A stretch of DNA of 64,000 bases from Streptomyces roseirectus (GTDB lineage Bacteria > Actinomycetota > Actinomycetes > Streptomycetales > Streptomycetaceae): the NCBI RefSeq assembly GCF_014489635.1, contig NZ_CP060828.1, positions 1,798,001 to 1,862,000 of the forward strand. The letters are read 5' to 3'. The position numbers and the translations under genes are program-made. This document shows, piece by piece, positions 1-64,000 of the stretch (the stretch's first letter is position 1; every line of letters begins with the position of its first letter). The notes beneath the pieces are model-generated. The model was not told the origin of the DNA, searched no databases, and was given only the letters and a program-made list of their open reading frames with translations.

Positions 1-101
1 CTCTCGCGCGCCCGCGCGGCGAACTCGGCCCCGTCCCCGTAGGTGAAGTGGCGTATCCCCACGCGGGGCCCTTCGGCGAGATAACGCTGGTCATGAGGCA
101 T
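1..101 (-). CDS. GNAT-like acetyltransferase, N-terminal fragment
   Basis: Only the first 33 codons lie in the window; the gene continues past the left edge on the minus strand. The ATG at 101 opens a peptide beginning MPHDQRYLAEGPRVGIRHF, followed by TYGDGAEF and an Arg/Glu-rich helix. This resembles the first strand and helix of GNAT N-acetyltransferases that recognise small-molecule or ribosomal amines. The acetyl-CoA-binding motif is not visible, so the call rests on the N-terminal pattern alone. The other candidate Met (ATG at 94) is out of frame. Confidence 0.45.
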   Translation of the reverse strand, partial: MPHDQRYLAEGPRVGIRHFTYGDGAEFAARARE

Positions 102-142
102 CCGACCAGCCTACGACGGCCCCGCGCGGGGCGGGGCCGCCG

Positions 143-385
143 CTACCGTCGTCGGCGCACGAAGTACGCCCCGCACAGCGCCCCCACGACGGCGGTCGCG
201 AGGAGCGCCGTCCACAGCGGCATCGTCACCTCGGGGATCAGCAGCCGGATCTTGGTGGCGCGGGTGTTCTCGAAGATGAAGACCAGCGCGAGCACGGCCA
301 GCACCGCGACGGCGATCCGCCCCGGCGTGAGCACGCCGCCCGCGCCCTTCTTCGCCCCGCTCTCGGGAGTCGTCCTAGGGCTCAT
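143..385 (-). CDS. LapA-domain (DUF1049-type) small membrane protein
   Basis: This 80-residue protein has two predicted membrane helices (about residues 22-40 and 55-74) joined by a short FENTRATKIRLL linker, and ends in a positively charged FVRRRR tail. The FxxxNTxxxxxRLL...VPLW-like pattern is characteristic of the LapA/DUF1049 family. In proteobacteria that family acts in lipopolysaccharide assembly; in actinobacteria its role is unknown. It lies 69 bp downstream of the LD-carboxypeptidase gene on the same strand and may be the last gene of that transcript. Family assignment is by motif and topology only. Confidence 0.7.
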   Translation of the reverse strand: MSPRTTPESGAKKGAGGVLTPGRIAVAVLAVLALVFIFENTRATKIRLLIPEVTMPLWTALLATAVVGALCGAYFVRRRR

Positions 386-454
386 GCGACCAGCGTGCGC
401 CCGCCCGGCCGCATCCGCACGGCGAGCCCCGCCCCGGAGCGAGCCCCACGGCCC

Positions 455-1381
455 TCACCGCAGCGCGGGTTCCTCCAGCGCCAGCGTCCCCGCGTCCGCG
501 TCGAGCCGGGCGGCGACCCCGAAGGGCACCGTCAGCGCGCCGGGCGCGTGCCCGAAGCCGAACTCCTCGACGACGGGGACGCCGAGCCCGCCGAGCCGGT
601 CGGCCAGCATGGCGCGGACGAGGGGGTAGGCGTCGCAGTCGGCCCAGGACCCGAGGAGCACGCCCCGCACGCCGTCGAGCCACCCGGCGCGCAGCAGCTG
701 GGTGAGGTAGCGGTCGAGGCGGTAGGTCTCCTCCCCCACGTCCTCCAGGCACAGCAGCCCTCCTCGCGCGGACGCGCGCGCGTGGGGCGTGCCCAGTTCG
801 GCGGCGAGCAGCGCCAGGCAGCCGCCGAGCAGGACGCCCGCGGCCCGCCCGCCGACCAGCGCGCCGCCGCCGGTCGCGGCGATGACCTGGACGGTCTCGG
901 GGGCCATGAGGGTCGCCCGGAGGTGTTCCTGCGTGGCGGCGTTCTTGACGAAGTCGACGCCGGCCGCCATCGGCCCGTGCAGGGTGACGAGGCCGAGCCG
1001 GTTCGCGAACGCCTCGTGCAGCGCGGTGACGTCGCTGAAGCCGACGAGCACCTTGGGCCCGGCCGCGCGCATCGCGTCCCAGTCGAGGAGGTCGGCCATG
1101 CGCTGGACGCCGTAGCCGCCGCGCGCGCAGATGACAGCGTCGACGGCGGGGTCGCACCAGGCGCGCTGGAGGTCGGCGGCGCGGTCGGCGTCGGTGCCCG
1201 CGAGGTAGGGGAACTCGGCGTGCCGGTCGAGGACATGGGGCGCGACGACGGGGTCGAGGTCCCAGCCGCGCAGGACGTCGAGGCCGGCCTGGAGGCGTTC
1301 CTCGGGGATCGGCCCGCTGGGGGCGACGATCGCGACGCGGGCGCCGGGGGCGAGGCGCCGGGGCCTGGTCAACTCGTTCAC
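455..1381 (-). CDS. LD-carboxypeptidase (peptidase family S66)
   Basis: S66 serine carboxypeptidases cleave the L-Lys/Dap-D-Ala bond of murein tetrapeptides during wall recycling, or detoxify peptide-nucleotide antibiotics (MccF branch). The 308-residue product has the N-terminal VAIVAPSGP strand, the nucleophile-elbow pair ARGGYGVQR and GFSD (Ser116), the LEDVGEETYRLDR segment with Glu213, and His278 in FGHAPGALTVPFG, which together supply the Ser-Glu-His triad. The length is normal. The start is a GTG overlapping the TGA of the S9 peptidase gene (GTGA), so translation is coupled. As last of four peptidase genes it probably finishes degradation of peptides opened by the others. MccF-type and recycling-type enzymes cannot be separated by eye. 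Confidence 0.88.
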   Translation of the reverse strand: MNELTRPRRLAPGARVAIVAPSGPIPEERLQAGLDVLRGWDLDPVVAPHVLDRHAEFPYLAGTDADRAADLQRAWCDPAVDAVICARGGYGVQRMADLLDWDAMRAAGPKVLVGFSDVTALHEAFANRLGLVTLHGPMAAGVDFVKNAATQEHLRATLMAPETVQVIAATGGGALVGGRAAGVLLGGCLALLAAELGTPHARASARGGLLCLEDVGEETYRLDRYLTQLLRAGWLDGVRGVLLGSWADCDAYPLVRAMLADRLGGLGVPVVEEFGFGHAPGALTVPFGVAARLDADAGTLALEEPALR

Positions 1382-3255
1382 GGGGCCTGTTCTTTCGTGG
1401 TTCGGGGCGCGAACACCTGGATGTAGAGGGCGAGTTCGGCCTCCAGGGCGCGCACGTTCGTGTCGGCCCGGCGGAATCCGTGCCCCTCGCCCTCGAAGGT
1501 GAGGTAGGTGTACGGCACATCGACGCGGGCCAGGAACCGTGCGGACTGCGCGGGCGGGCAGATGACGTCGTCCAGGCCCTGGAGCAGCAGGAACGGCACG
1601 CGGACGCGATCCGCGTGGTCCGCCGGGGAGCGCTGCGCGAACCGTTCGCGCGGTCCGATGAGGCCGTCGAGGTAGCGGGACTCCAGGTCGTGCGTGCCGC
1701 CGTCCGCGAAGGCGGCGGGGTCGAGGACGGGGTAGCGGATCGCGGCGCAGGCGTAGACGTCCGTGGCGGTCAGCGAGACGGCGGCGGTCCAGCCGCCCGC
1801 GCTGCCGCCCCGGATCGCGAGCCGCGCCCGGTCGGCGGTGCCCTCGTCGGCGAGGGCGAGGGCGACGGCCGCGCAGTCCTCGACGTCGGCAACTCCCCAG
1901 CGTCCGCGCAGCCGTTCGCGGTAGGCGCGGCCGTAGCCGGTGGAGCCGCCGTAGTCGACCTCGACGACGCCGATGCCCCGCGAGGTGAAGTAGGCGACCT
2001 CCAGGTCGAGCACGAGCGGCGCCCGGCTGGTGGGCCCGCCGTGCGCCCACACCACGAACGGCGGCAACTCCCCTTCGGGGGCCGTGTGTTCGGGGTTGCG
2101 CGGCGGGTACACCTGGGCGTGGATCTCCCGGCCGTCCGGCCCGGCGAAGGTCCGCACGACCGGTCGCGGCACGTACTGCGGGGCGACGGCGTCCCGGTGC
2201 GCGGCGCCGATCGCCCGGACCCGCCCGCTCGCGGCGTCCGCCTCGACGACCTCGTACCCGCGGGACGGGCTCGCGCCGACCCCGACGACCCGCTCCCCGC
2301 GCACGGCGAGCGTGGCGGCGAACTCGGTCCGCCCGCCGCCGAGTTCGGTGATCTCCCCGGTGGCGGGGTCCAGCAGGCCGAGGGCGGCGGCGCCCCGGCC
2401 GTGGACGACGGCGATCCGCCCGTCGTCCAGCGGCGCGAACCAGCGTTGCCCGAGCGTCCACAGCGGCCCGCCGAACTCCTCCTCGCGCGGGTGGAGTCGG
2501 CGTCCGTCGCGGTACAGGTTCCACCAGCCGTCGCGGTCGGAGACGTACAACAGGCCGCCGTCCGGGGCCCATTCGACCTGGGCGACGGACTCCCGCGGGC
2601 CGCCCGCGACGACGCGGGGTGGCCCGCCGTCCACGTCGGCGACGAGCAGGTCGGTGCCGTCCCACGGCATCCTCGGGTGGTCCCAGGCGAGCCACGCCAT
2701 CCGCCGCCCGTCCGGGGACAGCCGGGGCCCGGTGACGAACCTCCGTGTGTCGTCGGTGAGTTCGCGGACGGCGCCGGATCCGTCCAGCGCGACGGCGGCC
2801 AGGACGCGCCGTACGTCGGTGGGCGCGGGGCCGGTGAACTCCTCCTTCACGCACCAGACTTCGCCGCGCTCCGGCAGCAGGACCGGGTCGGCCCAGCGCG
2901 GCCCGGCCGAGGTGAGCGGGCGGGGTTCGCCGCCGTCGTACCGGTAGAGCCGCTGGTCGGCGAAGTGGACGAACACCACGAGGAGTTGACCCTCGTGCAG
3001 GGTGCCCGCCCAGGGGGTGCCGCCGTACTCGTGGACCCGGCTGCGGACGTTCCAGGGCGCCGGCAGGACCGCCTCCTCGGTGCCGTCGGGCCGGCGGCGG
3101 ACGAGGGCGCGGCGGCCGTCCTCGGCGGGCCGGGGCGCGGTCCACCACACCTCGTCGCCGACGAACGCGACGTGGTCGGGGCGGCCGTCGTGCGCGGCGG
3201 CGAGGTCCGCGGTGACGGGCGAGGGCCAGGTGCCGTACGGCAGGACGCGGTTCAC
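1378..3255 (-). CDS. S9 family prolyl-oligopeptidase-type peptidase
   Basis: The 625-residue protein has an N-terminal beta-propeller (about residues 20-360, with repeated WSPDG-like blades) and a C-terminal alpha/beta-hydrolase domain. The oxyanion-region motif is HGGP (residues 405-408), the nucleophile elbow is GGSAGG with Ser485, the acid is Asp562 in GLDD, and the base is His592 in GEGHGF. This is the acylaminoacyl-peptidase/DPP-IV-like arrangement, which cleaves short peptides admitted through the propeller pore. No signal peptide is visible, so it is probably cytoplasmic. The GTG start at 3255 overlaps the stop of the M20 gene. An in-frame extension upstream of this start would run through the M20 gene and is not credible. 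Confidence 0.9.
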   Translation of the reverse strand: MNRVLPYGTWPSPVTADLAAAHDGRPDHVAFVGDEVWWTAPRPAEDGRRALVRRRPDGTEEAVLPAPWNVRSRVHEYGGTPWAGTLHEGQLLVVFVHFADQRLYRYDGGEPRPLTSAGPRWADPVLLPERGEVWCVKEEFTGPAPTDVRRVLAAVALDGSGAVRELTDDTRRFVTGPRLSPDGRRMAWLAWDHPRMPWDGTDLLVADVDGGPPRVVAGGPRESVAQVEWAPDGGLLYVSDRDGWWNLYRDGRRLHPREEEFGGPLWTLGQRWFAPLDDGRIAVVHGRGAAALGLLDPATGEITELGGGRTEFAATLAVRGERVVGVGASPSRGYEVVEADAASGRVRAIGAAHRDAVAPQYVPRPVVRTFAGPDGREIHAQVYPPRNPEHTAPEGELPPFVVWAHGGPTSRAPLVLDLEVAYFTSRGIGVVEVDYGGSTGYGRAYRERLRGRWGVADVEDCAAVALALADEGTADRARLAIRGGSAGGWTAAVSLTATDVYACAAIRYPVLDPAAFADGGTHDLESRYLDGLIGPRERFAQRSPADHADRVRVPFLLLQGLDDVICPPAQSARFLARVDVPYTYLTFEGEGHGFRRADTNVRALEAELALYIQVFAPRTTKEQAP

Positions 3256-4556
3256 GCGGTGCGCAGGAAACGGTCGAGGACGTCGACGCCGAAGCGCAGC
3301 GCCTCGACGGGGACGCGTTCGTCGACGCCGTGGAACAGCGCCTGGTAGTCGAGCCCTTCGGGCAGCTTCAGCGGCGCGAACCCGTACGTCACGACGCCGA
3401 CCCGGGAGAACTGCTTGGCGTCGGTGCCGCCCGACATGCAGTACGGCACGGTGTGCCCCTCGGGTGCGAACTCCTGGACGGCGGCCCGGAGTCGGGCGTA
3501 CGTCGGCGTGTCCAGCGGCGCCTGGAGCGCGACGGAGTGGTGCTGGAACTCCCAACTGACGTCAGGGCCGGTCAGCTTGTCCAACGTCTGCCTGAACTCG
3601 TCCTCGGCGCCCGCGAGATACCGTCCGTCGACGTAGGCGACGGCCTCGCCGGGGATGACGTTGACCTTGTAACCGGCGTCCAGCATCGTCGGGTTGGCGC
3701 TGTTACGGACGGTCGCCTCGACGAGGCGCGCGGCGGGGCCGAGCTTGTCGAGGAGGGCGTCGACGTCGTCGAGGTCGGCCTCGACGCCGTAGAGCGCGGC
3801 GAGTTCGGTGAGGGCGGCGCTGACCGTGGGGGTGAGGCGGGCGGGCCACTCGTACTCGCCGATGCGGGTGATGGCCGCGGCGAGGCGGGTGACGGCGTTC
3901 TCGCGGTTCACCTTCGAGCCGTGCCCGGCGCGGCCGCGCGCGGTCAACTTCAGCCAGGCGGTGCCGCGTTCACCGGCCGCGATGGGGTAGATCTCGCGTC
4001 CGGCGCCGTCGTGGAAGGTGAACGCGCCCGACTCGCTGATGCCTTCGGTGCAGCCCTCGAAGAGCCCGGGGTGCTTGTCGGCGAGGAACCCTGAGCCGTC
4101 CTCGGCGCTGGCCTCCTCGTCGGCGGTGAACGCGATCACCACGTCCCGCCGGGGCCGTACGCCCTCGCGCGCCCAGGAGCGGACGACGGCGAGGACCATC
4201 GCGTCCATGTTCTTCATGTCGACGGCGCCGCGCCCCCACACGACGCCGTCGCGGACCTCGCCGGAGAACGGGTGGACGCTCCAGTCGGCGGCCTCGGCGG
4301 GGACGACGTCGAGGTGGCCGTGGACGAGGAGCGCGTCCGCCGACGGGTCGGTGCCCTCGATGCGGGCGACGACGTTGGTGCGGCCCGGCACGCGCTCCAA
4401 CAAGGCGGGTTCCAGGCCGGTTTCGGCGAGTTTCTCGGCCGCGTACTCGGCGGCGGGCCGCTCGCGGCAGTCGCCGCCGCCCCGGTTGGTGGTGTCGAAG
4501 CGGATCAGGTCGGACGTGAACGTCACGACCTCGTCCCGTGCCTGCTGGTCAGCCAT
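3252..4556 (-). CDS. M20 family metallopeptidase
   Basis: This 434-residue di-zinc amidohydrolase/peptidase belongs to the ArgE/DapE/CPG2 group. Metal-site motifs are visible in order: HGHLDVVP (His81, Asp83), GRGAVDMKN (Asp113 bridging), TADEEAS (catalytic Glu147 and metal Glu148), a further acid near residue 175 in SESGAF, and the C-terminal LFHGVDERV histidine. An insert at about residues 205-320 corresponds to the lid/dimerisation domain. It is probably cytoplasmic and releases amino acids from dipeptides or N-acylated amino acids. It overlaps the dppA-like gene by 8 bp and the S9 gene by 3 bp, indicating stoichiometric expression in one operon. Substrate is not deducible. Confidence 0.88.
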   Translation of the reverse strand: MADQQARDEVVTFTSDLIRFDTTNRGGGDCRERPAAEYAAEKLAETGLEPALLERVPGRTNVVARIEGTDPSADALLVHGHLDVVPAEAADWSVHPFSGEVRDGVVWGRGAVDMKNMDAMVLAVVRSWAREGVRPRRDVVIAFTADEEASAEDGSGFLADKHPGLFEGCTEGISESGAFTFHDGAGREIYPIAAGERGTAWLKLTARGRAGHGSKVNRENAVTRLAAAITRIGEYEWPARLTPTVSAALTELAALYGVEADLDDVDALLDKLGPAARLVEATVRNSANPTMLDAGYKVNVIPGEAVAYVDGRYLAGAEDEFRQTLDKLTGPDVSWEFQHHSVALQAPLDTPTYARLRAAVQEFAPEGHTVPYCMSGGTDAKQFSRVGVVTYGFAPLKLPEGLDYQALFHGVDERVPVEALRFGVDVLDRFLRTA

Positions 4557-5382
4557 ACTGCTCCTCGATCGCCGCCGCGGCGATCGTCGTGACCGCCTTG
4601 AACGTCCGGATGCCGTCGTACATGTGCTCGCTCGTGTAGGCGACCTTGCGCTCCCCCACGCGTTCCACGCCGGGCACGACCGTCACGGCCATCGCGAGGT
4701 GTTCCGCGTCGAACTCGACGGCCACCGTGTGCGGGCCGGCGCTCACCGGGTCGTGGCGGACCGCCAGCGCCGTCGCCTCGCGGGCCGCCGCGCGGATGTC
4801 GGCGGCCGTGCGCGCGGGCGTGCGGCAGACGGCCGCGTAGCGCGACACGTGGTCCTTGACGGCGACCTTCCGCGCCTCGGGCGCGTACCCGAGGGCGTCC
4901 TCGCAGGCGACGTCGTCGCCGGTCACCAGGATCACGGGGACGCCGTACTCGGCGACGACGCGCGCGTTGAGCAGGCCCTCGCTGGCGCGGACGCCGTCCA
5001 GCCAGACGCCGGTGATGCTGTTGGCGAGGTAGGTGTGGGCGAGGACGCCCTCCATGCCGGCGCCGCCGTGGTAGCCGACGAACGCGATGCCGTCGACGTC
5101 GCCGTACTGGACCCCCTCCACCATGGACAGGTCCTTGTGACGGCCCGTCAACATGTCAACGCGTTCGTCAAGACGCTCAAGCAGCAGGTTGCGCATCGTG
5201 GCGTGCGCCTCGTTGATCATCACGTGCTCGGCGCCACCGTCGAAGAAGCCGCGGACGGCCGCGTCGACGTCCGAGGTGAACAGCTCCCGGCACCGCTGCC
5301 ACTCCGGGGAACCCGGCCGCACGTCCGCCGGCCAGGTGACCCCGGTGGCGCCCTCCATGTCCGCGCTGATCAGGATCTTCAT
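4549..5382 (-). CDS. D-aminopeptidase, M55 family (DppA-like)
   Basis: DppA-type enzymes are zinc aminopeptidases that remove N-terminal D-Ala from peptides; the Bacillus prototype forms a decamer with a self-compartmentalised interior. The 277-residue product begins with the diagnostic ISADMEGATGV (Asp8, Glu10). It also shows His60 in INEAHATMRN, His105 in VGYHGGAG, His116 in LAHTY and Glu135 in RASEGLLNA, covering the expected metal and catalytic positions. The ATG at 5382 is 11 bp after the stop of the ECF sigma gene, so both are probably on one transcript. With the S66, S9 and M20 enzymes downstream it suggests processing of D-amino-acid-containing wall peptides. Confidence 0.88.
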   Translation of the reverse strand: MKILISADMEGATGVTWPADVRPGSPEWQRCRELFTSDVDAAVRGFFDGGAEHVMINEAHATMRNLLLERLDERVDMLTGRHKDLSMVEGVQYGDVDGIAFVGYHGGAGMEGVLAHTYLANSITGVWLDGVRASEGLLNARVVAEYGVPVILVTGDDVACEDALGYAPEARKVAVKDHVSRYAAVCRTPARTAADIRAAAREATALAVRHDPVSAGPHTVAVEFDAEHLAMAVTVVPGVERVGERKVAYTSEHMYDGIRTFKAVTTIAAAAIEEQYG

Positions 5383-5393
5383 GAGGCGTCACG

Positions 5394-5963
5394 TTACGCC
5401 ACGGCGTCAGCCGGGGGCTCGGCCAGTGCGGCGGCCAGCGTGGCGCGCGCCCGCGCGACGCGGGAGCGGACCGTGCCGACGGGGCAGCCGCTGCGGACGG
5501 CCACCTCCTCGTAGGGCCACCCGGCGATCTGGGTCAGCACGAACGCCTCCCGGCGCTCCGGGGGCAGCGCCGCCAGCAGGTCGAGCAGCAGGACGCCGTC
5601 CTCGAACCCGGGGGCGACGACCGCCTCCCACGCGTCGGAGTCGCACACGCGCGGGCGCACGGCGGCCCGGCGGTGGCTGTCGACGACCGCGCGCCTGGCG
5701 ATCGTCAGCAGCCACGCGCGCGAGGAGCTGCGCCCCTCGAACCGGTGCAGGCTGCCGAGGGCGCGGACGAAGGTGTCCTGGACGAGGTCGTCGGCGCCCT
5801 GCGGGTCGGCGCTGAGGTGGATGACGTAGCGCAGCACGTCCCGGTAGAGCGCCCGCACCCAGCGGTCGACGGCTACGGGGTCGCCGTCGCGCGCGGAGAG
5901 CGCCCACGCGGTGAGCGAGGCGTCGGCGTCCGGGCACGGCGGAGGCAGCGTGGAGACAGTCAC
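5394..5963 (-). CDS. ECF RNA polymerase sigma factor
   Basis: The 189-residue group-IV sigma factor has region 2 at about residues 35-100 (DDLVQDTFVRALGSLHRFEG, then an RAWLLTIARR helix) and region 4 at about 130-180 (LPPERREAFVLTQIAGWPYEEVA, then GTVRSRVARAR as the -35-recognition helix). Region 3 is absent, as usual. It resembles the mycobacterial SigC type rather than SigE/SigH, and no RsrA-like zinc anti-sigma gene is adjacent. The GTG start is preceded by AAGGA at 10 nt spacing. Its stop lies 11 bp before the D-aminopeptidase gene. The Met/His-rich membrane protein immediately upstream is the only candidate regulator nearby. Confidence 0.88.
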   Translation of the reverse strand: MTVSTLPPPCPDADASLTAWALSARDGDPVAVDRWVRALYRDVLRYVIHLSADPQGADDLVQDTFVRALGSLHRFEGRSSSRAWLLTIARRAVVDSHRRAAVRPRVCDSDAWEAVVAPGFEDGVLLLDLLAALPPERREAFVLTQIAGWPYEEVAVRSGCPVGTVRSRVARARATLAAALAEPPADAVA

Positions 5964-6109
5964 GTCGGGGTGTCCTTCTCGGGGTCACGTCCGAGACCGC
6001 GCACGCGTGCGCGTGCCGGTCCGGTGAAGGTGAAGAAAGGTGAGGTGGAGGCGGCCGGGTACGGCCGTGGCCCGAGGCGCGCGGGGGCGGCTCGGGGCGA
6101 CGGCTGCCG

Positions 6110-6772
6110 TCAGGCGGCAGCGCACCCCGGGGGCGGGCCCCTGGACGTGAGGGAGTGGACGAGCAGACGTGACTTCGGCGCCCGCGCGCTGTGCCGTCCC
6201 CGCCACCGGGGGCGCGGGAACTCCGGCGGCACGGCCACGGCGAGCGCGAGCCGCAGCGGGGCCGCCAGGCGGGCGCCGACGGCCCTGGCGATCCGGAACG
6301 CGGCGCGCTCCCCGTACGCCAGCCACAGGCCGCACAGGAGCGCGGCGAGGAGGTGGGCGAGGAGCATGCCGGGGGACGACGTCGAGGCGTCCGCGCCGGA
6401 AGACGTCATGCCGTCGTGGGCGTGCGGCATGCCCATGTGGGCCATGGAAGGCATCTGGGACATGTCCATGCTGGCCATACCGGCCGTGTCCGGCGTGCCC
6501 GCGTGCTGGACGGCGGAGAACCCCTGGTGCAGCAGCGTCTGGACGGCGAGGACGCCCGCGACGACCGCCGGCAGCCCCCGCTCACGTCCGGCGAGCGTCC
6601 AGGCGACGGCCCCGGTGGCGCCGAAGGCCGCCGCGAGCGCCCACGCGGGCAGGCCCGCGCCGGACATCGTCACGTGGCCCAGGGCGGCGAGCAGCACACA
6701 GACGGCCGCGAACATCGCGGCTCTCCCTGTACGCGCGCACCACCCGGCAGTCATGGGGCCACATCCTCGCAT
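6110..6772 (-). CDS. Four-helix membrane protein with Met/His-rich loop
   Basis: I do not recognise a named family. The 220-residue protein (from ATG 6772) has hydrophobic segments at about residues 18-37, 41-62, 67-85 and 135-155. Between the third and fourth is a loop (99-122) carrying eight Met and three His in 24 residues, the composition of copper- or silver-binding extracytoplasmic loops. The C-terminal 35 residues are Arg/Pro-rich and probably cytosolic. A second ATG at 6754 has a better-placed GAGG and may be the true start. It precedes the ECF sigma gene by 146 bp on the same strand. A role as metal sensor or anti-sigma is inference from position and composition only. Confidence 0.6.
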   Translation of the reverse strand: MRGCGPMTAGWCARTGRAAMFAAVCVLLAALGHVTMSGAGLPAWALAAAFGATGAVAWTLAGRERGLPAVVAGVLAVQTLLHQGFSAVQHAGTPDTAGMASMDMSQMPSMAHMGMPHAHDGMTSSGADASTSSPGMLLAHLLAALLCGLWLAYGERAAFRIARAVGARLAAPLRLALAVAVPPEFPRPRWRGRHSARAPKSRLLVHSLTSRGPPPGCAAA

Positions 6773-6884
6773 CCGGGGTCAGGCCGTCGGCCTGGGGTAC
6801 GGACACCACCCCCGCCGACCGCTCACTCTGAGGGGTGTGATCCACGCCACGCAAGAGGGCGGAGGCCATCGCCCTCGGCCCGGC

Positions 6885-7610
6885 TCAGGCGGTGCGCCCC
6901 GCCACGGCCCACCGGGACGGCAGCACGATGAGCGCGCCGTCGGCCGTGTGCTCGGTCGTCGTCAGGGGCGCCTGCCCGAGCGCCAGGACGGTGAGCCCCG
7001 CCGACGTCAGGTGGCCGGGCACGGCCGCGTCGGACACCGCTCCGGGAGCGATGCCGTGCCGGAAGATCGGGGCGACCTTGGGTGGCGGCCCCTCGGGACG
7101 GCGTGCGAGGCCGCCCAGGATCGCGCCGGCCTCCTCGGAGGGCTCGACCAGGAAGACGCGGCCCCGGGCCCCCAGAAGGGCCGCCACGGCCTCCGTGAGG
7201 GGCCCGCGGTCCTCGGGGCCGCACTGGTGCAGGAGGCCCCTCATGTAGACGTTCGCGTCGCCCAGTTCGTCGTGGAGGCGTTCGGCGGCGTCCCGGTCGA
7301 CGGCGTCCAGGAACCGGTACTCCGCGCGCCCCTCGGGGTCGGCGCGGCGGGCGTGCTCCAGGGCGGCCTCGGCGAGGTCCACGCCGAGCACTCGCGTGAA
7401 GCGGGTCGCGAGGAACCGCGTCTGGGTCCCGTTGCCGCAGCCCAGGTCGATCAGCGGCAGCCCGGGGTCGAGGAGGTGCGGCGTGAACAGTGGCACGTGC
7501 GCGGCGGCGGTGACGTCCGGCTCCGCGTCCCAGAGCACCGAGCCGGGCTCCTGCGGCGCCTCCCGCCAGAACCCTTCCCACGCCTCCCGGTAGTGCTGTG
7601 TCACGCTCAT
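6885..7610 (-). CDS. Class I SAM-dependent methyltransferase
   Basis: The 241-residue protein has the Rossmann SAM site: motif I IDLGCGNGTQTRFLA (about residues 54-68), an acidic end of strand 2 in VLGVDLAEAAL, and an acidic Asp near FLDA. The N-terminal WxxFWREAP segment fits small-molecule methyltransferases. A C-terminal cap (about 185-241) may select substrate. It is transcribed on the minus strand, 112 bp upstream of the Met/His-rich membrane protein gene, with no visible shared pathway. The methyl acceptor cannot be predicted. Confidence 0.82.
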   Translation of the reverse strand: MSVTQHYREAWEGFWREAPQEPGSVLWDAEPDVTAAAHVPLFTPHLLDPGLPLIDLGCGNGTQTRFLATRFTRVLGVDLAEAALEHARRADPEGRAEYRFLDAVDRDAAERLHDELGDANVYMRGLLHQCGPEDRGPLTEAVAALLGARGRVFLVEPSEEAGAILGGLARRPEGPPPKVAPIFRHGIAPGAVSDAAVPGHLTSAGLTVLALGQAPLTTTEHTADGALIVLPSRWAVAGRTA

Positions 7611-7740
7611 GACCGACTCTCCCCAGGGTGCGTCGCGGACCGCCGTGCGCCGACGGGCGAGTACGGTCTACCGCGCCCCGCGCCCGCCCACAAGCACGCG
7701 TCCGCCACAGTCGCCTCCCGGCGGCACGGCGTCCCCGCGC

Positions 7741-10161
7741 TCACCGCCTCGGCAGCGTCAGTTCGAACCACACGCTCTTGCCGGCCCCCGACCGGCTGGC
7801 GCCCCACTCGCGCGCCAGCGTGCTCACCACCCGCAGTCCGCGCCCCGTCTCGTCCAGCGCGCCCGCGTCGAGGAGGGTGGGCAGTTCGTGGTCCGCGTCG
7901 TCGACCTCGCACAGCAGCGTCTCCCCGCGCACGAGCCGCACGGTGACGGGCCGCCCGCGCGCGTGCCGGACGGCGTTGGTGACCAGCTCGCTCACCATGA
8001 GGACCGTGTTGTCGACGAGGCGGGCGAGCCCCCAGTCGTACAGCTGCTCGGCGATCGCGGCCCGCGCGCGGCGGACCTCGGCGGGCTCGGGTTTCAGGCG
8101 CCACTCGGCGACGTCGTCGGGCTCGATGCCGTTGAGGCGGGCCATGAGGAGCGCGACGTCGTCCTTGCGGCCCCCGCGCGGGTTGAGGGCGCGGATGATC
8201 GTGTCGCAGGCGTCGTCCATGGAGGCCGCGGGGTGCGCGGCGGACTCGCACAGGGTCTCCAGGCCGACACCGATGTCCTCGCCGCGGATCTCGACGAGCC
8301 CGTCGGTGCACATGACGAGCCGGTCGCCGGGCTCCACGCGCAGGCGCACCGCCTCGAAGGGCACCCCGCCGACGCCGACGGGCGCGCCGGTGGGCAGGTC
8401 GAGGAGTTCGCTGCCCCCGTCGACGGCGCGCACCAGGACGGGCGGGATGTGGCCCGCGTTGGCGATGCTCAGCTCGCCGGCGATGGGGTCGTACACGGCG
8501 TACAGGCAGGTCGCGAGGTAGTCGCCGCCGAGCCGCTGCGCGAGGTCGTCGAAGTTGCGCAGGAGCTGCGCGGGCGGCAGGTCGAGGCCGGCCATGGTCT
8601 GGATCGCGGTGCGCAGCTGGCCCATCTTGGCGGCCGAGTTGAGGCCGTGCCCCATGACGTCGCCGACGACGAACGCGGTGCGCGCGCCGGGCAGTTTGAC
8701 CGCGTCGAACCAGTCGCCGCCGATGCGCCCGAGCTGGGTGCCCGGCAGGTAGCGGGTGGCGATGTCGCAGCCGGCCATGCGCGGCGCGATGTGCGGCAGC
8801 ATGCTGTCCTGAAGGGTCTCGGCGACCGCCTCCTGGTACGTGTACATGCGCGCGTTGTCGAGGACGAGGCCCGCGCGGGCGGCGAGTTCGGCGCCGGTGA
8901 CGCGGTCCATGTCGTTGAACTCGGCGCGCTCCGGGTGGCGCAGCAGGATCATGAAGCCGAGGACGACGTTGCGCGCCTTGAGGGGGACGACGAGCATCGA
9001 GCGGCCCGTGATCAGGGGCCGGATGTCGCGCTTGTCGAACTGCGAGGCGATCGCGTGCCCCAGCCGCTCGTCGATCCTCGGCACGAGCACGGGTTCGCCG
9101 GTCGTCATGCACTGGAAGAACGGCGTGTGCGCGGGGAACGGCATGGCCTCGCCGACGGGCACGACGTCGTCCCAGCGGCCGGGTTCGTCGGTGTGCTCCA
9201 GGGCGACGCGGTGCCACATGGTCCGCGTGTCGGGCACGCCCTCGTCGAACGCCTCGCCGGCGACGACCTGTTCGCGCAGGTAGGTGCCGGCGACGTCGGT
9301 GAAGCGTGGGACGACGGCCCGGCTGACCTCGACGATGGTCCGCGCGAGGTCGAGTGACGTGCCGATGCGCCCGCTGACCTCGTTCAGGAACTCCAGGCGC
9401 TCGCGTACGGCGACGTACTCCAGGTCCTCGCCGTCGTCGGTGAGGTCGTCGGGCACGGGCAGGCCCTGGGCGGCGGCGCGGGCGGCGCGTTCGCGGCGGA
9501 CCTTGCGTTCGGTGCGCCGCGAGACGCCCCAGTCGGGGGTGACGGGCACCTTCTCGTTCTGGCTGAACTCCAGGACGGGGTAGCCGAGTTCGAGCACCTG
9601 GGAGACGATCCGGGCGCTCTCGCCGACGCTCATGCTGGGCAGGATCTCGGGGAGCCCGCGCGCGAGGTTGTCGGCGCCGGTGAACTCGGTGTGCCGGGCG
9701 AACCCCGGGGAGACCCGCTCGACGCACACGGCGTCGTCCGGGGTCTCGTCGTACAGGACGGCCGCGTCGGCGGCGAGCACCAGGAGCCGTTCGGTGCCGG
9801 GGCCGAGCAGGGGGTACGCCCACCACAGGACGTCCGCGCGGTCGTCCCCGGGCACGCTGATGCGGGCGCGTCCGGCGGAGGGGTAGCCGAGGTCCGTGCC
9901 GAGCGCGGTGCCGTGGCCGTCGTACTCGGCGAGGACGTCGTAGGGGGTGGGGGCGGGGGTGTCCGCGGGGTCGGGGAGGGCGCCGGCGACGGGCAGCAGG
10001 TCGAGGGCGGGCCGGCCGATCGCGTCCTCCTTGGGGACGCCGAAGAGCCTGCGCGCGCCGGTGCTCCAGTGGGAGACCAGGCCCTCGTGGTCGACCACGG
10101 CGACGGCCAGCGGGACGCGTCCCGGGCCGGGAGGCGTGTCCCGCTCGGTGCCACGGTCCAT
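7741..10161 (-). CDS. PAS/GAF/PP2C (SpoIIE-type) phosphatase with anti-sigma kinase domain
   Basis: This 806-residue multidomain regulator belongs to the partner-switching systems that control stress or developmental sigma factors. In order: an N-terminal PAS domain (VVDHEGLVSHWSTGARRLFG), a second sensory segment, a charged linker, a GAF domain (about 290-460), a SpoIIE/PP2C phosphatase (about 480-690) with metal motifs GGDWFD, VGDVMGHG and ANAGHIPP, and a C-terminal HATPase_c domain (about 700-800) with the N-box ELVTNAVRHA and a GRGLRVV G-box. It can therefore plausibly both dephosphorylate an anti-sigma antagonist and bind or phosphorylate a partner. An in-frame GTG 33 bp upstream is an alternative start. 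No sigma or STAS gene is adjacent. Confidence 0.9.
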   Translation of the reverse strand: MDRGTERDTPPGPGRVPLAVAVVDHEGLVSHWSTGARRLFGVPKEDAIGRPALDLLPVAGALPDPADTPAPTPYDVLAEYDGHGTALGTDLGYPSAGRARISVPGDDRADVLWWAYPLLGPGTERLLVLAADAAVLYDETPDDAVCVERVSPGFARHTEFTGADNLARGLPEILPSMSVGESARIVSQVLELGYPVLEFSQNEKVPVTPDWGVSRRTERKVRRERAARAAAQGLPVPDDLTDDGEDLEYVAVRERLEFLNEVSGRIGTSLDLARTIVEVSRAVVPRFTDVAGTYLREQVVAGEAFDEGVPDTRTMWHRVALEHTDEPGRWDDVVPVGEAMPFPAHTPFFQCMTTGEPVLVPRIDERLGHAIASQFDKRDIRPLITGRSMLVVPLKARNVVLGFMILLRHPERAEFNDMDRVTGAELAARAGLVLDNARMYTYQEAVAETLQDSMLPHIAPRMAGCDIATRYLPGTQLGRIGGDWFDAVKLPGARTAFVVGDVMGHGLNSAAKMGQLRTAIQTMAGLDLPPAQLLRNFDDLAQRLGGDYLATCLYAVYDPIAGELSIANAGHIPPVLVRAVDGGSELLDLPTGAPVGVGGVPFEAVRLRVEPGDRLVMCTDGLVEIRGEDIGVGLETLCESAAHPAASMDDACDTIIRALNPRGGRKDDVALLMARLNGIEPDDVAEWRLKPEPAEVRRARAAIAEQLYDWGLARLVDNTVLMVSELVTNAVRHARGRPVTVRLVRGETLLCEVDDADHELPTLLDAGALDETGRGLRVVSTLAREWGASRSGAGKSVWFELTLPRR

Positions 10162-10362
10162 GGCCCAGGCCCTCTCTCCCCAGAGCTTCACAAGATCTGT
10201 CCCGCAGCCACCACGGTACGGGGGCGGCGGGCCGGGATGTGCGGCATTGCTGGAATTGGTGCGAGCGGGGCGCCGCCGGGCGCACAGGGCGCTCGACAGG
10301 GCGTTCGTCCGCCGCCCCGCGCCCCGGTCCCGGCCTCGGTGGTTCACGCGCGCCCCCACGCC

Positions 10363-12738
10363 TCAGTCCTCGTACCCGAGCTGGAGGTCCCGTTCCGTCC
10401 GGCCGCCGCCCGCGACCTGGAGGACGGTGGCGACGGGCGGGTACCCGGCGGCGATGACGGTGTACTCGCCGGAGGACAGGTCGACGAACCGGAAGCTGCC
10501 GTCGGGGCCCGTGGTGAGGGTGTCGACGACGTTCCCGGCGGCGTCCAGGAGGGTCACGCGCGCGTCCTCGACGGGCCGGCCGCCGCCCGCGCGGACGGTG
10601 CCGCGCAGGACGGCGCCGCCCGCGAGTTCGACGTCCTGGCGGGTCTCGCGGGCCTGCTGGACGGTGACGGGCAGGGCGGCGGGCCGGAAGGCGGGCGCGC
10701 TCGCGGCGAGCGTGTACTCGCCGGCCACCAGCTCGGTCATGGTGTAGCCGCCCTCGCGTCCGCTGCGGGTGGCGGCGACGACCTCGCCGTGGACGTTGGT
10801 GAGGGTGACCGTGGCGTCGCGCACGGGGGCGCCGTCGGCGGTGACGACCGTCCCGGCGAGGCGTCCGGCGCCGCCGAGGACGATGTCGAGGTCGACGGGG
10901 CGTTCGCCGACGGTCACGGAGACGGCCTGCGGCTGGTGGCCGCCCGCGGCGGCGATCAGGACGTACGCCCCGGTGCCCGGGGTGGCGAGCGCGTACCGCC
11001 CGTCCTCACCGCTGGCGCCGCGCCCGATCTGGGTGCCGGCGACGTCGATGAGGGTGAGGGCCGCGCGCGGGACGACGGTGCCGTCGGGGTGCTGCACGGT
11101 GCCGCAGACGGCGATCCCGGCGGCGTACGCCGCGCGGGCCGTCGGGACGGCCAGGGGCTCGGTCTCCGTCTCGTTGTGGGACACGAGGGGTTTCTCCTTG
11201 AGGAAGAAGGCGAGGAACAGGCCGACGAGCAGGACCGGCACGAGGTACAGGAAGATCCTCGGCATGGCGTCGGCGTAGGCGCGAATGTAGGCGTCGCGCA
11301 GCGCCTGGGGCAGCGCGTGGACGAGCTGCGGGGTGAGCGATTCGGCGTCGGGCGGTGCGGCGCCCGCGTGCGCGGGGACGCGGTCGCGCAGGGCGTCGGC
11401 GAGCCGGTTCGCGAAGAGGGTGCCGAAGATCGCGGCGCCGACGCTGCCGCCGATCTGCCGGAAGTAGTTGTTGGCGCTGGTGGCGGTGCCGAGGTCGGCG
11501 GGGCGCACGGAGTTCTGCACGGCGAGGATCAGCACGGGCATGACCAGGCCGATGCCGGCCCCGAGGACGGCCATCCAGAGGCTGTAGTGCAGCCGGGGCG
11601 TGTCGGTCTCCAGCAGCGACAGCAGCCACATGCCGGCGGCGGACAGGGCGCCGCCGAGGAGCGGGTAGAGCTTGTAGCGGCCGGTGCGGCTGATGAGCTG
11701 TCCGGAGACGACGGAGGCGACGACGATGCCCGCCATCATGGGCAGCATCAGCAGCCCGGACTCGGTGGCGGAGGCGCCGTCGACCATCTGCAGGAAGGTC
11801 GGCAGGTAGCTGGCGGCGCCGAACAGGGCGACGCCGACGACCAGGCCGATCAGCGCGGTGACGTTGAAGACGGAGTCCCTGAACAGCCGCAGGGGGATGA
11901 GGGGTTCGGCCGCGCGGTGCTCGGCGAGCAGGAACAGCAGGCTCGCGAGGACGGCGCCGGCGCCGAGCCCGAGGATGGCGCGCGAGCCCCACGCGTACTC
12001 GGTGCCGCCCCAGCTGGTCAGCAGGACCAGGCAGGTCGAGGCGGCGGCGAGCAGCAGCGTCCCGAGGACGTCGAACCGGGGCCGTACCGTCGGTTTGGGC
12101 AGTTTGAGGACGACGGCGACGACGGCGAGGGTGACCAGCCCGAAGGGGACGTTGACGTAGAAGCACCAGCGCCAGGAGAGGTGGTCGGTGAAGTAGCCGC
12201 CGAGCAGCGGGCCCGCGACGGAGGCGAGGCCGAAGGCGGCGCCGATGAGGCCCATGTACCGGCCGCGTTCCCGGGGCGGCACGATGTCCGCGATGATCGC
12301 CTGGACGCCGATCATGAGCCCGCCCGCGCCGACGCCCTGGACCGCGCGGAAGGCGATCAGCTGGTCCATGGTCTGGGCGCGTCCGGCGAGCGCGGAGCCG
12401 ACGACGAAGACGACGATGGCGAACTGGAAGACGCCCTTGCGGCCGAGGAGGTCGCCGAGCTTGCCGTAGACGGGCAGGCCGATGGTGGAGGTCAGCAGGT
12501 AGGCGGTGATCGCCCAGGACATCTTGTCCAGGCCGTGCAGCTCGCCGACGATCTTCGGGAGGGCGGTGGCGACGATCATCTGCTCCAGCGCCGCGAGGAG
12601 CAGCGCGAGCATGAGGCCGACGAAGACGAGCCGCACCCGGCGGGGGCTGAGCCCGGCGTCCTGGGGAGGGGGTGGGGGCGCGGCGGCCGGCGGGCTCGCG
12701 ACCGCCGGCTCCTCCTGCACCAGAGTGATCCCGCCCAC
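10363..12738 (-). CDS. DHA2-type MFS exporter with three C-terminal carboxypeptidase-regulatory-like domains
   Basis: Residues about 20-530 form a 14-helix drug:H+ antiporter. Visible motifs are [11 protein letters not shown], motif [12 protein letters not shown], and motif C-like [20 protein letters not shown]. After the last helix, about 250 residues contain three tandem ~80-residue Ig-like repeats, each with G.V....G.PV..A.VTL.D..G followed by DG.Y....L..G.Y.L.A, the pattern of CarboxypepD_reg/Cna-B-like modules. The GTG start at 12738 is chosen for GGGGAG at 6 nt spacing; the frame stays open 105 nt further upstream. The exported compound is unknown. No TetR/MarR repressor is adjacent. 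Confidence 0.87.
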
Positions 12739-12824
12739 GTACCGCTCCCCTCGTCGCACTTGCCTCACAATTCCCGCGTAAAGCGACAACTCCTGGCAAG
12801 CGCGACGAGTTACGGCGCCGACCG

Positions 12825-12850
12825 GGTTCGGGGGATCAACCACCCGAACC
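12825..12850 (-). terminator. Stem-loop downstream of SRPBCC gene
   Basis: An 8-bp perfect inverted repeat (GGTTCGGG / CCCGAACC) with a 10-nt loop lies about 58 bp past the stop of the SRPBCC gene, before the exporter start. No T-run follows. A terminator is plausible for high-GC actinobacteria, but it could equally be an operator. Confidence 0.35.
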
Positions 12851-12907
12851 AGTGAATTCGATCAACGGCCGTGGACCGGGCGGAACTTGACCGCGCGGCC
12901 CGGCGTT

Positions 12908-13351
12908 CTACTTCTCCACCTCGGCGGCGAGGTTGGCGAGGAGCGCGTCGTAGATGCGGGCGAGGCCCTTGGGGGCGAAGGTCTTCTCGAAGAAGCCGCC
13001 GATGCCGCCGGCACCCTGCCAGGTGGTCGTGACGACGACCCGCGCGCGGCCCTCGCCGGCGGGGGTGACGCGCCAGACGGTGACCATGGAGGAGTTGCGG
13101 TCCTTCTCGACGAGTTCGCCGTCGCTGGGCTCGGTCACCTCCAGGAGGCAGTCGCGCACGCGCTTCTTGGTGGCCTGGAGCTTCCAGTGGACGAGGGTTC
13201 CCTCGCCGTCGCCGCCCTCGCGCACCTCGAACTCGCTGAACTGTTCGGGCATGAGCTTCGCGCGGGGGCCGCTGTAGTCGGCGAGTGTGTCGAACACCGT
13301 CTCCGGGTCCGCCGCGACGACGCGCTCGGTGATGGCCTCGACCTGCGCCAT
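12908..13351 (-). CDS. SRPBCC (START/polyketide-cyclase-fold) protein
   Basis: The 147-residue protein has the SRPBCC helix-grip pattern: an opening VEAITERVVAADPETVFDTLADY, a central alternating strand region (VHWKLQATKKRVRDCLLEV, VTVWRVTPAGEGRARVVVTT), and a long C-terminal helix (IYDALLANLAAEVEK). Such proteins bind hydrophobic ligands; many are lipid- or polyketide-related and most are uncharacterised. The start at 13351 is supported by GGAGGA four nt before the ATG. It is divergent from the radical SAM gene and shares the LexA-box intergenic region with it. Confidence 0.78.
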   Translation of the reverse strand: MAQVEAITERVVAADPETVFDTLADYSGPRAKLMPEQFSEFEVREGGDGEGTLVHWKLQATKKRVRDCLLEVTEPSDGELVEKDRNSSMVTVWRVTPAGEGRARVVVTTTWQGAGGIGGFFEKTFAPKGLARIYDALLANLAAEVEK

Positions 13352-13463
13352 GAGTTCCTCCAGGGCCTGTTTCTCGGGGTCGGGGCAAGCCAACCACCCC
13401 GCCCGTCGGCCGCCCAAATCGGGGGTCCCAAAGCGATCGGAAACGGCACTCGCACGATCATGG

Positions 13464-13481
13464 GAACACGTGTTCTATTCT
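13464..13481 (+). promoter_or_regulatory. LexA (SOS) box overlapping a -10 element
   Basis: The 12-bp palindrome GAACACGTGTTC fits the actinobacterial SOS box GAAC-N4-GTTC exactly. It is followed immediately by TATTCT (13476-13481), a good -10 hexamer, and lies 27 bp before the radical SAM start, so LexA bound here would block RNA polymerase. Function is inferred from the match and position. Confidence 0.72.
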
Positions 13482-13507
13482 GGGGTCAGTGCTACCCAGG
13501 AGGCGTC

Positions 13508-14554
13508 ATGCGCTGGCAGAACCTCACCCAGGAGCCCGGCGAGCACGGCCGGGCGGCCGACCCCGCCCTGTTCGGCGCGGACGCGGTGACCACCCGCACC
13601 TTCGACACACCCGAGTTCCGGGGGATCACGTTCCACGAGGTGCGGGCCCGCTCGGTCCTCAACCGCGTGCCGGGCGCCTCCCGGATGCCGTTCGAGTGGA
13701 CGGTGAACCCCTACCGGGGCTGCACGCACGCGTGCGTGTACTGCTTCGCCCGCCGCTCGCACGGCTACCTGGACCTCGACACGGGCATCGGGTTCGACAC
13801 GCAGATCGTCGTCAAGGTGAACGCCCCCGAGGTGCTGCGCCGCGACCTCGCCTCGCCGCGCTGGCGCGGGGAACACGTGGCGATGGGCACGAACGTCGAC
13901 TGCTACCAGCGCGCGGAGGGGCGCTACCGGCTGATGCCGGGCATCCTGGCCGCCCTGCGGGACCGCACGAACCCGTTCTCGATCCTCACCAAGGGCACGC
14001 TGATCCTGCGCGACCTCGACCTGCTGCGGCAGGCCGCCGAGGTCACCGACGTCGGCGTCTCCGTCTCGGTGGGCTTCCTGGACGAGGCGCTGTGGCGCAC
14101 GGTGGAGCCGGGCACCCCGGTACCCGAACGGCGCCTGGAGGTCGTGCGGGCGCTCACCGGGGCGGGGCTCGGGTGCGGGGTGCTGATGGCGCCGGTGCTG
14201 CCGTTCCTCAGCGACCACCCCGATCAACTGCGCGCCACCGTGCGGGCGATCGCCGCCTCGGGCGCGACGTCGGTGACGCCGCTGACGCTGCATCTGCGGC
14301 CCGGCGCGCGCGAGTGGTTCATGAGCTGGCTGGCGCGCCACCACCCGCATCTGGTGGCCCGCTACGACCGGCTGTACGCGTCCGGCGCGTACGCCCCGAA
14401 CTGGTACCAGCGCCGGATCACCCGTCAGGTCCACGAGCTGGCCCGGGAGTACGGCATCGGGCCCACGCGCGGGGGGATGCCGCGCCGGCCGCCGCAGCCC
14501 GGTGACGCGGAGGAACCGGAGCCGGCCGGGCCGGTCCAGCTGAGCCTGCTCTGA
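13508..14554 (+). CDS. Rv2578c-type radical SAM protein
   Basis: The 348-residue radical SAM enzyme carries the cluster motif Cys72-x3-Cys76-x2-Cys79 in GCTHACVYCFARRSH, a variant seen in the SplB-like/Rv2578c family. Downstream strands (KVNAPEVLRRDL, MGTNVDCYQRAE, FSILTKGTLILRDLD, VSVGFLDEALW) complete the TIM barrel. The Pro/Glu-rich tail ends QLSLL. The reaction is unknown; resemblance to spore photoproduct lyase suggests nucleic-acid repair. The start is fixed by AGGAGG four nt before the ATG. A perfect LexA box overlaps its promoter, supporting DNA-damage induction; I recall the mycobacterial homologue also being listed as LexA-controlled. Confidence 0.85.
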   Translation: MRWQNLTQEPGEHGRAADPALFGADAVTTRTFDTPEFRGITFHEVRARSVLNRVPGASRMPFEWTVNPYRGCTHACVYCFARRSHGYLDLDTGIGFDTQIVVKVNAPEVLRRDLASPRWRGEHVAMGTNVDCYQRAEGRYRLMPGILAALRDRTNPFSILTKGTLILRDLDLLRQAAEVTDVGVSVSVGFLDEALWRTVEPGTPVPERRLEVVRALTGAGLGCGVLMAPVLPFLSDHPDQLRATVRAIAASGATSVTPLTLHLRPGAREWFMSWLARHHPHLVARYDRLYASGAYAPNWYQRRITRQVHELAREYGIGPTRGGMPRRPPQPGDAEEPEPAGPVQLSLL

Positions 14555-14579
14555 GCGCGTCCGGCGGCTCCTTTCGGGT

Positions 14580-14616
14580 CAACTATGGGCGGAACGGGTT
14601 CTTCCGGCCGTAGTTG
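14580..14616. terminator. Long imperfect hairpin after radical SAM gene
   Basis: Two 13-nt arms starting CAACTA and ending TAGTTG pair at 11 of 13 positions around an 11-nt loop, 25 bp past the radical SAM stop and 60 bp before the peptidase start. No T-run is present. It may be a terminator for the upstream gene or an operator for the downstream one. Confidence 0.4.
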
Positions 14617-14676
14617 TCGGGACGATGCCGCGTGGGCCGTCGACCCGCGCGGCCCCGGCAGTCCCTGGGAGGCTCC

Positions 14677-16242
14677 ATGAGAAAACGCGCAGCCGTACTG
14701 TGCGGTGCCGCCGCCGTCGTGGCCGCGACGCTCACCGCCGCGCCCGTAGAGGCCGCTCCGGCGCCGGCCGCCGCGAAGCTCGCCTGGAAGAGCTGCGGCA
14801 CGTCCGACCACCCGACGCTCCAGTGCGCGTCCCTGAAGGTGCCGCTCGACCACGACAACCCGCGCGGGCGCCAGATCACGCTCGCGCTGTCGCGCGTCCC
14901 GCACACCGCGAAGCGGTTCCAGGGGCCGCTGCTCGTCAACCCCGGCGGGCCCGGCGGCAGCGGGCTGTCCCTCGCCGGGTTCGTCGCCTCGACGCTCCCC
15001 AAGGGCGTCGCCGCGCAGTACGACGTCATCGGCTTCGACCCGCGCGGGGTCGGGAAGTCGACGCCCGCGCTGGACTGCAAGCCCGGCCACTTCGATCCCG
15101 TGCGGCCCGACTCGGTGCCCGTCACCCCGGCGATCGAGCGGGCCAACCTCAAGCGGGTCCGGTCCTTCGCGCAGGCGTGCGGGAAGAAGTACGCGAAGCT
15201 CCTGCCACACATCGACACCGTGAGCGCCGTGCGCGACATGGACGCCATCCGCGCGGCCGTGGGCGCGCCGAAGCTGAACTACTTCGGGTACTCGTACGGG
15301 ACCTACCTGGGCGCCGTCTACGCCAAGCTGTACCCGCAGCGCGTGCGCCGGCTGGTGCTCGACTCGATCGTCGACCCGACGGGCGTCTGGTACGACGACA
15401 ACCTCGCCCAGGACCTCGCCTTCAACGACCGCCACCGCGCGCTGATGGCCTGGATCGCCCAGCACGACGCCGTCTACCGCCTCGGCACCGACCCCGAGAA
15501 GGTCGAGACGAAGTGGTACGCGATGCGCGCGGCGCTCGCGAAGAAGCCGGCCGGCGGGAAGGTCGGCGCGTCCGAGCTGGAGGACACGTTCCTGCCGGGC
15601 GGCTACTTCAACGGCTACTGGCCCCACCTCGCCGAGGCGTTCGCCGCGTACGTCAACAGCAAGAACGCGGCCCCGCTGGTCGCCGCGTACGAGACCTTCG
15701 CCGCCGTCGACGCGTCCGGGGACAACGGGTTCAGCGTCTACACCTCGGTGCAGTGCCGGGACGCCGCCTGGCCGCGGGACTGGGAGCGGTGGCGCGCCGA
15801 CAACTGGGCTACGTACGCCAAGGCGCCCTTCATGACCTGGAACAACGCCTGGTACAACGCGGCGTGCGCGTTCTGGCCGGTGAAGCCGCTGCGCCCGGTG
15901 AACGTCACCAACCACAAGCTCCCGCCGGTCCTGCTGTTCCAGGCGACGAACGACGCCGCGACCCCGTACGAGGGCGGCGCGCTCACCCACGCGCTGCTGC
16001 GCCGCTCCAGCCTCGTCGTCGAGGAGGGCGGCGGGAACCACGGCATCACGCTCAGCGGGAACGCCTGCCTCGACAAGCACCTCGCCGCGTACCTCACCGA
16101 CGGCACCGTGCCGCGCTCCGACGGCGGCCCCGTCGACGCGGTCTGCCCCAGCCTCCCCGACCCCAAGCCCCGCACCGACAAGGCCGCCGCCCCCTCCACC
16201 CACGGCTCCACCCTCCACGGCCTCTTGGGCTTCCGGGGCTGA
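14677..16242 (+). CDS. Secreted tripeptidyl-aminopeptidase-like alpha/beta hydrolase (S33)
   Basis: The 521-residue protein opens with a Sec signal peptide (Arg/Lys n-region, Ala/Val-rich core to about residue 26, cleavage after PVEA). The mature enzyme has the PGGPGGSG oxyanion loop (89-96), nucleophile Ser206 in GYSYG, acid Asp426 in QATNDAATP, and base His455 in GGNHGI. This is the Streptomyces TAP/SlpD family, which releases N-terminal tripeptides or processes secreted pro-proteins such as pro-transglutaminase. GGGAGG precedes the ATG by four nt. The lack of a lipobox indicates a freely secreted protein. It is monocistronic, followed by ridA after 81 bp. Confidence 0.9.
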   Translation: MRKRAAVLCGAAAVVAATLTAAPVEAAPAPAAAKLAWKSCGTSDHPTLQCASLKVPLDHDNPRGRQITLALSRVPHTAKRFQGPLLVNPGGPGGSGLSLAGFVASTLPKGVAAQYDVIGFDPRGVGKSTPALDCKPGHFDPVRPDSVPVTPAIERANLKRVRSFAQACGKKYAKLLPHIDTVSAVRDMDAIRAAVGAPKLNYFGYSYGTYLGAVYAKLYPQRVRRLVLDSIVDPTGVWYDDNLAQDLAFNDRHRALMAWIAQHDAVYRLGTDPEKVETKWYAMRAALAKKPAGGKVGASELEDTFLPGGYFNGYWPHLAEAFAAYVNSKNAAPLVAAYETFAAVDASGDNGFSVYTSVQCRDAAWPRDWERWRADNWATYAKAPFMTWNNAWYNAACAFWPVKPLRPVNVTNHKLPPVLLFQATNDAATPYEGGALTHALLRRSSLVVEEGGGNHGITLSGNACLDKHLAAYLTDGTVPRSDGGPVDAVCPSLPDPKPRTDKAAAPSTHGSTLHGLLGFRG

Positions 16243-16323
16243 GCCGCAGGTCAGGGGCGCTGCCGGGCCCTGATTCCCGACGCCGTCGGGGGCGTTGTCA
16301 GACCCGTGATCCAAGATGGACCC

Positions 16324-16722
16324 ATGAGCGATCTGACCCGCCTCCCGGCCCCCGACGGCGTCGCCCCCGCCGCGCAGTACACCCACGTCGTCACCGGCAC
16401 CGGTCGCCTGGTCGCCGTCTCCGGTCAGCTCGCCCTCGACGAGAAGGGCGAGCTGGTCGGGGCGGGGGATCCCGCCGCCCAGGCCCGCCAGGTCTTCGAC
16501 AACCTCCGCCGCTGCCTCGCCTCGGCCGGCGCGGGCTTCGACGACGTCGTCAAACTCACCTACTTCGTCACGGACATGGCGTACATGCCCGCGATCCGGG
16601 AAGCGCGCGCCGCACACATACCCGACGACCGGCTGCCCGCCGCCTCCGCCGTCCAGGTCGCCGGGCTGGTGCGGCCCGAATTCCTCATGGAGATCGAGGC
16701 GTTGGCGGTGACCGCCCCGTGA
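16324..16722 (+). CDS. RidA/YjgF-family imine deaminase
   Basis: The 132-residue protein matches the RidA fold: N-terminal GVAPAAQYTHVV, VAVSGQLALDEKGELVG, the QVFDNLRRCLASAGAGFDDVVKLTYFVTDM core, and the C-terminal LMEIEALAV strand with the conserved Glu of the intersubunit site. The typical Arg105-containing R.AVEV segment is replaced by SAVQVAGLVRPEFLMEIEA, close to the Rid subgroups of actinobacteria. RidA proteins hydrolyse reactive enamine/imine intermediates of PLP enzymes. Its stop overlaps the GTG of the next gene, so the two are translationally coupled. Confidence 0.85.
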   Translation: MSDLTRLPAPDGVAPAAQYTHVVTGTGRLVAVSGQLALDEKGELVGAGDPAAQARQVFDNLRRCLASAGAGFDDVVKLTYFVTDMAYMPAIREARAAHIPDDRLPAASAVQVAGLVRPEFLMEIEALAVTAP

Positions 16723-17243
16723 CGCCGCTCTCCGTCCGGCCCATGACCCTCGCGGACTGCGACCGTGTCGCCGAGATCCGCGTGCGGGGGTGGCAGAGCG
16801 CCTACCGGGGGCTGATCCCGCAGGACCACCTCGACGCCCTCTCCGTCCGCGCGGACGCCGCGCGGCGCCGGGAGCACCTTGAGCGGGCCGGGGCGGAGGT
16901 GGTGAACCTCGTCGCCGAGCGGGCGGGGACGGTCGTCGGGTGGGCCTGTCACGGGCCGTACCGGGAGGGGGACGCGCGTACGGCGGACGCGGAGTTGTAC
17001 GCGCTGTACGTGGACGCCGGGGAGTTCGGTACGGGGGTCGGGCGCGCGTTGTTCCAGGAGACCGTGCGGCAGGTCTCCGTGCGAGGGCCGCGTCGGCTGT
17101 ACCTGTGGGTGCTGAAGGGGAACGTGCGCGCGCGGCGGTTCTACGAGCGGGCGGGGCTGCGGGCGGACGGGGTGGAGGAGCCGTTCGAGGTGAGCGGGGT
17201 GGCGGTGCCGGAGGTGCGGTACGCGGGGGAGGTGGGCGGGTGA
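16719..17243 (+). CDS. GNAT family N-acetyltransferase
   Basis: The 174-residue protein has GNAT motifs in order: N-terminal VRPMTLADCDRVAEIRVRGW, a central ELYALYVDAGEFGTGVGRALFQ segment (motif A with G-x-G-V-G-R-A for acetyl-CoA pyrophosphate) and the C-terminal LWVLKGNVRARRFYERAGLRADG (motif B, typical of the RimI/YhbS branch). The GTG start overlaps the ridA stop (GTGA). The substrate is unknown. The final third is unusually rich in GGGG/GCGG codons but remains in frame. Confidence 0.85.
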   Translation: MTPLSVRPMTLADCDRVAEIRVRGWQSAYRGLIPQDHLDALSVRADAARRREHLERAGAEVVNLVAERAGTVVGWACHGPYREGDARTADAELYALYVDAGEFGTGVGRALFQETVRQVSVRGPRRLYLWVLKGNVRARRFYERAGLRADGVEEPFEVSGVAVPEVRYAGEVGG

Positions 17244-17277
17244 TGCCGAGGGGCGCCGGGACGGGTGGGGCCGCGAG

Positions 17278-17295
17278 TTGCCGGGCACCCGGCAA
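17278..17295. terminator. Short perfect inverted repeat between convergent genes
   Basis: TTGCCGGG and CCCGGCAA arms, separated by only CA, lie 35 bp after the GNAT stop. A second weaker CCCGG...CCGGG repeat follows within 25 bp. The position between convergent genes fits termination, but there is no T-run. Confidence 0.35.
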
Positions 17296-17426
17296 GCCGT
17301 TGAGCCCGGGTGACACCGGGTATCCGGAAGGCGGGCGAGCCCCGCGTGGGGCACCGGCCGTCGAACCCCGACATGACGCCGCTGGGCCGTCGGCCCGCCC
17401 CGCCGCTCAGGCGCCCCCGCGCGGTG

Positions 17427-18002
17427 TCAGCCCTCCCCCGGCAGGCGGGCCAGTGCGCGTACCGCCGCCTCCGCCAGTGCCGGATGGGCCAGGGCTTCGC
17501 GCAGGACCGGGCGGGCGCGGGGGTCGGCAAGGGTGGCGAGGCCGTCGATGCAGGCCAGGGCGATGCGGCGGTAGGGGTCGTGGGGGGTGAGGCGGCGGTG
17601 GAGGGTCGTGATGAGGGCCGGGGTGGATTCGGGGGCCGCGAGGGTCGTGAGGAGGCGGACGGGGTGGAGGGCGTAGGCGACGCGGAGTTCGTTGGTGGCG
17701 AGGGCGGCGGCGGCGCGGGCGGTGCGGGGGTCGCCGAGGCGGGCCAGCGCGTGGGCGGCGGAGGCGCAGCGCGGGGGGTCGCGGTGGTTGAGGAACAGGA
17801 CGAGGGATTCGAAGGCGCGCCGGTCGCCCGCGAGGCCGAGGCGGAACGCGGCCAGCTCCCGTGCCCACAGCGGCTGTCCGGGTTCGGTCAGTACGGCGGC
17901 CAGCGCGTCCGTGTCGTCGGTCGTCGCGAGCCGCTCGAAGAGCGCGCCCCCGCCCGACTCCCGCCGTAAGCGCTCCGTGAGCGATCGCGACTCCTCGTCC
18001 AT
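17427..18002 (-). CDS. HEAT-repeat protein
   Basis: The 191-residue all-helical protein has alternating helices in which Ala/Leu, Arg and Pro-Asp-turn positions recur: RELAAFRLGLAGDRRAFESLV, CASAAHALARLGDPRTARAAA, and LACIDGLATLADPRARPVLRE. This is the PBS-lyase HEAT-like pattern that builds protein-binding superhelices. No catalytic motif is present. It is divergent from the hydroxyacyl-CoA dehydrogenase gene across a 416-bp gap. Similar Streptomyces proteins are sometimes mislabelled adenylosuccinate lyase; nothing in this sequence supports that. Confidence 0.72.
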   Translation of the reverse strand: MDEESRSLTERLRRESGGGALFERLATTDDTDALAAVLTEPGQPLWARELAAFRLGLAGDRRAFESLVLFLNHRDPPRCASAAHALARLGDPRTARAAAALATNELRVAYALHPVRLLTTLAAPESTPALITTLHRRLTPHDPYRRIALACIDGLATLADPRARPVLREALAHPALAEAAVRALARLPGEG

Positions 18003-18418
18003 GATTCAGAGCGTAGGCGGGGTGCGACCAGGAGGGGAACGGGTTGACGAAGTCCACCCGTTCCAGGGGCTGGCGCGCTCGTTACTCACCGGTTAAGCTC
18101 ATACGAGCGGGACACCCTCTCGCGCACCTCCTCATGGCGGCCTGGTGACGCAGCCGCCATGGGAAGCACGACCCGGCTCCGGGACAGGGCCGGTCGGATC
18201 AGCAAGGCGCCGTACGGCAGGCGGGCGTGTGCACGCCCCCCGTCGACGGCCCCGGGCGTGTGCGCTCGCAGCCCGGCATCACCCGCACCCCTCAGCCCGG
18301 CATCACCTGCACCTCCGGGCATGCCTTCCGCACCTCCGTGCACCCCTTCCGCGCCCCGCGCGCCCCCTCGGCGCACCCGGCGCTCTCCCAGTCGTCACCT
18401 CTTTCCTGGAGTCCCGCG
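18003..18418. other. 416-bp divergent intergenic region
   Basis: The region lies between the HEAT-repeat gene (minus) and the hydroxyacyl-CoA dehydrogenase gene (plus) and must hold both promoters. It contains a 21-bp direct repeat (18269-18289 and 18293-18313). Open frames cross it on both strands but have repetitive Pro/Ser/Arg composition and no convincing ribosome-binding sites, so I call it non-coding. I could not place promoter hexamers with confidence. Confidence 0.5.
18269..18313. repeat. 21-bp direct repeat upstream of hydroxyacyl-CoA dehydrogenase gene
   Basis: Two copies beginning CAGCCCGGCATCACC and ending GCACC differ at one base (C/T), with start points 24 bp apart. They lie about 106 bp before the dehydrogenase start. 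The spacing is roughly two helical turns, which suits paired protein-binding sites, but no known consensus was recognised. Confidence 0.6.
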
Positions 18419-20266
18419 ATGGCCGCTCCCCTGTCCCCTTCCACCGCCCCCGCCTCGACCGCCTCCCCCGCCCCCGCCGGCACCGACGGCACCGCCCTGC
18501 GGACCGTCGCCGTCGTCGGTCTCGGCACGATGGGCACCGGCATCGCCGAAGTCCTCGCCAAGGCCGGCCGCCAGGTGATCGGCATCGACATCAGCGCCGC
18601 CCAGACGGCCCGCTGCGTCGCCGAACTGGAGACCTCCACCGCCCGCGCCGTCGCCCGGGGCCGCCTCACCGAACGGCAGCGCGCCGACGCGCTCGCCCTG
18701 GTCCGCACGACGACCGACCTGCGCGAGGCGGCCGGCGCCGACCTGGTGATCGAGGTCGCGCCGGAGTCGTACGAGGTCAAGCAGCGGCTCTTCCGCGAAC
18801 TGGACGCCGTCGTGCGCCCCGACACGATCCTGGCGACCGGCACGAACGCCCTGTCGGTGACCCGGCTCGCGGCCGAGTCACAGCGCCCGGAACGCGTGCT
18901 GGGCCTGCACTTCTTCAACCCGGCGCCCGCGATGAAGCTGGTCGAGGTCGTCTCGTCGGTGCTGACCGCCCCGCAGGCCGTCACCCGGGTCACCGAGCTG
19001 GCCGTCGAGCTGGGCAAGGAGCCGGTGGCCGTCGGCGACCGGCCGGGGTTCGTCGCGGACGGCCTGCTGTTCGGCTACCTCAACCAGGCGGCGGCGATGT
19101 ACGAGGCGCGCTACGCCTCCCGCGAGGACATCGACGCGGCGATGCGCCTGGGCTGCGGCCTGCCCATGGGCCCGCTCGCCCTGCTCGACCTGATCGGCGT
19201 CGACACCGCGCGCACCGTCCTGGACGCCATGTACGCCGCCTCCCACGACCGTCTGCACGCCCCCGCGCCGGTCCTCAGGCAGCTCAGCGAGGCGGGGCTG
19301 ACGGGCCGCAAGGCGGGCCGCGGCTTCTACACGTACGAGGCGCCCGGCAGCGCGGTCGTCGTCCCGGACGCCCTCACGCCGCTGCCCGGCGGCTCTGGCG
19401 TCCCCGGCCGCCCGGTCCGGTCGGTCGGTGTCGCCGGGTCGGGGACCATGGCGTCCGGGATCGCCGAGGTCTTCGCGAAGGCCGGGTACGACGTCGTCCT
19501 GGCCGCCCGCAGCGAGGAGAAGGCCACCGCCGCGAAGGCCCGGATCGGGTCGTCCCTCGCGCGCTCCGCCGCCAAGGGGCGGCTCACCCCCGAGGCGGCG
19601 GCCGGCGCGCTGGAGCGGATCACGCCCGCCGGGTCCTACGAGGCGTTCGCGGACGTCGACCTCGCCGTCGAGGCCGTCGCGGAGGATCTGGCGGTCAAGC
19701 AGCAGTTGTTCGCGACGCTGGACAAGGTGTGCAAGCCGGGGGCGGTGCTGGCGACGACGACGTCGTCCCTGCCGGTGATCGCGTGCGCGCGGGCGACGTC
19801 GCGGCCGCAGGACGTCGTCGGGATGCACTTCTTCAATCCCGCACCGGCGATGAAGCTGGTCGAGGTCGTCCGTACAGTGTTGACGGCGGACGATGTCCGA
19901 TCAACGGTTGACGAGGTCTGTGCGGTGATCAAGAAGCATCCCGTCAACTGTGGAGACCGCGCCGGGTTCATCGTGAATGCCCTGCTGTTCCCGTATCTCA
20001 ACAACGCGATCAAGATGGTCCAGGAACACTACGCGTCTCTTGACGACATTGACGCGGCGATGAAGCTGGGCGGCGGCTACCCGATGGGCCCCTTCGAGCT
20101 CCTGGACGTCGTCGGCCTGGATGTCTCGCTCGCCATCGAGAAGGTCCTGCACCGCGAGTTCCGCGACCCGGGCCTCGCGCCGGCCCCGCTTCTGGAGCAC
20201 CTGGTCGCCGCGGGCTGCCTCGGCCGCAAGACGGGCCGCGGCTTCCGCGAACATGCCAGGCGCTGA
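18419..20266 (+). CDS. Tandem-duplicated 3-hydroxyacyl-CoA dehydrogenase
   Basis: The 615-residue protein contains two complete copies of the 3-hydroxybutyryl-CoA dehydrogenase unit. Each has a Rossmann NAD(P) site (VVGLGTMGTGIAEVLAKAG near residue 25; VAGSGTMASGIAEVFAKAG near 338), the HFFNPAPAMKLVEVV catalytic segment, an R/DRPGFV or CGDRAGFI turn, and the dimerisation domain ending in TGRKAGRGFY / LGRKTGRGFRE. It oxidises or reduces the 3-hydroxyacyl-CoA feeding crotonyl-CoA to Ccr. The first 20 residues are a Pro/Ser/Ala-rich leader. The start has CTGGAG 8 nt upstream. It sits directly before the TetR gene of the ethylmalonyl-CoA block. Confidence 0.88.
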   Translation: MAAPLSPSTAPASTASPAPAGTDGTALRTVAVVGLGTMGTGIAEVLAKAGRQVIGIDISAAQTARCVAELETSTARAVARGRLTERQRADALALVRTTTDLREAAGADLVIEVAPESYEVKQRLFRELDAVVRPDTILATGTNALSVTRLAAESQRPERVLGLHFFNPAPAMKLVEVVSSVLTAPQAVTRVTELAVELGKEPVAVGDRPGFVADGLLFGYLNQAAAMYEARYASREDIDAAMRLGCGLPMGPLALLDLIGVDTARTVLDAMYAASHDRLHAPAPVLRQLSEAGLTGRKAGRGFYTYEAPGSAVVVPDALTPLPGGSGVPGRPVRSVGVAGSGTMASGIAEVFAKAGYDVVLAARSEEKATAAKARIGSSLARSAAKGRLTPEAAAGALERITPAGSYEAFADVDLAVEAVAEDLAVKQQLFATLDKVCKPGAVLATTTSSLPVIACARATSRPQDVVGMHFFNPAPAMKLVEVVRTVLTADDVRSTVDEVCAVIKKHPVNCGDRAGFIVNALLFPYLNNAIKMVQEHYASLDDIDAAMKLGGGYPMGPFELLDVVGLDVSLAIEKVLHREFRDPGLAPAPLLEHLVAAGCLGRKTGRGFREHARR

Positions 20267-20369
20267 CGCCTTCCGGGAGGCGGCGGACTGGGGCGGACTG
20301 CTCGATTCCGCAGGCCGGGCGGACCCCGGACCTGCGCATCGAGCCGCACGCATGCAGTACGTTCGGGTC

Positions 20370-21191
20370 ATGTCCCAGCCCGCCAAGTCCTCCCGTACCC
20401 CCGCCCCGTCCGACGCGCCGGAGAGTGCCGCAGGCAGCCGTGCCGCCGCCCAGCGGCTCAAGATGCGCCGAGAACTGGCGGCCGCCGCGATGGAGTTGTT
20501 CGCGACGAAGGGCTACGAGGGGACCACCGTCGACGAGATCGCGGCAGCGGCCGGGGTCGCGCGCCGTACGTTCTTCCGCCACTTCCGGTCCAAGGAGGAG
20601 GCGATCTTCCCGGACCACGACGACACCCTGGTGCGCGCGGAGGCGGTGCTGAACGCCGCCCCGGCGCACGAACACCCCCTCGACACCGTGTGCCGCGGCA
20701 TCAAGGAGGTCATGCGGATGTACGCGGCGCGGCCGGAGATCTCGGTCGCCCGGTACAAGCTGACGCGCGAGGTGCCCACCCTGCGCGAGGCGGAGATCGC
20801 GTCGGTGGCCCGCTACGAGCGCCTGTTCACCCGTTACCTCCTGGGTCACTTCGACGAGCACGCGCACGACGACGACGCGAACGACGACCCGCTGCTGGCC
20901 GAGGTCGCCGCCTCGGCGGTGGTCACCGCCCACAACCACGTGCTGCGGCGCTGGCTGCGCGCGGGCGGCCAGGGCGATGTCGAGGCGCAGCTGGACCACG
21001 CCTTCGGGATCGTGCGCCGCACCTTCGGCACCGGCATCGGGCTCGGGCGCGCGACGACGGCCCCCTCCCCCGCCGCCCCGGCCCCGGCGTCGCTGTCCAC
21101 GCAGGGCGAGGTCCTGGTGACGGTCGCCCGCACGGACGCCCCGCTGGACGAGGTCATGCGGGCCATCGAGCAGGCGCTCAAGGAGCGCTGA
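20370..21191 (+). CDS. TetR family transcriptional regulator
   Basis: The 273-residue product has an N-terminal TetR helix-turn-helix (MELFATKGYEGTTVDEIAAAAGVARRTFFRHFRSKEEA, about residues 40-77 after a Pro/Ser-rich extension). The C-terminal ligand domain is followed by an extra ~60-residue tail (ATTAPSPAAPAPA linker plus a terminal helix), longer than typical TetR proteins. An in-frame ATG at 20352 is an alternative start; neither has a strong Shine-Dalgarno. It lies between the dehydrogenase and ccr, so it is a candidate regulator of acetate assimilation through the ethylmalonyl-CoA pathway. Ligand unknown. Confidence 0.85.
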   Translation: MSQPAKSSRTPAPSDAPESAAGSRAAAQRLKMRRELAAAAMELFATKGYEGTTVDEIAAAAGVARRTFFRHFRSKEEAIFPDHDDTLVRAEAVLNAAPAHEHPLDTVCRGIKEVMRMYAARPEISVARYKLTREVPTLREAEIASVARYERLFTRYLLGHFDEHAHDDDANDDPLLAEVAASAVVTAHNHVLRRWLRAGGQGDVEAQLDHAFGIVRRTFGTGIGLGRATTAPSPAAPAPASLSTQGEVLVTVARTDAPLDEVMRAIEQALKER

Positions 21192-21217
21192 CCCCCGCAC
21201 GGACATCTCTGTGACGA

Positions 21218-21244
21218 CGGCCACCCCACCGGGTGGCCGTTTTG
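21218..21244 (+). terminator. Rho-independent terminator after tetR
   Basis: A 9-bp perfect stem (ACGGCCACC / GGTGGCCGT) with a 6-nt loop is followed by TTTT, 27 bp past the tetR stop. This is the clearest intrinsic terminator in the window and separates tetR from the ccr transcript. Confidence 0.8.
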
Positions 21245-21302
21245 GCATGTCAGAGGGCGTTTTCACCCGCCTCCGAACCCCCACTTGATCGATCATCGCT
21301 CA

Positions 21303-21374
21303 CTTGTCAAGTAAAGATTTCATCTGAGCGCAATTCCTGGCACCCAGTGCCTTGCCGAGTGACACGGGGTGCCA
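21303..21374. promoter_or_regulatory. Dyad-rich ccr upstream region
   Basis: The 324-bp gap between the tetR terminator and ccr carries ACTTGTCAAGT (perfect 5-bp arms, 21303-21313), GGCAC-CCA-GTGCC (21341-21353), and a wider GGCACCC...GGGTGCC pair (21341-21347 with 21368-21374). These are candidate sites for the adjacent TetR protein or another regulator of the ccr operon. No known consensus was matched. Several small frames here have no coding character. Confidence 0.4.
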
Positions 21375-21568
21375 TACCGTGAAGTCGTCCGGGTGGCCGG
21401 CGGACGGCGACAAGCCGTACGCCGGTTGTCCCCGCGCACCACGTCGCCGCGCACCCGGACGCCTGCGTCACAGGCAACCTCCCGCGCCACAAAGCGCCGC
21501 CGCACCACAGAAGCCAGCACCCTCACCGCGCCCTCCCCTCAGGGGCGCACACCGCCGGAGGCAACACC

Positions 21569-22912
21569 GTGACCGTGAAGGACATCCTGGAGGCGATCCA
21601 GTCGCCACAGACGACACCGGCCGACTTCGCCGCCCTCCCGCTGCCCGAGTCGTACCGCGCGATCACCGTCCACAAGGACGAGACGGAGATGTTCGCGGGG
21701 ATGACGACCCGCGAGAAGGACCCGCGCAAGTCGCTGCACCTGGACGAGGTGCCGGTGCCCGAACTCGGGCCCGGCGAGGCCCTGGTGGCGGTCATGGCGT
21801 CCTCGGTCAACTACAACTCCGTGTGGACGTCGATCTTCGAGCCGCTGTCGACGTTCGGGTTCCTGGAGCGCTACGGCAAGCTCAGCGAGCTGACGAAGCG
21901 TCACGACCTGCCGTACCACGTCATCGGCTCCGACCTCGCCGGCGTCGTCCTGCGCACCGGGCCCGGCGTCAACGCGTGGCGGCCCGGGGACGAGGTCGTC
22001 GCGCACTGCCTGTCCGTCGAGCTGGAGTCCTCGGACGGCCACAACGACACGATGCTCGACCCCGAGCAGCGGATCTGGGGGTTCGAGACGAACTTCGGCG
22101 GGCTCGCGGAGATCGCGCTCGTCAAGTCGAACCAGCTGATGCCGAAGCCGGCCCACCTCAGCTGGGAGGAGGCGGCCTCGCCGGGGCTGGTCAACTCGAC
22201 GGCGTACCGGCAGCTCGTCTCAGGCAACGGCGCCGGGATGAAGCAGGGCGACAACGTGCTGATCTGGGGCGCGAGCGGCGGACTCGGCAGCTACGCGACG
22301 CAGTTCGCGCTCGCGGGCGGCGCCACCCCGATCTGTGTCGTCTCCAGCCCGCAGAAAGCCGAGATCTGCCGCCGGATGGGCGCGGAGGCGATCATCGACC
22401 GGACCGCCGAGGGCTACCGGTTCTGGAAGGACGAGCACACCCAGGACCCGAAGGAGTGGAAGCGGTTCGGCAAGCGCATCCGTGAGCTGACCGGCGGCGA
22501 GGACGTCGACATCGTCTTCGAGCACCCGGGCCGCGAGACCTTCGGCGCCTCGGTGTACGTCACCCGCAAGGGCGGCACGATCGTCACCTGCGCCTCCACC
22601 TCCGGCTACACCCACGAGTACGACAACCGCTACCTGTGGATGTCGCTCAAGCGGATCGTCGGCTCGCACTTCGCCAACTACCGCGAGGCGTGGGAGGCCA
22701 ACCGCCTGGTCGCCAAGGGGAAGATCCACCCGACGCTGTCCAAGGTGTACGCCCTGGAGGAGACCGGGCAGGCCGCGTACGACGTCCACCGCAACCTGCA
22801 CCAGGGCAAGGTCGGCGTGCTGTGTCTCGCGCCCGAGGAAGGTCTGGGCGTGCGCGACCACGCCAAGCGGGCCGAGCACATCGACGCCATCAACCGCTTC
22901 CGGAACGTCTGA
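21569..22912 (+). CDS. ccr: Crotonyl-CoA carboxylase/reductase
   Basis: Ccr catalyses NADPH-dependent reductive carboxylation of crotonyl-CoA to ethylmalonyl-CoA, the entry step of the ethylmalonyl-CoA pathway and a source of extender units. The 447-residue medium-chain reductase shows VMASSVNYNSVW, IGSDLAGVV, the CO2/substrate segment GFETNFGG (Phe-Glu pair), the NADPH motif WGASGGLGSYATQ, and VGSHFANYREAWE with the conserved His near the CO2 site. GTG start 21569 has GGAGG at 7 nt; a GTG two codons later is less well placed. It is followed after 9 bp by the mutase gene, so it heads the operon. Confidence 0.96.
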   Translation: MTVKDILEAIQSPQTTPADFAALPLPESYRAITVHKDETEMFAGMTTREKDPRKSLHLDEVPVPELGPGEALVAVMASSVNYNSVWTSIFEPLSTFGFLERYGKLSELTKRHDLPYHVIGSDLAGVVLRTGPGVNAWRPGDEVVAHCLSVELESSDGHNDTMLDPEQRIWGFETNFGGLAEIALVKSNQLMPKPAHLSWEEAASPGLVNSTAYRQLVSGNGAGMKQGDNVLIWGASGGLGSYATQFALAGGATPICVVSSPQKAEICRRMGAEAIIDRTAEGYRFWKDEHTQDPKEWKRFGKRIRELTGGEDVDIVFEHPGRETFGASVYVTRKGGTIVTCASTSGYTHEYDNRYLWMSLKRIVGSHFANYREAWEANRLVAKGKIHPTLSKVYALEETGQAAYDVHRNLHQGKVGVLCLAPEEGLGVRDHAKRAEHIDAINRFRNV

Positions 22913-22921
22913 GGGCACCCG

Positions 22922-24973
22922 ATGACAGAGCGCCAGAAAGACCGCCCGTGGCTCATGCGGACGTACGCCGGGCACTCCACCGCCGAGGCGTCCAACGAGC
23001 TGTACCGCCGCAACCTCGCCAAGGGTCAGACGGGTCTGTCGGTCGCCTTCGACCTGCCGACCCAGACCGGCTACGACCCCGACCACGTCCTCGCGCGCGG
23101 TGAGGTCGGCCGGGTGGGCGTGCCGGTGGCCCACCTCGGGGACATGCGGCGGCTGTTCCAGGACATCCCCCTGGAGCGGATGAACACCTCGATGACGATC
23201 AACGCGACCGCGATGTGGCTGCTGGCGCTCTATCAGGTCGTCGCCGAGGAGCAGGGCGCGGACGTCGAACAGCTCCAGGGGACGACACAGAACGACATCG
23301 TCAAGGAGTACCTGTCGCGCGGGACGCACGTCTTCCCGCCGGGGCCCTCGCTGCGGCTGACGACGGACATGATCTGTTACACGGTCAACCACATGCCGAA
23401 GTGGAACCCGATCAACATATGCAGCTATCACCTCCAGGAGGCGGGGGCGACGCCCGTCCAGGAGATCGCGTACGCGATGTCGACGGCGGTCGCGGTGCTG
23501 GACGCCGTCCGTGACTCCGGGCAGATCCCCGAGGAACGTTTCGGTGACGTCGTCGGCCGGATCTCCTTCTTCGTCAACGCGGGCGTCCGGTTCATCGAGG
23601 AGATGTGCAAGATGCGGGCGTTCGGCCGCATCTGGGACCAGGTGACGCGCGAGCGGTACGGCATCGAGGACCCCCGGCAGCGCCGGTTCCGCTACGGCGT
23701 GCAGGTCAACTCGCTGGGGCTGACGGAGGCGCAGCCGGAGAACAACGTCCAGCGGATCGTGCTGGAGATGCTGGCGGTGACGCTGTCGAAGGACGCCCGC
23801 GCGCGGGCCGTGCAGCTGCCGGCGTGGAACGAGGCGCTGGGGCTGCCGAGGCCGTGGGACCAGCAGTGGTCGCTGCGGATCCAGCAGGTGCTGGCGCACG
23901 AGAGTGACCTGCTGGAGTACGAGGACATCTTCGCGGGGTCGCACGTCGTCGAGAAGAAGGTGGACGCGCTGGTCGCGGACTCCCTCGCGGAGATGGCGCG
24001 GATCGAGGAGATGGGCGGTGCGATGGCCGCCGTGGAGTCGGGGTACCTGAAGTCGCAGCTGGTGGCGTCGCACGCGGAGCGCCGGGCTCGTATCGAGTCC
24101 GGTCAAGAGTTGATCGTCGGCGTCAACGCGTTCAACACGACCGAGCCCAATCCACTCACCGCCGACCTCGGTCAAGCGATCCATACAGTTGATCCGGCTG
24201 TCGAGGAACGTGTCGTGGAGGCCGTCGGGCAGTGGCGTTTCACCCGGCAGGAGTCGTCCGACCGGCAGGGCATGGGCGATCCGTTCCACTATCCGACCGT
24301 CCGCCAGGCGCTCGACCGTCTGAAGGAGGCCGCGCAGGGGACGGAGAACCTGATGGAGGCCACCTTGGAGTGCGCCCGCGCGGGGATCACGACCGGCGAG
24401 TGGGCGGGCGCACTGCGCGAGGTGTTCGGCGAGTTCCGGGCGCCGACGGGCGTCTCGTCGGCGCCGGTCGCGGTCCCGGTGGAGGAGGGTTCGGCGCTGG
24501 CCGAGGTGCGTCGCAAGGTGGACGTCACCGCGCGGGAGCTGGGCTCGGGCAAGCTGCGGTTCCTGGTGGGCAAGCCGGGGCTGGACGGGCACTCCAACGG
24601 CGCCGAGCAGATCGCCGTGCGCGCGCGGGACGCGGGTTTCGAGGTCGTCTACCAGGGCATCCGGCTGACGCCCGAGCAGATCGTGGACGCGGCGCTCGCG
24701 GAGGACGTGCACGCGGTCGGCCTGTCCATTCTGTCCGGCTCGCACGCCCGGTTGGTGCCGGATGTCCTGGAGCGGCTGCGTGTGGCCGGTGCCACAGACA
24801 TTCCGGTGATCGCCGGTGGCATCATCCCCAGCGGTGACGCCGAAGAGCTGCGGGCCGCAGGTGTGGCCGCCGTCTTCACCCCGAAGGACTTCGACATCAC
24901 CGGGATCATCGGCCGCATCGTCGACGAGATCCGCACAGCGAACCGGCTCGACCCCCTGGAGGTCCCCGCATGA
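22922..24973 (+). CDS. meaA: Ethylmalonyl-CoA mutase (MeaA), B12-dependent
   Basis: The 683-residue adenosylcobalamin enzyme converts ethylmalonyl-CoA to methylsuccinyl-CoA. The catalytic TIM barrel covers about 1-520, with AFDLPTQTGYD, GTTQNDIVKEYLSRGT and the substrate-binding region around LRLTTDMICYTVNHMPKWNPIN. The B12 domain is about 540-670, with the base-off motif DGHSNG (Asp-x-His-x-x-Gly) in GLDGHSNGAEQIA and the SILSGSH and GGIIPSGD loops. Fused single-chain architecture and length fit MeaA/Ecm rather than two-subunit methylmalonyl-CoA mutase. The stop overlaps the lyase ATG (ATGA). Isobutyryl-CoA mutase is less likely given the adjacent pathway genes. Confidence 0.93.
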   Translation: MTERQKDRPWLMRTYAGHSTAEASNELYRRNLAKGQTGLSVAFDLPTQTGYDPDHVLARGEVGRVGVPVAHLGDMRRLFQDIPLERMNTSMTINATAMWLLALYQVVAEEQGADVEQLQGTTQNDIVKEYLSRGTHVFPPGPSLRLTTDMICYTVNHMPKWNPINICSYHLQEAGATPVQEIAYAMSTAVAVLDAVRDSGQIPEERFGDVVGRISFFVNAGVRFIEEMCKMRAFGRIWDQVTRERYGIEDPRQRRFRYGVQVNSLGLTEAQPENNVQRIVLEMLAVTLSKDARARAVQLPAWNEALGLPRPWDQQWSLRIQQVLAHESDLLEYEDIFAGSHVVEKKVDALVADSLAEMARIEEMGGAMAAVESGYLKSQLVASHAERRARIESGQELIVGVNAFNTTEPNPLTADLGQAIHTVDPAVEERVVEAVGQWRFTRQESSDRQGMGDPFHYPTVRQALDRLKEAAQGTENLMEATLECARAGITTGEWAGALREVFGEFRAPTGVSSAPVAVPVEEGSALAEVRRKVDVTARELGSGKLRFLVGKPGLDGHSNGAEQIAVRARDAGFEVVYQGIRLTPEQIVDAALAEDVHAVGLSILSGSHARLVPDVLERLRVAGATDIPVIAGGIIPSGDAEELRAAGVAAVFTPKDFDITGIIGRIVDEIRTANRLDPLEVPA

Positions 24974-25932
24974 CGCCCGTCAACCGCCTGCGCCCCCGCC
25001 GCTCCTGTCTGGCCGTTCCGGGGAGCAACCCGCGCTTCCTGGAGAAGGCGCAGGGCCTCCCGGCGGACCAGGTGTTCCTGGACCTGGAGGACGCGTGCGC
25101 GCCGCTCGCGAAGCCGGAGGCGCGGCACACCATCGTCAAGTTCCTCAACGAGGGCGACTGGACGGGCAAGACGCGGGTCGTGCGCGTCAACGACTGGACG
25201 ACCGAGTGGACGTACCGGGACGTCGTCACGGTCGTCGAGGGCGCCGGGCAGAACCTTGACTGCGTCATGCTGCCGAAGGTGCAGAACGCGCAGCAGATCG
25301 TCGCCCTGGACCTGCTGTTGACGCAGATCGAGAAGACCATGGGCTTCGAGGTCGGCCGCATCGGCATTGAGGCGCAGATCGAGAACGCCCAGGGACTCAA
25401 CAACGTCAATGAGATCGCCCAGGCCAGTCAACGTGTCGAGACGATCATCTTCGGTCCGGCCGACTTCATGGCGTCGATCAACATGAAGACCCTCGTGGTC
25501 GGCGAGCAGCCGCCGGGCTACCCGGCGGACGCCTACCACTACATCCTCATGAAGATCCTGATGGCGGCCCGCGCGAACGACCTCCAGGCGATCGACGGCC
25601 CCTACCTCCAGATCCGCAACGTGGACGGCTACCGCGAGGTCGCCCGGCGGGCCGCAGCGCTCGGCTTCGACGGCAAGTGGGTGCTGCACCCGGGCCAGGT
25701 CGAGGCGTCCAACGAGATCTTCTCGCCGTCGCAGGAGGACTACGACCACGCCGAGCTGATCCTCGACGCGTACGACTACTACACGTCCGAGGCGGGCGGG
25801 AAGAAGGGCTCGGCGATGCTCGGCGACGAGATGATCGACGAGGCGAGCCGCAAGATGGCGCTGGTGATCTCCGGCAAGGGCAGGGCGGCGGGCATGACCC
25901 GGACGTCGAAGTTCGAGATCCCGGAGGCGTGA
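24970..25932 (+). CDS. HpcH/HpaI-type CoA-ester lyase (malyl-/methylmalyl-CoA lyase)
   Basis: The 320-residue Mg-dependent lyase has the CitE-like signatures LAVPGSNPRFLEKA, DQVFLDLEDACAP (metal Asp/Glu), RVNDW and IEAQIENAQGL (metal Glu), FGPADFMAS and a C-terminal cap. In the ethylmalonyl-CoA pathway this enzyme splits beta-methylmalyl-CoA into glyoxylate and propionyl-CoA, and can also act on malyl-CoA. Start codon overlap with meaA and position before the mesaconyl-CoA hydratase fit the Mcl1 role. It could also be named citE-like, but the operon argues against citrate lyase. Confidence 0.9.
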   Translation: MTPVNRLRPRRSCLAVPGSNPRFLEKAQGLPADQVFLDLEDACAPLAKPEARHTIVKFLNEGDWTGKTRVVRVNDWTTEWTYRDVVTVVEGAGQNLDCVMLPKVQNAQQIVALDLLLTQIEKTMGFEVGRIGIEAQIENAQGLNNVNEIAQASQRVETIIFGPADFMASINMKTLVVGEQPPGYPADAYHYILMKILMAARANDLQAIDGPYLQIRNVDGYREVARRAAALGFDGKWVLHPGQVEASNEIFSPSQEDYDHAELILDAYDYYTSEAGGKKGSAMLGDEMIDEASRKMALVISGKGRAAGMTRTSKFEIPEA

Positions 25933-25937
25933 GCGCG

Positions 25938-26444
25938 ATGCAGTTCGGGCGCACCTACGAGGAGTTCGAGGTCGGGGCCGTCTACAAGCACTGGCCCGGC
26001 AAGACGGTCACCGAGTACGACGACCATCTCTTCTGCCTCCTCACGATGAACCACCACCCGCTCCACATGGACGCCAACTACGCCGAGAACACGACGGACT
26101 TCGGCAAGAACGTGGTGGTCGGGAACTACGTCTACTCGCTGCTGCTCGGCATGTCCGTGCCGGACGTCTCGGGCAAGGCGATCGCCAACCTGGAGATCGA
26201 GTCGCTGAAGCACGTCGCGCCGACGTTCCACGGCGACACGATCTACGGCCAGACGACGGTGCTGGACAAGTGGCCGTCGAAGTCGAAGGACGACCGCGGG
26301 ATCGTCCACGTCGAGACCAAGGGCTACAAGCAGGACGGCACGCTGGTGTGCGTGTTCCGACGCAAGGTCATGGTGCCGACGGAGACCTACATCAAGGAGC
26401 GCGGCGGCGAGCAGCCCGGCCGCCCGGAACTTCAGGAGGGCTGA
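25938..26444 (+). CDS. MaoC-family mesaconyl-CoA hydratase
   Basis: The 168-residue hot-dog-fold hydratase carries the MaoC hydratase signature around NHHPLHMDANYAENT (Asp/His catalytic pair) with LLGMSVPDVSG and VKHVAPTFHGDTIY-like strands. It is a single-domain form, about half the length of the Rhodobacter two-domain Mch, as expected for actinobacteria. It hydrates mesaconyl-CoA to beta-methylmalyl-CoA. The ATG at 25938 is preferred because GGAGG lies 10 nt upstream; a GTG at 25929 overlapping the lyase stop would leave only one nt of spacing. Confidence 0.86.
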   Translation: MQFGRTYEEFEVGAVYKHWPGKTVTEYDDHLFCLLTMNHHPLHMDANYAENTTDFGKNVVVGNYVYSLLLGMSVPDVSGKAIANLEIESLKHVAPTFHGDTIYGQTTVLDKWPSKSKDDRGIVHVETKGYKQDGTLVCVFRRKVMVPTETYIKERGGEQPGRPELQEG

Positions 26445-26450
26445 GTCACC

Positions 26451-27656
26451 ATGGCACGCCTCGCGCAGACCGCCGGCCTCACCGACGTGCAGGCCGAAAT
26501 CCTGTCCACCGTACGGGACTTCGTCGACAAGGAGATCATCCCGGTCGCGACGGAGCTGGAGCACCGGGACGAGTATCCGCAGCAGATCGTGGACGGGCTC
26601 AAGGAGTTGGGCCTGTTCGGGCTGATGATCCCGGAGGAGTACGGCGGTCTGGGCGAGTCGCTGCTGACGTACGCGCTGTGCGTGGAGGAGATCGCCCGGG
26701 GCTGGATGTCGGTGTCCGGGATCATCAACACGCACTTCATCGTGGCGTACATGCTCAAGCAGCACGGCACGAAGGAGCAGAAGGAGCACTTCCTGCCGCG
26801 GATGGCCGCAGGGGACGTCAGGGGCGCGTTCTCGATGTCGGAGCCGGGCCTGGGTTCCGACGTGTCGGCGATCACGTCGAAGGCGGTCAGGGACGGCGAC
26901 GAGTACGTCCTGAACGGCCAGAAGATGTGGCTGACGAACGGCGGGACGTCGTCACTGGTCGCCGTTCTCGTGCGAAGTGACGAAGGACACCCGGAGGGTA
27001 CGGCGCCCCACAAGTCGATGACGACGTTCCTGATCGAGAAGGAGCCGGGCTTCGGCGAGGTCCGGCCGGGCCTGACGATCCCCGGCAAGATCGACAAGAT
27101 GGGGTACAAGGGGGTCGACACGACCGAACTGGTCATGACTGACCTGCGCCTTCCGGCCGACCGCGTGCTCGGCGGCGCCACCGGCCGAGGTTTTTACCAA
27201 ATGATGGACGGCGTCGAGGTTGGCCGCGTGAATGTCGCGGCGCGTGGCTGCGGCGTCGCTCAGCGTGCCTTCGAGTTGGGTGTCCGGTACGCCCAGCAAC
27301 GTCACACCTTCGGCAAGCCGATCGCCCAGCACCAGGCGATCCAGTTCAAGCTCGCGGAGATGGCTACCAAGGTCGAGGCCGCCCATGCGATGATGGTCAA
27401 TGCGGCACGCAAAAAGGACTCGGGTGAGCGAAACGACCTGGAGGCCGGGATGGCGAAGTACCTCGCCTCCGAGTACTGCAAGGAGGTGGTCGAGGACGCT
27501 TTCCGGATCCACGGCGGCTACGGCTTCTCCAAGGAGTACGAGATCGAGCGCCTGTACCGCGAGGCGCCGATGCTCCTGATCGGTGAAGGCACCGCCGAGA
27601 TCCAGAAAATGATCATCGGCCGAAGGTTGCTCGAAGAGTATCGATTCCAGGGCTAG
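26451..27656 (+). CDS. Acyl-CoA dehydrogenase, probable methylsuccinyl-CoA dehydrogenase
   Basis: The 401-residue flavoprotein shows the ACAD signatures GAFSMSEPGLGSDVS (FAD and acyl contact), MWLTNGG, RHTFGKPIAQHQAIQ, and the C-terminal REAPMLLIGEGTAEIQ. Its Glu is the likely catalytic base, placed as in short-chain ACADs. It begins six bp after the hydratase and ends the ccr operon. Oxidation of (2S)-methylsuccinyl-CoA to mesaconyl-CoA is the only step of the pathway otherwise missing here, so that assignment is by context. It lacks the ~150-residue N-terminal extension of the alphaproteobacterial enzyme. Confidence 0.88.
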   Translation: MARLAQTAGLTDVQAEILSTVRDFVDKEIIPVATELEHRDEYPQQIVDGLKELGLFGLMIPEEYGGLGESLLTYALCVEEIARGWMSVSGIINTHFIVAYMLKQHGTKEQKEHFLPRMAAGDVRGAFSMSEPGLGSDVSAITSKAVRDGDEYVLNGQKMWLTNGGTSSLVAVLVRSDEGHPEGTAPHKSMTTFLIEKEPGFGEVRPGLTIPGKIDKMGYKGVDTTELVMTDLRLPADRVLGGATGRGFYQMMDGVEVGRVNVAARGCGVAQRAFELGVRYAQQRHTFGKPIAQHQAIQFKLAEMATKVEAAHAMMVNAARKKDSGERNDLEAGMAKYLASEYCKEVVEDAFRIHGGYGFSKEYEIERLYREAPMLLIGEGTAEIQKMIIGRRLLEEYRFQG

Positions 27657-27668
27657 ATATACCGGTTG

Positions 27669-27701
27669 GGGGTGTTTTCTTCGAGAAGAAGGTCACACCC
27701 C
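27669..27701 (+). terminator. Bulged hairpin terminating the ccr operon
   Basis: GGGGTGT pairs with ACACCCC and an inner TTCTTC pairs with GAAGAA, forming a 13-bp bulged hairpin beginning 12 bp after the dehydrogenase stop. No T-run follows; actinobacterial terminators often lack one. It separates the pathway operon from psd-pssA. Confidence 0.5.
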
Positions 27702-27827
27702 GTCAACCCGTCTCAGCCGCCGACTCGTCTTCCTGGCTTACCCAGTTGTGGTCGTGAACCGCTACGATCGCCGGAAAGCCGCCGTCCCCCGTTCAGAGCG
27801 CGGCATCATCCGCTACGAAGGTCATCC

Positions 27828-28484
27828 ATGCCCCACAGCCAAACCTCTGCACCTCGCGACAGCCTCGCCGGCGTACGCCTTGCGCGCGGAGCATCGCCGT
27901 GGCTTCTCCCGACCGTCGCCACCGCAGCCGTCAGCCTGGTCCGCGCCCGCCGCTCGGGCGCCGCGAAGGCAGTCGCCGTGCCCGCCACCGCGCTCGCGGC
28001 GGGCATGCTGTGGTTCTTCCGCGACCCCGAGCGAGAGATCGCCTCGGGCCGGGTCATCTCCCCCGCCGACGGCGTGGTGCAGAGCATCATGCCGTGGAAG
28101 GACGGGCGCACCCGGGTCGCGATCTTCATGAGCCCGCTCAACGTCCACGTCAACCGCGCGCCCCTCGCGGGCACGGTGACGTCCGTGGAGCACGTGCCGG
28201 GCGGTTTCGTCCCGGCGTTCAACAAGGAGAGCGAGCACAACGAGCGGGTCGTCTGGCACTTCGACACCGAGCTCGGTGACATCGAGATGATCCAGATCGC
28301 CGGCACGGTCGCCCGCCGCATCGTCCCCTACATCCCCGAGGGCACGAAGGTCGAGCAGGGCGAGCGCATCGGTCTGATCCGGTTCGGTTCGCGCGTGGAC
28401 GTCTACCTGCCCGAGGGTATCGAGGCCGCCGTCGAGGTCGGGCAGAAGACCGTTGCGGGGGTGACTCGTCTTGACCGTGATTGA
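27828..28484 (+). CDS. psd: Phosphatidylserine decarboxylase proenzyme
   Basis: Psd makes phosphatidylethanolamine at the membrane. The 218-residue proenzyme is of the short class (about 200-240 aa). It has an N-terminal membrane-associating segment (about 25-60), WFFRDPEREI, VISPADGVVQSI, MSPLNVHVNRAP with the catalytic Asp/His region, and RFGSRVDVYLP, where the Gly-Ser bond is self-cleaved to form the pyruvoyl group. ATG 27828 follows GAAGG at 6 nt. The 3' end overlaps pssA by 14 bp, giving tight co-expression of the two steps of PE synthesis. Longer in-frame starts upstream are not credible because the extra residues are basic and unstructured. Confidence 0.92.
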   Translation: MPHSQTSAPRDSLAGVRLARGASPWLLPTVATAAVSLVRARRSGAAKAVAVPATALAAGMLWFFRDPEREIASGRVISPADGVVQSIMPWKDGRTRVAIFMSPLNVHVNRAPLAGTVTSVEHVPGGFVPAFNKESEHNERVVWHFDTELGDIEMIQIAGTVARRIVPYIPEGTKVEQGERIGLIRFGSRVDVYLPEGIEAAVEVGQKTVAGVTRLDRD

Positions 28485-29325
28485 CCCTGAGACGCAGACC
28501 GGCTGGGTGCCGGAGGCCGACGACGCGGACGACGAGGAGGAGATGCCCCTCTCGCTGCGGCTGTCGATAGCGGACGCCCTGACGCTCGGCAACGCCACCT
28601 GCGGCTTCATGGCGGTGTACTTCACCACCACCGGCATCCTCATCCCGCACCTCACCGGCAGCCAGGAGACCGGCATGGCGCGCAGCAGCGCGGCCACCGC
28701 GGTCATCCTGATGCTGTGCGCGGCGGTCTTCGACCTGTTCGACGGCCTGGTCGCCCGCAAGCTGCGCTCGTCCCCGATGGGCGCGGAGCTGGACAACCTC
28801 TCCGACCTGGTCAGCTTCGGTCTGGCCCCGGCGTACTTCGTCCTCGTCTACGGCATGGTCGCCAACGACGCGCACCAGCGGGTGGCGGCGGTCGGCGCGG
28901 TCGTGGTGCTGCTCGCGGTGGTGCTCAGACTCGCGCGCTTCTCGTGCGTGACGCCCGCGAACGGCATGTTCCAGGGCATGCCGTCGCCGTTCGGCGCGCT
29001 GACGGTCGTCGCGATCGTCCTGCTGGAGCTGCCTTTCGTGGCGACGCTCCTGGCGATCGTCGGGACGGCCTGGCTGATGGTGAGCCGCGTCGAGTACCCG
29101 AAGCCGCGCGGGCCGCTCGCGGGGGCGATGCTCTCGTGGATCGTCCTGTCGATGGGCATGCTCGCGGCGTGGGCGTTCGGCGCCCCCGGCGGGCAGCTCC
29201 TCCTCCAGACGGGCTGCGCGCTCCAGCTCGTCATGGGCGCGGTCATCCCCCTGTTCGCCACGGCCCGCCGGGTGAACAACTTCCGCGACAACCGCCGCGA
29301 GGCGCGCACGGCCCAGCTGCCGTAA
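28471..29325 (+). CDS. pssA: CDP-diacylglycerol-serine O-phosphatidyltransferase
   Basis: The 284-residue integral membrane enzyme forms phosphatidylserine from CDP-diacylglycerol and serine. The CDP-alcohol phosphatidyltransferase signature D-x2-D-G-x2-A-R-x8-G-x3-D-x3-D is visible in FDLFDGLVARK...MGAELDNLSD (about residues 88-112). Six to eight hydrophobic helices surround it; an acidic N-terminus (EADDADDEEE) precedes the first. TTG at 28471 is used because GGGGGTGA lies about 6 nt upstream; GTG at 28477 is an alternative. It overlaps psd and is followed by a long hairpin terminator. Confidence 0.92.
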   Translation: MTVIDPETQTGWVPEADDADDEEEMPLSLRLSIADALTLGNATCGFMAVYFTTTGILIPHLTGSQETGMARSSAATAVILMLCAAVFDLFDGLVARKLRSSPMGAELDNLSDLVSFGLAPAYFVLVYGMVANDAHQRVAAVGAVVVLLAVVLRLARFSCVTPANGMFQGMPSPFGALTVVAIVLLELPFVATLLAIVGTAWLMVSRVEYPKPRGPLAGAMLSWIVLSMGMLAAWAFGAPGGQLLLQTGCALQLVMGAVIPLFATARRVNNFRDNRREARTAQLP

Positions 29326-29342
29326 CCGCCCGCCACGCGTAC

Positions 29343-29380
29343 GAAGCGCCCCGGACCTCTTCCAAGGTCCGGGGCGCTTC
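29343..29380. terminator. 16-bp perfect stem-loop, bidirectional terminator
   Basis: Perfect 16-bp arms (29343-29358 and 29365-29380, core GCGCCCCGGACC) flank a CTTCCA loop, 17 bp after pssA and 14 bp before the stop of the convergent glycerate kinase gene. This is the strongest hairpin in the window and probably terminates both transcripts. Confidence 0.8.
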
Positions 29381-29394
29381 GGCGTTCCGCGGGT

Positions 29395-30546
29395 TCAGGC
29401 CGCCAGTTCCCGGCCGATCCGTTCGGCCACCTGCTCCAGGATCGGGCCCGCCTGCGCGATGCACAGGGCGACGTCCGGCTCGACCTCCGTGAGCGGGTAG
29501 GCGCGGCGGATGCCCGCGCCGGCCAGGTCCTGCGGGGTCAGGGCGAGCCGGCCGCAGACGGCGACGACGTCCTTGCCGGCGGCGCGCGCGGCGGCGGCGA
29601 CGCCGGCCGGGGCCTTGCCGTGCAGGGTCTGGGCGTCGAGGGAGCCCTCGCCGGTGATGACGAGGTCGGCACGGGCGAGGGCGGGCGCGAAGCCGAGGAC
29701 GTCGAGCATGACCTCGATGCCGGGGCGGAAGCGGGCGCCGAGCAGCAGCGCGCCGTAGCCGATGCCGCCGGCCGCACCGGCGCCGGGGGCGGCGGCGTGC
29801 GTGGCGGCGTCGGGGCCGAACGCGGTCTCCAGGACCTTCGCGAAGTGGGTGAGGGCGGCGTCGAGGTCTTCGACGTCGTCCGGGGAGGCGCCCTTCTGGG
29901 GGCCGTAGACGGCGGGGGCGCCCGTGGGGCCGGTCAGCGGGTTGTCGACGTCGCTGGCGAGGATGAGGTCGACGTCCTTCAGGCGGGCGTCGAGGCCGGT
30001 CAGGTCGGCGCGGGCGAGGGCGGCGAGGCCGCCTCCGCCGGGGGCGACCGGTTCGCCGTCCGCGTCGAGGAAGCGGGCGCCGAGCGCGGTGAGCATGCCG
30101 GCGCCGCCGTCGGTGGTGGCGCTGCCGCCGACGCCGAAGACGATCGTGCGGGCGCCCGCGTCGAGGGCGGCGCGCAGGAGTTCGCCGGAGCCGTACGTCG
30201 ACGCGGTGAGCGGGGCGAAGACGCCGCGCGGGAGCCGCTGGAGGCCGCTGGCCTCGGCCATCTCGACGACGGCGGTGTCACCGCGCAGCGCGAACGCGGC
30301 GGTGACCTCGTGTCCGAGGGGGCCCGCGACTGCCGCCTCGCGGCGTTCGAAGCCGGCCGCGAGCGCGGCGGCCACCGTGCCGTCGCCGCCGTCCGCGACG
30401 GGCAGCGTCTCCACCTCGACGCCGGGGAGCGCCCTGCGCAGGCCCGCCGTCACCCGCTGCGCGACCTCGACGGCCGTCAGTGAGCCCTTGAACTTGTCCG
30501 CCGCGACGAGCACGTGCCGCCCGCCGTGGTCCGAAGCCTCCGCCAC
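29395..30546 (-). CDS. Glycerate kinase (GarK/GlxK family)
   Basis: The 383-residue kinase phosphorylates D-glycerate to 2-phosphoglycerate. Family signatures: N-terminal LVAADKFKGSLTAVEVA, PVADGGDGT, GPLGHEV, FGVGGSATTDGGAGMLTALG, ASDVDNPLTGP and ITGEGSLDAQTLHGKAP, all in the canonical order. Length is standard. GTG 30546 is preferred because GGGAGACAG directly precedes it. The frame stays open far upstream, but that stretch lies antisense to the Nudix gene and has no family similarity. It would return glyoxylate-derived glycerate to central metabolism. Confidence 0.92.
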   Translation of the reverse strand: MAEASDHGGRHVLVAADKFKGSLTAVEVAQRVTAGLRRALPGVEVETLPVADGGDGTVAAALAAGFERREAAVAGPLGHEVTAAFALRGDTAVVEMAEASGLQRLPRGVFAPLTASTYGSGELLRAALDAGARTIVFGVGGSATTDGGAGMLTALGARFLDADGEPVAPGGGGLAALARADLTGLDARLKDVDLILASDVDNPLTGPTGAPAVYGPQKGASPDDVEDLDAALTHFAKVLETAFGPDAATHAAAPGAGAAGGIGYGALLLGARFRPGIEVMLDVLGFAPALARADLVITGEGSLDAQTLHGKAPAGVAAAARAAGKDVVAVCGRLALTPQDLAGAGIRRAYPLTEVEPDVALCIAQAGPILEQVAERIGRELAA

Positions 30547-30629
30547 CTGTCTCCCATCCCCGCGCCGGTTCACGCCGCTGTGACCATAACCGGAGGACAC
30601 CTTCGCCGTCATGCCCCGTCCGAAGACTG

Positions 30630-30661
30630 GGTTCCGGCTGGTTTCCGGCTGGTTTCCGGCT
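30630..30661. repeat. 11-bp tandem repeat
   Basis: Two perfect copies of GGTTTCCGGCT (30640-30650, 30651-30661) follow one copy shortened by a T (30630-30639), in the divergent gap between the glycerate kinase and Nudix genes. They could be operator iterons or slippage; no known site was recognised. Confidence 0.55.
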
Positions 30662-30738
30662 GGGTGGGGGCTGTGGGCGGGAGGGTGGTTCGGGAGGTTT
30701 TGGGGGTCCTCGGGGAGGTGGCTCGATACGCTGCCGAG

Positions 30739-31230
30739 ATGAGCACTCTTGACTACGCCGCGTACATCGCCTCTCTGCCCCGTATCCTCGCGGGCGCCGC
30801 CGCGCTCTTCCGGGACGGTGAGGGGCGGGTGCTGCTCGTCGAGCCCAACTACCGTGAGGGGTGGGCGCTTCCGGGCGGCACGATCGAGTCGGACACCGGT
30901 GAGACGCCCCGGCAGGGGGCGCGGCGCGAGACCCTGGAGGAGATCGGCCTCGACCGTCCGCTCGGGCGGCTCCTCGCCGTCGACTGGGTGCCCGGCACCG
31001 GCCGTCCGCCGCTGGTGGCCTACGTGTACGACGGGGGTGTGCTCGGCGAGGCGGAGCTCAAGTCGATCCGGCTCCAGGAGGAGGAGCTGCTGTCCTGGAA
31101 GCTCGTGCCCCGCGACGACCTCGCGGCGCATCTGCCCGGCCAGTTGGGGCTACGCGTCCTCGCCGCGCTGGACGCGCTCGCGGACGGGGCGGGGACGGCG
31201 GAGCTGGAGAACGGGCTGCCGGCCTTCTGA
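30739..31230 (+). CDS. Nudix hydrolase
   Basis: The 163-residue protein has the Nudix fold with a modified Nudix box. ETPRQGARRETLEEIG gives the E-x7-R-E-U-x-E-E-x-G part exactly, but GGTIESDTGE has seven rather than five residues between the first Gly and the Glu, a two-residue insertion in the loop. Metal-binding Glu residues are all present, so activity is expected. The substrate (nucleoside diphosphate-X) is unknown. Start ATG 30739 has only a weak CGAG upstream. It is divergent from glycerate kinase. Confidence 0.85.
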   Translation: MSTLDYAAYIASLPRILAGAAALFRDGEGRVLLVEPNYREGWALPGGTIESDTGETPRQGARRETLEEIGLDRPLGRLLAVDWVPGTGRPPLVAYVYDGGVLGEAELKSIRLQEEELLSWKLVPRDDLAAHLPGQLGLRVLAALDALADGAGTAELENGLPAF

Positions 31231-31288
31231 ACGGGGCTGTCGTTGGCGGGTGTTGGCTCTCGTCCGGGCCAACGGGCTGGCAACGTGC

Positions 31289-31489
31289 CTAGCCCTGCTC
31301 GGTGTTGGGCCTGATCTCGACCTCGCGCAGGGCCTCGTCGCGTTCGGCGACGCGGGCCTCTGTGCGGTGGCCGCGCTGGATGTAGTCCCGCAGGACCAGT
31401 TCGACGGCGTCCTGCGGGGTGCCGACCCCGGCCAGCACCATGGCCTCGACGACGAGTTCGGCGTCGAGGGAGACGGAGACCTTTGCCAT
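31289..31489 (-). CDS. VapB-like antitoxin, orphan
   Basis: The 66-residue protein starts MAKVSVSLDAELVVEAMVLAG, the N-terminal strand and helix of ribbon-helix-helix/VapB-type antitoxins (DUF2191-like), followed by DAVELVLRDYIQRG and a charged tail that would contact a toxin. No PIN-domain or other toxin gene is adjacent: the next genes are a convergent Nudix gene and a divergent sirtuin. It may be a solitary regulator or the relic of a toxin-antitoxin pair. The Shine-Dalgarno is weak. Confidence 0.65.
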   Translation of the reverse strand: MAKVSVSLDAELVVEAMVLAGVGTPQDAVELVLRDYIQRGHRTEARVAERDEALREVEIRPNTEQG

Positions 31490-31565
31490 GGCGTGACGCT
31501 ATCACCGGGGCGCGGGGCCGGGATATCCGTTCGCCGGGCCGGGGTCGGAGACCTACGCTCGGCCC

Positions 31566-32291
31566 ATGGCCAAGCCTCTCGTCGCGATCCTCACCGGTGC
31601 CGGTGTCAGCACGGACTCCGGCATCCCCGACTACCGCGGGCCGAACGGACTGTGGCGGCGCGACCCCGGGGTCGAGAAGCTGGTGACGTACGAGTACTAC
31701 ATGGGGGACCCGGAGATCCGGCGCCGCTCGTGGCGGATGCGGCGCGAGAGCGGGGCACTGAGGGCCGAGCCGAACGCCGCGCACCGGGCGATCGTGGAGC
31801 TGGAGTGGTCGGGGGTGCCGGTGCGGGTGCTGACGCAGAACGTGGACGGACTGCACCAGCTCGCCGGGCTGCCCGACCGCAAGGTGCTCGAACTCCACGG
31901 CAGCGCACGCCGGTTCGTGTGCACGGGGTGCGGTGCGCGGGGGCCGATGGAGGACGCCCTCGCGCGGATCGACGCCGGTGAGGACGATCCGCCCTGCCTG
32001 GAGTGCGGCGGCATCCTCAAGTCGGCGACGGTCATGTTCGGCGAACACCTCGACCCGGCCGTCCTCGGCGACGCCCTCGCCATCGCCAAGGCGTGCCAGG
32101 TCTTCTACGCCGTCGGCACGTCCCTCAAGGTCCACCCCGCCGCCGCCCTCGCCGGCGTCGCCGCCGAGCACGGGGCCCGGCTGATCGTCGTCAACGCGGA
32201 GGAGACGCCGTACGACGGGGTCGCGGACGAGGTGGTCAGGGAGCCGATCGGGACGGCGCTGCCCCGGCTGCTGCGGGAGCTGGCCGGGTAG
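31566..32291 (+). CDS. NAD-dependent protein deacylase, sirtuin
   Basis: The 241-residue CobB-type sirtuin removes acyl groups from lysines using NAD. Signatures: TGAGVSTDSGIPDYRGPNGLW (NAD loop), TQNVDGLHQLAG (catalytic-loop Asn/Asp), ELHGSARR (catalytic His), zinc ribbon CTGC with a second CLECGG pair, MFGEHLD, and VGTSLKVHPAA. The SerThr-rich NAD loop and full zinc site indicate an active enzyme. Reversal of lysine acetylation on acyl-CoA synthetases is a common role of the family. It is convergent with ogt, with stops only 9 bp apart. Confidence 0.92.
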   Translation: MAKPLVAILTGAGVSTDSGIPDYRGPNGLWRRDPGVEKLVTYEYYMGDPEIRRRSWRMRRESGALRAEPNAAHRAIVELEWSGVPVRVLTQNVDGLHQLAGLPDRKVLELHGSARRFVCTGCGARGPMEDALARIDAGEDDPPCLECGGILKSATVMFGEHLDPAVLGDALAIAKACQVFYAVGTSLKVHPAAALAGVAAEHGARLIVVNAEETPYDGVADEVVREPIGTALPRLLRELAG

Positions 32292-32300
32292 AACTCCCGT

Positions 32301-32783
32301 TCAGAACAGGGCCGTTCCGCGTTCGAAGTCCAGCAGGCGGCGTTTGCGGGGCAGGCCGCCGCCGTAGCCGGTGAGGTCGCCCGAGGCGCCGATGACGCGG
32401 TGGCAGGGGACGATGATGCCGACGGGGTTCTTGCCGTTGGCGAGGCCGACGGCGCGGGAGGCGCGGGGGTTGCCGAGGGCGTCGGCGAGCTGGCCGTAGG
32501 TGCGGGTCTCGCCGTAGGGGATGGCCCGCAGCTGGGACCAGACGGACTTCTGGAAGTCGGTGCCGTTCAGGGCGAGTTCGAGGGTGAACTCGGTCAACTC
32601 GCCCGCGAAGTACGCCTCCAGCTGGGCCTCGGCCTCCGCGAAGCCGGTGTCGTCGCGGGGGCCGAAGGTCTCCTCCGGCGGGCGGTGGCGCTGGTCGGTC
32701 ATGTAGAGGCCGCACAGGACACCGTCGTCGGCGACGAGGGTGAGCGGGCCGTAGGGGCTGTCGACGACCTTGTGGTGCTTCAT
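32301..32783 (-). CDS. ogt: Methylated-DNA-protein-cysteine methyltransferase
   Basis: The 160-residue suicide DNA-repair protein transfers methyl from O6-methylguanine to Cys127 in the invariant IVPCHRVIG. Upstream are the FQKSVWSQLRAIPYGETRTYGQLA recognition helix and GNPRASRAVGLANGKNP arginine-finger region; the C-terminus has YGGGLPRKRRLLDFE. Length and motifs are those of Ogt. It lies 10 bp downstream of the Ada-AlkA fusion gene on the same strand, forming a two-gene alkylation-repair operon. Confidence 0.95.
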   Translation of the reverse strand: MKHHKVVDSPYGPLTLVADDGVLCGLYMTDQRHRPPEETFGPRDDTGFAEAEAQLEAYFAGELTEFTLELALNGTDFQKSVWSQLRAIPYGETRTYGQLADALGNPRASRAVGLANGKNPVGIIVPCHRVIGASGDLTGYGGGLPRKRRLLDFERGTALF

Positions 32784-32793
32784 GTGAACAACC

Positions 32794-34260
32794 TTAGGCG
32801 GGGAGGAAGTTGATGGGGTGGTCGTCGGTCGCCCACAGGTACTGGACGGCGTAGGCGCGCCAGGGGCGCCAGGCGGCGGCGCGGGCCGTGAGGGCGGCCG
32901 GGGTCGCGGGCAGGCCCAACTCCTGTGCGGCGCGGCGGACTCCGAGGTCGGTGGGGAGGAAGGCGTCGGGGTCGCCGAGGGCGCGCATGGCGATGACGTC
33001 GGCGGTCCAGGGGCCGAGGCCGGGGAGTCGGAGGAGGCGGGCGCGGGTTTCCGGCCAGTCGCTCTCGGGGCCCAAGTGGAGGGTGCCGTCCGCCAGTTGG
33101 GTGACGAGGGTGGTGAACGTCGTGCGGCGGGTGCGGGGCATCGCGAGGGTGTCGGGGTCGAGGGCGGTGAGTGCTTCGGGGGTCGGGAAGAGGTGGGTGA
33201 GGCCGCCCTCGGGGTCGTCCACGGGGTCGCCGTGCGCGGTGACCAGGCGGGCGGCGTGGGTGCGGGCCGCGGCCGTCGAGACCTGCTGGCCGAGGACCGC
33301 GCGGATCGCGAACTCGGGTTCGTCGACGGTGCGGGGGACTCTGCGGCCGGGGGCCTTGTCGACGAGGGGGGCGAGGGCGGGGTCGGTGCGCAACTGGTCG
33401 TCCACGGCGACCGGATCAGCGTCCAGGTCGAGCATGCGGCGGCAGCGGCTGGTCGCGACGGTCAGGTCGCGCAGGTCGCTGAGGGTGAGGCGGCAGGCGA
33501 TGTGGTCGGGGTGCGGGGTGAGGGCGACGATGCCGTGGCCGTACGGGAGGCGCAAGGTTCTGCGCAGGGCGCCGCCGCGCCACTCCTCCACGCCGGGGAC
33601 GGCTGTCGCCGCGAGGTGGCCGAACAGGTTGTCGGGGTTCAGGGGGGCGCGGAACGGGAGCCTCAGCTGGAGCGCGCCGGGGGTCTTGTTCGCCGACTTC
33701 GGTGCGCGGCAGCGGAGTTCGGTGGGTGAGAGGGCGAAGACCTCGCGGACGGTGTCGTTGAACGTCCGGACGGACGAGAAGCCCGCCGCGAACGCCACGT
33801 CCGCCATGGGGAGTTCGCTGGTCTCGATCAGGATCCGTGCGGTCTGGGCACGTTGTGCCCTCGCCAACGCCAGGGGGCCCGCGCCGAGTTCGGCGAGGAG
33901 TTGGCGCTCCACCTGCCGGGTGCTGTACCCGAGTCGGGCGGCCAGTCCCGGCACGCCGTCCCGGTCCACCACGCCGTCCGCGATCAGCCGCATCGCCCTC
34001 GCCACGGCGTCCGCCCGCTGGTTCCACTCCGGCGAGCCCGGGCTCGTGTCCGGCCTGCACCTCTTGCACGCCCTGAACCCCGCCTGCTGACACGCCGCCG
34101 CGCTCGCGTAGAACGTCATGTTCTCCGCCTTCGGCGGCACCGCCGGACAACTCGGCCGGCAGTAGATCCCCGTCGTATACACCGCCGTGAAGAACCACCC
34201 GTCGAACCGCGCGTCCTTCGACCGCACGGCCCGCACACAGCGCTCCCGGTCAGTGTGCAT
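32794..34260 (-). CDS. Ada-type regulator fused to AlkA 3-methyladenine glycosylase
   Basis: The 488-residue fusion has three parts. An Ada N-terminal zinc domain (1-75) has Cys34, Cys38, Cys65 and Cys68 in YCRPSCP and CKRC, where Cys34 would accept methyl from phosphotriesters. An AraC-type HTH (about 85-180) includes YSTRQVERQLLAELGAGP and FAAGFSSVRTFND. An AlkA domain (about 195-488) has the HhH motif LPGLGPWTADVIAMRALGD and catalytic Asp in LPTDLGVRR. It senses alkylation, activates the operon and excises alkylated bases. The C-terminal methyltransferase of classical Ada is supplied by the next gene. MHTDRERC at 34260 is chosen over an in-frame ATG at 34272 by family habit. Confidence 0.92.
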   Translation of the reverse strand: MHTDRERCVRAVRSKDARFDGWFFTAVYTTGIYCRPSCPAVPPKAENMTFYASAAACQQAGFRACKRCRPDTSPGSPEWNQRADAVARAMRLIADGVVDRDGVPGLAARLGYSTRQVERQLLAELGAGPLALARAQRAQTARILIETSELPMADVAFAAGFSSVRTFNDTVREVFALSPTELRCRAPKSANKTPGALQLRLPFRAPLNPDNLFGHLAATAVPGVEEWRGGALRRTLRLPYGHGIVALTPHPDHIACRLTLSDLRDLTVATSRCRRMLDLDADPVAVDDQLRTDPALAPLVDKAPGRRVPRTVDEPEFAIRAVLGQQVSTAAARTHAARLVTAHGDPVDDPEGGLTHLFPTPEALTALDPDTLAMPRTRRTTFTTLVTQLADGTLHLGPESDWPETRARLLRLPGLGPWTADVIAMRALGDPDAFLPTDLGVRRAAQELGLPATPAALTARAAAWRPWRAYAVQYLWATDDHPINFLPA

Positions 34261-34809
34261 CGCGTTCTGCATACCCCCAGCATGGGGCCACCCCGAGGCT
34301 TCGGCTGGCGGAAATCCGACATGGACGTGGGGGTGGGTGACGCAGGGGCCCAGACCAAACGCAGCGAGCTGCACGACACGATCGCGCAGGTCCCGGGGCA
34401 CGTCCCGGAGGAGAGACCGCAGCCGGGGCCGGGGGAACGGGGGCTGGAGCTGAGGGCCGAGGGTCGGGAGCTGAGGGCCGGGAGCTGGGGGCCGGGAGCT
34501 GGGGGCCGGGAGCTGGAGGCCGGAGGCCGGAGGCCGGAGGCAAGGTCGGGAGCCGGGGGTCGGAGGCCGGGAGCCGAAGGCCGGGGGTCGGAGGCCAGGA
34601 GCCGAAGGCCGGGGGTCGGAGGCCAGGAGCCGAAGGCCGGGAGCCGGGGCCGGGAGCCGAAGGTCGGAGGCCGGGGGCCGGGGGCCGGAGGCCGGGGGCC
34701 GGAGGCCGGAGGCAAGGTCGGGGGCGGGGGCCGGAGGCCAAGGGAACCGGCCAGCCTCAGCACGTCGGCGAGGACAGCCGGCTCCAGGGCCGCCGGGGTG
34801 GCGGGGTGG
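34261..34809. repeat. G-rich degenerate repeat tract
   Basis: This 549-bp gap is dominated, from about 34431 to 34745, by imperfect reiterations of short units such as GGAGGCCGGGGGCC, GGGAGCCGAAGG and GGGTCGGAGGCC. Open frames cross it on both strands and encode Pro/Gly/Arg-rich repeats without start sites or family features, so I treat it as non-coding expansion. The first ~170 bp should hold the Ada-AlkA promoter. The same unit recurs at about 35040-35130 on the other side of the spdD-like gene. Confidence 0.6.
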
Positions 34810-35091
34810 TCACGCCTTGTGCTCCTTGAGGATCGAGTGGACGACGACCGCGCGGACAGCGACGGACGCGGCGGTGCTTGCGACGGCGAGGAGCATGGAG
34901 ACCAGGACCGCGCCGGCGACGAGGACCAAGGCGCCGCCGCCCGCGACGAGAGCGAACGCGCTGCCGAGGGAGAGCTGGATCGCCGGGCGGTGGGAGACCA
35001 AGGCGGACGGGACCGGGGGCGGGACGGCCAGAGTAGGGATGGCCGAGGGCCGGGGCCAAGGGCTGGAGCCGAGGCCGGGGGCCAGGGCCAA
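34810..35091 (-). CDS. SpdD-like plasmid-spread protein, decayed remnant
   Basis: The C-terminal 60 residues resemble SpdD proteins of actinomycete conjugative plasmids and integrative elements: a segment RPAIQLSLGSAFALVAGGG leads into a long hydrophobic stretch with VLVSMLLAVA and a basic/polar end (about residues 35-93). The N-terminal ~30 residues are Pro-rich and come from the surrounding repeat tract. The only starts in frame are TTG-type with no Shine-Dalgarno. No Tra, SpdB, integrase or replication gene is nearby. I read it as an isolated, probably inactive relic of an integrated element; family recognition is from memory of sequence pattern. Confidence 0.5.
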   Translation of the reverse strand: MALAPGLGSSPWPRPSAIPTLAVPPPVPSALVSHRPAIQLSLGSAFALVAGGGALVLVAGAVLVSMLLAVASTAASVAVRAVVVHSILKEHKA

Positions 35092-35314
35092 GTCCGAGGG
35101 CCGGAGCTGCGGCCGGGGCCCGGGAGTGGGGTTGCTCAGGGGCTGGTTCTGCTGGTTTCCCGGCAGGGCGGCGGATGCGGCAGGCGTGGGCCTGTGCCGA
35201 CAGGCTCAGACGCCGCCCGGCGGTTCCGGGCCGGGCGCTGAGGGCCTTCGGGAGGGCTGCGCTCGGGCGGCGGGCTCGAACCCAGCGGACCTCATGCCCA
35301 GCCCCCGCCGCCCT

Positions 35315-35350
35315 CGCACCCGCACCCGCACCCGCACCCGCACCCGCACC
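35315..35350. repeat. (CGCACC)6 hexanucleotide repeat
   Basis: Six perfect consecutive copies of CGCACC. Hexamers keep reading frame, but no gene uses it. Slippage-prone tracts of this sort are uncommon in streptomycete intergenic DNA. Confidence 0.85.
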
Positions 35351-35500
35351 CGGCCAGCCTCACCTCTGGGTCCGGCAGGACCTATACCCCGCCAACCTCA
35401 CCCCGGGTCCGCCAGGCCCCATACCCCGCTGCCCTCACCCCCGGCCCTGGCTCCGGCTCCGGCCCTCGCTCCCGGCTCCGGTTCCGGCCCTAGCCCTCGA

Positions 35501-35548
<48 letters not shown>

Positions 35549-35591
35549 CAGCCTCGCCCCCGGCCCCCGGCCCCCGGCCAGCCTCACCCCC

Positions 35592-37541
35592 TCAAACCCG
35601 CCAAGCCGACTCCCTCAGCAGTCGCAAGCCGTTCAGGCCGACCAGGACCGTCGAGCCCTCGTGGCCTGCCACGCCGAGCGGCAGCGGCAAGTGGCCGAGG
35701 AGGTCCCACAGGACGAGGGCCGTGATGAAAGTGCCGGCGATGATGAGGTTCTGGCGGACGAGGCGGCGGGCGGTGCGGGAGAGGCGGATGGCGGCGGGGA
35801 CGGCGGTGAGGTCGTCGCGGACGAGGACGGCGTCGGCGGTCTCCAGGGCGAGGTCCGCACCGGCGCGGCCCATGGCGATGCCCGCGTGGGCGACGGCGAG
35901 GGCGGGCGCGTCGTTGACGCCGTCGCCGACGAAGAGGACGCGGGTGCCGAGGCCCTTGACGGCCGTCACCTTCTCCTCGGGGAGCAGACCGGCCCGGACG
36001 TCGGTGACGCCGGTCGCCTCGGCGACGCGCGCGGCCGCGCCGGGCTGATCGCCGGTGAGCAGGACCGGCGGGGCCGTGGTGAGCGCGGTGAGCGCGGCGA
36101 CGGCGGCCGGTGCCTCGGGGCGCAGCCGGTCGGTGAGGACGAGGGTGCCGACGGGGACGCCGTCGCGGGTGACGAGGACGGTGGTGGCACCGCCCTCGCC
36201 GTCCACGCCGTCCACGCCGCCGTCGCCGTCCACGCCGCCCTCCGGCGCCGTCCCGGGAGCCGGCGGACGTCCGACCGTCACCACGGCGCCCTCGACCACG
36301 GCCTCGACCCCCACCCCCGGGCGTGCCGCGAACTTCTCGGCGGGCACCAAGCGGACCCCCCGCTCCCCCGCCGCTGCGACGATCGCGCGGGCCAGCGGAT
36401 GTTCGGACGCGTACTCGGCGACGGCGGCCAGCGCCAGCAGCCCCGTCTCGTCGAGCCCGGAGCCGGGGGCGGGGAGTACCGAGACGACCTCGGGCGTCCC
36501 CTCGGTCAGGGTGCCCGTCTTGTCCAGCGCGACGACGTCCACGGCCCCCAACTGCTCCATGGCGACGGCGGACTTGACGAGGACCCCGTGCCGTCCGGCG
36601 TTGGCGACGGCCGACAGGAGCGGCGGCATGGTCGCGAGGACGACCGCGCAGGGCGAGGCCACGATCATGAACGTCATCGCGCGCAGCAGCGCACTCGTGA
36701 GGTCGGCACCGAACATCAGCGGCACGGCGAACACCGCGAGGGTCGCGACGACCACCCCGACGGCGTACCGCTGCTCGACCTTCTCGATGAGCACCTGGGT
36801 GGGCGCCTTGGTGCGGGACGCCTCCTCGACGAGCCCCACGATGCGGGCGATCACCGAGTCGGAGGGGTCGCGTTCGACGCGGACGCGCAGCGCGCCGGTG
36901 CCGTTGAGCGTCCCCGCGAACACCTCGTCGCCGGGCCGCTTGACGACGGGCATGGACTCGCCGGTGACGGTCGCCTGGTCGGCCTCGCTGAGGCCGTCGA
37001 GGACACGCCCGTCGGCGCCGATGCGCTCGCCGGGGCGGATCAACAGGACGTCGCCGACGGCGAGTTCGGCAGCGGGGACGGTCTCCTCGCCGGTGTCGGT
37101 GAGGCGGGTCGCGGTATCGGGCGCGAGGTCGAGGAGGCCGCGCACGGAGTCGGCCGTCCGGGCGGTGGCGAGCGCTTCGAGGGCGCCGGAGGTGGCGAAG
37201 ATGACGATCAGCAGGGCGCCGTCGAGGACCTGCCCGATGGAGGCCGCGCCGATCGCCGCGACGATCATCAGGAGGTCGACGTCGAGGGTCTTCTCGCGCA
37301 GCGCGCGCAGGCCCTCCAGGGCGGGTTCCCAGCCGCCGGAGACGTAGGCGGCGGCGTAGAGGGGGCCGTACAGCCAGGCGGGGCCGCCGCCGAGGTCCGC
37401 CACGAGGGCGAGGACGAAGAGGAGGGTGGCCGCGAGGGCCCACCGCACCTCGGGCAGGGCGAGCAGCCGGGTGCGGCGGCGCGGGACGGCCGCCGGGCGG
37501 ACAGGGGTGGGGGCAAGGGTCGCTGACACCCTCCCCACCAT
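35592..37541 (-). CDS. P1B-4 heavy-metal-transporting ATPase (probable Ni/Co efflux)
   Basis: The 649-residue P-type ATPase has the P-domain motifs VALDKTGTLTEG (phosphorylated Asp), TGES, HPLARAI, and LFVGDGVNDAPAL. The transport site is SPC in IVASPCAVVLA, and the last helix carries HEGSTVLVGLNGLRLL; SPC plus HEGST defines the P1B-4 class (Co, Ni, Fe or Zn export), unlike the CPC of copper or zinc pumps. No N-terminal metal-binding domain is present, as usual for this class. It is divergent from an NmtR-like sensor. ATG 37541 is preferred; ATG 37553 lies inside the candidate operator. A Gly/Asp/Val repeat (GVDGDGGVDGVDGEGG) interrupts the nucleotide domain. Confidence 0.88.
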   Translation of the reverse strand: MVGRVSATLAPTPVRPAAVPRRRTRLLALPEVRWALAATLLFVLALVADLGGGPAWLYGPLYAAAYVSGGWEPALEGLRALREKTLDVDLLMIVAAIGAASIGQVLDGALLIVIFATSGALEALATARTADSVRGLLDLAPDTATRLTDTGEETVPAAELAVGDVLLIRPGERIGADGRVLDGLSEADQATVTGESMPVVKRPGDEVFAGTLNGTGALRVRVERDPSDSVIARIVGLVEEASRTKAPTQVLIEKVEQRYAVGVVVATLAVFAVPLMFGADLTSALLRAMTFMIVASPCAVVLATMPPLLSAVANAGRHGVLVKSAVAMEQLGAVDVVALDKTGTLTEGTPEVVSVLPAPGSGLDETGLLALAAVAEYASEHPLARAIVAAAGERGVRLVPAEKFAARPGVGVEAVVEGAVVTVGRPPAPGTAPEGGVDGDGGVDGVDGEGGATTVLVTRDGVPVGTLVLTDRLRPEAPAAVAALTALTTAPPVLLTGDQPGAAARVAEATGVTDVRAGLLPEEKVTAVKGLGTRVLFVGDGVNDAPALAVAHAGIAMGRAGADLALETADAVLVRDDLTAVPAAIRLSRTARRLVRQNLIIAGTFITALVLWDLLGHLPLPLGVAGHEGSTVLVGLNGLRLLRESAWRV

Positions 37542-37548
37542 ACAGGAA

Positions 37549-37586
37549 CACATGAAGACTCATTCATTCGTTCATGTGCGATGAGT
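37549..37586. promoter_or_regulatory. Nested dyad, candidate NmtR/ArsR operator
   Basis: CACATGAA (37549-37556) and TTCATGTG (37571-37578) form a perfect 8-bp inverted repeat. Interleaved with it, ACTCAT (37558-37563) and ATGAGT (37581-37586) form another. AT-richness and TGAA/TTCA half-sites fit ArsR-family operators, and the position between the divergent sensor and ATPase genes supports it. Confidence 0.7.
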
Positions 37587-37597
37587 AGACTGTTCCC

Positions 37598-37954
37598 ATG
37601 GGCCATGGAGTCGTCACCACCGAAACCGCAGATCGGGTCCGCCTCGACGCGGACAACGTGGCGAAGGTGGCCACCACGCTCCAGGCCCTCTCGACGCCGT
37701 CCCGTCTGCTGATCCTCGCGCGCCTGCGCGAAGGACCGCTGCCCGCGACGGAGTTGGCGGCGGAGGTCGGCATGGAGCAGTCGGCCTGCTCGCACCAGCT
37801 ACGGCTGCTGCGCAACCTCGGCCTGGTGGTCGGCGAGCGGCGCGGACGGTCCGTCGTCTACGCGCTGCACGACCACCATGTCGCCGAGCTGCTGGACCAG
37901 GCGGTGTACCACGTGGAGCACCTGCGGCTGGGGCTCAGCGACACCGCCGAGTAG
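37598..37954 (+). CDS. NmtR-like Ni/Co-responsive ArsR-family repressor
   Basis: The 118-residue winged-helix repressor has the ArsR core STPSRLLILARLREGPLPATELA and recognition helix MEQSACSHQLRLLRNLGL. Its alpha-5 helix carries Asp92, His94, His105 and His108, the spacing of the NmtR Ni/Co site (Asp91, His93, His104, His107 as I recall them), and it begins MGHG, matching the NmtR His3 ligand region. It is therefore expected to release DNA on Ni(II)/Co(II) binding and derepress the divergent P1B-4 ATPase. Zn sensors have Glu at the last position. It is convergent with the lipoamide dehydrogenase gene, stops 11 bp apart. Confidence 0.88.
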   Translation: MGHGVVTTETADRVRLDADNVAKVATTLQALSTPSRLLILARLREGPLPATELAAEVGMEQSACSHQLRLLRNLGLVVGERRGRSVVYALHDHHVAELLDQAVYHVEHLRLGLSDTAE

Positions 37955-37965
37955 GGCCTCACACC

Positions 37966-39369
37966 TCACATATTGATCATGTGTCCGGCCAGCCCGTGCA
38001 CCGCCTCCTTCACCGCCTCGCCCAGCGTCGGGTGGGCGTGCACGTTGCGGGCGACCTCGTGGACCGTGAGGTCCCACTGCTGCGCCAGGGTGAGCTCCGG
38101 GAGCAGTTCGGTGACATCGGGGCCGATGAGGTGCCCGCCGATCAGCTCGCCGTACTTCGCGTCGCTGATGAGCTTCACGAACCCGGTGGTGTCACCGAGG
38201 CCGTGGGACTTGCCGTTGGCCGTGAAGGGGAACTTGGCGACCTTCACGTCGTAGCCCTTCTCGCGGGCCTGCGCCTCCGTGTAGCCGAAGCTCGCGATCT
38301 GGGGCTGACAGTAGGTGGCCCGGGGGATCATCGCGTAGTCCAGCTCCATGGTCTCGGCGCCCGCCAGGGTCTCGGCGGCGATGACGCCCATGGCCTCGGC
38401 GGTGTGCGCGAGCATCAGCTTCGCGGTGACGTCGCCGATCGCGTAGATGTGCGGCACGGAGGTGCGGCAGCGGCCGTCGACGTCGATCGCGCCGCGCTCG
38501 GTGAGCCGGACGCCGGTCGCCTCCAGGCCGTAGCCGGTGACGTTGGGGGCGAAGCCGATGGCCTGGAGGACCTTGTCGGTCTCCAGGACCTGCCGCGCGC
38601 CGTCCCTGCCGGTGACGGTGACGCGGACCTGGTCGCCGGAGTCGTCGATGGACTCGACGCGGGTCGAGGTCAGCACGTCGATGCCCAACTTGCGGTACTG
38701 GCGGGCGAGTTCGGCGGAGACCTCGGCGTCCTCCAGCGGGGCGACGCGGTCCAGGAACTCGACGATCGTGACCTTCACGCCGTAGTTGTGCAGGACGTAC
38801 GCGAACTCGATGCCGATGGCTCCGGCGCCCGCGATCACGATCGAGCGCGGGAGGTCGTCGGCGAGGATCTGCTCCTCGTAGGTGACGACACGCGCGCTCT
38901 TGCTGGTGCCGGGCAGGAGGCGGGGCGTGGCGCCGGTCGCGATGATGCAGTCCGTGAAGCCGATGGTCTTCGTGCTGCCGTCCGCGCCGCTGACCTGGAG
39001 GGTGTTCGCGTCGAGGAAGGTGCCCCGGCCGTCGAACTCGGTGATCTTGTTCTTCTTCATCAGGTAGTGGACGCCCTTGACGCGGCCGTCGGCGACGCGG
39101 CGGCTGCGCGCGTACGCCTCGCCGTAGTCGAAGGTGACCTGGCCCTCGACCTTGATGCCGAAGGTCTTCGCCTCGCGGGTGAAGATGTGGGCGAGTTCGG
39201 CGTTGCGCAGCAGGGCCTTGGTGGGGATGCAGCCGACGTTCAGACAGACGCCGCCCCAGTACTTCTCTTCAACGACCGCGACGCTCTTGCCCAGTTGGGC
39301 CGCGCGGACGGCGGCGACGTAGCCGCCGGGCCCCGCTCCGAGCACGACGACGTCGAATCGCTCGTCCAT
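37966..39369 (-). CDS. lpdA: Dihydrolipoyl dehydrogenase
   Basis: The 467-residue flavoprotein disulfide oxidoreductase is the E3 component of 2-oxoacid dehydrogenase complexes. FAD motif [15 protein letters not shown], redox pair in [16 protein letters not shown], second GxGxxG in [15 protein letters not shown] (NAD), the [17 protein letters not shown] segment, and the C-terminal [13 protein letters not shown] His-Glu pair are all present. A start at MDERFDVVV is supported by AAGAGG nine nt upstream; longer frames add an unrelated basic leader. It stands alone, without E1/E2 genes, as usual in Streptomyces. Mycothione reductase is excluded by the lipoamide-type active-site context. Confidence 0.92.
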
Positions 39370-39422
39370 GACGGAATTCCTCTTCCCTCGGGAGCGCCCG
39401 AGGTGCCCCGGGCGCACGCGGT

Positions 39423-39449
39423 GGCCGCCGGAAACAGTGTCCGGCGGCC
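39423..39449 (-). terminator. Hairpin after the LacZ-like gene
   Basis: Perfect 10-bp arms GGCCGCCGGA and TCCGGCGGCC with a 7-nt loop lie 20 bp past the stop of the glycoside hydrolase gene, before lpdA on the same strand. It probably ends the upstream transcript. Confidence 0.65.
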
Positions 39450-39468
39450 GTCTCCGTGAGGAATTCTC

Positions 39469-42400
39469 CTACTCGGCCGAGGTCGGACGGCGGGAGGCGG
39501 CTGTCGCGTCCGTCACGTCCTTGATCGGCCGCAGCCGGTAGGTGTAGGCGTAGTCGCGGCCGGCGAACAGCTTGTACTCGTCGTGGGTGTGCGCGCCCCA
39601 GCTGTTGTCGCCGCCGACGCCCATCTGCCGGTGGCTGACGCGCAGGACGACCTCGGCACGCGGGGTGAGCTGGTAGTCGTGCCGGACGCCGGCGGACAGG
39701 TCCTCGGGGGTGAAGTGCGAGGCGTTCACCTCGACGAGGGGTTCGCCGGAGACCAGCAGGCCCCTCCCCCGGGCGTCGGTGAGCGCCGCCCAGCGGACGT
39801 CGGTCTTGTTGCCGTTCTCCTGGGGGCGGATGTACGGGGTCCACTGGCCGGTCACGGTGCCGGACCAACGGCCCACGTCCGTACCGTTGTTGCGGTCCCA
39901 GTGGTTCTCCTCGGGGCCGCGCCCGTACCAGTGCAGGTGTTCGAGGCGGGCGGGCAGGAACAGCAGGCTGCCGACCTCCGGGATGTACGGCAGGTTCGCC
40001 GCGCCCGGGTGGAGGGTGTGGTCCACCTTGATCTCGGCGTTCCCGAAGACCGTGTAGGTGGTGGTGTACGTGGAGACCGTGGTCGTCGGCAGGGTGCCCT
40101 CGACCCTGATCTCGACGGCCCTGTCGGCGAGTTCGCGCACGGTGACGCTCTTCACCGCGCGCCGGGCGCCCGCGTCCCGCCAGGTCTGGTTGCGGGTGTG
40201 CTGCCCGTTGCCCTTGTCGTTGTCGGTGGGCGCCCGCCAGAAGTTGGGGGCGGCGCCGGAGACGAGCAGGGGCGCGCCGTCGACGACGTACGAGGTGATG
40301 AGGCCGCTCGCCCGGTCGACGGCGACCGTGAAGTTCCGGCCCGTCACGGTGACCTTCTCGGTGTCCTCGGTGTGGCTCAGGGCCGCGACCGCCGTGAGCG
40401 GTACGGGAGTCACCGCCGGGCTGCCCGCGTCCAGGGGGAGCTGGGCGCGGGCGACCTCGTGGCCGGACTTCGCCCAGGGCGTGGACTCCTTGAGGGTGAA
40501 GGCGAGTTGGAGGAAGTACTCGGCGCCGGGCGCGGGCTTCGCGGGCAGCTTCACCGGGACGGTGATCGCCTTGCTGGTGAGCGGCGCGACGTCGAGGTGA
40601 CTCCGCGTCAGCTTGCCCTTCTGGACGGTCTCGCCGTCCAGGACGAGGGCCCAACTCGCGTCGAACTCGCGGAGGTTGGTGAACAGGTACTCGTTGACGA
40701 GGGTGACCTCGCCGGGCCTGGCACCCGCCGTGAACTGGATCTCCTGGTAGACGCGCTTGATCTCGGCGGCCTTGCCGGTGTGGCCCCGGTCGGCGGTGAC
40801 GACGCCGTCGGCGACGAAGCTGCCGTCGTTCGGGAAGTCGCCCCAGTCGCCGCCGTACGCGAAGTACGTCTTCTCCTTCGGCTTGACGCCGGTGACGGCG
40901 ACGGTGGCCGCGTCGAACCAGAGGCGGACGCCGTCGTCGGTCGGCTGCCGGGTGGTGGAGGCGAGTTCGGCGGCCGTCAGGGCGCGGGCGTAGACGTGGG
41001 CGCGGCGGATGGTGCCGCTGAACTCGCGGGTGTGGTTGTCGGTGTCGTTCGCGAGGGCGAGCGGCGCGGTGTTGCTGCTCGGGCGGCGGGTCGTCGTGCG
41101 GGTGGCGCGGGAGACGCCGTCGACGTACAGGGTGACGGTGCCCGCGTCGGCGTCGAAGACACCGGCGACGTGGTGCTCGCGGCCCGCCCAGTCGGCGGGC
41201 AGGGGCCAGGTCGCGCTGACCCACTGGCCGCCGCCGTGGATGAAGAACTCCAGGTTCTGGTCGGACTGCTTGAGGGCGTACTGGGTGTCGCCCTTGGCGA
41301 TGATCGGCTGCTGGTAGCCGGTGACGCGCGGGGTGATCCAGGCTTCCAGGGTGAGCGAGCCGGTGAGGTCGAGGCCGGGGTCGCGGGGGAAGACGGTGGC
41401 GCCGGAGACACCCTTGTCGCGGTCGAACTCGCCCGCCGACGACATGAGTTCGGCACGCAGCTTCAACGGGCCCGTCTCGGTGAGGAGTTGACGGACCGGG
41501 GTGCGCTCGGTGAGGGACTGGTCGACGAAGTCCCAGATCCAGCCGCCCTGGAGGACGTCGTAGCGGCGGATCAGGTCCCAGTACTTCTTGAAGTTGCCGT
41601 TCGAGTTGCCCATCGCGTGGGAGTACTCGATCATCACGTACGGCCGGGTGTCGGCGGTGTCCTTGGCACGGGCCTCGACGCGCGCGGGCGAGTCGTACAT
41701 CTCGGAGCGGATGTCGCTGATGCCGGGGCGGTCGTCGCCCTCGTACTGGACGACGCGGGTCGTGTCGTACGACTTGATCCAGTCGTGCATGTTCACGAAC
41801 GTCCGCCCGCCACCCGCCTCGTTGCCGAGGGACCAGATGACGACCGAGGCGTGGTTCTTGTCGCGGTGGACCATGTTCTGGGCGCGGGCGACGCAGGCGG
41901 CGCTCCAGTCGGGGTGGTCGCCGGGGAAGCGGTCGCGGATGCCGTGGGTCTCCAGGTTGGTCTCGTCGACGAGGTACAGGCCGTACTCGTCGGCGAGTTC
42001 GTACCACAGCGGGTTGTTCGGGTAGTGGGAGGTGCGGACGGAGTTCATGTTGAGCTGTTTGATCAGCTTCATGTCCTCGACCAGGTCCGCGCGGGTGAGC
42101 GCCATGCCCCGGTCCGGGTGCATCTCGTGGCGGTTGGTGCCCCGGAAGGAGACCGGCCTGCCGTTGACGCGCATCAGCCCGTCCTTCAGGGCGAACTCGC
42201 GCAGGCCGACGCGGTGGGACACCGTCTCGACGACCTTCCCGGCCGGGTCGCGCAGTTGGAGGACGGCCGTGTAGAGGTAGGGGTGCTCGGCGGACCACAG
42301 GCGCGGCGCGGGGACGTCGCGGGAGGCGGTGACGGTGACGTCCTCCCCGGCGACGGTGACGTCGGCCCGCCCGCTGAGGGGGCGCGGCCAGACGGGGTGG

Positions 42401-43368
42401 CCCTTGGCGTCGTACAGCATCGTGTCGACGGTGTAGGCGCCCTTGGTGCCGTCGTACGCGCGCACGCTCGCGGTGACCGCGAGGGCGGCGCCCTTGTAGT
42501 CGCCGGTGAGCGGGGTGTCGAGCTTGAAGTCGCGCAGGTGGACGGGCGGGGTGGAGTACAGGTACACCGAGCGGAAGATGCCGCTCAGACGGATCATGTC
42601 CTGGTCCTCCAGCCAGTCGCCGTCGGAGTAGCGGTAGACCTCGACGGCGATCTGGTTGGTGCCCGCTCTCAGGTGCGGTGTGATGTCGTACTCGGCGGGG
42701 GTGTACGAGTCCTCGCTGTAGCCGACGAGTTCGCCGTTGATCCACACGTAGTGCGCGGACTTGACGCCCTCGAAGTGCAGGAAGGTGCGCCGGCCCGACC
42801 AGCCCCGGGGGACCGTGAAGGTGCGGCGGTACTGGCCGACGGGGTTGTAGCGGGTGGGGGCGGCGGGCGGCTGCGGGTTCTCGCCGAGACCGTTGGGACC
42901 CCACCAGGGGTAGGTGATGTTGACGTAGATCGGGAAGTCGTAGCCGTGCCGCTGCCACACCGACGGGACCGGGATCGTGTCCCAGCCCCGGTCGTCGAGG
43001 TCGGTGCGGTGGAAGTCCACGTCGCGGTCCTCGGGGCGGTCCGCGTAGGCGAACTTCCACGCGCCGTCGAGGCTCAGCCGGTACGGGGAGCGGGTGCGGT
43101 CGGCGGCCAGGGCCTGGGGGACGCCGTCGTAGGGCATCAGGGTGGTGTGCGGGGGCTGGGTGCCGACGCGGAAGGTGTCGATGCGGCCGTTCCACTCCGG
43201 CTGGGCCGCCGCCTCGCCGACCGCCCGCGCCGGGTGCGCGGTGCCCGCCGAGGCGGACAGGGCGAACGCTCCGAGGACGGCGGCGGAGCCCTCCAGGAGC
43301 CTGCGGCGGCTGACGGCCGGGCGCCAGGAGTCCGTCGGGAGCGGCTGTTGCGGGTGCGGGTGCGGCAT
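39469..43368 (-). CDS. Secreted GH2 beta-galactosidase with LamG insertion
   Basis: The 1299-residue LacZ-like enzyme starts with a Tat signal (SRRRLLEGSAAVLGAFALSA, residues 19-38; cleavage near ARA-VG). Order: GH2 sugar-binding and Ig-like domains (about 95-385), TIM barrel with acid/base Glu517 (WSLGNEAGG) and nucleophile Glu581 (IEYSHAMGNSNG), and a C-terminal DUF4981-like/domain 5 region (about 1030-1295, GRGPEENHWDRN). Between WDFVDQSL (613-620) and YFAYGGDWGDFPND (835-848), adjacent in E. coli LacZ, about 200 residues of a concanavalin-like LamG domain are inserted (LTLEAWITP...HVYARALTAAEL). It presumably hydrolyses extracellular beta-galactosides, with LamG aiding polysaccharide binding. 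GAGGAAGG precedes the ATG by 8 nt. Confidence 0.9.
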   Translation of the reverse strand: MPHPHPQQPLPTDSWRPAVSRRRLLEGSAAVLGAFALSASAGTAHPARAVGEAAAQPEWNGRIDTFRVGTQPPHTTLMPYDGVPQALAADRTRSPYRLSLDGAWKFAYADRPEDRDVDFHRTDLDDRGWDTIPVPSVWQRHGYDFPIYVNITYPWWGPNGLGENPQPPAAPTRYNPVGQYRRTFTVPRGWSGRRTFLHFEGVKSAHYVWINGELVGYSEDSYTPAEYDITPHLRAGTNQIAVEVYRYSDGDWLEDQDMIRLSGIFRSVYLYSTPPVHLRDFKLDTPLTGDYKGAALAVTASVRAYDGTKGAYTVDTMLYDAKGHPVWPRPLSGRADVTVAGEDVTVTASRDVPAPRLWSAEHPYLYTAVLQLRDPAGKVVETVSHRVGLREFALKDGLMRVNGRPVSFRGTNRHEMHPDRGMALTRADLVEDMKLIKQLNMNSVRTSHYPNNPLWYELADEYGLYLVDETNLETHGIRDRFPGDHPDWSAACVARAQNMVHRDKNHASVVIWSLGNEAGGGRTFVNMHDWIKSYDTTRVVQYEGDDRPGISDIRSEMYDSPARVEARAKDTADTRPYVMIEYSHAMGNSNGNFKKYWDLIRRYDVLQGGWIWDFVDQSLTERTPVRQLLTETGPLKLRAELMSSAGEFDRDKGVSGATVFPRDPGLDLTGSLTLEAWITPRVTGYQQPIIAKGDTQYALKQSDQNLEFFIHGGGQWVSATWPLPADWAGREHHVAGVFDADAGTVTLYVDGVSRATRTTTRRPSSNTAPLALANDTDNHTREFSGTIRRAHVYARALTAAELASTTRQPTDDGVRLWFDAATVAVTGVKPKEKTYFAYGGDWGDFPNDGSFVADGVVTADRGHTGKAAEIKRVYQEIQFTAGARPGEVTLVNEYLFTNLREFDASWALVLDGETVQKGKLTRSHLDVAPLTSKAITVPVKLPAKPAPGAEYFLQLAFTLKESTPWAKSGHEVARAQLPLDAGSPAVTPVPLTAVAALSHTEDTEKVTVTGRNFTVAVDRASGLITSYVVDGAPLLVSGAAPNFWRAPTDNDKGNGQHTRNQTWRDAGARRAVKSVTVRELADRAVEIRVEGTLPTTTVSTYTTTYTVFGNAEIKVDHTLHPGAANLPYIPEVGSLLFLPARLEHLHWYGRGPEENHWDRNNGTDVGRWSGTVTGQWTPYIRPQENGNKTDVRWAALTDARGRGLLVSGEPLVEVNASHFTPEDLSAGVRHDYQLTPRAEVVLRVSHRQMGVGGDNSWGAHTHDEYKLFAGRDYAYTYRLRPIKDVTDATAASRRPTSAE

Positions 43369-43609
43369 TGGCCGTGACCTTCCTCGGTTCCTCAGGATGA
43401 ACGGTCCTGTCGGATGCTGTTGCCGAACCGAACAGCGGCACGTTTCACTGACGATCCGTCAACTCATCCCCCCACCCCCCGCATTACCGCGCGGACGTGG
43501 GAGTACTGCTGGTGAAACGATGGCTACCGAGCCAGCCACACCCTAGGTCCCGAGTACAGTCGAGGCAATCACCCTGTAAGACTTTGTGCAATTCTGATCG
43601 ACCGGAGCG

Positions 43610-44896
43610 TCACCTTCGACGGGCCTCCCCGATGCACGCGTCGAGGATCCCGACCGCCGCGTCGATGTCCCCCGCCGTGTGCTCCGCCATCACCTGGAGC
43701 CGGAACCGCGCCGCGTCCGAGGCCACGGCGGGCTGCTCGACGAGGTGCGCGATCAGCCCGGCACGCGCGATCAGCCCGGACGCGGTACGCCCCGTCGCGG
43801 TGTCACCGATCAGGACGGGGACGACGGGACAGACGACGTCCCCCATCACCTCCAGGCCGCGCCCGGTGAGCCCGTCCCTGAGCCGAACGGCGTTCGCCCG
43901 CACGGCGGTTCGGCGCCGGGCTCCCTCCTCGGAGGTGACGACGGACAGCGCGGCGAGGGCCACCGCCGTCTGGACGGGGGTGATGGCGCTGGAGAAGGTC
44001 TGCGGGCCGCCGAACATGCGGACGTACTCGCGCGCCGAGGACGAGCGCGTCGCGAGGAAGCCACCGGTCGACGCGAACGTCTTGGAGAACGCGCCCACCA
44101 CGAAGTCGACTTCACCCAGGATGCCGTGCGCTTCGAGCTGCCCGCCGCCCCGTTCGCCCATGGCGCCGAAGTCGTGCGCCACGTCCACGAGGAGCTGGGC
44201 GCCGAACTCCCGGCACAGCGCGAGGAGTTCGGCGAGGTCCGGGGTGTCGGAGTCCATGGAGAAGACGCCCTCGGTGACCACCAGGACCGCCCTGGCCGTG
44301 TCGGTGGCACGGATCTTGGCGAGATGACGCCGGACCGCCTCGTTGTCCAGGTGCCGGAAGAACTCGACCGTCGCGCCGCTCGCCGCCGCGCCCTGCCTCA
44401 GCGAGTCGTGGGAGAGCTTGTCGAGGAGGATGTGGTCGCCCTTGTGCATCAGGGCGCGGATCGTGCCGAAACCCGAGGCCCAGCCGGTGGGGAACAGCAT
44501 GACGTGGTCGGTGCGGAGCGCTTCGGCGAGGCCCGCTTCCAGGGCCTTGCTCAGCGGGTTCCCGCCGCCCAGCGCCGGCGAACCGGCCGTCAACGGGCCG
44601 TAGGTGTACAGCGCCTTGTGGGCGGCCTCCAGGATCTCGGGGTGTCCGGTCAGCGAAAGGTAGTCCTGGCCGCCGAAGTTGGGGCCCGCCGTGGTGACAC
44701 CGGTGTCCGAGACCGCCGTGGCGTGCGGGGTGAGCGGGGTGGCGTAGCTGCGGAAGTAGGGCCACAGTCCGGCCTGTTCGCGGGCGCGCTGCCAGGCGAG
44801 GTAGGGGTCGTTGCGGGTGGTGAGGTCGGCGCCGGACGGGGTGCGGAACCGCATGATGTCCTTGCGGAGGGTGTCGTCCGCCGTGGGGAGAGGCAT
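43610..44896 (-). CDS. Alpha-oxoamine synthase family PLP enzyme (AONS/KBL/SPT-like)
   Basis: The 428-residue fold-type I PLP enzyme condenses an amino acid with an acyl-CoA or acyl-ACP, releasing CO2. Family signatures: FGGQDYLSLTGHPEI, GSPALGGGNPLSKALE, the HDSLRQGA stacking His region, VLVVTEGVFSMDSD, DVAHDFGAMGERG (Asp for pyridine N and the adjacent His), and GAFSKTFASTGGFLATR with the Schiff-base Lys. No bio genes are adjacent, so biotin synthesis is not implied; serine palmitoyltransferase-like or secondary-metabolite alpha-oxoamine formation is equally possible. It is divergent from a GT2 glycosyltransferase gene. Confidence 0.85.
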   Translation of the reverse strand: MPLPTADDTLRKDIMRFRTPSGADLTTRNDPYLAWQRAREQAGLWPYFRSYATPLTPHATAVSDTGVTTAGPNFGGQDYLSLTGHPEILEAAHKALYTYGPLTAGSPALGGGNPLSKALEAGLAEALRTDHVMLFPTGWASGFGTIRALMHKGDHILLDKLSHDSLRQGAAASGATVEFFRHLDNEAVRRHLAKIRATDTARAVLVVTEGVFSMDSDTPDLAELLALCREFGAQLLVDVAHDFGAMGERGGGQLEAHGILGEVDFVVGAFSKTFASTGGFLATRSSSAREYVRMFGGPQTFSSAITPVQTAVALAALSVVTSEEGARRRTAVRANAVRLRDGLTGRGLEVMGDVVCPVVPVLIGDTATGRTASGLIARAGLIAHLVEQPAVASDAARFRLQVMAEHTAGDIDAAVGILDACIGEARRR

Positions 44897-45082
44897 GAGG
44901 GGTCTTTCTCGAAAAGGGCCTGGTGAGAACGACGTTATGGGTGGGGTCTGGGGGTTGTGGGGTGTCCTGACGCGGTCTTGATCTTGCGTGAGCGGTTTCT
45001 GTACGCGCGGTCGCGGGCGGTTCGGGCGAAGTGCTCCCTCGGCGCGTCGTGCCGGGCCACAATGAACGGACTTGGGGGGCTC

Positions 45083-46534
45083 ATGAAGATTCCGGCCTTG
45101 CTGTTCTTCCTGGTCGCCGTGCCGGCCGTCCTCTTGTTCCTGCCGCGTCCGAAGTGGGTGCGGGCACGGCAGGTGTTCGAGTTGCCGGAGGCGCGGGAAC
45201 CGGCGGCGCATGTGCGGTACTCGGTGCTGGTGCCGGCGTTGCGCGAGCCGTACCTCGACGCGATGTTCACGCACCTGATGGATCCGGGCCGCCGGGACTT
45301 CGAAGTGCTGCTGCTCGTGTCGCCGGACGACCACGACACGCTAGCGCAGGCGCGGAGGCTGGAGGCCGTGGACCCACAGCTGTTCCGGACGGTCCTGCGC
45401 ACCACACAGGGGTCCAGGCTGGCCGCCGCCCTCAACGAAGGGCTCGCCCACTGCGCCGGGGAGGTCGTCGGATTCCTGGAGGTCGACGACCCGTTGGCGC
45501 CCGGTCTCATCGACCGTGTCGACGGGGCGTTCCGGGCGTCCGGGGCGGACGTGGTCCGGCTCGCCGTGGACGTGCCCGGTGTGCTGGAGGCCGGGGAGAT
45601 CGTCCACCGGACCGACGACGTGGTGTGCGTCCGGGGGCGGTCACCCGTCCGGACGACCCCGCACTTCTGGCGGGGCCACAGCGCCGGCTATTTCGTCCGC
45701 ACCGACCTGCTGCGGCTGGTCGGCGGCTGGGACGACGGCTGCAGCGCCGAGGAACTGGAGCTGATGCTGCGCCTGTTCACGTACGGGGCGACCGGCGCGG
45801 TGCTGTACGGAGAGGAGACCCGGGTCACGATCCCCGTCGAGGCGACCCTGTCCCTCCAGACACGCATGCTGTACCGCCGTCGCCTGCGCCGGAACACGGG
45901 GCTGCTCCAGATCTACCGGACCCGCGAGTGGCACCGGATCCAGGGCAGGTTCCGCCGCTGGTCGGCCCGGCTGGCGCTGCTCCTGCCGCTGGTGCGGGAC
46001 CTGGCCGGACCGACGGTCGCGGCGCTGACGGTCGCGGCGTCCTTCTTCGTGGGCGAGTCCGTCACCGTCGGAGTGGGGTGGACCGCTTTCGTCGTGCTGG
46101 CGTTCGTCCTCCCGGATGACGCCGCCGTGGTCTGGCTGCGTGCTCAGACGCGCACGGACCAGTCCTGGCTGAGGACGGCGTCGCCCGCGTCCATCGCGAA
46201 CACCCTCCTCAGCGCCCTGACCCGCACCCCCGCCGCGCTCACCGCCCTCACCCACTACCTCCGGGGCGACACCCCCGTCCTCAACGCCCACTTCGAACAC
46301 AGCCTCCGCAAACCGCCACCCCGCGCTCCCGGACCACCCCCGCCCGAGTCCGAGGAGGACGCCCCGGCGGACCTTCTGGCCCTCGCCTCCTCCCCCGACA
46401 CCCCGGCGGCGGCCCAGGCGCTCGCCGCCGGACTCGACACCCTGTTCACCGCCCTGGGGCCGCCCCCAGAGGCGCAGCGCCTCGCCGGAACGGGCCCGGC
46501 GCCCAAGGGAGACGGAGGAGCCGACGATGGCTGA
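45083..46534 (+). CDS. Membrane-anchored GT2-like glycosyltransferase
   Basis: The 483-residue protein has an N-terminal membrane helix (about 4-21). A cytosolic GT-A domain follows, with VLVPALREPYLDAMF, a DxD-like site in FLEVDDP (133-137), GWDDGCSAEELELMLRL (acceptor-base acid region about 216-231), and an RMLYRRRLRRN segment where processive enzymes carry QxxRW. Two or three further helices lie at about 296-350, then a long Pro/Asp-rich C-terminal tail. It probably makes or extends a cell-surface glycan. ATG 45083 follows a G-run; ATG 45062 is a possible longer start. It overlaps the next gene by 8 bp. Confidence 0.75.
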   Translation: MKIPALLFFLVAVPAVLLFLPRPKWVRARQVFELPEAREPAAHVRYSVLVPALREPYLDAMFTHLMDPGRRDFEVLLLVSPDDHDTLAQARRLEAVDPQLFRTVLRTTQGSRLAAALNEGLAHCAGEVVGFLEVDDPLAPGLIDRVDGAFRASGADVVRLAVDVPGVLEAGEIVHRTDDVVCVRGRSPVRTTPHFWRGHSAGYFVRTDLLRLVGGWDDGCSAEELELMLRLFTYGATGAVLYGEETRVTIPVEATLSLQTRMLYRRRLRRNTGLLQIYRTREWHRIQGRFRRWSARLALLLPLVRDLAGPTVAALTVAASFFVGESVTVGVGWTAFVVLAFVLPDDAAVVWLRAQTRTDQSWLRTASPASIANTLLSALTRTPAALTALTHYLRGDTPVLNAHFEHSLRKPPPRAPGPPPPESEEDAPADLLALASSPDTPAAAQALAAGLDTLFTALGPPPEAQRLAGTGPAPKGDGGADDG

Positions 46535-46979
46535 CGAGATCGGGACGCAGCCCGCCCGGCAGCCGAGCGCCCTCGACATCGCCGCGCAGTGGGCCCAACT
46601 CCCCGCCGAACACCTGGCGGTGGCGCTCAGCGCGCTGGAACCGCAGCTCGCCCGGGAGCACGAGGCGCGGATGCGCTCCGAACAGGCGCAGGCGTACGCC
46701 GAGTTGGAGCAACTGCGTTCACGGGAGGCCGAGTTGAAGCGGGCGCACCGGCGCCGGCTGACGGGGACGTACTGCGCGGTGCTGGTGGCGCTCACCACCC
46801 TGGGCACGTCCGCGTACTTCGGGACGCATCAACAGCCGTGGCTGGCCGTCGCGTTCTTCGGCCCGACCCTGCTGTCCCTGGTGAAGATCCTCGCGCTGGG
46901 CCGCAGCGACGCGGACGACGTGAAACAGGCGGCGGCCGCCGTCCGGGCCGCCGCGAACGCGCTCCCGCCGCCGCCGTGA
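46527..46979 (+). CDS. Coiled-coil protein with two membrane helices
   Basis: I do not recognise the family. The 150-residue product has a charged N-terminal coiled-coil region (about 40-85, heptad-like REHEARMRSEQAQAYAELEQL), two membrane segments (about 88-106 and 111-128, the latter FFGPTLLSLVKILALG), and a C-terminal Ala-rich helix ending in PPPP. The overall plan resembles small DUF2335-like membrane proteins. It overlaps the glycosyltransferase gene by 8 bp, so it may be an accessory or scaffold for it. It is convergent with the nitrate reductase gene, stops one bp apart. Confidence 0.6.
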   Translation: MADEIGTQPARQPSALDIAAQWAQLPAEHLAVALSALEPQLAREHEARMRSEQAQAYAELEQLRSREAELKRAHRRRLTGTYCAVLVALTTLGTSAYFGTHQQPWLAVAFFGPTLLSLVKILALGRSDADDVKQAAAAVRAAANALPPPP

Positions 46980-46980
46980 C

Positions 46981-49900
46981 TCAGTAGACGTCCCTCATGT
47001 ACCGCTTCTCGGCGGCGAGTTGCTTCACGTACGCCGCCGCCTCCGCCTCGGTCATGCCGCCGTGGACCATGGCGATGTCGCGCAGTGCGCGGTCGACGTC
47101 CTTGGCCATGCGGGAGGCGTCACCGCAGACGTAGAAGCGGGCGCCCTCGCGCAGCCAGGACCAGAGTTGGGGGCCGTGTTCGCGCATGCGGTCCTGGACG
47201 TAGACCTTGGCGCGCTGGTCGCGGGAGAACGCGGTGTCGAGGCGGGTGAGGGTGCCGTCGGCGAGGAGCGCGGAGAGTTCGTCCTCGTAGTAGAAGTCGG
47301 TGGCCCGGCGCTGCTCGCCGAAGAAGAGCCAGTTGGGGGCGCGGTGGCCGAGGGCGCGGCGTTCGTGGAGGAAGCCGAGGAAGGGGGCGACGCCGGTGCC
47401 GGGGCCGATCATCACGGCGGGGACGCCGGTCTCGGCGGGCGGGCGGAAGTGCGGGGAGCGCTGGACGTGCAGCGGGACGACGGTCCCGGGTTCGGCGTCG
47501 GCGAGGAACGGGGAGCAGACGCCCTGCCGGGGCCGTCCCTCGCGGTTCTCGTAGCGGACGACGGAGACGGTGAGGGAGACGAGGTGGGGGTCGGTGAGCG
47601 GGCTGGACGATATGGAGTACAGGCGCGGACGCAGCCGGCCCATGACGTCGGCCCATTCCTGCGCGTCCGCCTCGATGCCGAACTCGGCGGCCACGTCGAC
47701 GGCTTGGCGGCCCCAGGACCACTTGGCGAGTTCGTCCTTGTTGTCGGGGCGCAGCAGCTTGCGCAACTCGCGCGGGTCGCGGGTGCGTTCGGCGGCGAAG
47801 CGGAGCAGGGAGGAGGTGACGCGGGTGATGTCGAGGTAGCGGGACAGGGCCTCGTCGAAGGGGACCTGGTCGCCCTCGACGCTGACCGGGGTGTCCGCGT
47901 CCAGTCCGGTGACGGTCAGCCACTCCTTGACCAGGGTCGGGGAGTTGAGGGGGCGTACGCCGAGCGCGTCGCCGGCCTCGTAGACGAGCGGGACCTCGCT
48001 GTCGCGGGTGTCGAACGTGAAGCGGCGCACCTCCTTGCCCGAACCGGCGCCGCTGAGCAGGACGTTGCCGACGAGGCGGCCGGTCGCGCCGGCGGGGCGG
48101 GGCGCCCGGCGCGGGGCAACCGCCTTGGGCGGTATGGGTGTTGCTGGAGCGGCGGTGGTGGTGAGGGCGCCGAGGACCTGGTCCAGCCACTCCTCGGCCC
48201 GCGTCTCGTAGTCCGGTTCGCAGTCGATGCGCGGCGCGAGGCGGACGGCGCCCAGCTCGTCCATGCGGTCGTCGAGCCGGCGTCCGTGGCCGCAGAAGTC
48301 GTCGTAGGACGAGTCGCCGAAGGCGAGCACCGCGTACCGGCGGCCTTCGAGGCGGCCCGCGTCGGGTGCGGTGAGGCCCGCCCAGAAGCCGGCGCCGTTG
48401 TCGGGGGCGTCGCCGTCGCCGAAGGTGCTGGTGATGAGGAGGAGGTCGGCGTCGGTGGGGAGGGCGGCGGGGTCGGCCTGGTCCATCTCGACGAGGGACG
48501 CGGTGTGGCCGCCCTGGGTGAGGCGGGCGGCGGTGGCGCTGGCGAACTCCTCCGCGTTGCCGGTCTGCGAGGCCCACAGGATGACAACCTGACGTGTGGC
48601 GGCGGGAGTCGGGGCCGTCGTCCGCGAATACAGGCCCGCCAGCGTGCCGTTGACCCACAAGGCGTGCTCGGGGCTGAAGGGCGCGTCCGGGGGGAGGACG
48701 GGGACGCCGGGGCCGCCCGCGGGGATCGCGGCGAGGAAGCCGAGCAGGTACTGCCGTTCGCGTTCGCTGAGGACGGGGGGCGGGGTGTTCTCCAGGCCGA
48801 AGAGGGCGGCGGAGGAGGTGGGCGGGGCGGTGGGGGAGGTGAAGACTGCGGACGGGACGAGGGCAGCCTTCGTGCCCTGTTCGGCGCCGTCCGGCATGCG
48901 TACGCTCACCGCCGTCGCCGTCTTCGTCAACGACACCGCGCACACCTTGAGTTCGGGCTGGAACGACAGCGGGTCGACGGCGTCGCTGCTGACCGCGTTG
49001 ACGCTCAGGTACTCCCCGAAGAGGTCGTTCCAGTGGAACGGCGCGAAGCAACTCCCTTGCTGCACACGGTCGGTGACGACGGCGGGCAGGACGGCGCGGC
49101 CTCGCCGGGAGGCGACCTCCACCGAGTCGCCGTCCACCAGGCCGAGTTCGGCCGCGTCCTCGGGGTGGATCTCCACGAACGGGCCGGGGTTCAGCTTGTT
49201 GAGCTTGGCGACGCGCCCCGTCTTGGTGAGCGTGTGCCACTGGTGCTGGAGGCGCCCGGTGTTGAGGACGAACGGGTAGTCGTCGTCGGGCAGCTCGGCG
49301 GGCGGCAGGTGCGGGCGGGCGTGGAAGACGGCCCGCCCGGAGGGGGTCGCGAAGTTCAGGGTGCCGTCGGGGCGGACGTAGCGGATCGGGTTGCGGTCGG
49401 GTCCGGCGGGCGCGGCCGGCCACTGCACGGGCGTCTCGCGCAGCCGCTCGTAGGTCACCCCGCGCAGGTCGTAGCCGGTGGCGGGGTTGTAGGCGCCCTT
49501 GATCTCCTCGAAGATCTCCTCCGCGCCCGCGTAACTGAATCCGCTCGCGTAGCCCATCGCGCAGGCGATGTCGGCGATGAGCCGCCAGTCGGCGACGGCC
49601 TCGCCGGGCGCGTCGACGGCGGGCCGGGCCAGCGTGAGGGTGCGCTCGCTGTTGATGAGGACGCCCTCGGTCTCCGTCCACAGCGCGCCGGGCAGGATGA
49701 CATCCGCGTACGCGGCCGTCTCGGTCTCCGCGAACACGTCCTGGACGACGACGAGTTCGGCGGCCTCCAGGCCCTCGATGACGGTCCTGCGGTTGCCGAC
49801 GGAGGCTACGGGGTTGGTGCAGATGATCCAGGCCGCCTTGATCTCGCCGTCGGCCATCTTGCGGAACATCTCGACGGTGCCCTTGCCGACGCCGTCGGCG

Positions 49901-51072
49901 CGGATGGTGCCGGGCTCCAGTCCCCACAGTTCCTCGGTGAACCGCCGGTCGGCGTCGGCGAGTACGGACCGCTGGCCGGGCAACCCCGGTCCCATGTAGC
50001 CCATTTCGCGGCCGCCCATCGCGTTGGGCTGGCCGGTGAGGGAGAACGGGCCGCTGCCGGGGCGGCAGATGGCGCCGGTCGCGAGGTGGAGGTTGACGAG
50101 GGCGTTGGTGTTCCAGGTGCCGTGCGTGGACTGGTTGAGGCCCATCGTCCAGCAGCTGGTCCACTCCCCCGCCTCGCCGATGAGGCGCGCGGCCTCGCGC
50201 AGGTCGGCCTCGGGTATGCCGGTGAGTTCGGCGACGGTGTGCGGCGGGTAGTCGGCGAGGAAGGCGGGCATCGCCTCCCAGCCCTCGGTGTTCTTGGCGA
50301 TGAACTCGGGGTCGGTGTGGCCGTTCTCGACCAGCAGGTGCAGCAGTCCGTTCAGCAGCGCGAGGTCGGTGCCCGGCTTGACCTGGAGGAACAGGTCGGC
50401 CTTGGCGGCGGTGGCGGTGCGGCGCGGGTCGACGACGATGAGTTTCGCGCCGGACGACTTGATCCGGTCCATCATCCGCAGGAACAGGATGGGGTGGCAG
50501 TCGGCCATGTTGGAGCCGATGACGAGGAAGACGTCCGCCTTGTCGAAGTCGTCGTAGGAGCCGGGCGGGCCGTCGGCGCCGAGGGACAGCTTGTAGCCGG
50601 TGCCCGCGCTGGCCATGCACAGCCGGGAGTTCGACTCGATCTGGTTGGACCGCAGGTAGCCCTTGACCAGCTTGTTCGCGAGGTACTGGGCCTCCAGGCT
50701 CATCTGTCCTGAGACGTAGAGGGCGACCGCGTCGGGCCCGTGCTCGTCGACGATCGCGCGCAGCCGGCGGGCCGTCTCGGCGACGGCGTCCCGGACGGGC
50801 GTCGGGTGGGGTTCCTCGCCCCGGTCCGTGCGGACGAGGGCGGTGGTGAGGCGGCCCGGCGCGGTGAGCATGTCGGCCGTGGTGGCGCCCTTGGTGCAGA
50901 GCCGGCCGAGGTTCGCGGGGTGCTCCTTGTCGCCGGACGCCTTCAGGACCGTCCGCCGTCCGTCGGGTCCGAGGCCGATGTCGAGGACCATGCCGCAGCC
51001 GACACCGCAGTACGAGCAGACCGTGCGCACCTTCGTCGCGCTGTCGGTCCGCGGGTCCGGCACGGCGGCCAC
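46981..51072 (-). CDS. Assimilatory nitrate reductase fused to diflavin reductase
   Basis: The 1363-residue cytoplasmic protein reduces nitrate to nitrite and carries its own electron supply. Residues about 15-70 form the [4Fe-4S] domain (Cys19, Cys22, Cys26, Cys59). About 70-700 is a Mo-bis-PGD (MopB) domain with [21 protein letters not shown] and molydopterin-binding strands ([18 protein letters not shown]). About 826-975 is a flavodoxin-like FMN domain ([27 protein letters not shown]). About 995-1363 is a FAD/NADPH ferredoxin-reductase domain like CysJ ([22 protein letters not shown], terminal RYMRDVY). It thus fuses NasA with a CysJ-like module and needs no separate NasB/ferredoxin. GTG 51072 follows AAGGGGG. 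Confidence 0.92.
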
Positions 51073-51169
51073 GGGCGCCCCCTTCTGTCTGACGGTCGGC
51101 CTGGTTAGAGCCTCAGTGACGGTACGAAGTGCTGATTACGCCGGTGTCTCCCTCGCAGGTCACCGGGGG

Positions 51170-52153
51170 TTAACCCCGCCGCACAGATGCGGCGGGCGGG
51201 GTGTGAGCGCCGCCGGTCTCCAGCCCGGCGAGATCGCTCCGGCCCTGGTAGAGGGTGCGTCCGTCGCGGACGACGGTCAGGGTCAGCGGCGCGGTCAGGT
51301 GGTGCGCGGAGGCGGTCAGGGCGTGCGGTTCGGCCAGCGGCACGGGCACCGGGCTCGCCCCGCCGCCGGGCGCCTCGGCGGTGATCCGCACGGTCGTCCG
51401 GGGCCCCGCCGCCGTCACCCGCCACCGCCCGCCTGCGATCTCCGTCCGGACCCGGGCGAGCGGCGGGACGAGACGCAGGACGCGGGCGCCGACGCGGACG
51501 ACGACGCTGGTCAGACGGGTGTCGAGGGGCCCGGCGGACAGGGGGCCGCCGGCCAGGGCGACGCAGACGTCGGGCCGGTCGAAGCCGTGCGCCTGCGCCC
51601 ACCACCAGGTGTCCGGGAAGGCCGGGCCCCAGTTCTTCTCCGCGTAACAGCGGGCGCCGTCGAGCGCCGTCGGCGGGCCGCCGAGGGTGGCCTTGCCGGT
51701 GACGTCGGCGTCGAAGAGGTACGGGTGCCAGTACTGCGACAGTCCGGGCAGGAGGGAGCCGGCGCCGAGGCCGTGCAGCGGGCGGCCCGTCCACAGGGCG
51801 GGGCGCTCCAGCCGGACGGACAGACGGGCGTCGTCACCGAGGTCGACGTCCAGGCGGTCGCCGTCGACGGTGAGGGCGTCGCCGACGGTCAGGGCGAGGC
51901 GGTCGGGGTCGGACCAGGTGGCGTCGGTGGTGGTGGCGCGCAGGAAGCCGCCGGGTTCGGATGCGAGGAAGGCAAGGCCCCAGCGGTTTCCGGCATGCCG
52001 GACGAGGGCGCAGCCGGCGATCACCACCCGGTTCCCGGGTGTGGTGAAGCGCCAGAAGAAACCCTCGGTGGCGACGCCGTGCGCGGGGCGCGGATCGCCG
52101 AAGGGGAGATCGGCGCCGGTGGCCCGCCAGGCGTGGCGGAGCGCGGGGATCAT
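51170..52153 (-). CDS. Tocopherol-cyclase-like protein
   Basis: The 327-residue protein resembles the tocopherol cyclase/lipocalin-like family of plants and cyanobacteria. Matching features are EGFFWRF near the N-terminus (about 30-36), SQYWHPYLFDADVTGKA (about 139-155), and the diagnostic YAEKNWGPAFPDTWWWAQAHGF (about 170-191), followed by alternating beta strands. Tocopherol cyclase closes a chromanol ring on a prenylated quinol. It is the last gene of a UbiC-PobA-like-UbiA series, which strengthens that reading, but sequence similarity is distant and a carotenoid-hydratase-like or lipid-binding role is possible. ATG 52153 is preceded by GAGGAG at 7 nt; frames extending upstream run into the UbiA gene. 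Confidence 0.62.
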   Translation of the reverse strand: MIPALRHAWRATGADLPFGDPRPAHGVATEGFFWRFTTPGNRVVIAGCALVRHAGNRWGLAFLASEPGGFLRATTTDATWSDPDRLALTVGDALTVDGDRLDVDLGDDARLSVRLERPALWTGRPLHGLGAGSLLPGLSQYWHPYLFDADVTGKATLGGPPTALDGARCYAEKNWGPAFPDTWWWAQAHGFDRPDVCVALAGGPLSAGPLDTRLTSVVVRVGARVLRLVPPLARVRTEIAGGRWRVTAAGPRTTVRITAEAPGGGASPVPVPLAEPHALTASAHHLTAPLTLTVVRDGRTLYQGRSDLAGLETGGAHTPPAASVRRG

Positions 52154-52206
52154 GGGAGTCTCCTCATGGCACGGTACGGACGTCGCACGGCACGAAAATC
52201 GAGTAT

Positions 52207-52226
52207 CACCGGTTTCCACCGGTTTC
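52207..52226. repeat. Tandem 10-bp repeat upstream of cyclase-like gene
   Basis: Two contiguous copies of CACCGGTTTC lie in the 79-bp gap between the UbiA stop and the tocopherol-cyclase-like start, about 54 bp before the latter. One-turn spacing would suit a regulator binding two half-sites in tandem. No known consensus was matched. Confidence 0.5.
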
Positions 52227-52232
52227 CCCGGC

Positions 52233-53237
52233 TCACCTCGGCAGGGCCAGGGCCGCCGCGAAGGCCGCGAGCACGGCCGGCGGATGCCAGGTGGCCCGGT
52301 TGAAGACGGCCATCGCCGCAGCGGCGGACGGCTCCCGCAGCAGCCGCACGCCGGGCCCGAGGAGCAGGAACACCGTCGCCAGGGCCGTGATTGTGACTCC
52401 GGACACACCGTATGAGTCCGTCAGGTACAGGGCGAGGGCGACGGCCGAGACGCCGGCGACGAGCAGGGCGACGGCGGCGCAGCGGACGGCCGCGGCGGGG
52501 CCGAGGACGACCGGGACCGTGCGGATGCCGAGGCGGGTGTCCTCGCCGGCGTCCACGAAGTCGTTCGGGATGTTCCGGCCGCCGATCTCCCAGGCCGCGA
52601 GCCACAGGCACAGCAGCCCGAGGGCGGGCCAGGGCACCGGGCCCGGCACCGCGAGGGCGCCCGCGCACGCGCCGACGGCGACGACGACGCCGGACAGCAG
52701 GCACTTCAGCGCGCTGACCGTGGCCAGCTTGCAGTACGCCACCTCCAGCGCGACGGCGACGACGAGGACCACGAAGGACACCGGCGACAGCCACGCGGTG
52801 ACCGCCGTGCCCAGCGCCCCGAGCCCGACGACCCACATCACGGCGACGCGGTACGGGAGTTCACCGCGCGCCAGCGGGTGACGCACGCCGACGGTGTCGA
52901 TGTCGAACCCGCTGAAGTCGCGTTCCTCGTGCGCGAACCGGGCGCGGTCGAGGCGGTGGTCGAGGACGTCGTTGGCGGCGAACGTCGCCAGGAACACGGC
53001 GAGCATCGCGCAGGCCAGCAGCAGGAAGCGGGCCGGGTCCGGGTCGTCGTCCACCACCAGGGCGGCGACGAGGGGCTGGGCGGTGCTGAGGGTCGCCTGG
53101 GCGGCGCGGGAGAGGCCGCAGAGCGCTTTGACGTACCGGAGCAGGCGATTGGGCCTGGACGGGCGTTCGGGCGCACCTCCGCCGGTGCTCGGCTCTGACC
53201 GTTTTTGTTCTGTCTGTTTCTGAAGTACCTCACTCAC
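52233..53237 (-). CDS. UbiA-family prenyltransferase
   Basis: The 334-residue integral membrane protein (about eight helices) has both Asp-rich Mg/diphosphate motifs of aromatic prenyltransferases: AANDVLDHRLDRARF (about 88-101) and RNIPNDFVDAGEDTRLGIRT (about 223-242), the latter with the DxxxD-T-R-GI-R-T pattern. It would attach an isoprenoid chain to an aromatic acceptor at the membrane. The first 30 residues are a polar, disordered extension. GTG 53237 overlaps the monooxygenase stop (GTGA), so it is translationally coupled to the enzyme that would make the acceptor. The polyprenyl donor synthase is not in the window. Confidence 0.88.
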   Translation of the reverse strand: MSEVLQKQTEQKRSEPSTGGGAPERPSRPNRLLRYVKALCGLSRAAQATLSTAQPLVAALVVDDDPDPARFLLLACAMLAVFLATFAANDVLDHRLDRARFAHEERDFSGFDIDTVGVRHPLARGELPYRVAVMWVVGLGALGTAVTAWLSPVSFVVLVVAVALEVAYCKLATVSALKCLLSGVVVAVGACAGALAVPGPVPWPALGLLCLWLAAWEIGGRNIPNDFVDAGEDTRLGIRTVPVVLGPAAAVRCAAVALLVAGVSAVALALYLTDSYGVSGVTITALATVFLLLGPGVRLLREPSAAAAMAVFNRATWHPPAVLAAFAAALALPR

Positions 53238-54394
53238 GGTGTGAAAACGGACTCCGCACCGGCGTAGTCACGGGCGAAAGCGGTCGCGTACGGTCCCGTC
53301 CTCGCCAGCGCGCGGATGCGTTCGCGGCGCAGTCTGAGGGCGAACCGGCGTTCCTCGGGGCCGCCGGGCGGCAGGTGGAGCAGGTCGAGGAGCCGGTCCG
53401 AGAAGTCCTGCGCCCACCAGGCCCCGGCGCCGCGCCGCGCCTCGTACCCGGCGAGGAGGCTGTCGTCGCCGGTGCGGACGCGGTGGATCAGGCCCGCCGC
53501 GAGGTCGGCGGCGTCGGCGACGGCGAGGTTGAGGCCCTTGGCGCCGGACGGCGTCAGGACGTGCGCGGCGTCGCCCGCGAGGAACACGCCGCCCGCGCGC
53601 AGTCCCCGGCGGACCCGGCCCCGCATCCGCAGCATGCCCCGCTCCCGCAGCCGGACGGGCCTCGGGTCGCCGGCGCCGGGGGCGAGCCGCAGGTCGAGGG
53701 CGGCGAGCACGCGGTCCTCGGGCCAGTCGGCGGGGTCGGCGCCGGCCGGGACCTGGAGGTAGAGGCGGGCGACGTTCCCCGTGCGCGGCATCATCCCGGC
53801 GAACCCGGCCTCGTGGACGGCGTACAGCACGCCCGCGACGGGGCCGGTCATGTCGGCGAGGACGGTCAGCCAGTCGTAGGGGTAACGGCGGCCCGTCACC
53901 AGGGAGTCGGGGACGCTCGCCGCGACGACGCCCTGCGCGCCGTCGCAGCCGGCCACGAAGTCGGCCCGGACGGCGCCCTGTCGGAGGCGCAGTGTCGTGC
54001 CGTCCAACTCCTGTACGGGGGCGTCGAAATGGACCGGGCAGCCGATCTCGTCCAGCTTCTCGACGAGGTCGCGCAGCAGCAGGTGCTGCGGGTACACCCA
54101 GTGCCGGAACCCGCCGGAGAGGGTGCCGTAGTCGACGCGGACGCGTTCGCCGAGGCAGGCGAACACGCACCAGCCGTGCCGTTCGCCCTCCTTCAGCAGC
54201 CGGTCGGCGAGGCCGTGCGCGGCCAGGAACTCGACGACGCGGTGCTCCAACAGGCCCGCGCGGGGCCGCTGTTCGACGTCCGCGCGGCTGCGCCGCTCCC
54301 ACACCTCGACGTCGATGCCGGCGCGGTGCAGGAGCGCCGCGAGGACGAGTCCGGCGGGGCCCGCGCCGACGACCGCGACGCGTTCGCCGCTCAT
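53234..54394 (-). CDS. 4-hydroxybenzoate 3-monooxygenase-like FAD enzyme
   Basis: The 386-residue class A flavoprotein hydroxylase has VAVVGAGPAGLVLA, GCDGAQG and GDAAHVLTPSGAKGLNLAVAD, the last nearly as in PobA. Aligning by eye with Pseudomonas PobA, active-site positions Arg44, Tyr201, Arg214, Arg220, Tyr222 and Tyr385 appear as Arg45, Tyr191, Arg204, Arg210, Tyr212 and Tyr377. Ser212, which contacts the substrate carboxylate, appears as Met202. Hydroxylation, perhaps decarboxylative, of 4-hydroxybenzoate or a relative is therefore likely. It overlaps the chorismate-lyase gene (ATGA) and the UbiA gene (GTGA), so its substrate and product probably flow between them. Confidence 0.84.
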   Translation of the reverse strand: MSGERVAVVGAGPAGLVLAALLHRAGIDVEVWERRSRADVEQRPRAGLLEHRVVEFLAAHGLADRLLKEGERHGWCVFACLGERVRVDYGTLSGGFRHWVYPQHLLLRDLVEKLDEIGCPVHFDAPVQELDGTTLRLRQGAVRADFVAGCDGAQGVVAASVPDSLVTGRRYPYDWLTVLADMTGPVAGVLYAVHEAGFAGMMPRTGNVARLYLQVPAGADPADWPEDRVLAALDLRLAPGAGDPRPVRLRERGMLRMRGRVRRGLRAGGVFLAGDAAHVLTPSGAKGLNLAVADAADLAAGLIHRVRTGDDSLLAGYEARRGAGAWWAQDFSDRLLDLLHLPPGGPEERRFALRLRRERIRALARTGPYATAFARDYAGAESVFTP

Positions 54395-54987
54395 CGCGCG
54401 TCCGCCGGGACGACCGCCGGGTTGAACAGTTCGAAGACCGCCGCGAAGGGGCGTTCGCCGTGCCACAGGAGGTACGCCTTGTACGCGGCCGGTTGTCCGC
54501 ACGGCCCCCAGGGGCGCCGGCCCGCGTCGAGCAGCGAACGCCGGTAGGCGGTGCCCGCCGCCTGGAGCATGGGGCCCAGCGGGGCGGAGGTGTCTTCGAG
54601 GCAGTGCCGGGCCGCCGGGCACAGGTCCGGGCGGGCGACGACCGCGTTCCGCGAGAGGTCGGCGCCGTCGGCCCCGCCGAGGACGGAGTGCCGGACGATG
54701 GCCTCGGCGCCGTCCGTGCCCAGCAACTTGCCTGCGCCCCAGGGGGTTTCGGCGGCGGGCACGCGGTGCTGCGCCGCCCGCAGGACCGTGACGTCGGCGC
54801 CGGTCCAGGCCCGCAGGAGGGTGGTCGTCAGGCCGTCGCCGCTCAGCAGGAGGCGGGTGGCGGGGTGGGTGAAGCGGCGGATGCGGGCGGTGACCTCCTC
54901 AAGGGGTCTCGCCACGAAGCGGGGGCTGTCCTCCTCCCGCTGCTCGGCGCTCAACTCATCGGTCCAGATAGGTGATTGCACCGGCAC
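54391..54987 (-). CDS. Chorismate pyruvate-lyase (UbiC family)
   Basis: UbiC converts chorismate to 4-hydroxybenzoate and pyruvate. The 198-residue product aligns by eye with E. coli UbiC along most of its length: LLLSGDGLTTTLLRAW (cf. the SSMTKRF region), AIVRHSVL with Arg99 in the position of catalytic Arg76, SAPLGPML with Leu137 at the product-gating leucine, a Thr/Arg-rich helix, and AVFELFNPAVVP with Glu186 at catalytic Glu155. All key residues are kept. The GTG start at 54987 has a weak GAG upstream. It heads the downstream module, after a 120-bp gap with a 10-bp inverted repeat, so it likely begins a separate transcript. Confidence 0.8.
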   Translation of the reverse strand: MPVQSPIWTDELSAEQREEDSPRFVARPLEEVTARIRRFTHPATRLLLSGDGLTTTLLRAWTGADVTVLRAAQHRVPAAETPWGAGKLLGTDGAEAIVRHSVLGGADGADLSRNAVVARPDLCPAARHCLEDTSAPLGPMLQAAGTAYRRSLLDAGRRPWGPCGQPAAYKAYLLWHGERPFAAVFELFNPAVVPADAR

Positions 54988-55032
54988 GCTTTCTCGGACG
55001 AAAGGACAGCAACCCGCCGAAAGGTAGCAGCA

Positions 55033-55064
55033 GAACGTTTCTGCCCTTCCGGGAAGAAACGTTC
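55033..55064. promoter_or_regulatory. 10-bp inverted repeat between module halves
   Basis: GAACGTTTCT and AGAAACGTTC are perfect 10-bp arms around a 12-bp spacer, in the 120-bp gap after the macro-domain gene and 46 bp before the chorismate-lyase start. A second dyad, GCAGAA-CGT-TTCTGC (55030-55044), overlaps one arm. It could be a terminator for the upstream operon or an operator for the downstream one; the absence of GC-rich arms favours an operator. Confidence 0.5.
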
Positions 55065-55107
55065 CGGCCGCCCGGAGTCACACCATGGGGTGAACCCGCG
55101 CGGCCTC

Positions 55108-55620
55108 CTAGAGCGCCGCGTACCCCGTGAACGCCGCGTACGCCGCCTCGTCGAACAGCACGAACCGCACCTCCTCGACCCGGGTCGGCGTCCGGCGCAC
55201 GGTCCGGATCGCGATCCGCGCCGCGTCGTCGAGGGGCCAGCCGTAGATGCCGGCGGAGACGGCGGGGAACGCGACGGTGCGGGCGCCGAGTTCGTCGGCG
55301 AGTTCGAGCGACGCGCGGTAGCAGGAGGCGAGTTGGTCGGAGCGGTCGTCGGTGGCGCTGTGGACCGGGCCGACGGTGTGGATGACCCAACGGGCGTTGA
55401 GGTTCCCGGCTGTTGTGGCCACCGCCTGGCCGGTCGGGAGGCCCTTGCCGTAGTGCGAGGCGCGCAGCTTCCGGCAGTCCTCCAGGATCGCGGGGCCGCC
55501 CCGGCGGTGGATGGCGCCGTCGACGCCACCGCCGCCGAGCAGCGAGGAGTTCGCCGCGTTGACGATGGCGTCGACGGACTGGTCGGTGATGTCGCCCTGG
55601 ACGAAGGTAAGGGTGGTCAT
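55108..55620 (-). CDS. Macro-domain O-acetyl-ADP-ribose deacetylase
   Basis: The 170-residue single macro domain of the MacroD/YmdB type has VQGDITDQSVDAIVNAANSSLLGGGGVDGAIHRRGG (ADP-ribose pocket with catalytic Asn/Asp region) and FPAVSAGIYGWPLDDAA (phosphate loop and second wall). It hydrolyses O-acetyl-ADP-ribose or removes ADP-ribose from proteins. It lies 37 bp after the phosphodiesterase gene and before the chorismate-lyase gene on the same strand. A link to the sirtuin elsewhere in the window is biochemical rather than genetic. No obvious role in the neighbouring biosynthetic genes. Confidence 0.92.
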   Translation of the reverse strand: MTTLTFVQGDITDQSVDAIVNAANSSLLGGGGVDGAIHRRGGPAILEDCRKLRASHYGKGLPTGQAVATTAGNLNARWVIHTVGPVHSATDDRSDQLASCYRASLELADELGARTVAFPAVSAGIYGWPLDDAARIAIRTVRRTPTRVEEVRFVLFDEAAYAAFTGYAAL

Positions 55621-55657
55621 GGGGCGTTTCTAGCAACCGGCGCGGTTCTCCGGGGAG

Positions 55658-57043
55658 TCATTTCGGCTGGCTCTGCTGGCGGGCCAACTCCAGCAGGACG
55701 TCCTTGATCTCTGTCGCCGCGTACGCCTCGCGGGTCAACGTCGGCTCTGAGCACAGGAGCACGGGGGTGTGGGCGGGGTTGTCGGGGAGGCGGCCGTGGC
55801 TGCCTCGGATGCCGGAGGGGTCGAGGGGGACCGTGCGGATGCGGTAGCGGAAGCCGAGTTTCTTGCGGAGCACCGAGCCGACGGCGCGGAGCCGGACGGC
55901 CGGGACCGTCGGGTCGTACAGCAACTCGGCCGGGTCGTAACCGGGTTTGCGGTGGATCTCGACCTGGCGGGCGAAGTCGGGGGCGCGTTCGTCGTCGAGC
56001 CAGTAGTAGTAGGTGAACCAGGCGTCGGGGTCGGCGACGGCGACGAGTTCGCCGGAGCGTTCGTGGTCGAGGCCGCGCTCCTTCTTGCCCGCCGCGTCCA
56101 ACACCTCGTCCACGCCGTCGAGTTCGGCGACGACCTCGGCGACCCGGTCGGTGTCGGCGGGGTCGCGGACGTAGACGTGGGCGATCTGGTGGTCGGCGAC
56201 GGCGAAGGCGCGGGAGGTCCAGGGGTCCAGGTACTCCATGCCGTCCTGGGTGTGGACGTCGAGGAGCCCGGCGGAGCGCAGCGCGCGGTTGATGTCGACG
56301 GGGCGGTGCGCGGGCGCGATGCCGTACTCGCTGAGGGCGACGACCGTCGCGCCCGCCCGCTCGAAGTGGTCGATCAACGGGCCGAGCGCGGCGTCGAGCC
56401 GGCGCGCCTCGGCGGCCGTCCGCGGGGAGTCGGGGCCGGTGCGCTGGGGCTCGTAGTCGAGGTGGGGGACGTAGACGAGGGTGAGGTCGGGCTGCTTCTC
56501 GTCGAAGATCTGCCGGGCGGCGCCCAGGATCCACTGCGTGGAGGGCAGCCCCGCGTTCGGGCCCCAGTAGGTGAACAGGGGGAACGGGCCCAGGCGTTCG
56601 GTGAGTTCGTCGTGCAGCTCGGGCGGCCAGGTGTAGCAGTCGGGTTCCTTGGCGCCGTCGGAGTAGTAGATGGGGCGCGGGGTGACCGTCCAGTCGACGT
56701 CGGCGCCCATCGCGTACCACCAGCAGACGTTGGCGACCGTGAAGCCGGGGTGCTCCCTGCGCGCCGTCTCCCAGATCTTCTCGCCGCCGACGAGCGCGTT
56801 GTGCTGGCGCCACAGCAGGACGTCGCCGAGGTCGCGGAAGTACCAGCCGTTGGCCACCGCGCCGTGTCCGGAGGGGAGTTCACCGGTGAGGAAGGTGGAC
56901 TGGACGGTGCAGGTGACGGCGGGCAGGACGGTGTCGAGGCGGGCCCGCGAGCCGCGTTCGCCGAGGGCGGTGAGCGAGGGCATGTGGCGCAGGAGGTTGG
57001 GGGTGAGCCCGACGATGTCGAGGACGACGAGACGCTTGTTCAT
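55658..57043 (-). CDS. Alkaline-phosphatase-superfamily phosphodiesterase (EboF-like)
   Basis: The 461-residue protein belongs to the nucleotide pyrophosphatase/phosphodiesterase group. VVLDIVGLTPNLL gives the first metal Asp, PAVTCTVQSTFLTG the Thr nucleophile, YVPHLDYEPQRTGPDS the Asp/His metal pair, and LSEYG the strand that normally reads LSDHGM. Here Glu-Tyr replaces Asp-His, so one metal site is altered. A terminal His-containing segment (IRGSHGRLP) is retained. No signal peptide is visible. Its ATG overlaps the EboE gene stop (ATGA). In ebo clusters a protein of this superfamily is the F component. Confidence 0.82.
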   Translation of the reverse strand: MNKRLVVLDIVGLTPNLLRHMPSLTALGERGSRARLDTVLPAVTCTVQSTFLTGELPSGHGAVANGWYFRDLGDVLLWRQHNALVGGEKIWETARREHPGFTVANVCWWYAMGADVDWTVTPRPIYYSDGAKEPDCYTWPPELHDELTERLGPFPLFTYWGPNAGLPSTQWILGAARQIFDEKQPDLTLVYVPHLDYEPQRTGPDSPRTAAEARRLDAALGPLIDHFERAGATVVALSEYGIAPAHRPVDINRALRSAGLLDVHTQDGMEYLDPWTSRAFAVADHQIAHVYVRDPADTDRVAEVVAELDGVDEVLDAAGKKERGLDHERSGELVAVADPDAWFTYYYWLDDERAPDFARQVEIHRKPGYDPAELLYDPTVPAVRLRAVGSVLRKKLGFRYRIRTVPLDPSGIRGSHGRLPDNPAHTPVLLCSEPTLTREAYAATEIKDVLLELARQQSQPK

Positions 57044-58284
57044 GGGCGTTCCTCTGAGGGGTCGGGGTGGGTGTTCTTGGCGTCTTTCAGGGCGGGGCGG
57101 GTGTCCTTCGGGGCGGGGCCGGTGTCTTTCAGGGCGGGGCCGTCGAGGCCGAGCCCGGTCAACCGGCCGTGGGCCCACGCGAGTTCGGCCGCGATGCCGC
57201 CGGGGAGGTCGGTGGGCGGGGTCGGCAGGACGGACCACGTGTACGTCTCGACCTCGACGTGGTCGCACAGCGCCTCCTGACCCGCGTACAACTCGGCGAG
57301 CACGGCGGCGAGTTGGCCGGAGGTGGTGCGCAGCGGCGGTTCGGGGTCGGCGTGCAGCGGGGCGTGGAAGTGGACGCGCCAGGGGCCGGTGTCCGTCGGG
57401 AGGGCGCCGTCGAGGGCGTCGGGCAGGTCGTCGGCGTCGAGGACCCGGCCCGCGCGGACGGTCCGGGTCTGGTGCAGGAACCGGGGTTCGGCGAGCCGGC
57501 GCAGGGCGGCGCGGGCGGCCGGGTCGGCGGGGTCGGTGGCCTCGATCGCGCTGGACGCCTGGAGTTTGACGACCGGCAGCCCGGCGGCGCGGAGGCGGGC
57601 GAGCGCGGCGGCCGGATCCTCGAACTGCACGGCGAGGTGGCAGGCGTCGAGGCAGACGCCGAGCCGGTCGGGGTCGAGTCCGCCGAGCCGTTCGACGGCC
57701 TGCGCGGTCGTCTCGACGACACAGCCGGGCTCGGGTTCGAAGCCGACACGGATCCGTCGCCCGGTGTCCGCCTCGATCCCGGCGAGCCCGCCGGCCAGCC
57801 GGTCCAGGGCCCGGCGCGCGGCGTCGGCGCGGTCGGCGGGCCAGGGTTCGCGCCAGGCCAGCGGGACCGTGGAGACGCTGCCCCGCCGGGCGTCGTCCGG
57901 CAGCAACTCGGCGAGCACACGGGCGCATTCGAGGGTGTGGGTCAGGCGTGCCTCGTCGGCCCAGTCGGGCAGGTAGACGTCCCGCTTGACGACCTCGCGG
58001 TGGAAACCGGCGTACGGGAAGGCGTTCAGGGTGACCGTCTCCAGCCCCCTGGCGGCGAGTTCCCCCTTGAGGCGCTTCAACTGCGCTGGTTCCCGGACGA
58101 GTTCCACGACGACGTCCCGCGCGAGCCACAGTCCGATGCCGAGCCGGTCCACGCCGAGGCGTTCGCGCACCGGCTCGGCGTACGTGGCGAGTTGGGCGAC
58201 GACGCCGTCCAGGTCCTCCGCCTGGTGGACGTTGCTGCAGTAGCCGACGTGGACTGTCGAACCGTCAGGGTGCGTGAACCGCAC
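57040..58284 (-). CDS. eboE: EboE metabolite-traffic protein
   Basis: The 414-residue TIM-barrel protein of the xylose-isomerase-like superfamily has the EboE-type start THPDGSTVHVGYCSNVHQAEDL. Further features are TLNAFPYAGFHREVVKRDVY, VGFEPEPGCVVE (metal Glu region), VCLDACHLAVQFEDP (Asp/His), and RVHFHAPLHADPEPPL. Its exact reaction is unknown; ebo genes are linked to transport or maturation of hydrophobic aromatic metabolites such as the scytonemin precursor. The C-terminal 35 residues are a degenerate repeat (GPALKDT, GPAPKDT, RPALKDA). It overlaps the phosphodiesterase gene and lies six bp after the TatD gene. Confidence 0.88.
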   Translation of the reverse strand: MRFTHPDGSTVHVGYCSNVHQAEDLDGVVAQLATYAEPVRERLGVDRLGIGLWLARDVVVELVREPAQLKRLKGELAARGLETVTLNAFPYAGFHREVVKRDVYLPDWADEARLTHTLECARVLAELLPDDARRGSVSTVPLAWREPWPADRADAARRALDRLAGGLAGIEADTGRRIRVGFEPEPGCVVETTAQAVERLGGLDPDRLGVCLDACHLAVQFEDPAAALARLRAAGLPVVKLQASSAIEATDPADPAARAALRRLAEPRFLHQTRTVRAGRVLDADDLPDALDGALPTDTGPWRVHFHAPLHADPEPPLRTTSGQLAAVLAELYAGQEALCDHVEVETYTWSVLPTPPTDLPGGIAAELAWAHGRLTGLGLDGPALKDTGPAPKDTRPALKDAKNTHPDPSEERP

Positions 58285-58290
58285 GGGGGT

Positions 58291-59145
58291 TCACTCCCCG
58301 CCGCGTTTGATGGAGTTGCCGGCGAACAGGGCCGTGTCGTCCGGCTTGAGGTCCGCCAGGTCCAGGCGTCCGCTCTGGCCGTAGAAGGCGACCGGGTTGC
58401 GCCACATCACCTTGTCGACGGTGTCCTCGTCGAAGCCGTCGGCGAGCATCGCGTCGGCGGTCTTGCGTGTCTTCAAGGGGTCCGAACTGCCCCAGTCCGC
58501 CGCCGAGTTCACCAGGACGCGGTCGGTGCCGTGGCCTTTCAGGATCTCGACCATGCGGTCTTCGCTCATCTTGGTCCTCGGGTAGATCGAGAACCCGGCC
58601 CAGCAGCCGCTGTCCAGCACCATGCCGACGGTCAGCTCGTTCAGGTGGTCCAGGACGACGAGTTCGGGGGCGATGCCGGACTCGCGGACGACGTCCAGGG
58701 TGCGGCGGGTGCCGGCCGCCTTGTCGCGGTGCGGGGTGTGCACGAGCGCGGGCAGGCCGTGGTCCACGGCGAGTTGGAGCTGACGGGCCAGTGCCTCGTC
58801 CTCCGCCGGTGTCATCGAGTCGTACCCGATCTCGCCGACCGCCACGACGCCGTCCTTGGCGAGGTACCGGTCCAGTTCGTCCAACACCGGTAAGCAGCGC
58901 GGGTCGTTGGCCTCCTTGGGGTTGAGCGCGATCGTGCAGAAGTGCCGGATCCCGAACTGCGCCGCCCGGTAGGGCTCCCAGCCCAGCAGCGCGTCGAAGT
59001 AGTCGTGGAAGCTCTGCGGCGAGGTGCGCGGCTGGCCGAGCCAGAACGCCGGTTCCACCAGCGCGCGGACCCCTGCCGCGTACATCGCCTCGTAGTCGTC
59101 GGTCGTGCGGGACGTCATGTGGATGTGCGGGTCGAAGATGCGCAT
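58291..59145 (-). CDS. TatD-family metal-dependent hydrolase (EboB-like)
   Basis: The 284-residue amidohydrolase-fold protein shows metal motifs FDPHIHMTSRT (HxH), AVGEIGYDS (Glu), PALVHTPHRDKAAG (His), LDHLNE (His) and VNSAADWGSSDP (Asp). The spacing is that of TatD. Classical TatD proteins are nucleases; the ebo members are hydrolases of unknown substrate. It begins two bp after the EboA gene and ends six bp before eboE, consistent with a single mRNA. Confidence 0.86.
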   Translation of the reverse strand: MRIFDPHIHMTSRTTDDYEAMYAAGVRALVEPAFWLGQPRTSPQSFHDYFDALLGWEPYRAAQFGIRHFCTIALNPKEANDPRCLPVLDELDRYLAKDGVVAVGEIGYDSMTPAEDEALARQLQLAVDHGLPALVHTPHRDKAAGTRRTLDVVRESGIAPELVVLDHLNELTVGMVLDSGCWAGFSIYPRTKMSEDRMVEILKGHGTDRVLVNSAADWGSSDPLKTRKTADAMLADGFDEDTVDKVMWRNPVAFYGQSGRLDLADLKPDDTALFAGNSIKRGGE

Positions 59146-59147
59146 GG

Positions 59148-60116
59148 TCAGGACCTCCTTCGGGGGGCGGTGGTGCCGAGGGGGAGCGCGGGGGCCGGGC
59201 CGTCCGCGTCCGTCTCCGCCAGGGCCGCGAGGGCGCGGGACGCCGCTTCCGGGCGGGTGCCGGCGAGGTCGCGGGCGCGGGCGGCGAGGGACTTGGCCAG
59301 GGCCGTGTGCGCGCGGACCAGGGGCCAGACGTCGGCCGGTACCGTGCGGCCCGCCGCGATGCGTTCGTGCGCGAAGTCGGCCAGCATCCGGGCGAGTTCA
59401 CGGTCCGCACGGGCGTCGAGGCCGTACAGGCGCTCCAGCGGGATGTCGTTGAACACGCACTTGAGGACGGCCTGCCGGTACTCGGCGTCCGGCAGCCGCG
59501 CCGCCGCGTACGCGCCCAGCGCCGCCTCGATCACGCTGTTGTCGTTGCCGCGCAGGGCCTCGCGGACGAGGTCCAGCGCGAGGTCACCGAGCCGGTCGGC
59601 GGAGGCGGACGCGAAGAGGGTGCGGCGGACGCCGGGGACACCGGGGGGTGGGGTGCGGCGGGGGGTGGGGATGGCCGGGGCGAGGGAGCCTGCCGGGATG
59701 CCGGTGGTGTCCAAGTCACCTGCTGCGTAGGGCTGTTCGGCGTCCGGGGGCCACTGCGCGCACTCCGTGTTGACCTCCTCCAGCAGGGGCAACGCCCGTA
59801 GTACGGCGCGTTGTTCGGCGGGGTCGCCGTGGCGGTAGAGGTCGGCGACCGCGTCCGCGAGGGCCGCTCCGCGCAGGGGGAGGGCGGTGAGGAGGGCGGC
59901 GCGGGCGGCGTCGTCGGTGTGCCAGTGGTCGGTGAGCCGGTCGTGGCCGCACTGGCGGCGCGCGGCGGGGAACAGGGCGCGGATGGCGGCGGGGTCGGCC
60001 GCGATCCGGGTGGTGGCGTCGTCGAGCCAGGCGCGCGCCCGGTCGGGGAGCGGTGCGCCGGCGAGCGCGGGCCGGGGGTCCGGTGGCGCCTGCGGGATCG
60101 GATGAGCGGTAGCCAT
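59148..60116 (-). CDS. eboA: EboA-domain protein
   Basis: The 322-residue largely helical protein carries the EboA-domain pattern: RARAWLDDATTRIAADPAAI near the N-terminus, DNSVIEAALGAYAAARLPD and YRQAVLKCVFNDIPLERLYGLD in the middle, and RMLADFAHERIAAGRTVPADVWPLV after it. No catalytic motif is known. A Pro/Gly-rich linker (about 138-170) separates an N-terminal helical region with a His/Asp cluster (DHWHTDD) from the core. It is probably cytoplasmic and, in cyanobacteria, EboA is needed for export of the scytonemin monomer. It is separated from the preceding TIM-barrel gene by 54 bp. Confidence 0.86.
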   Translation of the reverse strand: MATAHPIPQAPPDPRPALAGAPLPDRARAWLDDATTRIAADPAAIRALFPAARRQCGHDRLTDHWHTDDAARAALLTALPLRGAALADAVADLYRHGDPAEQRAVLRALPLLEEVNTECAQWPPDAEQPYAAGDLDTTGIPAGSLAPAIPTPRRTPPPGVPGVRRTLFASASADRLGDLALDLVREALRGNDNSVIEAALGAYAAARLPDAEYRQAVLKCVFNDIPLERLYGLDARADRELARMLADFAHERIAAGRTVPADVWPLVRAHTALAKSLAARARDLAGTRPEAASRALAALAETDADGPAPALPLGTTAPRRRS

Positions 60117-60170
60117 GCCTGCGAACTCTCCTGGGGGATGGGAGGAGAACCGGGGGAAAACGAGGGGCTG

Positions 60171-61004
60171 TTACGCCGCCGCGCGCAGGAAGTCGAGGGA
60201 ACGGCGGGCGAGTTCGGGCGCGTTCAGGGCGCCGCCCTGGATCTCGACGGAGACGAGCCCGGTGTGTCCGAGGTCGCGCAGCGCGGCCAGCACCGGGGGG
60301 AAGTCGATCTCGCCGGTGCCGAGTTCGAGGTGTTCGTGGATCCCGCGCCGCGCGTCCTCGACCTGGACGTTCAGCAGCCGGGGCGCCGCCAGCCGGATAC
60401 AGTCCAGGACGCTCGCCTCCTCGACGCAGTGCGCGTGCCCGACGTCGAGGGTGATGCCGAACCGCTCGTGTCCGCCGGTGAGTTCGGCGAGGCGCAGACA
60501 GCGTTCGACGGTGTTGACGAACATGTACGGCTCGGGTTCGAAGGCGAGCGAGACGCCGTAGAACTCGGCGGTCTCCAGCACCCGTCCGACGCCGTCCGCG
60601 AGCCGCTTGAACGCGTCCACCTCCGGGACGCCGTCCGGCGCGGGCCCGCTGCACAACTGCACGCTGGGTGAGCCGAGTTCACCGGCGATGCGGACGGCCC
60701 GCCGCAGCAGGTCGACGCGCTGGTCGACGCCGTCGCCCATGAGGGTCGGCTGATGCTTGCCGTAGGCGTCGAGGAGGTAGGGCGCGCCGGTCTCGACGGT
60801 GACGCTCAGCCCGCGCCGCTCCAACTGGCGCCGTACGCCCTCGACTCGGCGGGGCAGGTCGTCGGCGTAGGGGTCGAGGTGGACGTGGTCGAGGGTGAGG
60901 GCCACTCCGTCGTAGCCGAGGTCGGCCAGGACACCTAACACCTGGTCGAGCCGGTGGTGCGTGAAACCGTTGGTGCCGTAGCCGAACTTGAGGGGGGAGG
61001 CCAT
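60171..61004 (-). CDS. Sugar-phosphate isomerase/epimerase-like TIM-barrel protein
   Basis: The 277-residue xylose-isomerase-like TIM barrel has FGYGTNGFTHHRLDQVL, YDGVALTLDHVHLDP, SVQLCSGPAPDGVPE, LAFEPEPYMFVNT (metal Glu), GITLDVGHAHCVEEA (metal Asp/His), NVQVEDARRGIHEHLELGTGEIDF (His) and VSVEIQGG (Glu), a complete metal site. It is a second TIM-barrel protein in addition to EboE. ATG 61004 is preferred, with GAGGA about 9 nt upstream; a GTG at 61019 is an alternative. Specific substrate unknown; position inside the ebo cluster suggests a role on the same metabolite. Confidence 0.82.
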   Translation of the reverse strand: MASPLKFGYGTNGFTHHRLDQVLGVLADLGYDGVALTLDHVHLDPYADDLPRRVEGVRRQLERRGLSVTVETGAPYLLDAYGKHQPTLMGDGVDQRVDLLRRAVRIAGELGSPSVQLCSGPAPDGVPEVDAFKRLADGVGRVLETAEFYGVSLAFEPEPYMFVNTVERCLRLAELTGGHERFGITLDVGHAHCVEEASVLDCIRLAAPRLLNVQVEDARRGIHEHLELGTGEIDFPPVLAALRDLGHTGLVSVEIQGGALNAPELARRSLDFLRAAA

Positions 61005-61020
61005 GCGGGGGTTCCTCACG

Positions 61021-62205
61021 TCAGGTGGGGGACACGCGCCGGGCCAGTCGGCGCGCGAAGGGGTGCAGGGCGGCGAGGGCCGCTGCCGCTGCCGGGGCGC
61101 CCGCGCGGGCGGTGAGCGCCGCCTGGAGCGGCACCAGGGCGGTGATCCCGGCCCCGACCGCTCCGCGCACGTTCGCGCCCGAGGGCGCGCGGACGGCCCT
61201 CAACTGCGCGGCCCCGTAGGACCCGAGGTAGGCGAGCGCGGATCCGCCGACGACGAGGGCCGTGGCGGCGGTGCGCCGGTCCCGGGTCCGGCGGTCGAGG
61301 AGGGCGGTGAGGCGGGGGCCGACTGCCGTGCGGGGGGCCGTGGTTGGGTGGGTGCCGGGGCGGATCGCCTTTCCGGCGAGGCGAGTTGCCGTCGCGGCGG
61401 AGTGGAGCAGGGCGGCGAGGGCGGGCCGTGCCGCTTCACCGGCTGCCGCGCCGGCGGCCTCGGCCGTCCCGCTCGCCCCCGTCCCGCTCGTCCGGGGCGT
61501 CGTCCCCGTCCCCCCGTTCAGGCCCCGTGCCACCGGTCCCGCCGCCGTCGCCACCGCGGCGGCGGCCGAGGCCGCGAAGGTGCGGGCCGGGACGCTCGCG
61601 GGGGCGCCGGAGATCTCGTGGCGGCTGAGGGCGGTGAGCGTGTAGGTGTGGGCGCCGATGAGCGCGGCCGGGACGGCGCCCCGGCGCAGGGCGCTCGCCG
61701 CCGCGCCGCGCGGGGCGACGGCGAGGGCGCCGGTGAGGACGTCCGCCGCGCGGGCGCCCGCCATCACGGCGGGGCCCGCCGGGGTGGACTTGAGGCCGAG
61801 GTCATAGGCCCAGACGAGGCCGGCCAGCGGAAGCGCTCCCAGCAGCCCCCGGCGCCCGCCCGTGGCCGCCGCGATGCCGAGGCTCGCGGCGGTCAGCCCG
61901 GTCGCGACGGCGAGCGCCGTGCGCCGGGGCACGCGCCCCGAGGGGATGGGCCGGTCGGGGCGCTCCACGGCGTCGACCGCGGCGTCGGCGTAGTCGTTGA
62001 GCGCCATGCCCGCCCAGTACATGCACACGGACGACGCCGTCGCGCCGAGCACCCGTGGCCGCCAGGGAGTTCGGGCCGCCGCCGCTCCGGCGAGCACATC
62101 GCCCGGCACGCTCAGGGCCGCAGGCGCCCTGACGAGGCGTACGAAATCGGAAACGCGCCGGTCAGAGGCTTGTTCGGAGCGGAATAAGGATTTCCGATCA
62201 TCCAT
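61021..62205 (-). CDS. UbiA-like prenyltransferase (EboC-like, SCO3242 family)
   Basis: The 394-residue membrane protein has the UbiA signature ALNDYADAAVDAVERPDRPIPSGR (68-91) with the N-D-x2-D-x3-D metal motif and ERPxRPIPSG tail, and a second-site region YDLGLKSTPAGPAVMAG (134-150). It differs from the other UbiA in the window and has an extra ~70-residue Ala/Thr/Gly-rich stretch (about 228-300) with no helix-forming hydrophobicity. It lies 16 bp before the TIM-barrel gene. In ebo clusters the EboC prenyltransferase may modify the transported aromatic compound or a lipid carrier. Confidence 0.84.
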   Translation of the reverse strand: MDDRKSLFRSEQASDRRVSDFVRLVRAPAALSVPGDVLAGAAAARTPWRPRVLGATASSVCMYWAGMALNDYADAAVDAVERPDRPIPSGRVPRRTALAVATGLTAASLGIAAATGGRRGLLGALPLAGLVWAYDLGLKSTPAGPAVMAGARAADVLTGALAVAPRGAAASALRRGAVPAALIGAHTYTLTALSRHEISGAPASVPARTFAASAAAAVATAAGPVARGLNGGTGTTPRTSGTGASGTAEAAGAAAGEAARPALAALLHSAATATRLAGKAIRPGTHPTTAPRTAVGPRLTALLDRRTRDRRTAATALVVGGSALAYLGSYGAAQLRAVRAPSGANVRGAVGAGITALVPLQAALTARAGAPAAAAALAALHPFARRLARRVSPT

Positions 62206-62261
62206 ACCCGCACCTTACTCACACAATTTTCACTTTCAAAGGTCTCCGGCGAAACCCCATC

Positions 62262-63683
62262 TCACCCTTGTTCCCGCAATCTTCGCCATACGGCCTTCGC
62301 GGCGTTGTGTCCGGACATGCCATGTACCCCCGGACCAGGGGGAGTCGCGGAGGAACAGATGAAGATCGCCGGGTGCGGGGTGGTGTACGGCGACAGCGAG
62401 AGCTTGGGCCGCAGCATCACCTGGAGCCCGGAGAACGCGCCGGTGCCGATGTCGCCGCCGACGTAGTTGGCGTTGCGGACGGCGAGTTGGGGCGGTCCGA
62501 AGGTGGCGCGAGCGAGGACCCTGTCCCTGAACCCCGGGGCGAACCGCTCCAGTTGGCGTTCGATCGCGTCCGTGAGGTCGCCGGTCCAGCCGCTCGGTAC
62601 GTGCCCGTACGCCCAGAAGACCTGCTTGCCCTCGGGGGCCCGGGTGGGGTCGACGATGCTCGGCTGGACGGTGATCATGAACGGGCGGTCGGGGGCGCGG
62701 TTCTCCCGCGACGCGGCCCTCAGCGCGGCGCCGATCTCCGCGCTGTCCGCGCCGATCTGCACGGTCGTCGCGGACCGGGGCTCGCTCGCCCGCCACGGCA
62801 CCGGGCCGTCGAGCGCGTAGTCGACCTTGAACACGCCCGCGCCGTACCGGTAGTTGTCGTAGTAGCCGCCGAAGCCGGCGATGCGCGCGAGGGCGGTCGG
62901 CGAGGTGTCGAAGACGTACGCGCGGGCCGGCGGGAGGTCGTCGAGGCGCTTGACCTCGTAGTCGGTGTGGATCTCGCCGCCGAGGTCCTTCAGGTACGCG
63001 GCCAGCGCGTCGGAGATGCCCTGGGAGCCGCCCCGGACGACCGGCCACCCGCGCGCGTGCGCGGCGAGCGCGAAGATCAGGCCGACGGCGCCGGTGGCGA
63101 GGCCGGAGAGCGGGGCCATCACGTGGGCGACCAGGCCCGCGAAGACCGTCTTCGCGCGCTCGTCCCGGAAACGGCGGGTCAGCCACGTCGACGGGGGCAG
63201 GCCGGTGAGTCCGAAGCGGGCCAGTGTGAGCGGGTCGCGGGGCAGCGCGGTCAGCGGCAGCGACATGAAGTCGCGCACCAAGGTGTCCCAGTGGGGCAGG
63301 TACGGCTCGACCAGCCGCCGGTACGCGCCCGCGTCACGCGGGCCGAACGACGCGGCCGTCTCCGCGACCGAGCGGGCCAGGACCGCTGCCGTGCCGTCCG
63401 GGAACGGGTGCGCCATGGGCAGCTCCGAGTGCAGCCATTCCAGTCCGTACCGTTCAAGAGGCATCGCGCGGAACGCCGGTGAGTTGATCCCCAGAGGATG
63501 CGCCGCCGAGCACGGATCGTGCAAAAACCCCGGCAGCGTCAACTCCTCGGTCCGCGCTCCCCCGCCGACCGTCCCCTTCGCCTCGAACAACGCGACCGAG
63601 AAACCCCTCCGCGCCAACTCCACAGCGGCAGTCAGTCCGTTCGGCCCCGCCCCCACCACCACCGCATCGAACACCGCCGCCAC
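62262..63683 (-). CDS. Phytoene-desaturase-like NAD(P)/FAD oxidoreductase
   Basis: The 473-residue flavoprotein has the dinucleotide-binding motif [28 protein letters not shown] with [29 protein letters not shown], and the C-terminal [21 protein letters not shown], all typical of CrtI/CrtO-like enzymes and carotenoid isomerases. GTG 63683 is preferred because GGAGGGG lies 6 nt upstream; in-frame ATGs at 63698 and 63713 lack this. It is 56 bp upstream of the UbiA/EboC gene on the same strand and is the first of the series in the window. It may desaturate or isomerise an isoprenoid chain; that is inference. Confidence 0.84.
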
Positions 63684-64000
63684 TCCGAACCCCTCCATCA
63701 GCCGACCGGCCATTCGAGCCCAGGATATGCCGGGGGTCTGACAGGGGGGTGGGGGCGGGTGTCAGGGGGCGGGGCAGGGGCAGGGGGAGGCGGACGGGGC
63801 GCCGGGGACCGCCCGGGGCGGTGGGGACCAGGGAGCGGGGACGGGTGCCGGGGAACCGTGAGACAGGGGCAAGGTGAGCGAGTTCAGCGTGGCGTCACGC
63901 ACCGGGACGACGAGGACAGGGCCGACGGCCACCCTAACCCACGCCTCCGGCGAACCAGACGGGGCAGCGAGGCGGCGAGGGGGACGCTCGGGGCGGTGAG
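63684..64000. other. 317-bp G-rich region at window edge
   Basis: No supported gene. The tract 63740-63850 is G-rich on the plus strand. On the minus strand a TTAGGGT sequence (near 63932-63938) resembles an actinobacterial -10 and could drive the oxidoreductase and ebo transcript. A minus-strand frame of about 50 codons here is Pro/Ser-rich and was not called. Confidence 0.45.

Follow-up and report, generated by a model that had tools for sequence, protein, structure and literature searches.

A gene set in Streptomyces roseirectus that appears to join a prenylated-hydroxybenzoate cassette to a tocopherol-cyclase-type enzyme

Organization of the locus

Within a 64,000 bp stretch of the Streptomyces roseirectus genome (NZ_CP060828.1, positions 1,798,001 to 1,862,000; hereafter the window), four consecutive minus-strand genes code for a chorismate lyase-like protein, a PobA-like flavoprotein, a UbiA-superfamily prenyltransferase and a tocopherol-cyclase-like protein (Table 1). 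In this soil bacterium a three-gene kit for a prenylated hydroxybenzoate thus appears to be joined to a tocopherol-cyclase-type enzyme, and the product may be a vitamin E-like ring compound made from other starting material. All four reading frames are open and in the order that a sequence-only reading had proposed. Its report of 4 bp overlaps also holds, with two of them (ATGA at the UbiC/PobA junction and GTGA at the PobA/UbiA junction) joining three genes; the cyclase gene is separate, following UbiA after a 79 bp gap. The protein sequences are conserved in other genomes, which excludes chance reading frames; the lyase-like protein, the prenyltransferase and the cyclase retain 34 of 40, 78 of 92 and 57 of 66 strongly conserved positions, respectively. 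The lyase-like protein has 198 or 196 residues (GTG start at 54987 or 54981), and the cyclase start is most likely the ATG at 52153, which has GAGGAG just before it, and not the far end of the long open reading frame. A promoter scan gave no match, and there is one terminator-like site against a mean of 1.2 in shuffled sequences, so that neither result is informative.

Table 1. Features of the module and its surroundings in the window
Feature	Position	Strand	Basis or remark
Chorismate lyase-like gene	54987-54391	-	Open reading frame, profile similarity
PobA-like flavoprotein aromatic hydroxylase	53234..54394	-	386 aa; profiles, phmmer
UbiA-superfamily prenyltransferase	52233..53237	-	334 aa; PF01040
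Tocopherol-cyclase-like protein	51170..52153	-	327 aa; PF14249
Macro-domain protein (O-acetyl-ADP-ribose deacetylase family)	55108..55620	-	120 bp upstream of module
ebo cluster: EboF, EboE, EboB, EboA, TIM-barrel protein, EboC candidate	55658..62205	-	Upstream of module
Accessory segment carrying module	37955..55107		Missing between conserved anchors in two relatives

Chorismate lyase-like protein, hydroxylase and prenyltransferase

By sequence, the lyase-like protein would be of the Rv2949c/PF01947 type and not of the E. coli UbiC type; hhalign gave no match between it and E. coli UbiC (probability 0.5%, 27 columns). The expected profile match to chorismate lyase fails for the single protein, which scores 17.2 bits against PF01947 (cut-off 22), and stands for the family, in which seven of 11 members match PF01947 at E ≤0.1 (best 2.6e-6) and a profile of all 11 matches PDB 2nwi at 5.6e-10. 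That entry is named Hypothetical protein, and we take it to be a member of the chorismate pyruvate-lyase Rv2949c-like fold family. Backing for a putative chorismate lyase comes at the level of family profiles only. The protein is 54.5–56.4% identical to a Streptomyces plasmid gene annotated as a chorismate pyruvate-lyase family protein; a single-sequence structure model (pLDDT 36) was set aside.

The best profile matches of the flavoenzyme are PobA models, at 318.3 bits with PRK08243 and 223.8 bits with TIGR02360 (under the cut-offs of 351 and 538.7), and it scores 209.9 bits against FAD_binding_3 (cut-off 22). A phmmer search matched it to 4-hydroxybenzoate 3-monooxygenase structures (best 2.9e-66), and in the alignment to 1cc4 it retains Tyr201, Arg214, Tyr222 and Pro293 of the substrate-contact residues listed for p-hydroxybenzoate hydroxylase in PMC6315137. 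At the Ser212 position it has Met, a place that is 97% Ser and 3% Thr in the set published there (PMC6315137). Met stands there in all 11 of the PobA-like proteins read (the window, two plasmids and eight triads; a divergent partner on the ADI95-16 plasmid has no aligned place and is outside the 11), which leaves some doubt even about hydroxylation of free 4-hydroxybenzoate at C3. The place of Tyr385 in PobA is Tyr in the alignment to 7on9. A decarboxylative hydroxylation yielding a hydroquinone, which the sequence-only reading had allowed for, found no support, and we have dropped it because the carboxylate pocket retains its Arg214 and Tyr222.

In ubiquinone synthesis prenylation comes first and hydroxylation after. 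A similar order here, with the flavoenzyme acting after prenylation or else on another acid, would be in keeping with the shared Met and would give a head other than protocatechuate, the product still being a prenylated chroman from 4-hydroxybenzoate. We regard this as rather unlikely, as the four contact residues and the tyrosine at place 385 are kept, and Met in place of Ser212 is not peculiar to prenylation, since a further PobA-like gene of the same genome, at 7.89 Mb, encodes it too. Moreover, two Streptomyces plasmids carry the UbiC-PobA pair alone, with 4 bp overlaps, and this pairing without UbiA favors an unprenylated substrate. The enzyme would probably hydroxylate at C3.

The prenyltransferase scores 83.7 bits against PF01040 (cut-off 34.2) and has two Asp-rich motifs, NDVLDHRLD and NDFVDAGED, in which N89, D90, D93 and D97, and N225, D226, D229 and D233, are invariant across 10 sequences. 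It is 45–53% identical to the UbiA of nine other Streptomyces loci, and its profile matches digeranylgeranylglyceryl phosphate synthase 6m31 at 4e-11. Scores are about alike for a general prenyltransferase model (42.5 bits), the 4-hydroxybenzoate octaprenyltransferase model PRK12888 (37.4, cut-off 364), the DGGGP synthase model (36.7) and MqnP (28.4), all far under cut-off, and the 4-hydroxybenzoate polyprenyltransferase equivalog TIGR01474 gives 23.3 (cut-off 275.45); the acceptor is therefore not fixed by these comparisons.

The tocopherol-cyclase-like protein and its relatives

The fourth protein matches Tocopherol_cycl (PF14249) at 66.5 bits, above the cut-off of 26.6 and in agreement with the earlier label, over profile positions 150–335 only. 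It contains FPDTWWWAQ and YAEKNWG, the latter of the YxEKNWG type described as a motif of plant and cyanobacterial tocopherol cyclases (PMC4963081). Among 81 proteins (the window protein and the best 80 of 196 relatives), FPxxWxWxQ is present in 81, YxEKxWG in 75 and YxEKNWG in 63, including lone ones, so the motif alone is no proof of ring closure. A confident model predicts the AttH/kievitone-hydratase/CghA fold, and in a VIA-align comparison restricted to structures ranked by Foldseek the nearest solved folds include kievitone hydratase, Diels-Alderases and a lyase; a predicted fold with such neighbors leaves the reaction unfixed. We count the fold shared with kievitone hydratase, which works on a prenyl double bond, in favor of the chroman reading proposed below. 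The cyclase profile had no match among PDB sequences.

The best 80 of the 196 relatives comprise 10 Streptomyces and 70 other loci, and three of the 10 are in the same strains as the three cyclase matches of our genus search. In a tree rooted with six distant PF14249 proteins, the window cyclase and these 10 form one clade (support 96/95), separate from the sampled 24 of the 70 lone cyclases and from a further six actinobacterial proteins; this tree used 12 of 20 PF14249 loci from other genomes, leaving out six with no called reading frame and two with reading frames that were too short. When the outgroup is omitted the same 11 stand apart from all 70 (99/93), a split that alone cannot place the window cyclase with the Streptomyces clade. 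The terminal branch of the window cyclase is long (1.17 without the outgroup and 0.71 with it), as are the outgroup branches, and its identity to this closest clade among the best 80 reaches 52%.

All 10 of these Streptomyces loci have HPPD, UbiA, an O-methyltransferase and a geranylgeranyl-reductase-type gene within 10 kb, and nine have a UbiE-type methyltransferase and seven a polyprenyl synthetase. In each the cyclase adjoins UbiA or UbiA-PPS on the same strand, and in the two loci scanned HPPD scores 394 and 400 bits (cut-off 277). By gene content they look like tocochromanol clusters. None of the 80 loci has UbiC or the module-type UbiA within the stretch examined, and at the 70 non-Streptomyces loci neither HPPD nor a UbiA homologue with a match across 40% of its length was found; this homologue count covers all 80, with some flanks cut by contig ends. 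A neighbor list, which omits eight of the 80 that have no called cyclase gene, shows weak UbiA neighbors at two of 62 non-Streptomyces loci (L100 and L126). Four of the 70 lone loci (L069, L113, L116 and L135) have a distant PobA-like match (26–30%) and one (L124) a UbiE-type match. For the tocopherol-cyclase-like proteins of heterotrophic bacteria, PMC4963081 gave the function as unknown as of 2016.

Recurrence of the three-gene cassette

This UbiA is present in 10 of the 392 genomes of our genus sample, and in eight of the nine other Streptomyces loci having it (L016–L019 and L021–L024) UbiC, PobA and UbiA genes are consecutive, with order and strand as in the window and 45–56% identity. No cyclase or ebo gene lies within about 10 kb of these eight cassettes, and no cyclase was found anywhere in their genomes. 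In L016 a polyprenyl synthetase and a methyltransferase precede the cassette, and the L022 cassette lies next to a methyltransferase, which argues that the cassette serves prenyl-aromatic metabolism elsewhere. The four genes are together in only one of the 392 genomes, that of the window; the UbiA and cyclase searches each scored at most five candidates per genome, and both are taken as the same 392 genomes. Joint conservation in relatives, the check proposed earlier, therefore fails for the set of four and stands for the first three. Plasmid searches gave no match to the module UbiA (E up to 1e-10) or the cyclase (E up to 0.01). A phylum-wide search found this UbiA in 15 of 396 genomes, including the window genome and G157, and in six of ten further loci from that search there is a UbiE-type neighbor; UbiC, PobA and cyclase had no match within the short flanks of those ten. 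As far as sequence comparison can tell, the four-gene set is a composite of a reused three-gene cassette and a cyclase from a clade otherwise found in HPPD clusters.

An alternative is that the cassette makes a prenylated open-chain catechol acid (a redox or metal-binding lipid), with the cyclase-like protein acting as a hydratase or other prenyl-modifying enzyme. The range of reactions among the nearest folds is consistent with this, as are the eight Streptomyces cassettes in cyclase-free genomes and the 70 non-Streptomyces loci (among the best 80 of 196) with no HPPD and at most weak UbiA neighbors, which imply that the family has other uses. In the rooted tree, however, the window protein groups with the cyclases of HPPD/UbiA clusters and not with the lone ones, and it has the exact YxEKNWG, albeit a motif shared with lone proteins. 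We consider the open-chain product unlikely.

Proposed pathway and relation to known systems

In the reading that we favor, with moderate confidence, the four genes form a short operon that would direct the synthesis of a prenylated benzopyran (chroman) carboxylic acid; we infer its product and activities from what the genes are, how they are ordered and conserved, and the clade and predicted fold of the cyclase, and the four gene labels and general chemistry of the sequence-only reading stand as the best reading. The lyase-like protein would, from its profile similarity, convert chorismate to 4-hydroxybenzoate and pyruvate, and the PobA-like flavoenzyme would hydroxylate this, most likely at C3, to protocatechuate or an equivalent. 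UbiA would then add an isoprenyl chain ortho to the 4-hydroxyl, with a guessed length of C10–C20, and the cell would supply the prenyl diphosphate, for which the four genes include no synthase. Finally, the cyclase would protonate the first prenyl double bond and the phenol oxygen would close onto that bond, giving a 2-methyl-2-prenyl-chroman carboxylic acid that is probably 8-hydroxylated. We count the position of the cyclase gene, 79 bp off, against the chroman reading, as it could serve another pathway.

The nearest published pathway that we found appears to be that of xiamenmycin in Streptomyces xiamenensis, in which XimC is a chorismate lyase, XimB is a UbiA, and the XimD epoxidase and SnoaL-like XimE close the benzopyran (PMC4053376). 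Compared by description, both would prenylate 4-hydroxybenzoate with a UbiA type and form a benzopyran carboxylic acid from a small Streptomyces cluster, and XimC is likewise described as having no similarity to E. coli UbiC (PMC4053376). The ring-closing system differs, being XimD plus XimE there, and XimA, an amide synthetase, attaches threonine; neither a PobA-like hydroxylase nor a tocopherol cyclase is among the five xim genes as given in PMC4053376. Pfam scans of 18 window genes (37598-37954 and 46527-46979 left out) found no XimE-type SnoaL-like cyclase. The earlier statement that no bacterial pathway of this kind is described thus has to give way as regards the logic, which is published for xiamenmycin (PMC4053376), and survives for the exact four-gene set, which is undescribed in the literature searched. 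Searches of one open-licence literature library showed no Streptomyces tocochromanol cluster or UbiC-PobA-UbiA cassette among the papers listed, which is weak evidence of absence.

The tocopherol pathway of plants and cyanobacteria likewise has an aromatic head, UbiA-type prenylation and closure by a tocopherol cyclase with YxEKNWG. Its head comes via HPPD and homogentisate, in contrast to chorismate and 4-hydroxybenzoate in the module, and the module's four genes include no methyltransferase and no geranylgeranyl reductase. Neither HPPD nor a methyltransferase is present among the window genes scanned at 51–64 kb, in accord with the earlier remark that the methylation steps of tocopherol are absent. 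The Streptomyces HPPD-UbiE-GGR / OMT-UbiA-(PPS)-cyclase clusters have the cyclase clade in common with the module (best 80 of 196); in these HPPD replaces UbiC-PobA, and their UbiA has no significant match to the module UbiA.

Tocochromanols are described as made solely by photosynthetic organisms (PMC5745509, PMC9515888). We tentatively suggest, as a possibility somewhat short of even, that Streptomyces have mix-and-match tocopherol-cyclase pathways independent of photosynthesis, with one cyclase clade whose substrates carry a homogentisate head from HPPD in at least 10 strains (giving true or near-true tocochromanols) and a head from chorismate/4-hydroxybenzoate here, giving an undescribed 8-hydroxychroman-6-carboxylic acid lipid, possibly a membrane antioxidant. 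If true, this would be a second, epoxide-free route to benzopyran carboxylic acids. Three neighboring genes give the cyclase a plausible substrate, and the proteins most closely related to it (best 80 of 196) are encoded in tocochromanol-like clusters, so the function of the bacterial family is directly testable in ordinary laboratory Streptomyces.

The ebo neighborhood and the accessory segment

The module lies downstream of an ebo cluster on the same strand, with the macro-domain gene between them and gaps of 37 and 120 bp; the sequence-only reading made no mention of this neighbor. EboE scores 427.9 bits with NF035939 (cut-off 250), and EboA scores 156.9 with the domain model NF035938 (cut-off 50) and 79.2 with the family model NF035937 (under 320); the remaining ebo genes were identified by Pfam and are syntenic in relatives. 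The ebo cluster likewise has a UbiA-superfamily gene (EboC; Ubi-297, PMC9235831), although blastp gave no significant match between the module UbiA and the EboC candidate of the window, and we rejected the module UbiA as EboC.

This proximity raises the possibility that the module is functionally part of ebo, its product being a cargo or lipid carrier handled by ebo proteins. Transfer of a scytonemin precursor into the periplasm of Nostoc depends on the ebo genes (PMC6282210), and ebo has been proposed to have a prenylated product (PMC5133447). However, EboE is present in 85 of 121 genomes of the genus and this UbiA in 10 of 392, and the module is absent from the 15–20 kb examined at 10 ebo loci of other genomes and at a second ebo locus of the window genome. 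Nor was an ebo gene found in the flanks of about 10 kb around the nine other UbiA loci and the three other cyclase loci in the genus sample; the one exception, at the UbiA locus L024, is a TIM-barrel match of 54 residues (E 0.01). With ebo common in the absence of the module, and two relatives having ebo and the macro-domain gene and lacking the entire 17 kb segment, we rejected membership in ebo as the main reading and consider it quite improbable. The macro-domain gene belongs to the conserved background.

Gene order and distribution of the cassette

The sequence-only reading treated the four minus-strand genes as one chorismate-to-chromanol module, and we conclude that the UbiC-PobA-UbiA cassette and the tocopherol-cyclase-like gene are parts of two origins. 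The chorismate lyase-like/PobA-like and PobA-like/UbiA junctions are 4-bp overlaps (ATGA and GTGA), and the cyclase gene follows UbiA with 79 bp spacing; this gap holds the 10-mer GGAAACCGGT as two tandem copies.

Features of the window and loci in other genomes
Feature	Position or loci	Strand	Remark
Chorismate lyase-like gene	54987-54391	minus	
PobA-like flavoenzyme gene	54394-53234	minus	
UbiA prenyltransferase gene	53237-52233	minus	
UbiA-cyclase gap	52154-52232		
Tocopherol-cyclase-like gene	52153-51170	minus	
Macro-domain gene	55620-55108		one flank of module
Molybdopterin oxidoreductase/flavodoxin-reductase fusion	51072-46981		other flank
EboF, EboE, EboB, EboA, TIM-barrel protein, EboC candidate	55658-62205		upstream of module
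Accessory segment	37955-55107		17 kb; absent from two relatives between conserved genes
Second ebo locus, source genome	G000:C1 1734511-1735734 (L062)		
UbiC-PobA, Streptomyces plasmids	L012 8839-12361; L013 8962-12099		
ORF annotated DAHP synthase, Nocardia plasmid	L014 8824-10647		
Streptomyces cyclase loci (10)	L064, L078, L083, L084, L090, L091, L097, L098, L103, L108		
Other cyclase loci (70)	L065-L077, L079-L082, L085-L089, L092-L096, L099-L102, L104-L107, L109-L143		

The module's UbiA is present in 10 of 392 genomes of the genus (own genome counted), and UbiC, PobA and UbiA are adjacent in eight of the nine other loci, the exception being L020, where UbiA stands without UbiC and PobA. 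Within about 10 kb of UbiA the cyclase is absent from all nine, and none has a convincing ebo match. Polyprenyl synthetase and methyltransferase genes precede the cassette in L016, and a methyltransferase lies next to the cassette in L022 and next to the lone UbiA in L020. The cyclase is found in 4 of the 392 genomes, own genome included, and the other three lack both cassette and ebo near it.

UbiC-PobA pairs without UbiA are present on two Streptomyces plasmids, each with a FUSC-family membrane protein gene a short way downstream (Pfam on that of L012), possibly forming a make-and-export unit for a hydroxybenzoate. The window PobA clusters with these plasmid proteins in a tree (93/99, narrowly under the starred level). 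On a Nocardia plasmid, the start of an ORF annotated as DAHP synthase shares 33% identity with the chorismate lyase-like protein, a possible fusion of a pre-chorismate with a post-chorismate enzyme.

Relatives of the cyclase

Named genomes were scanned for cyclase relatives; of the 196 recovered, the best 80 were kept for neighbourhood counts. Among these, all ten Streptomyces loci have HPPD, UbiA, O-methyltransferase and geranylgeranyl-reductase-type genes ≤10 kb away, with a UbiE-type methyltransferase in nine (L064 is the exception) and a polyprenyl synthetase in seven; HPPD and the geranylgeranyl-reductase subfamily scored above curated cut-offs in both Streptomyces loci scanned. The ten loci likely represent a tocochromanol-type cluster in a non-photosynthetic genus, of which we found no published account among the matches listed in the open-licence literature. 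The other 70 loci (Rhodococcus, Mycobacterium, Nocardioides, Gordonia, Solirubrobacterales and others) include none with HPPD or with a UbiA homologue over 40% of its length, and L100 and L126 have a weak UbiA neighbour; these cyclases probably take a substrate whose genes lie at another site in the genome.

An unrooted tree of 81 cyclases splits the window protein plus the ten Streptomyces proteins from the 70 others (99/93), and also the ten from the window protein plus the 70 (100/98). Because this tree alone is not decisive on the placement, a second, with 41 ingroup rows, was given an outgroup of six distant PF14249 proteins from actinobacteria. It recovers a clade of the window and ten Streptomyces proteins (96/95), which is good but not final evidence since long branches lead to the window protein and to the outgroup.

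Proposed pathway

Family, conservation and gene order suggest that chorismate would give 4-hydroxybenzoate, which would be hydroxylated, most likely at C3, and prenylated ortho to the 4-hydroxyl; a proton-initiated ring closure, joining the 4-oxygen to the prenyl chain at its first double bond, would then yield a chroman carboxylic acid. The weakest points are which substrate the hydroxylase takes and at what stage, given Met at the place of Ser212 of p-hydroxybenzoate hydroxylase, how long the prenyl chain is, and the choice between cyclization and hydration for the final enzyme.

Judged by the cyclase, tocopherol synthesis is the nearest pathway. The nearest described bacterial pathway found is that of xiamenmycin (PMC4053376), which shares chorismate lyase, UbiA and benzopyran closure with the module but closes the ring with an epoxidase and a SnoaL-like cyclase, whereas the module would use the tocopherol-cyclase-like protein. 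No published account of the four-gene set was found among the matches listed in the open-licence literature.

Genomic setting

In two relatives with ebo (G132 and G091), counterparts of window 37598-37954 and 55108-55620 are 83-92% identical and are separated by 1.1 and 2.1 kb, and the window genes between them have no match in that interval; the module therefore sits in an accessory segment. Its other genes encode a pyridine-nucleotide-disulphide oxidoreductase, a beta-galactosidase, an aminotransferase, a glycosyltransferase and the flanking fusion. EboE is present in 85 of 121 genomes, so that ebo is common, and the EboE of the second locus in the source genome is 57% identical; the position of the module next to ebo is most likely incidental, although ebo might, with lower probability, deliver the module's product. 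Several relatives have a gene of about 395 aa after EboF, by eye a candidate cytochrome P450.
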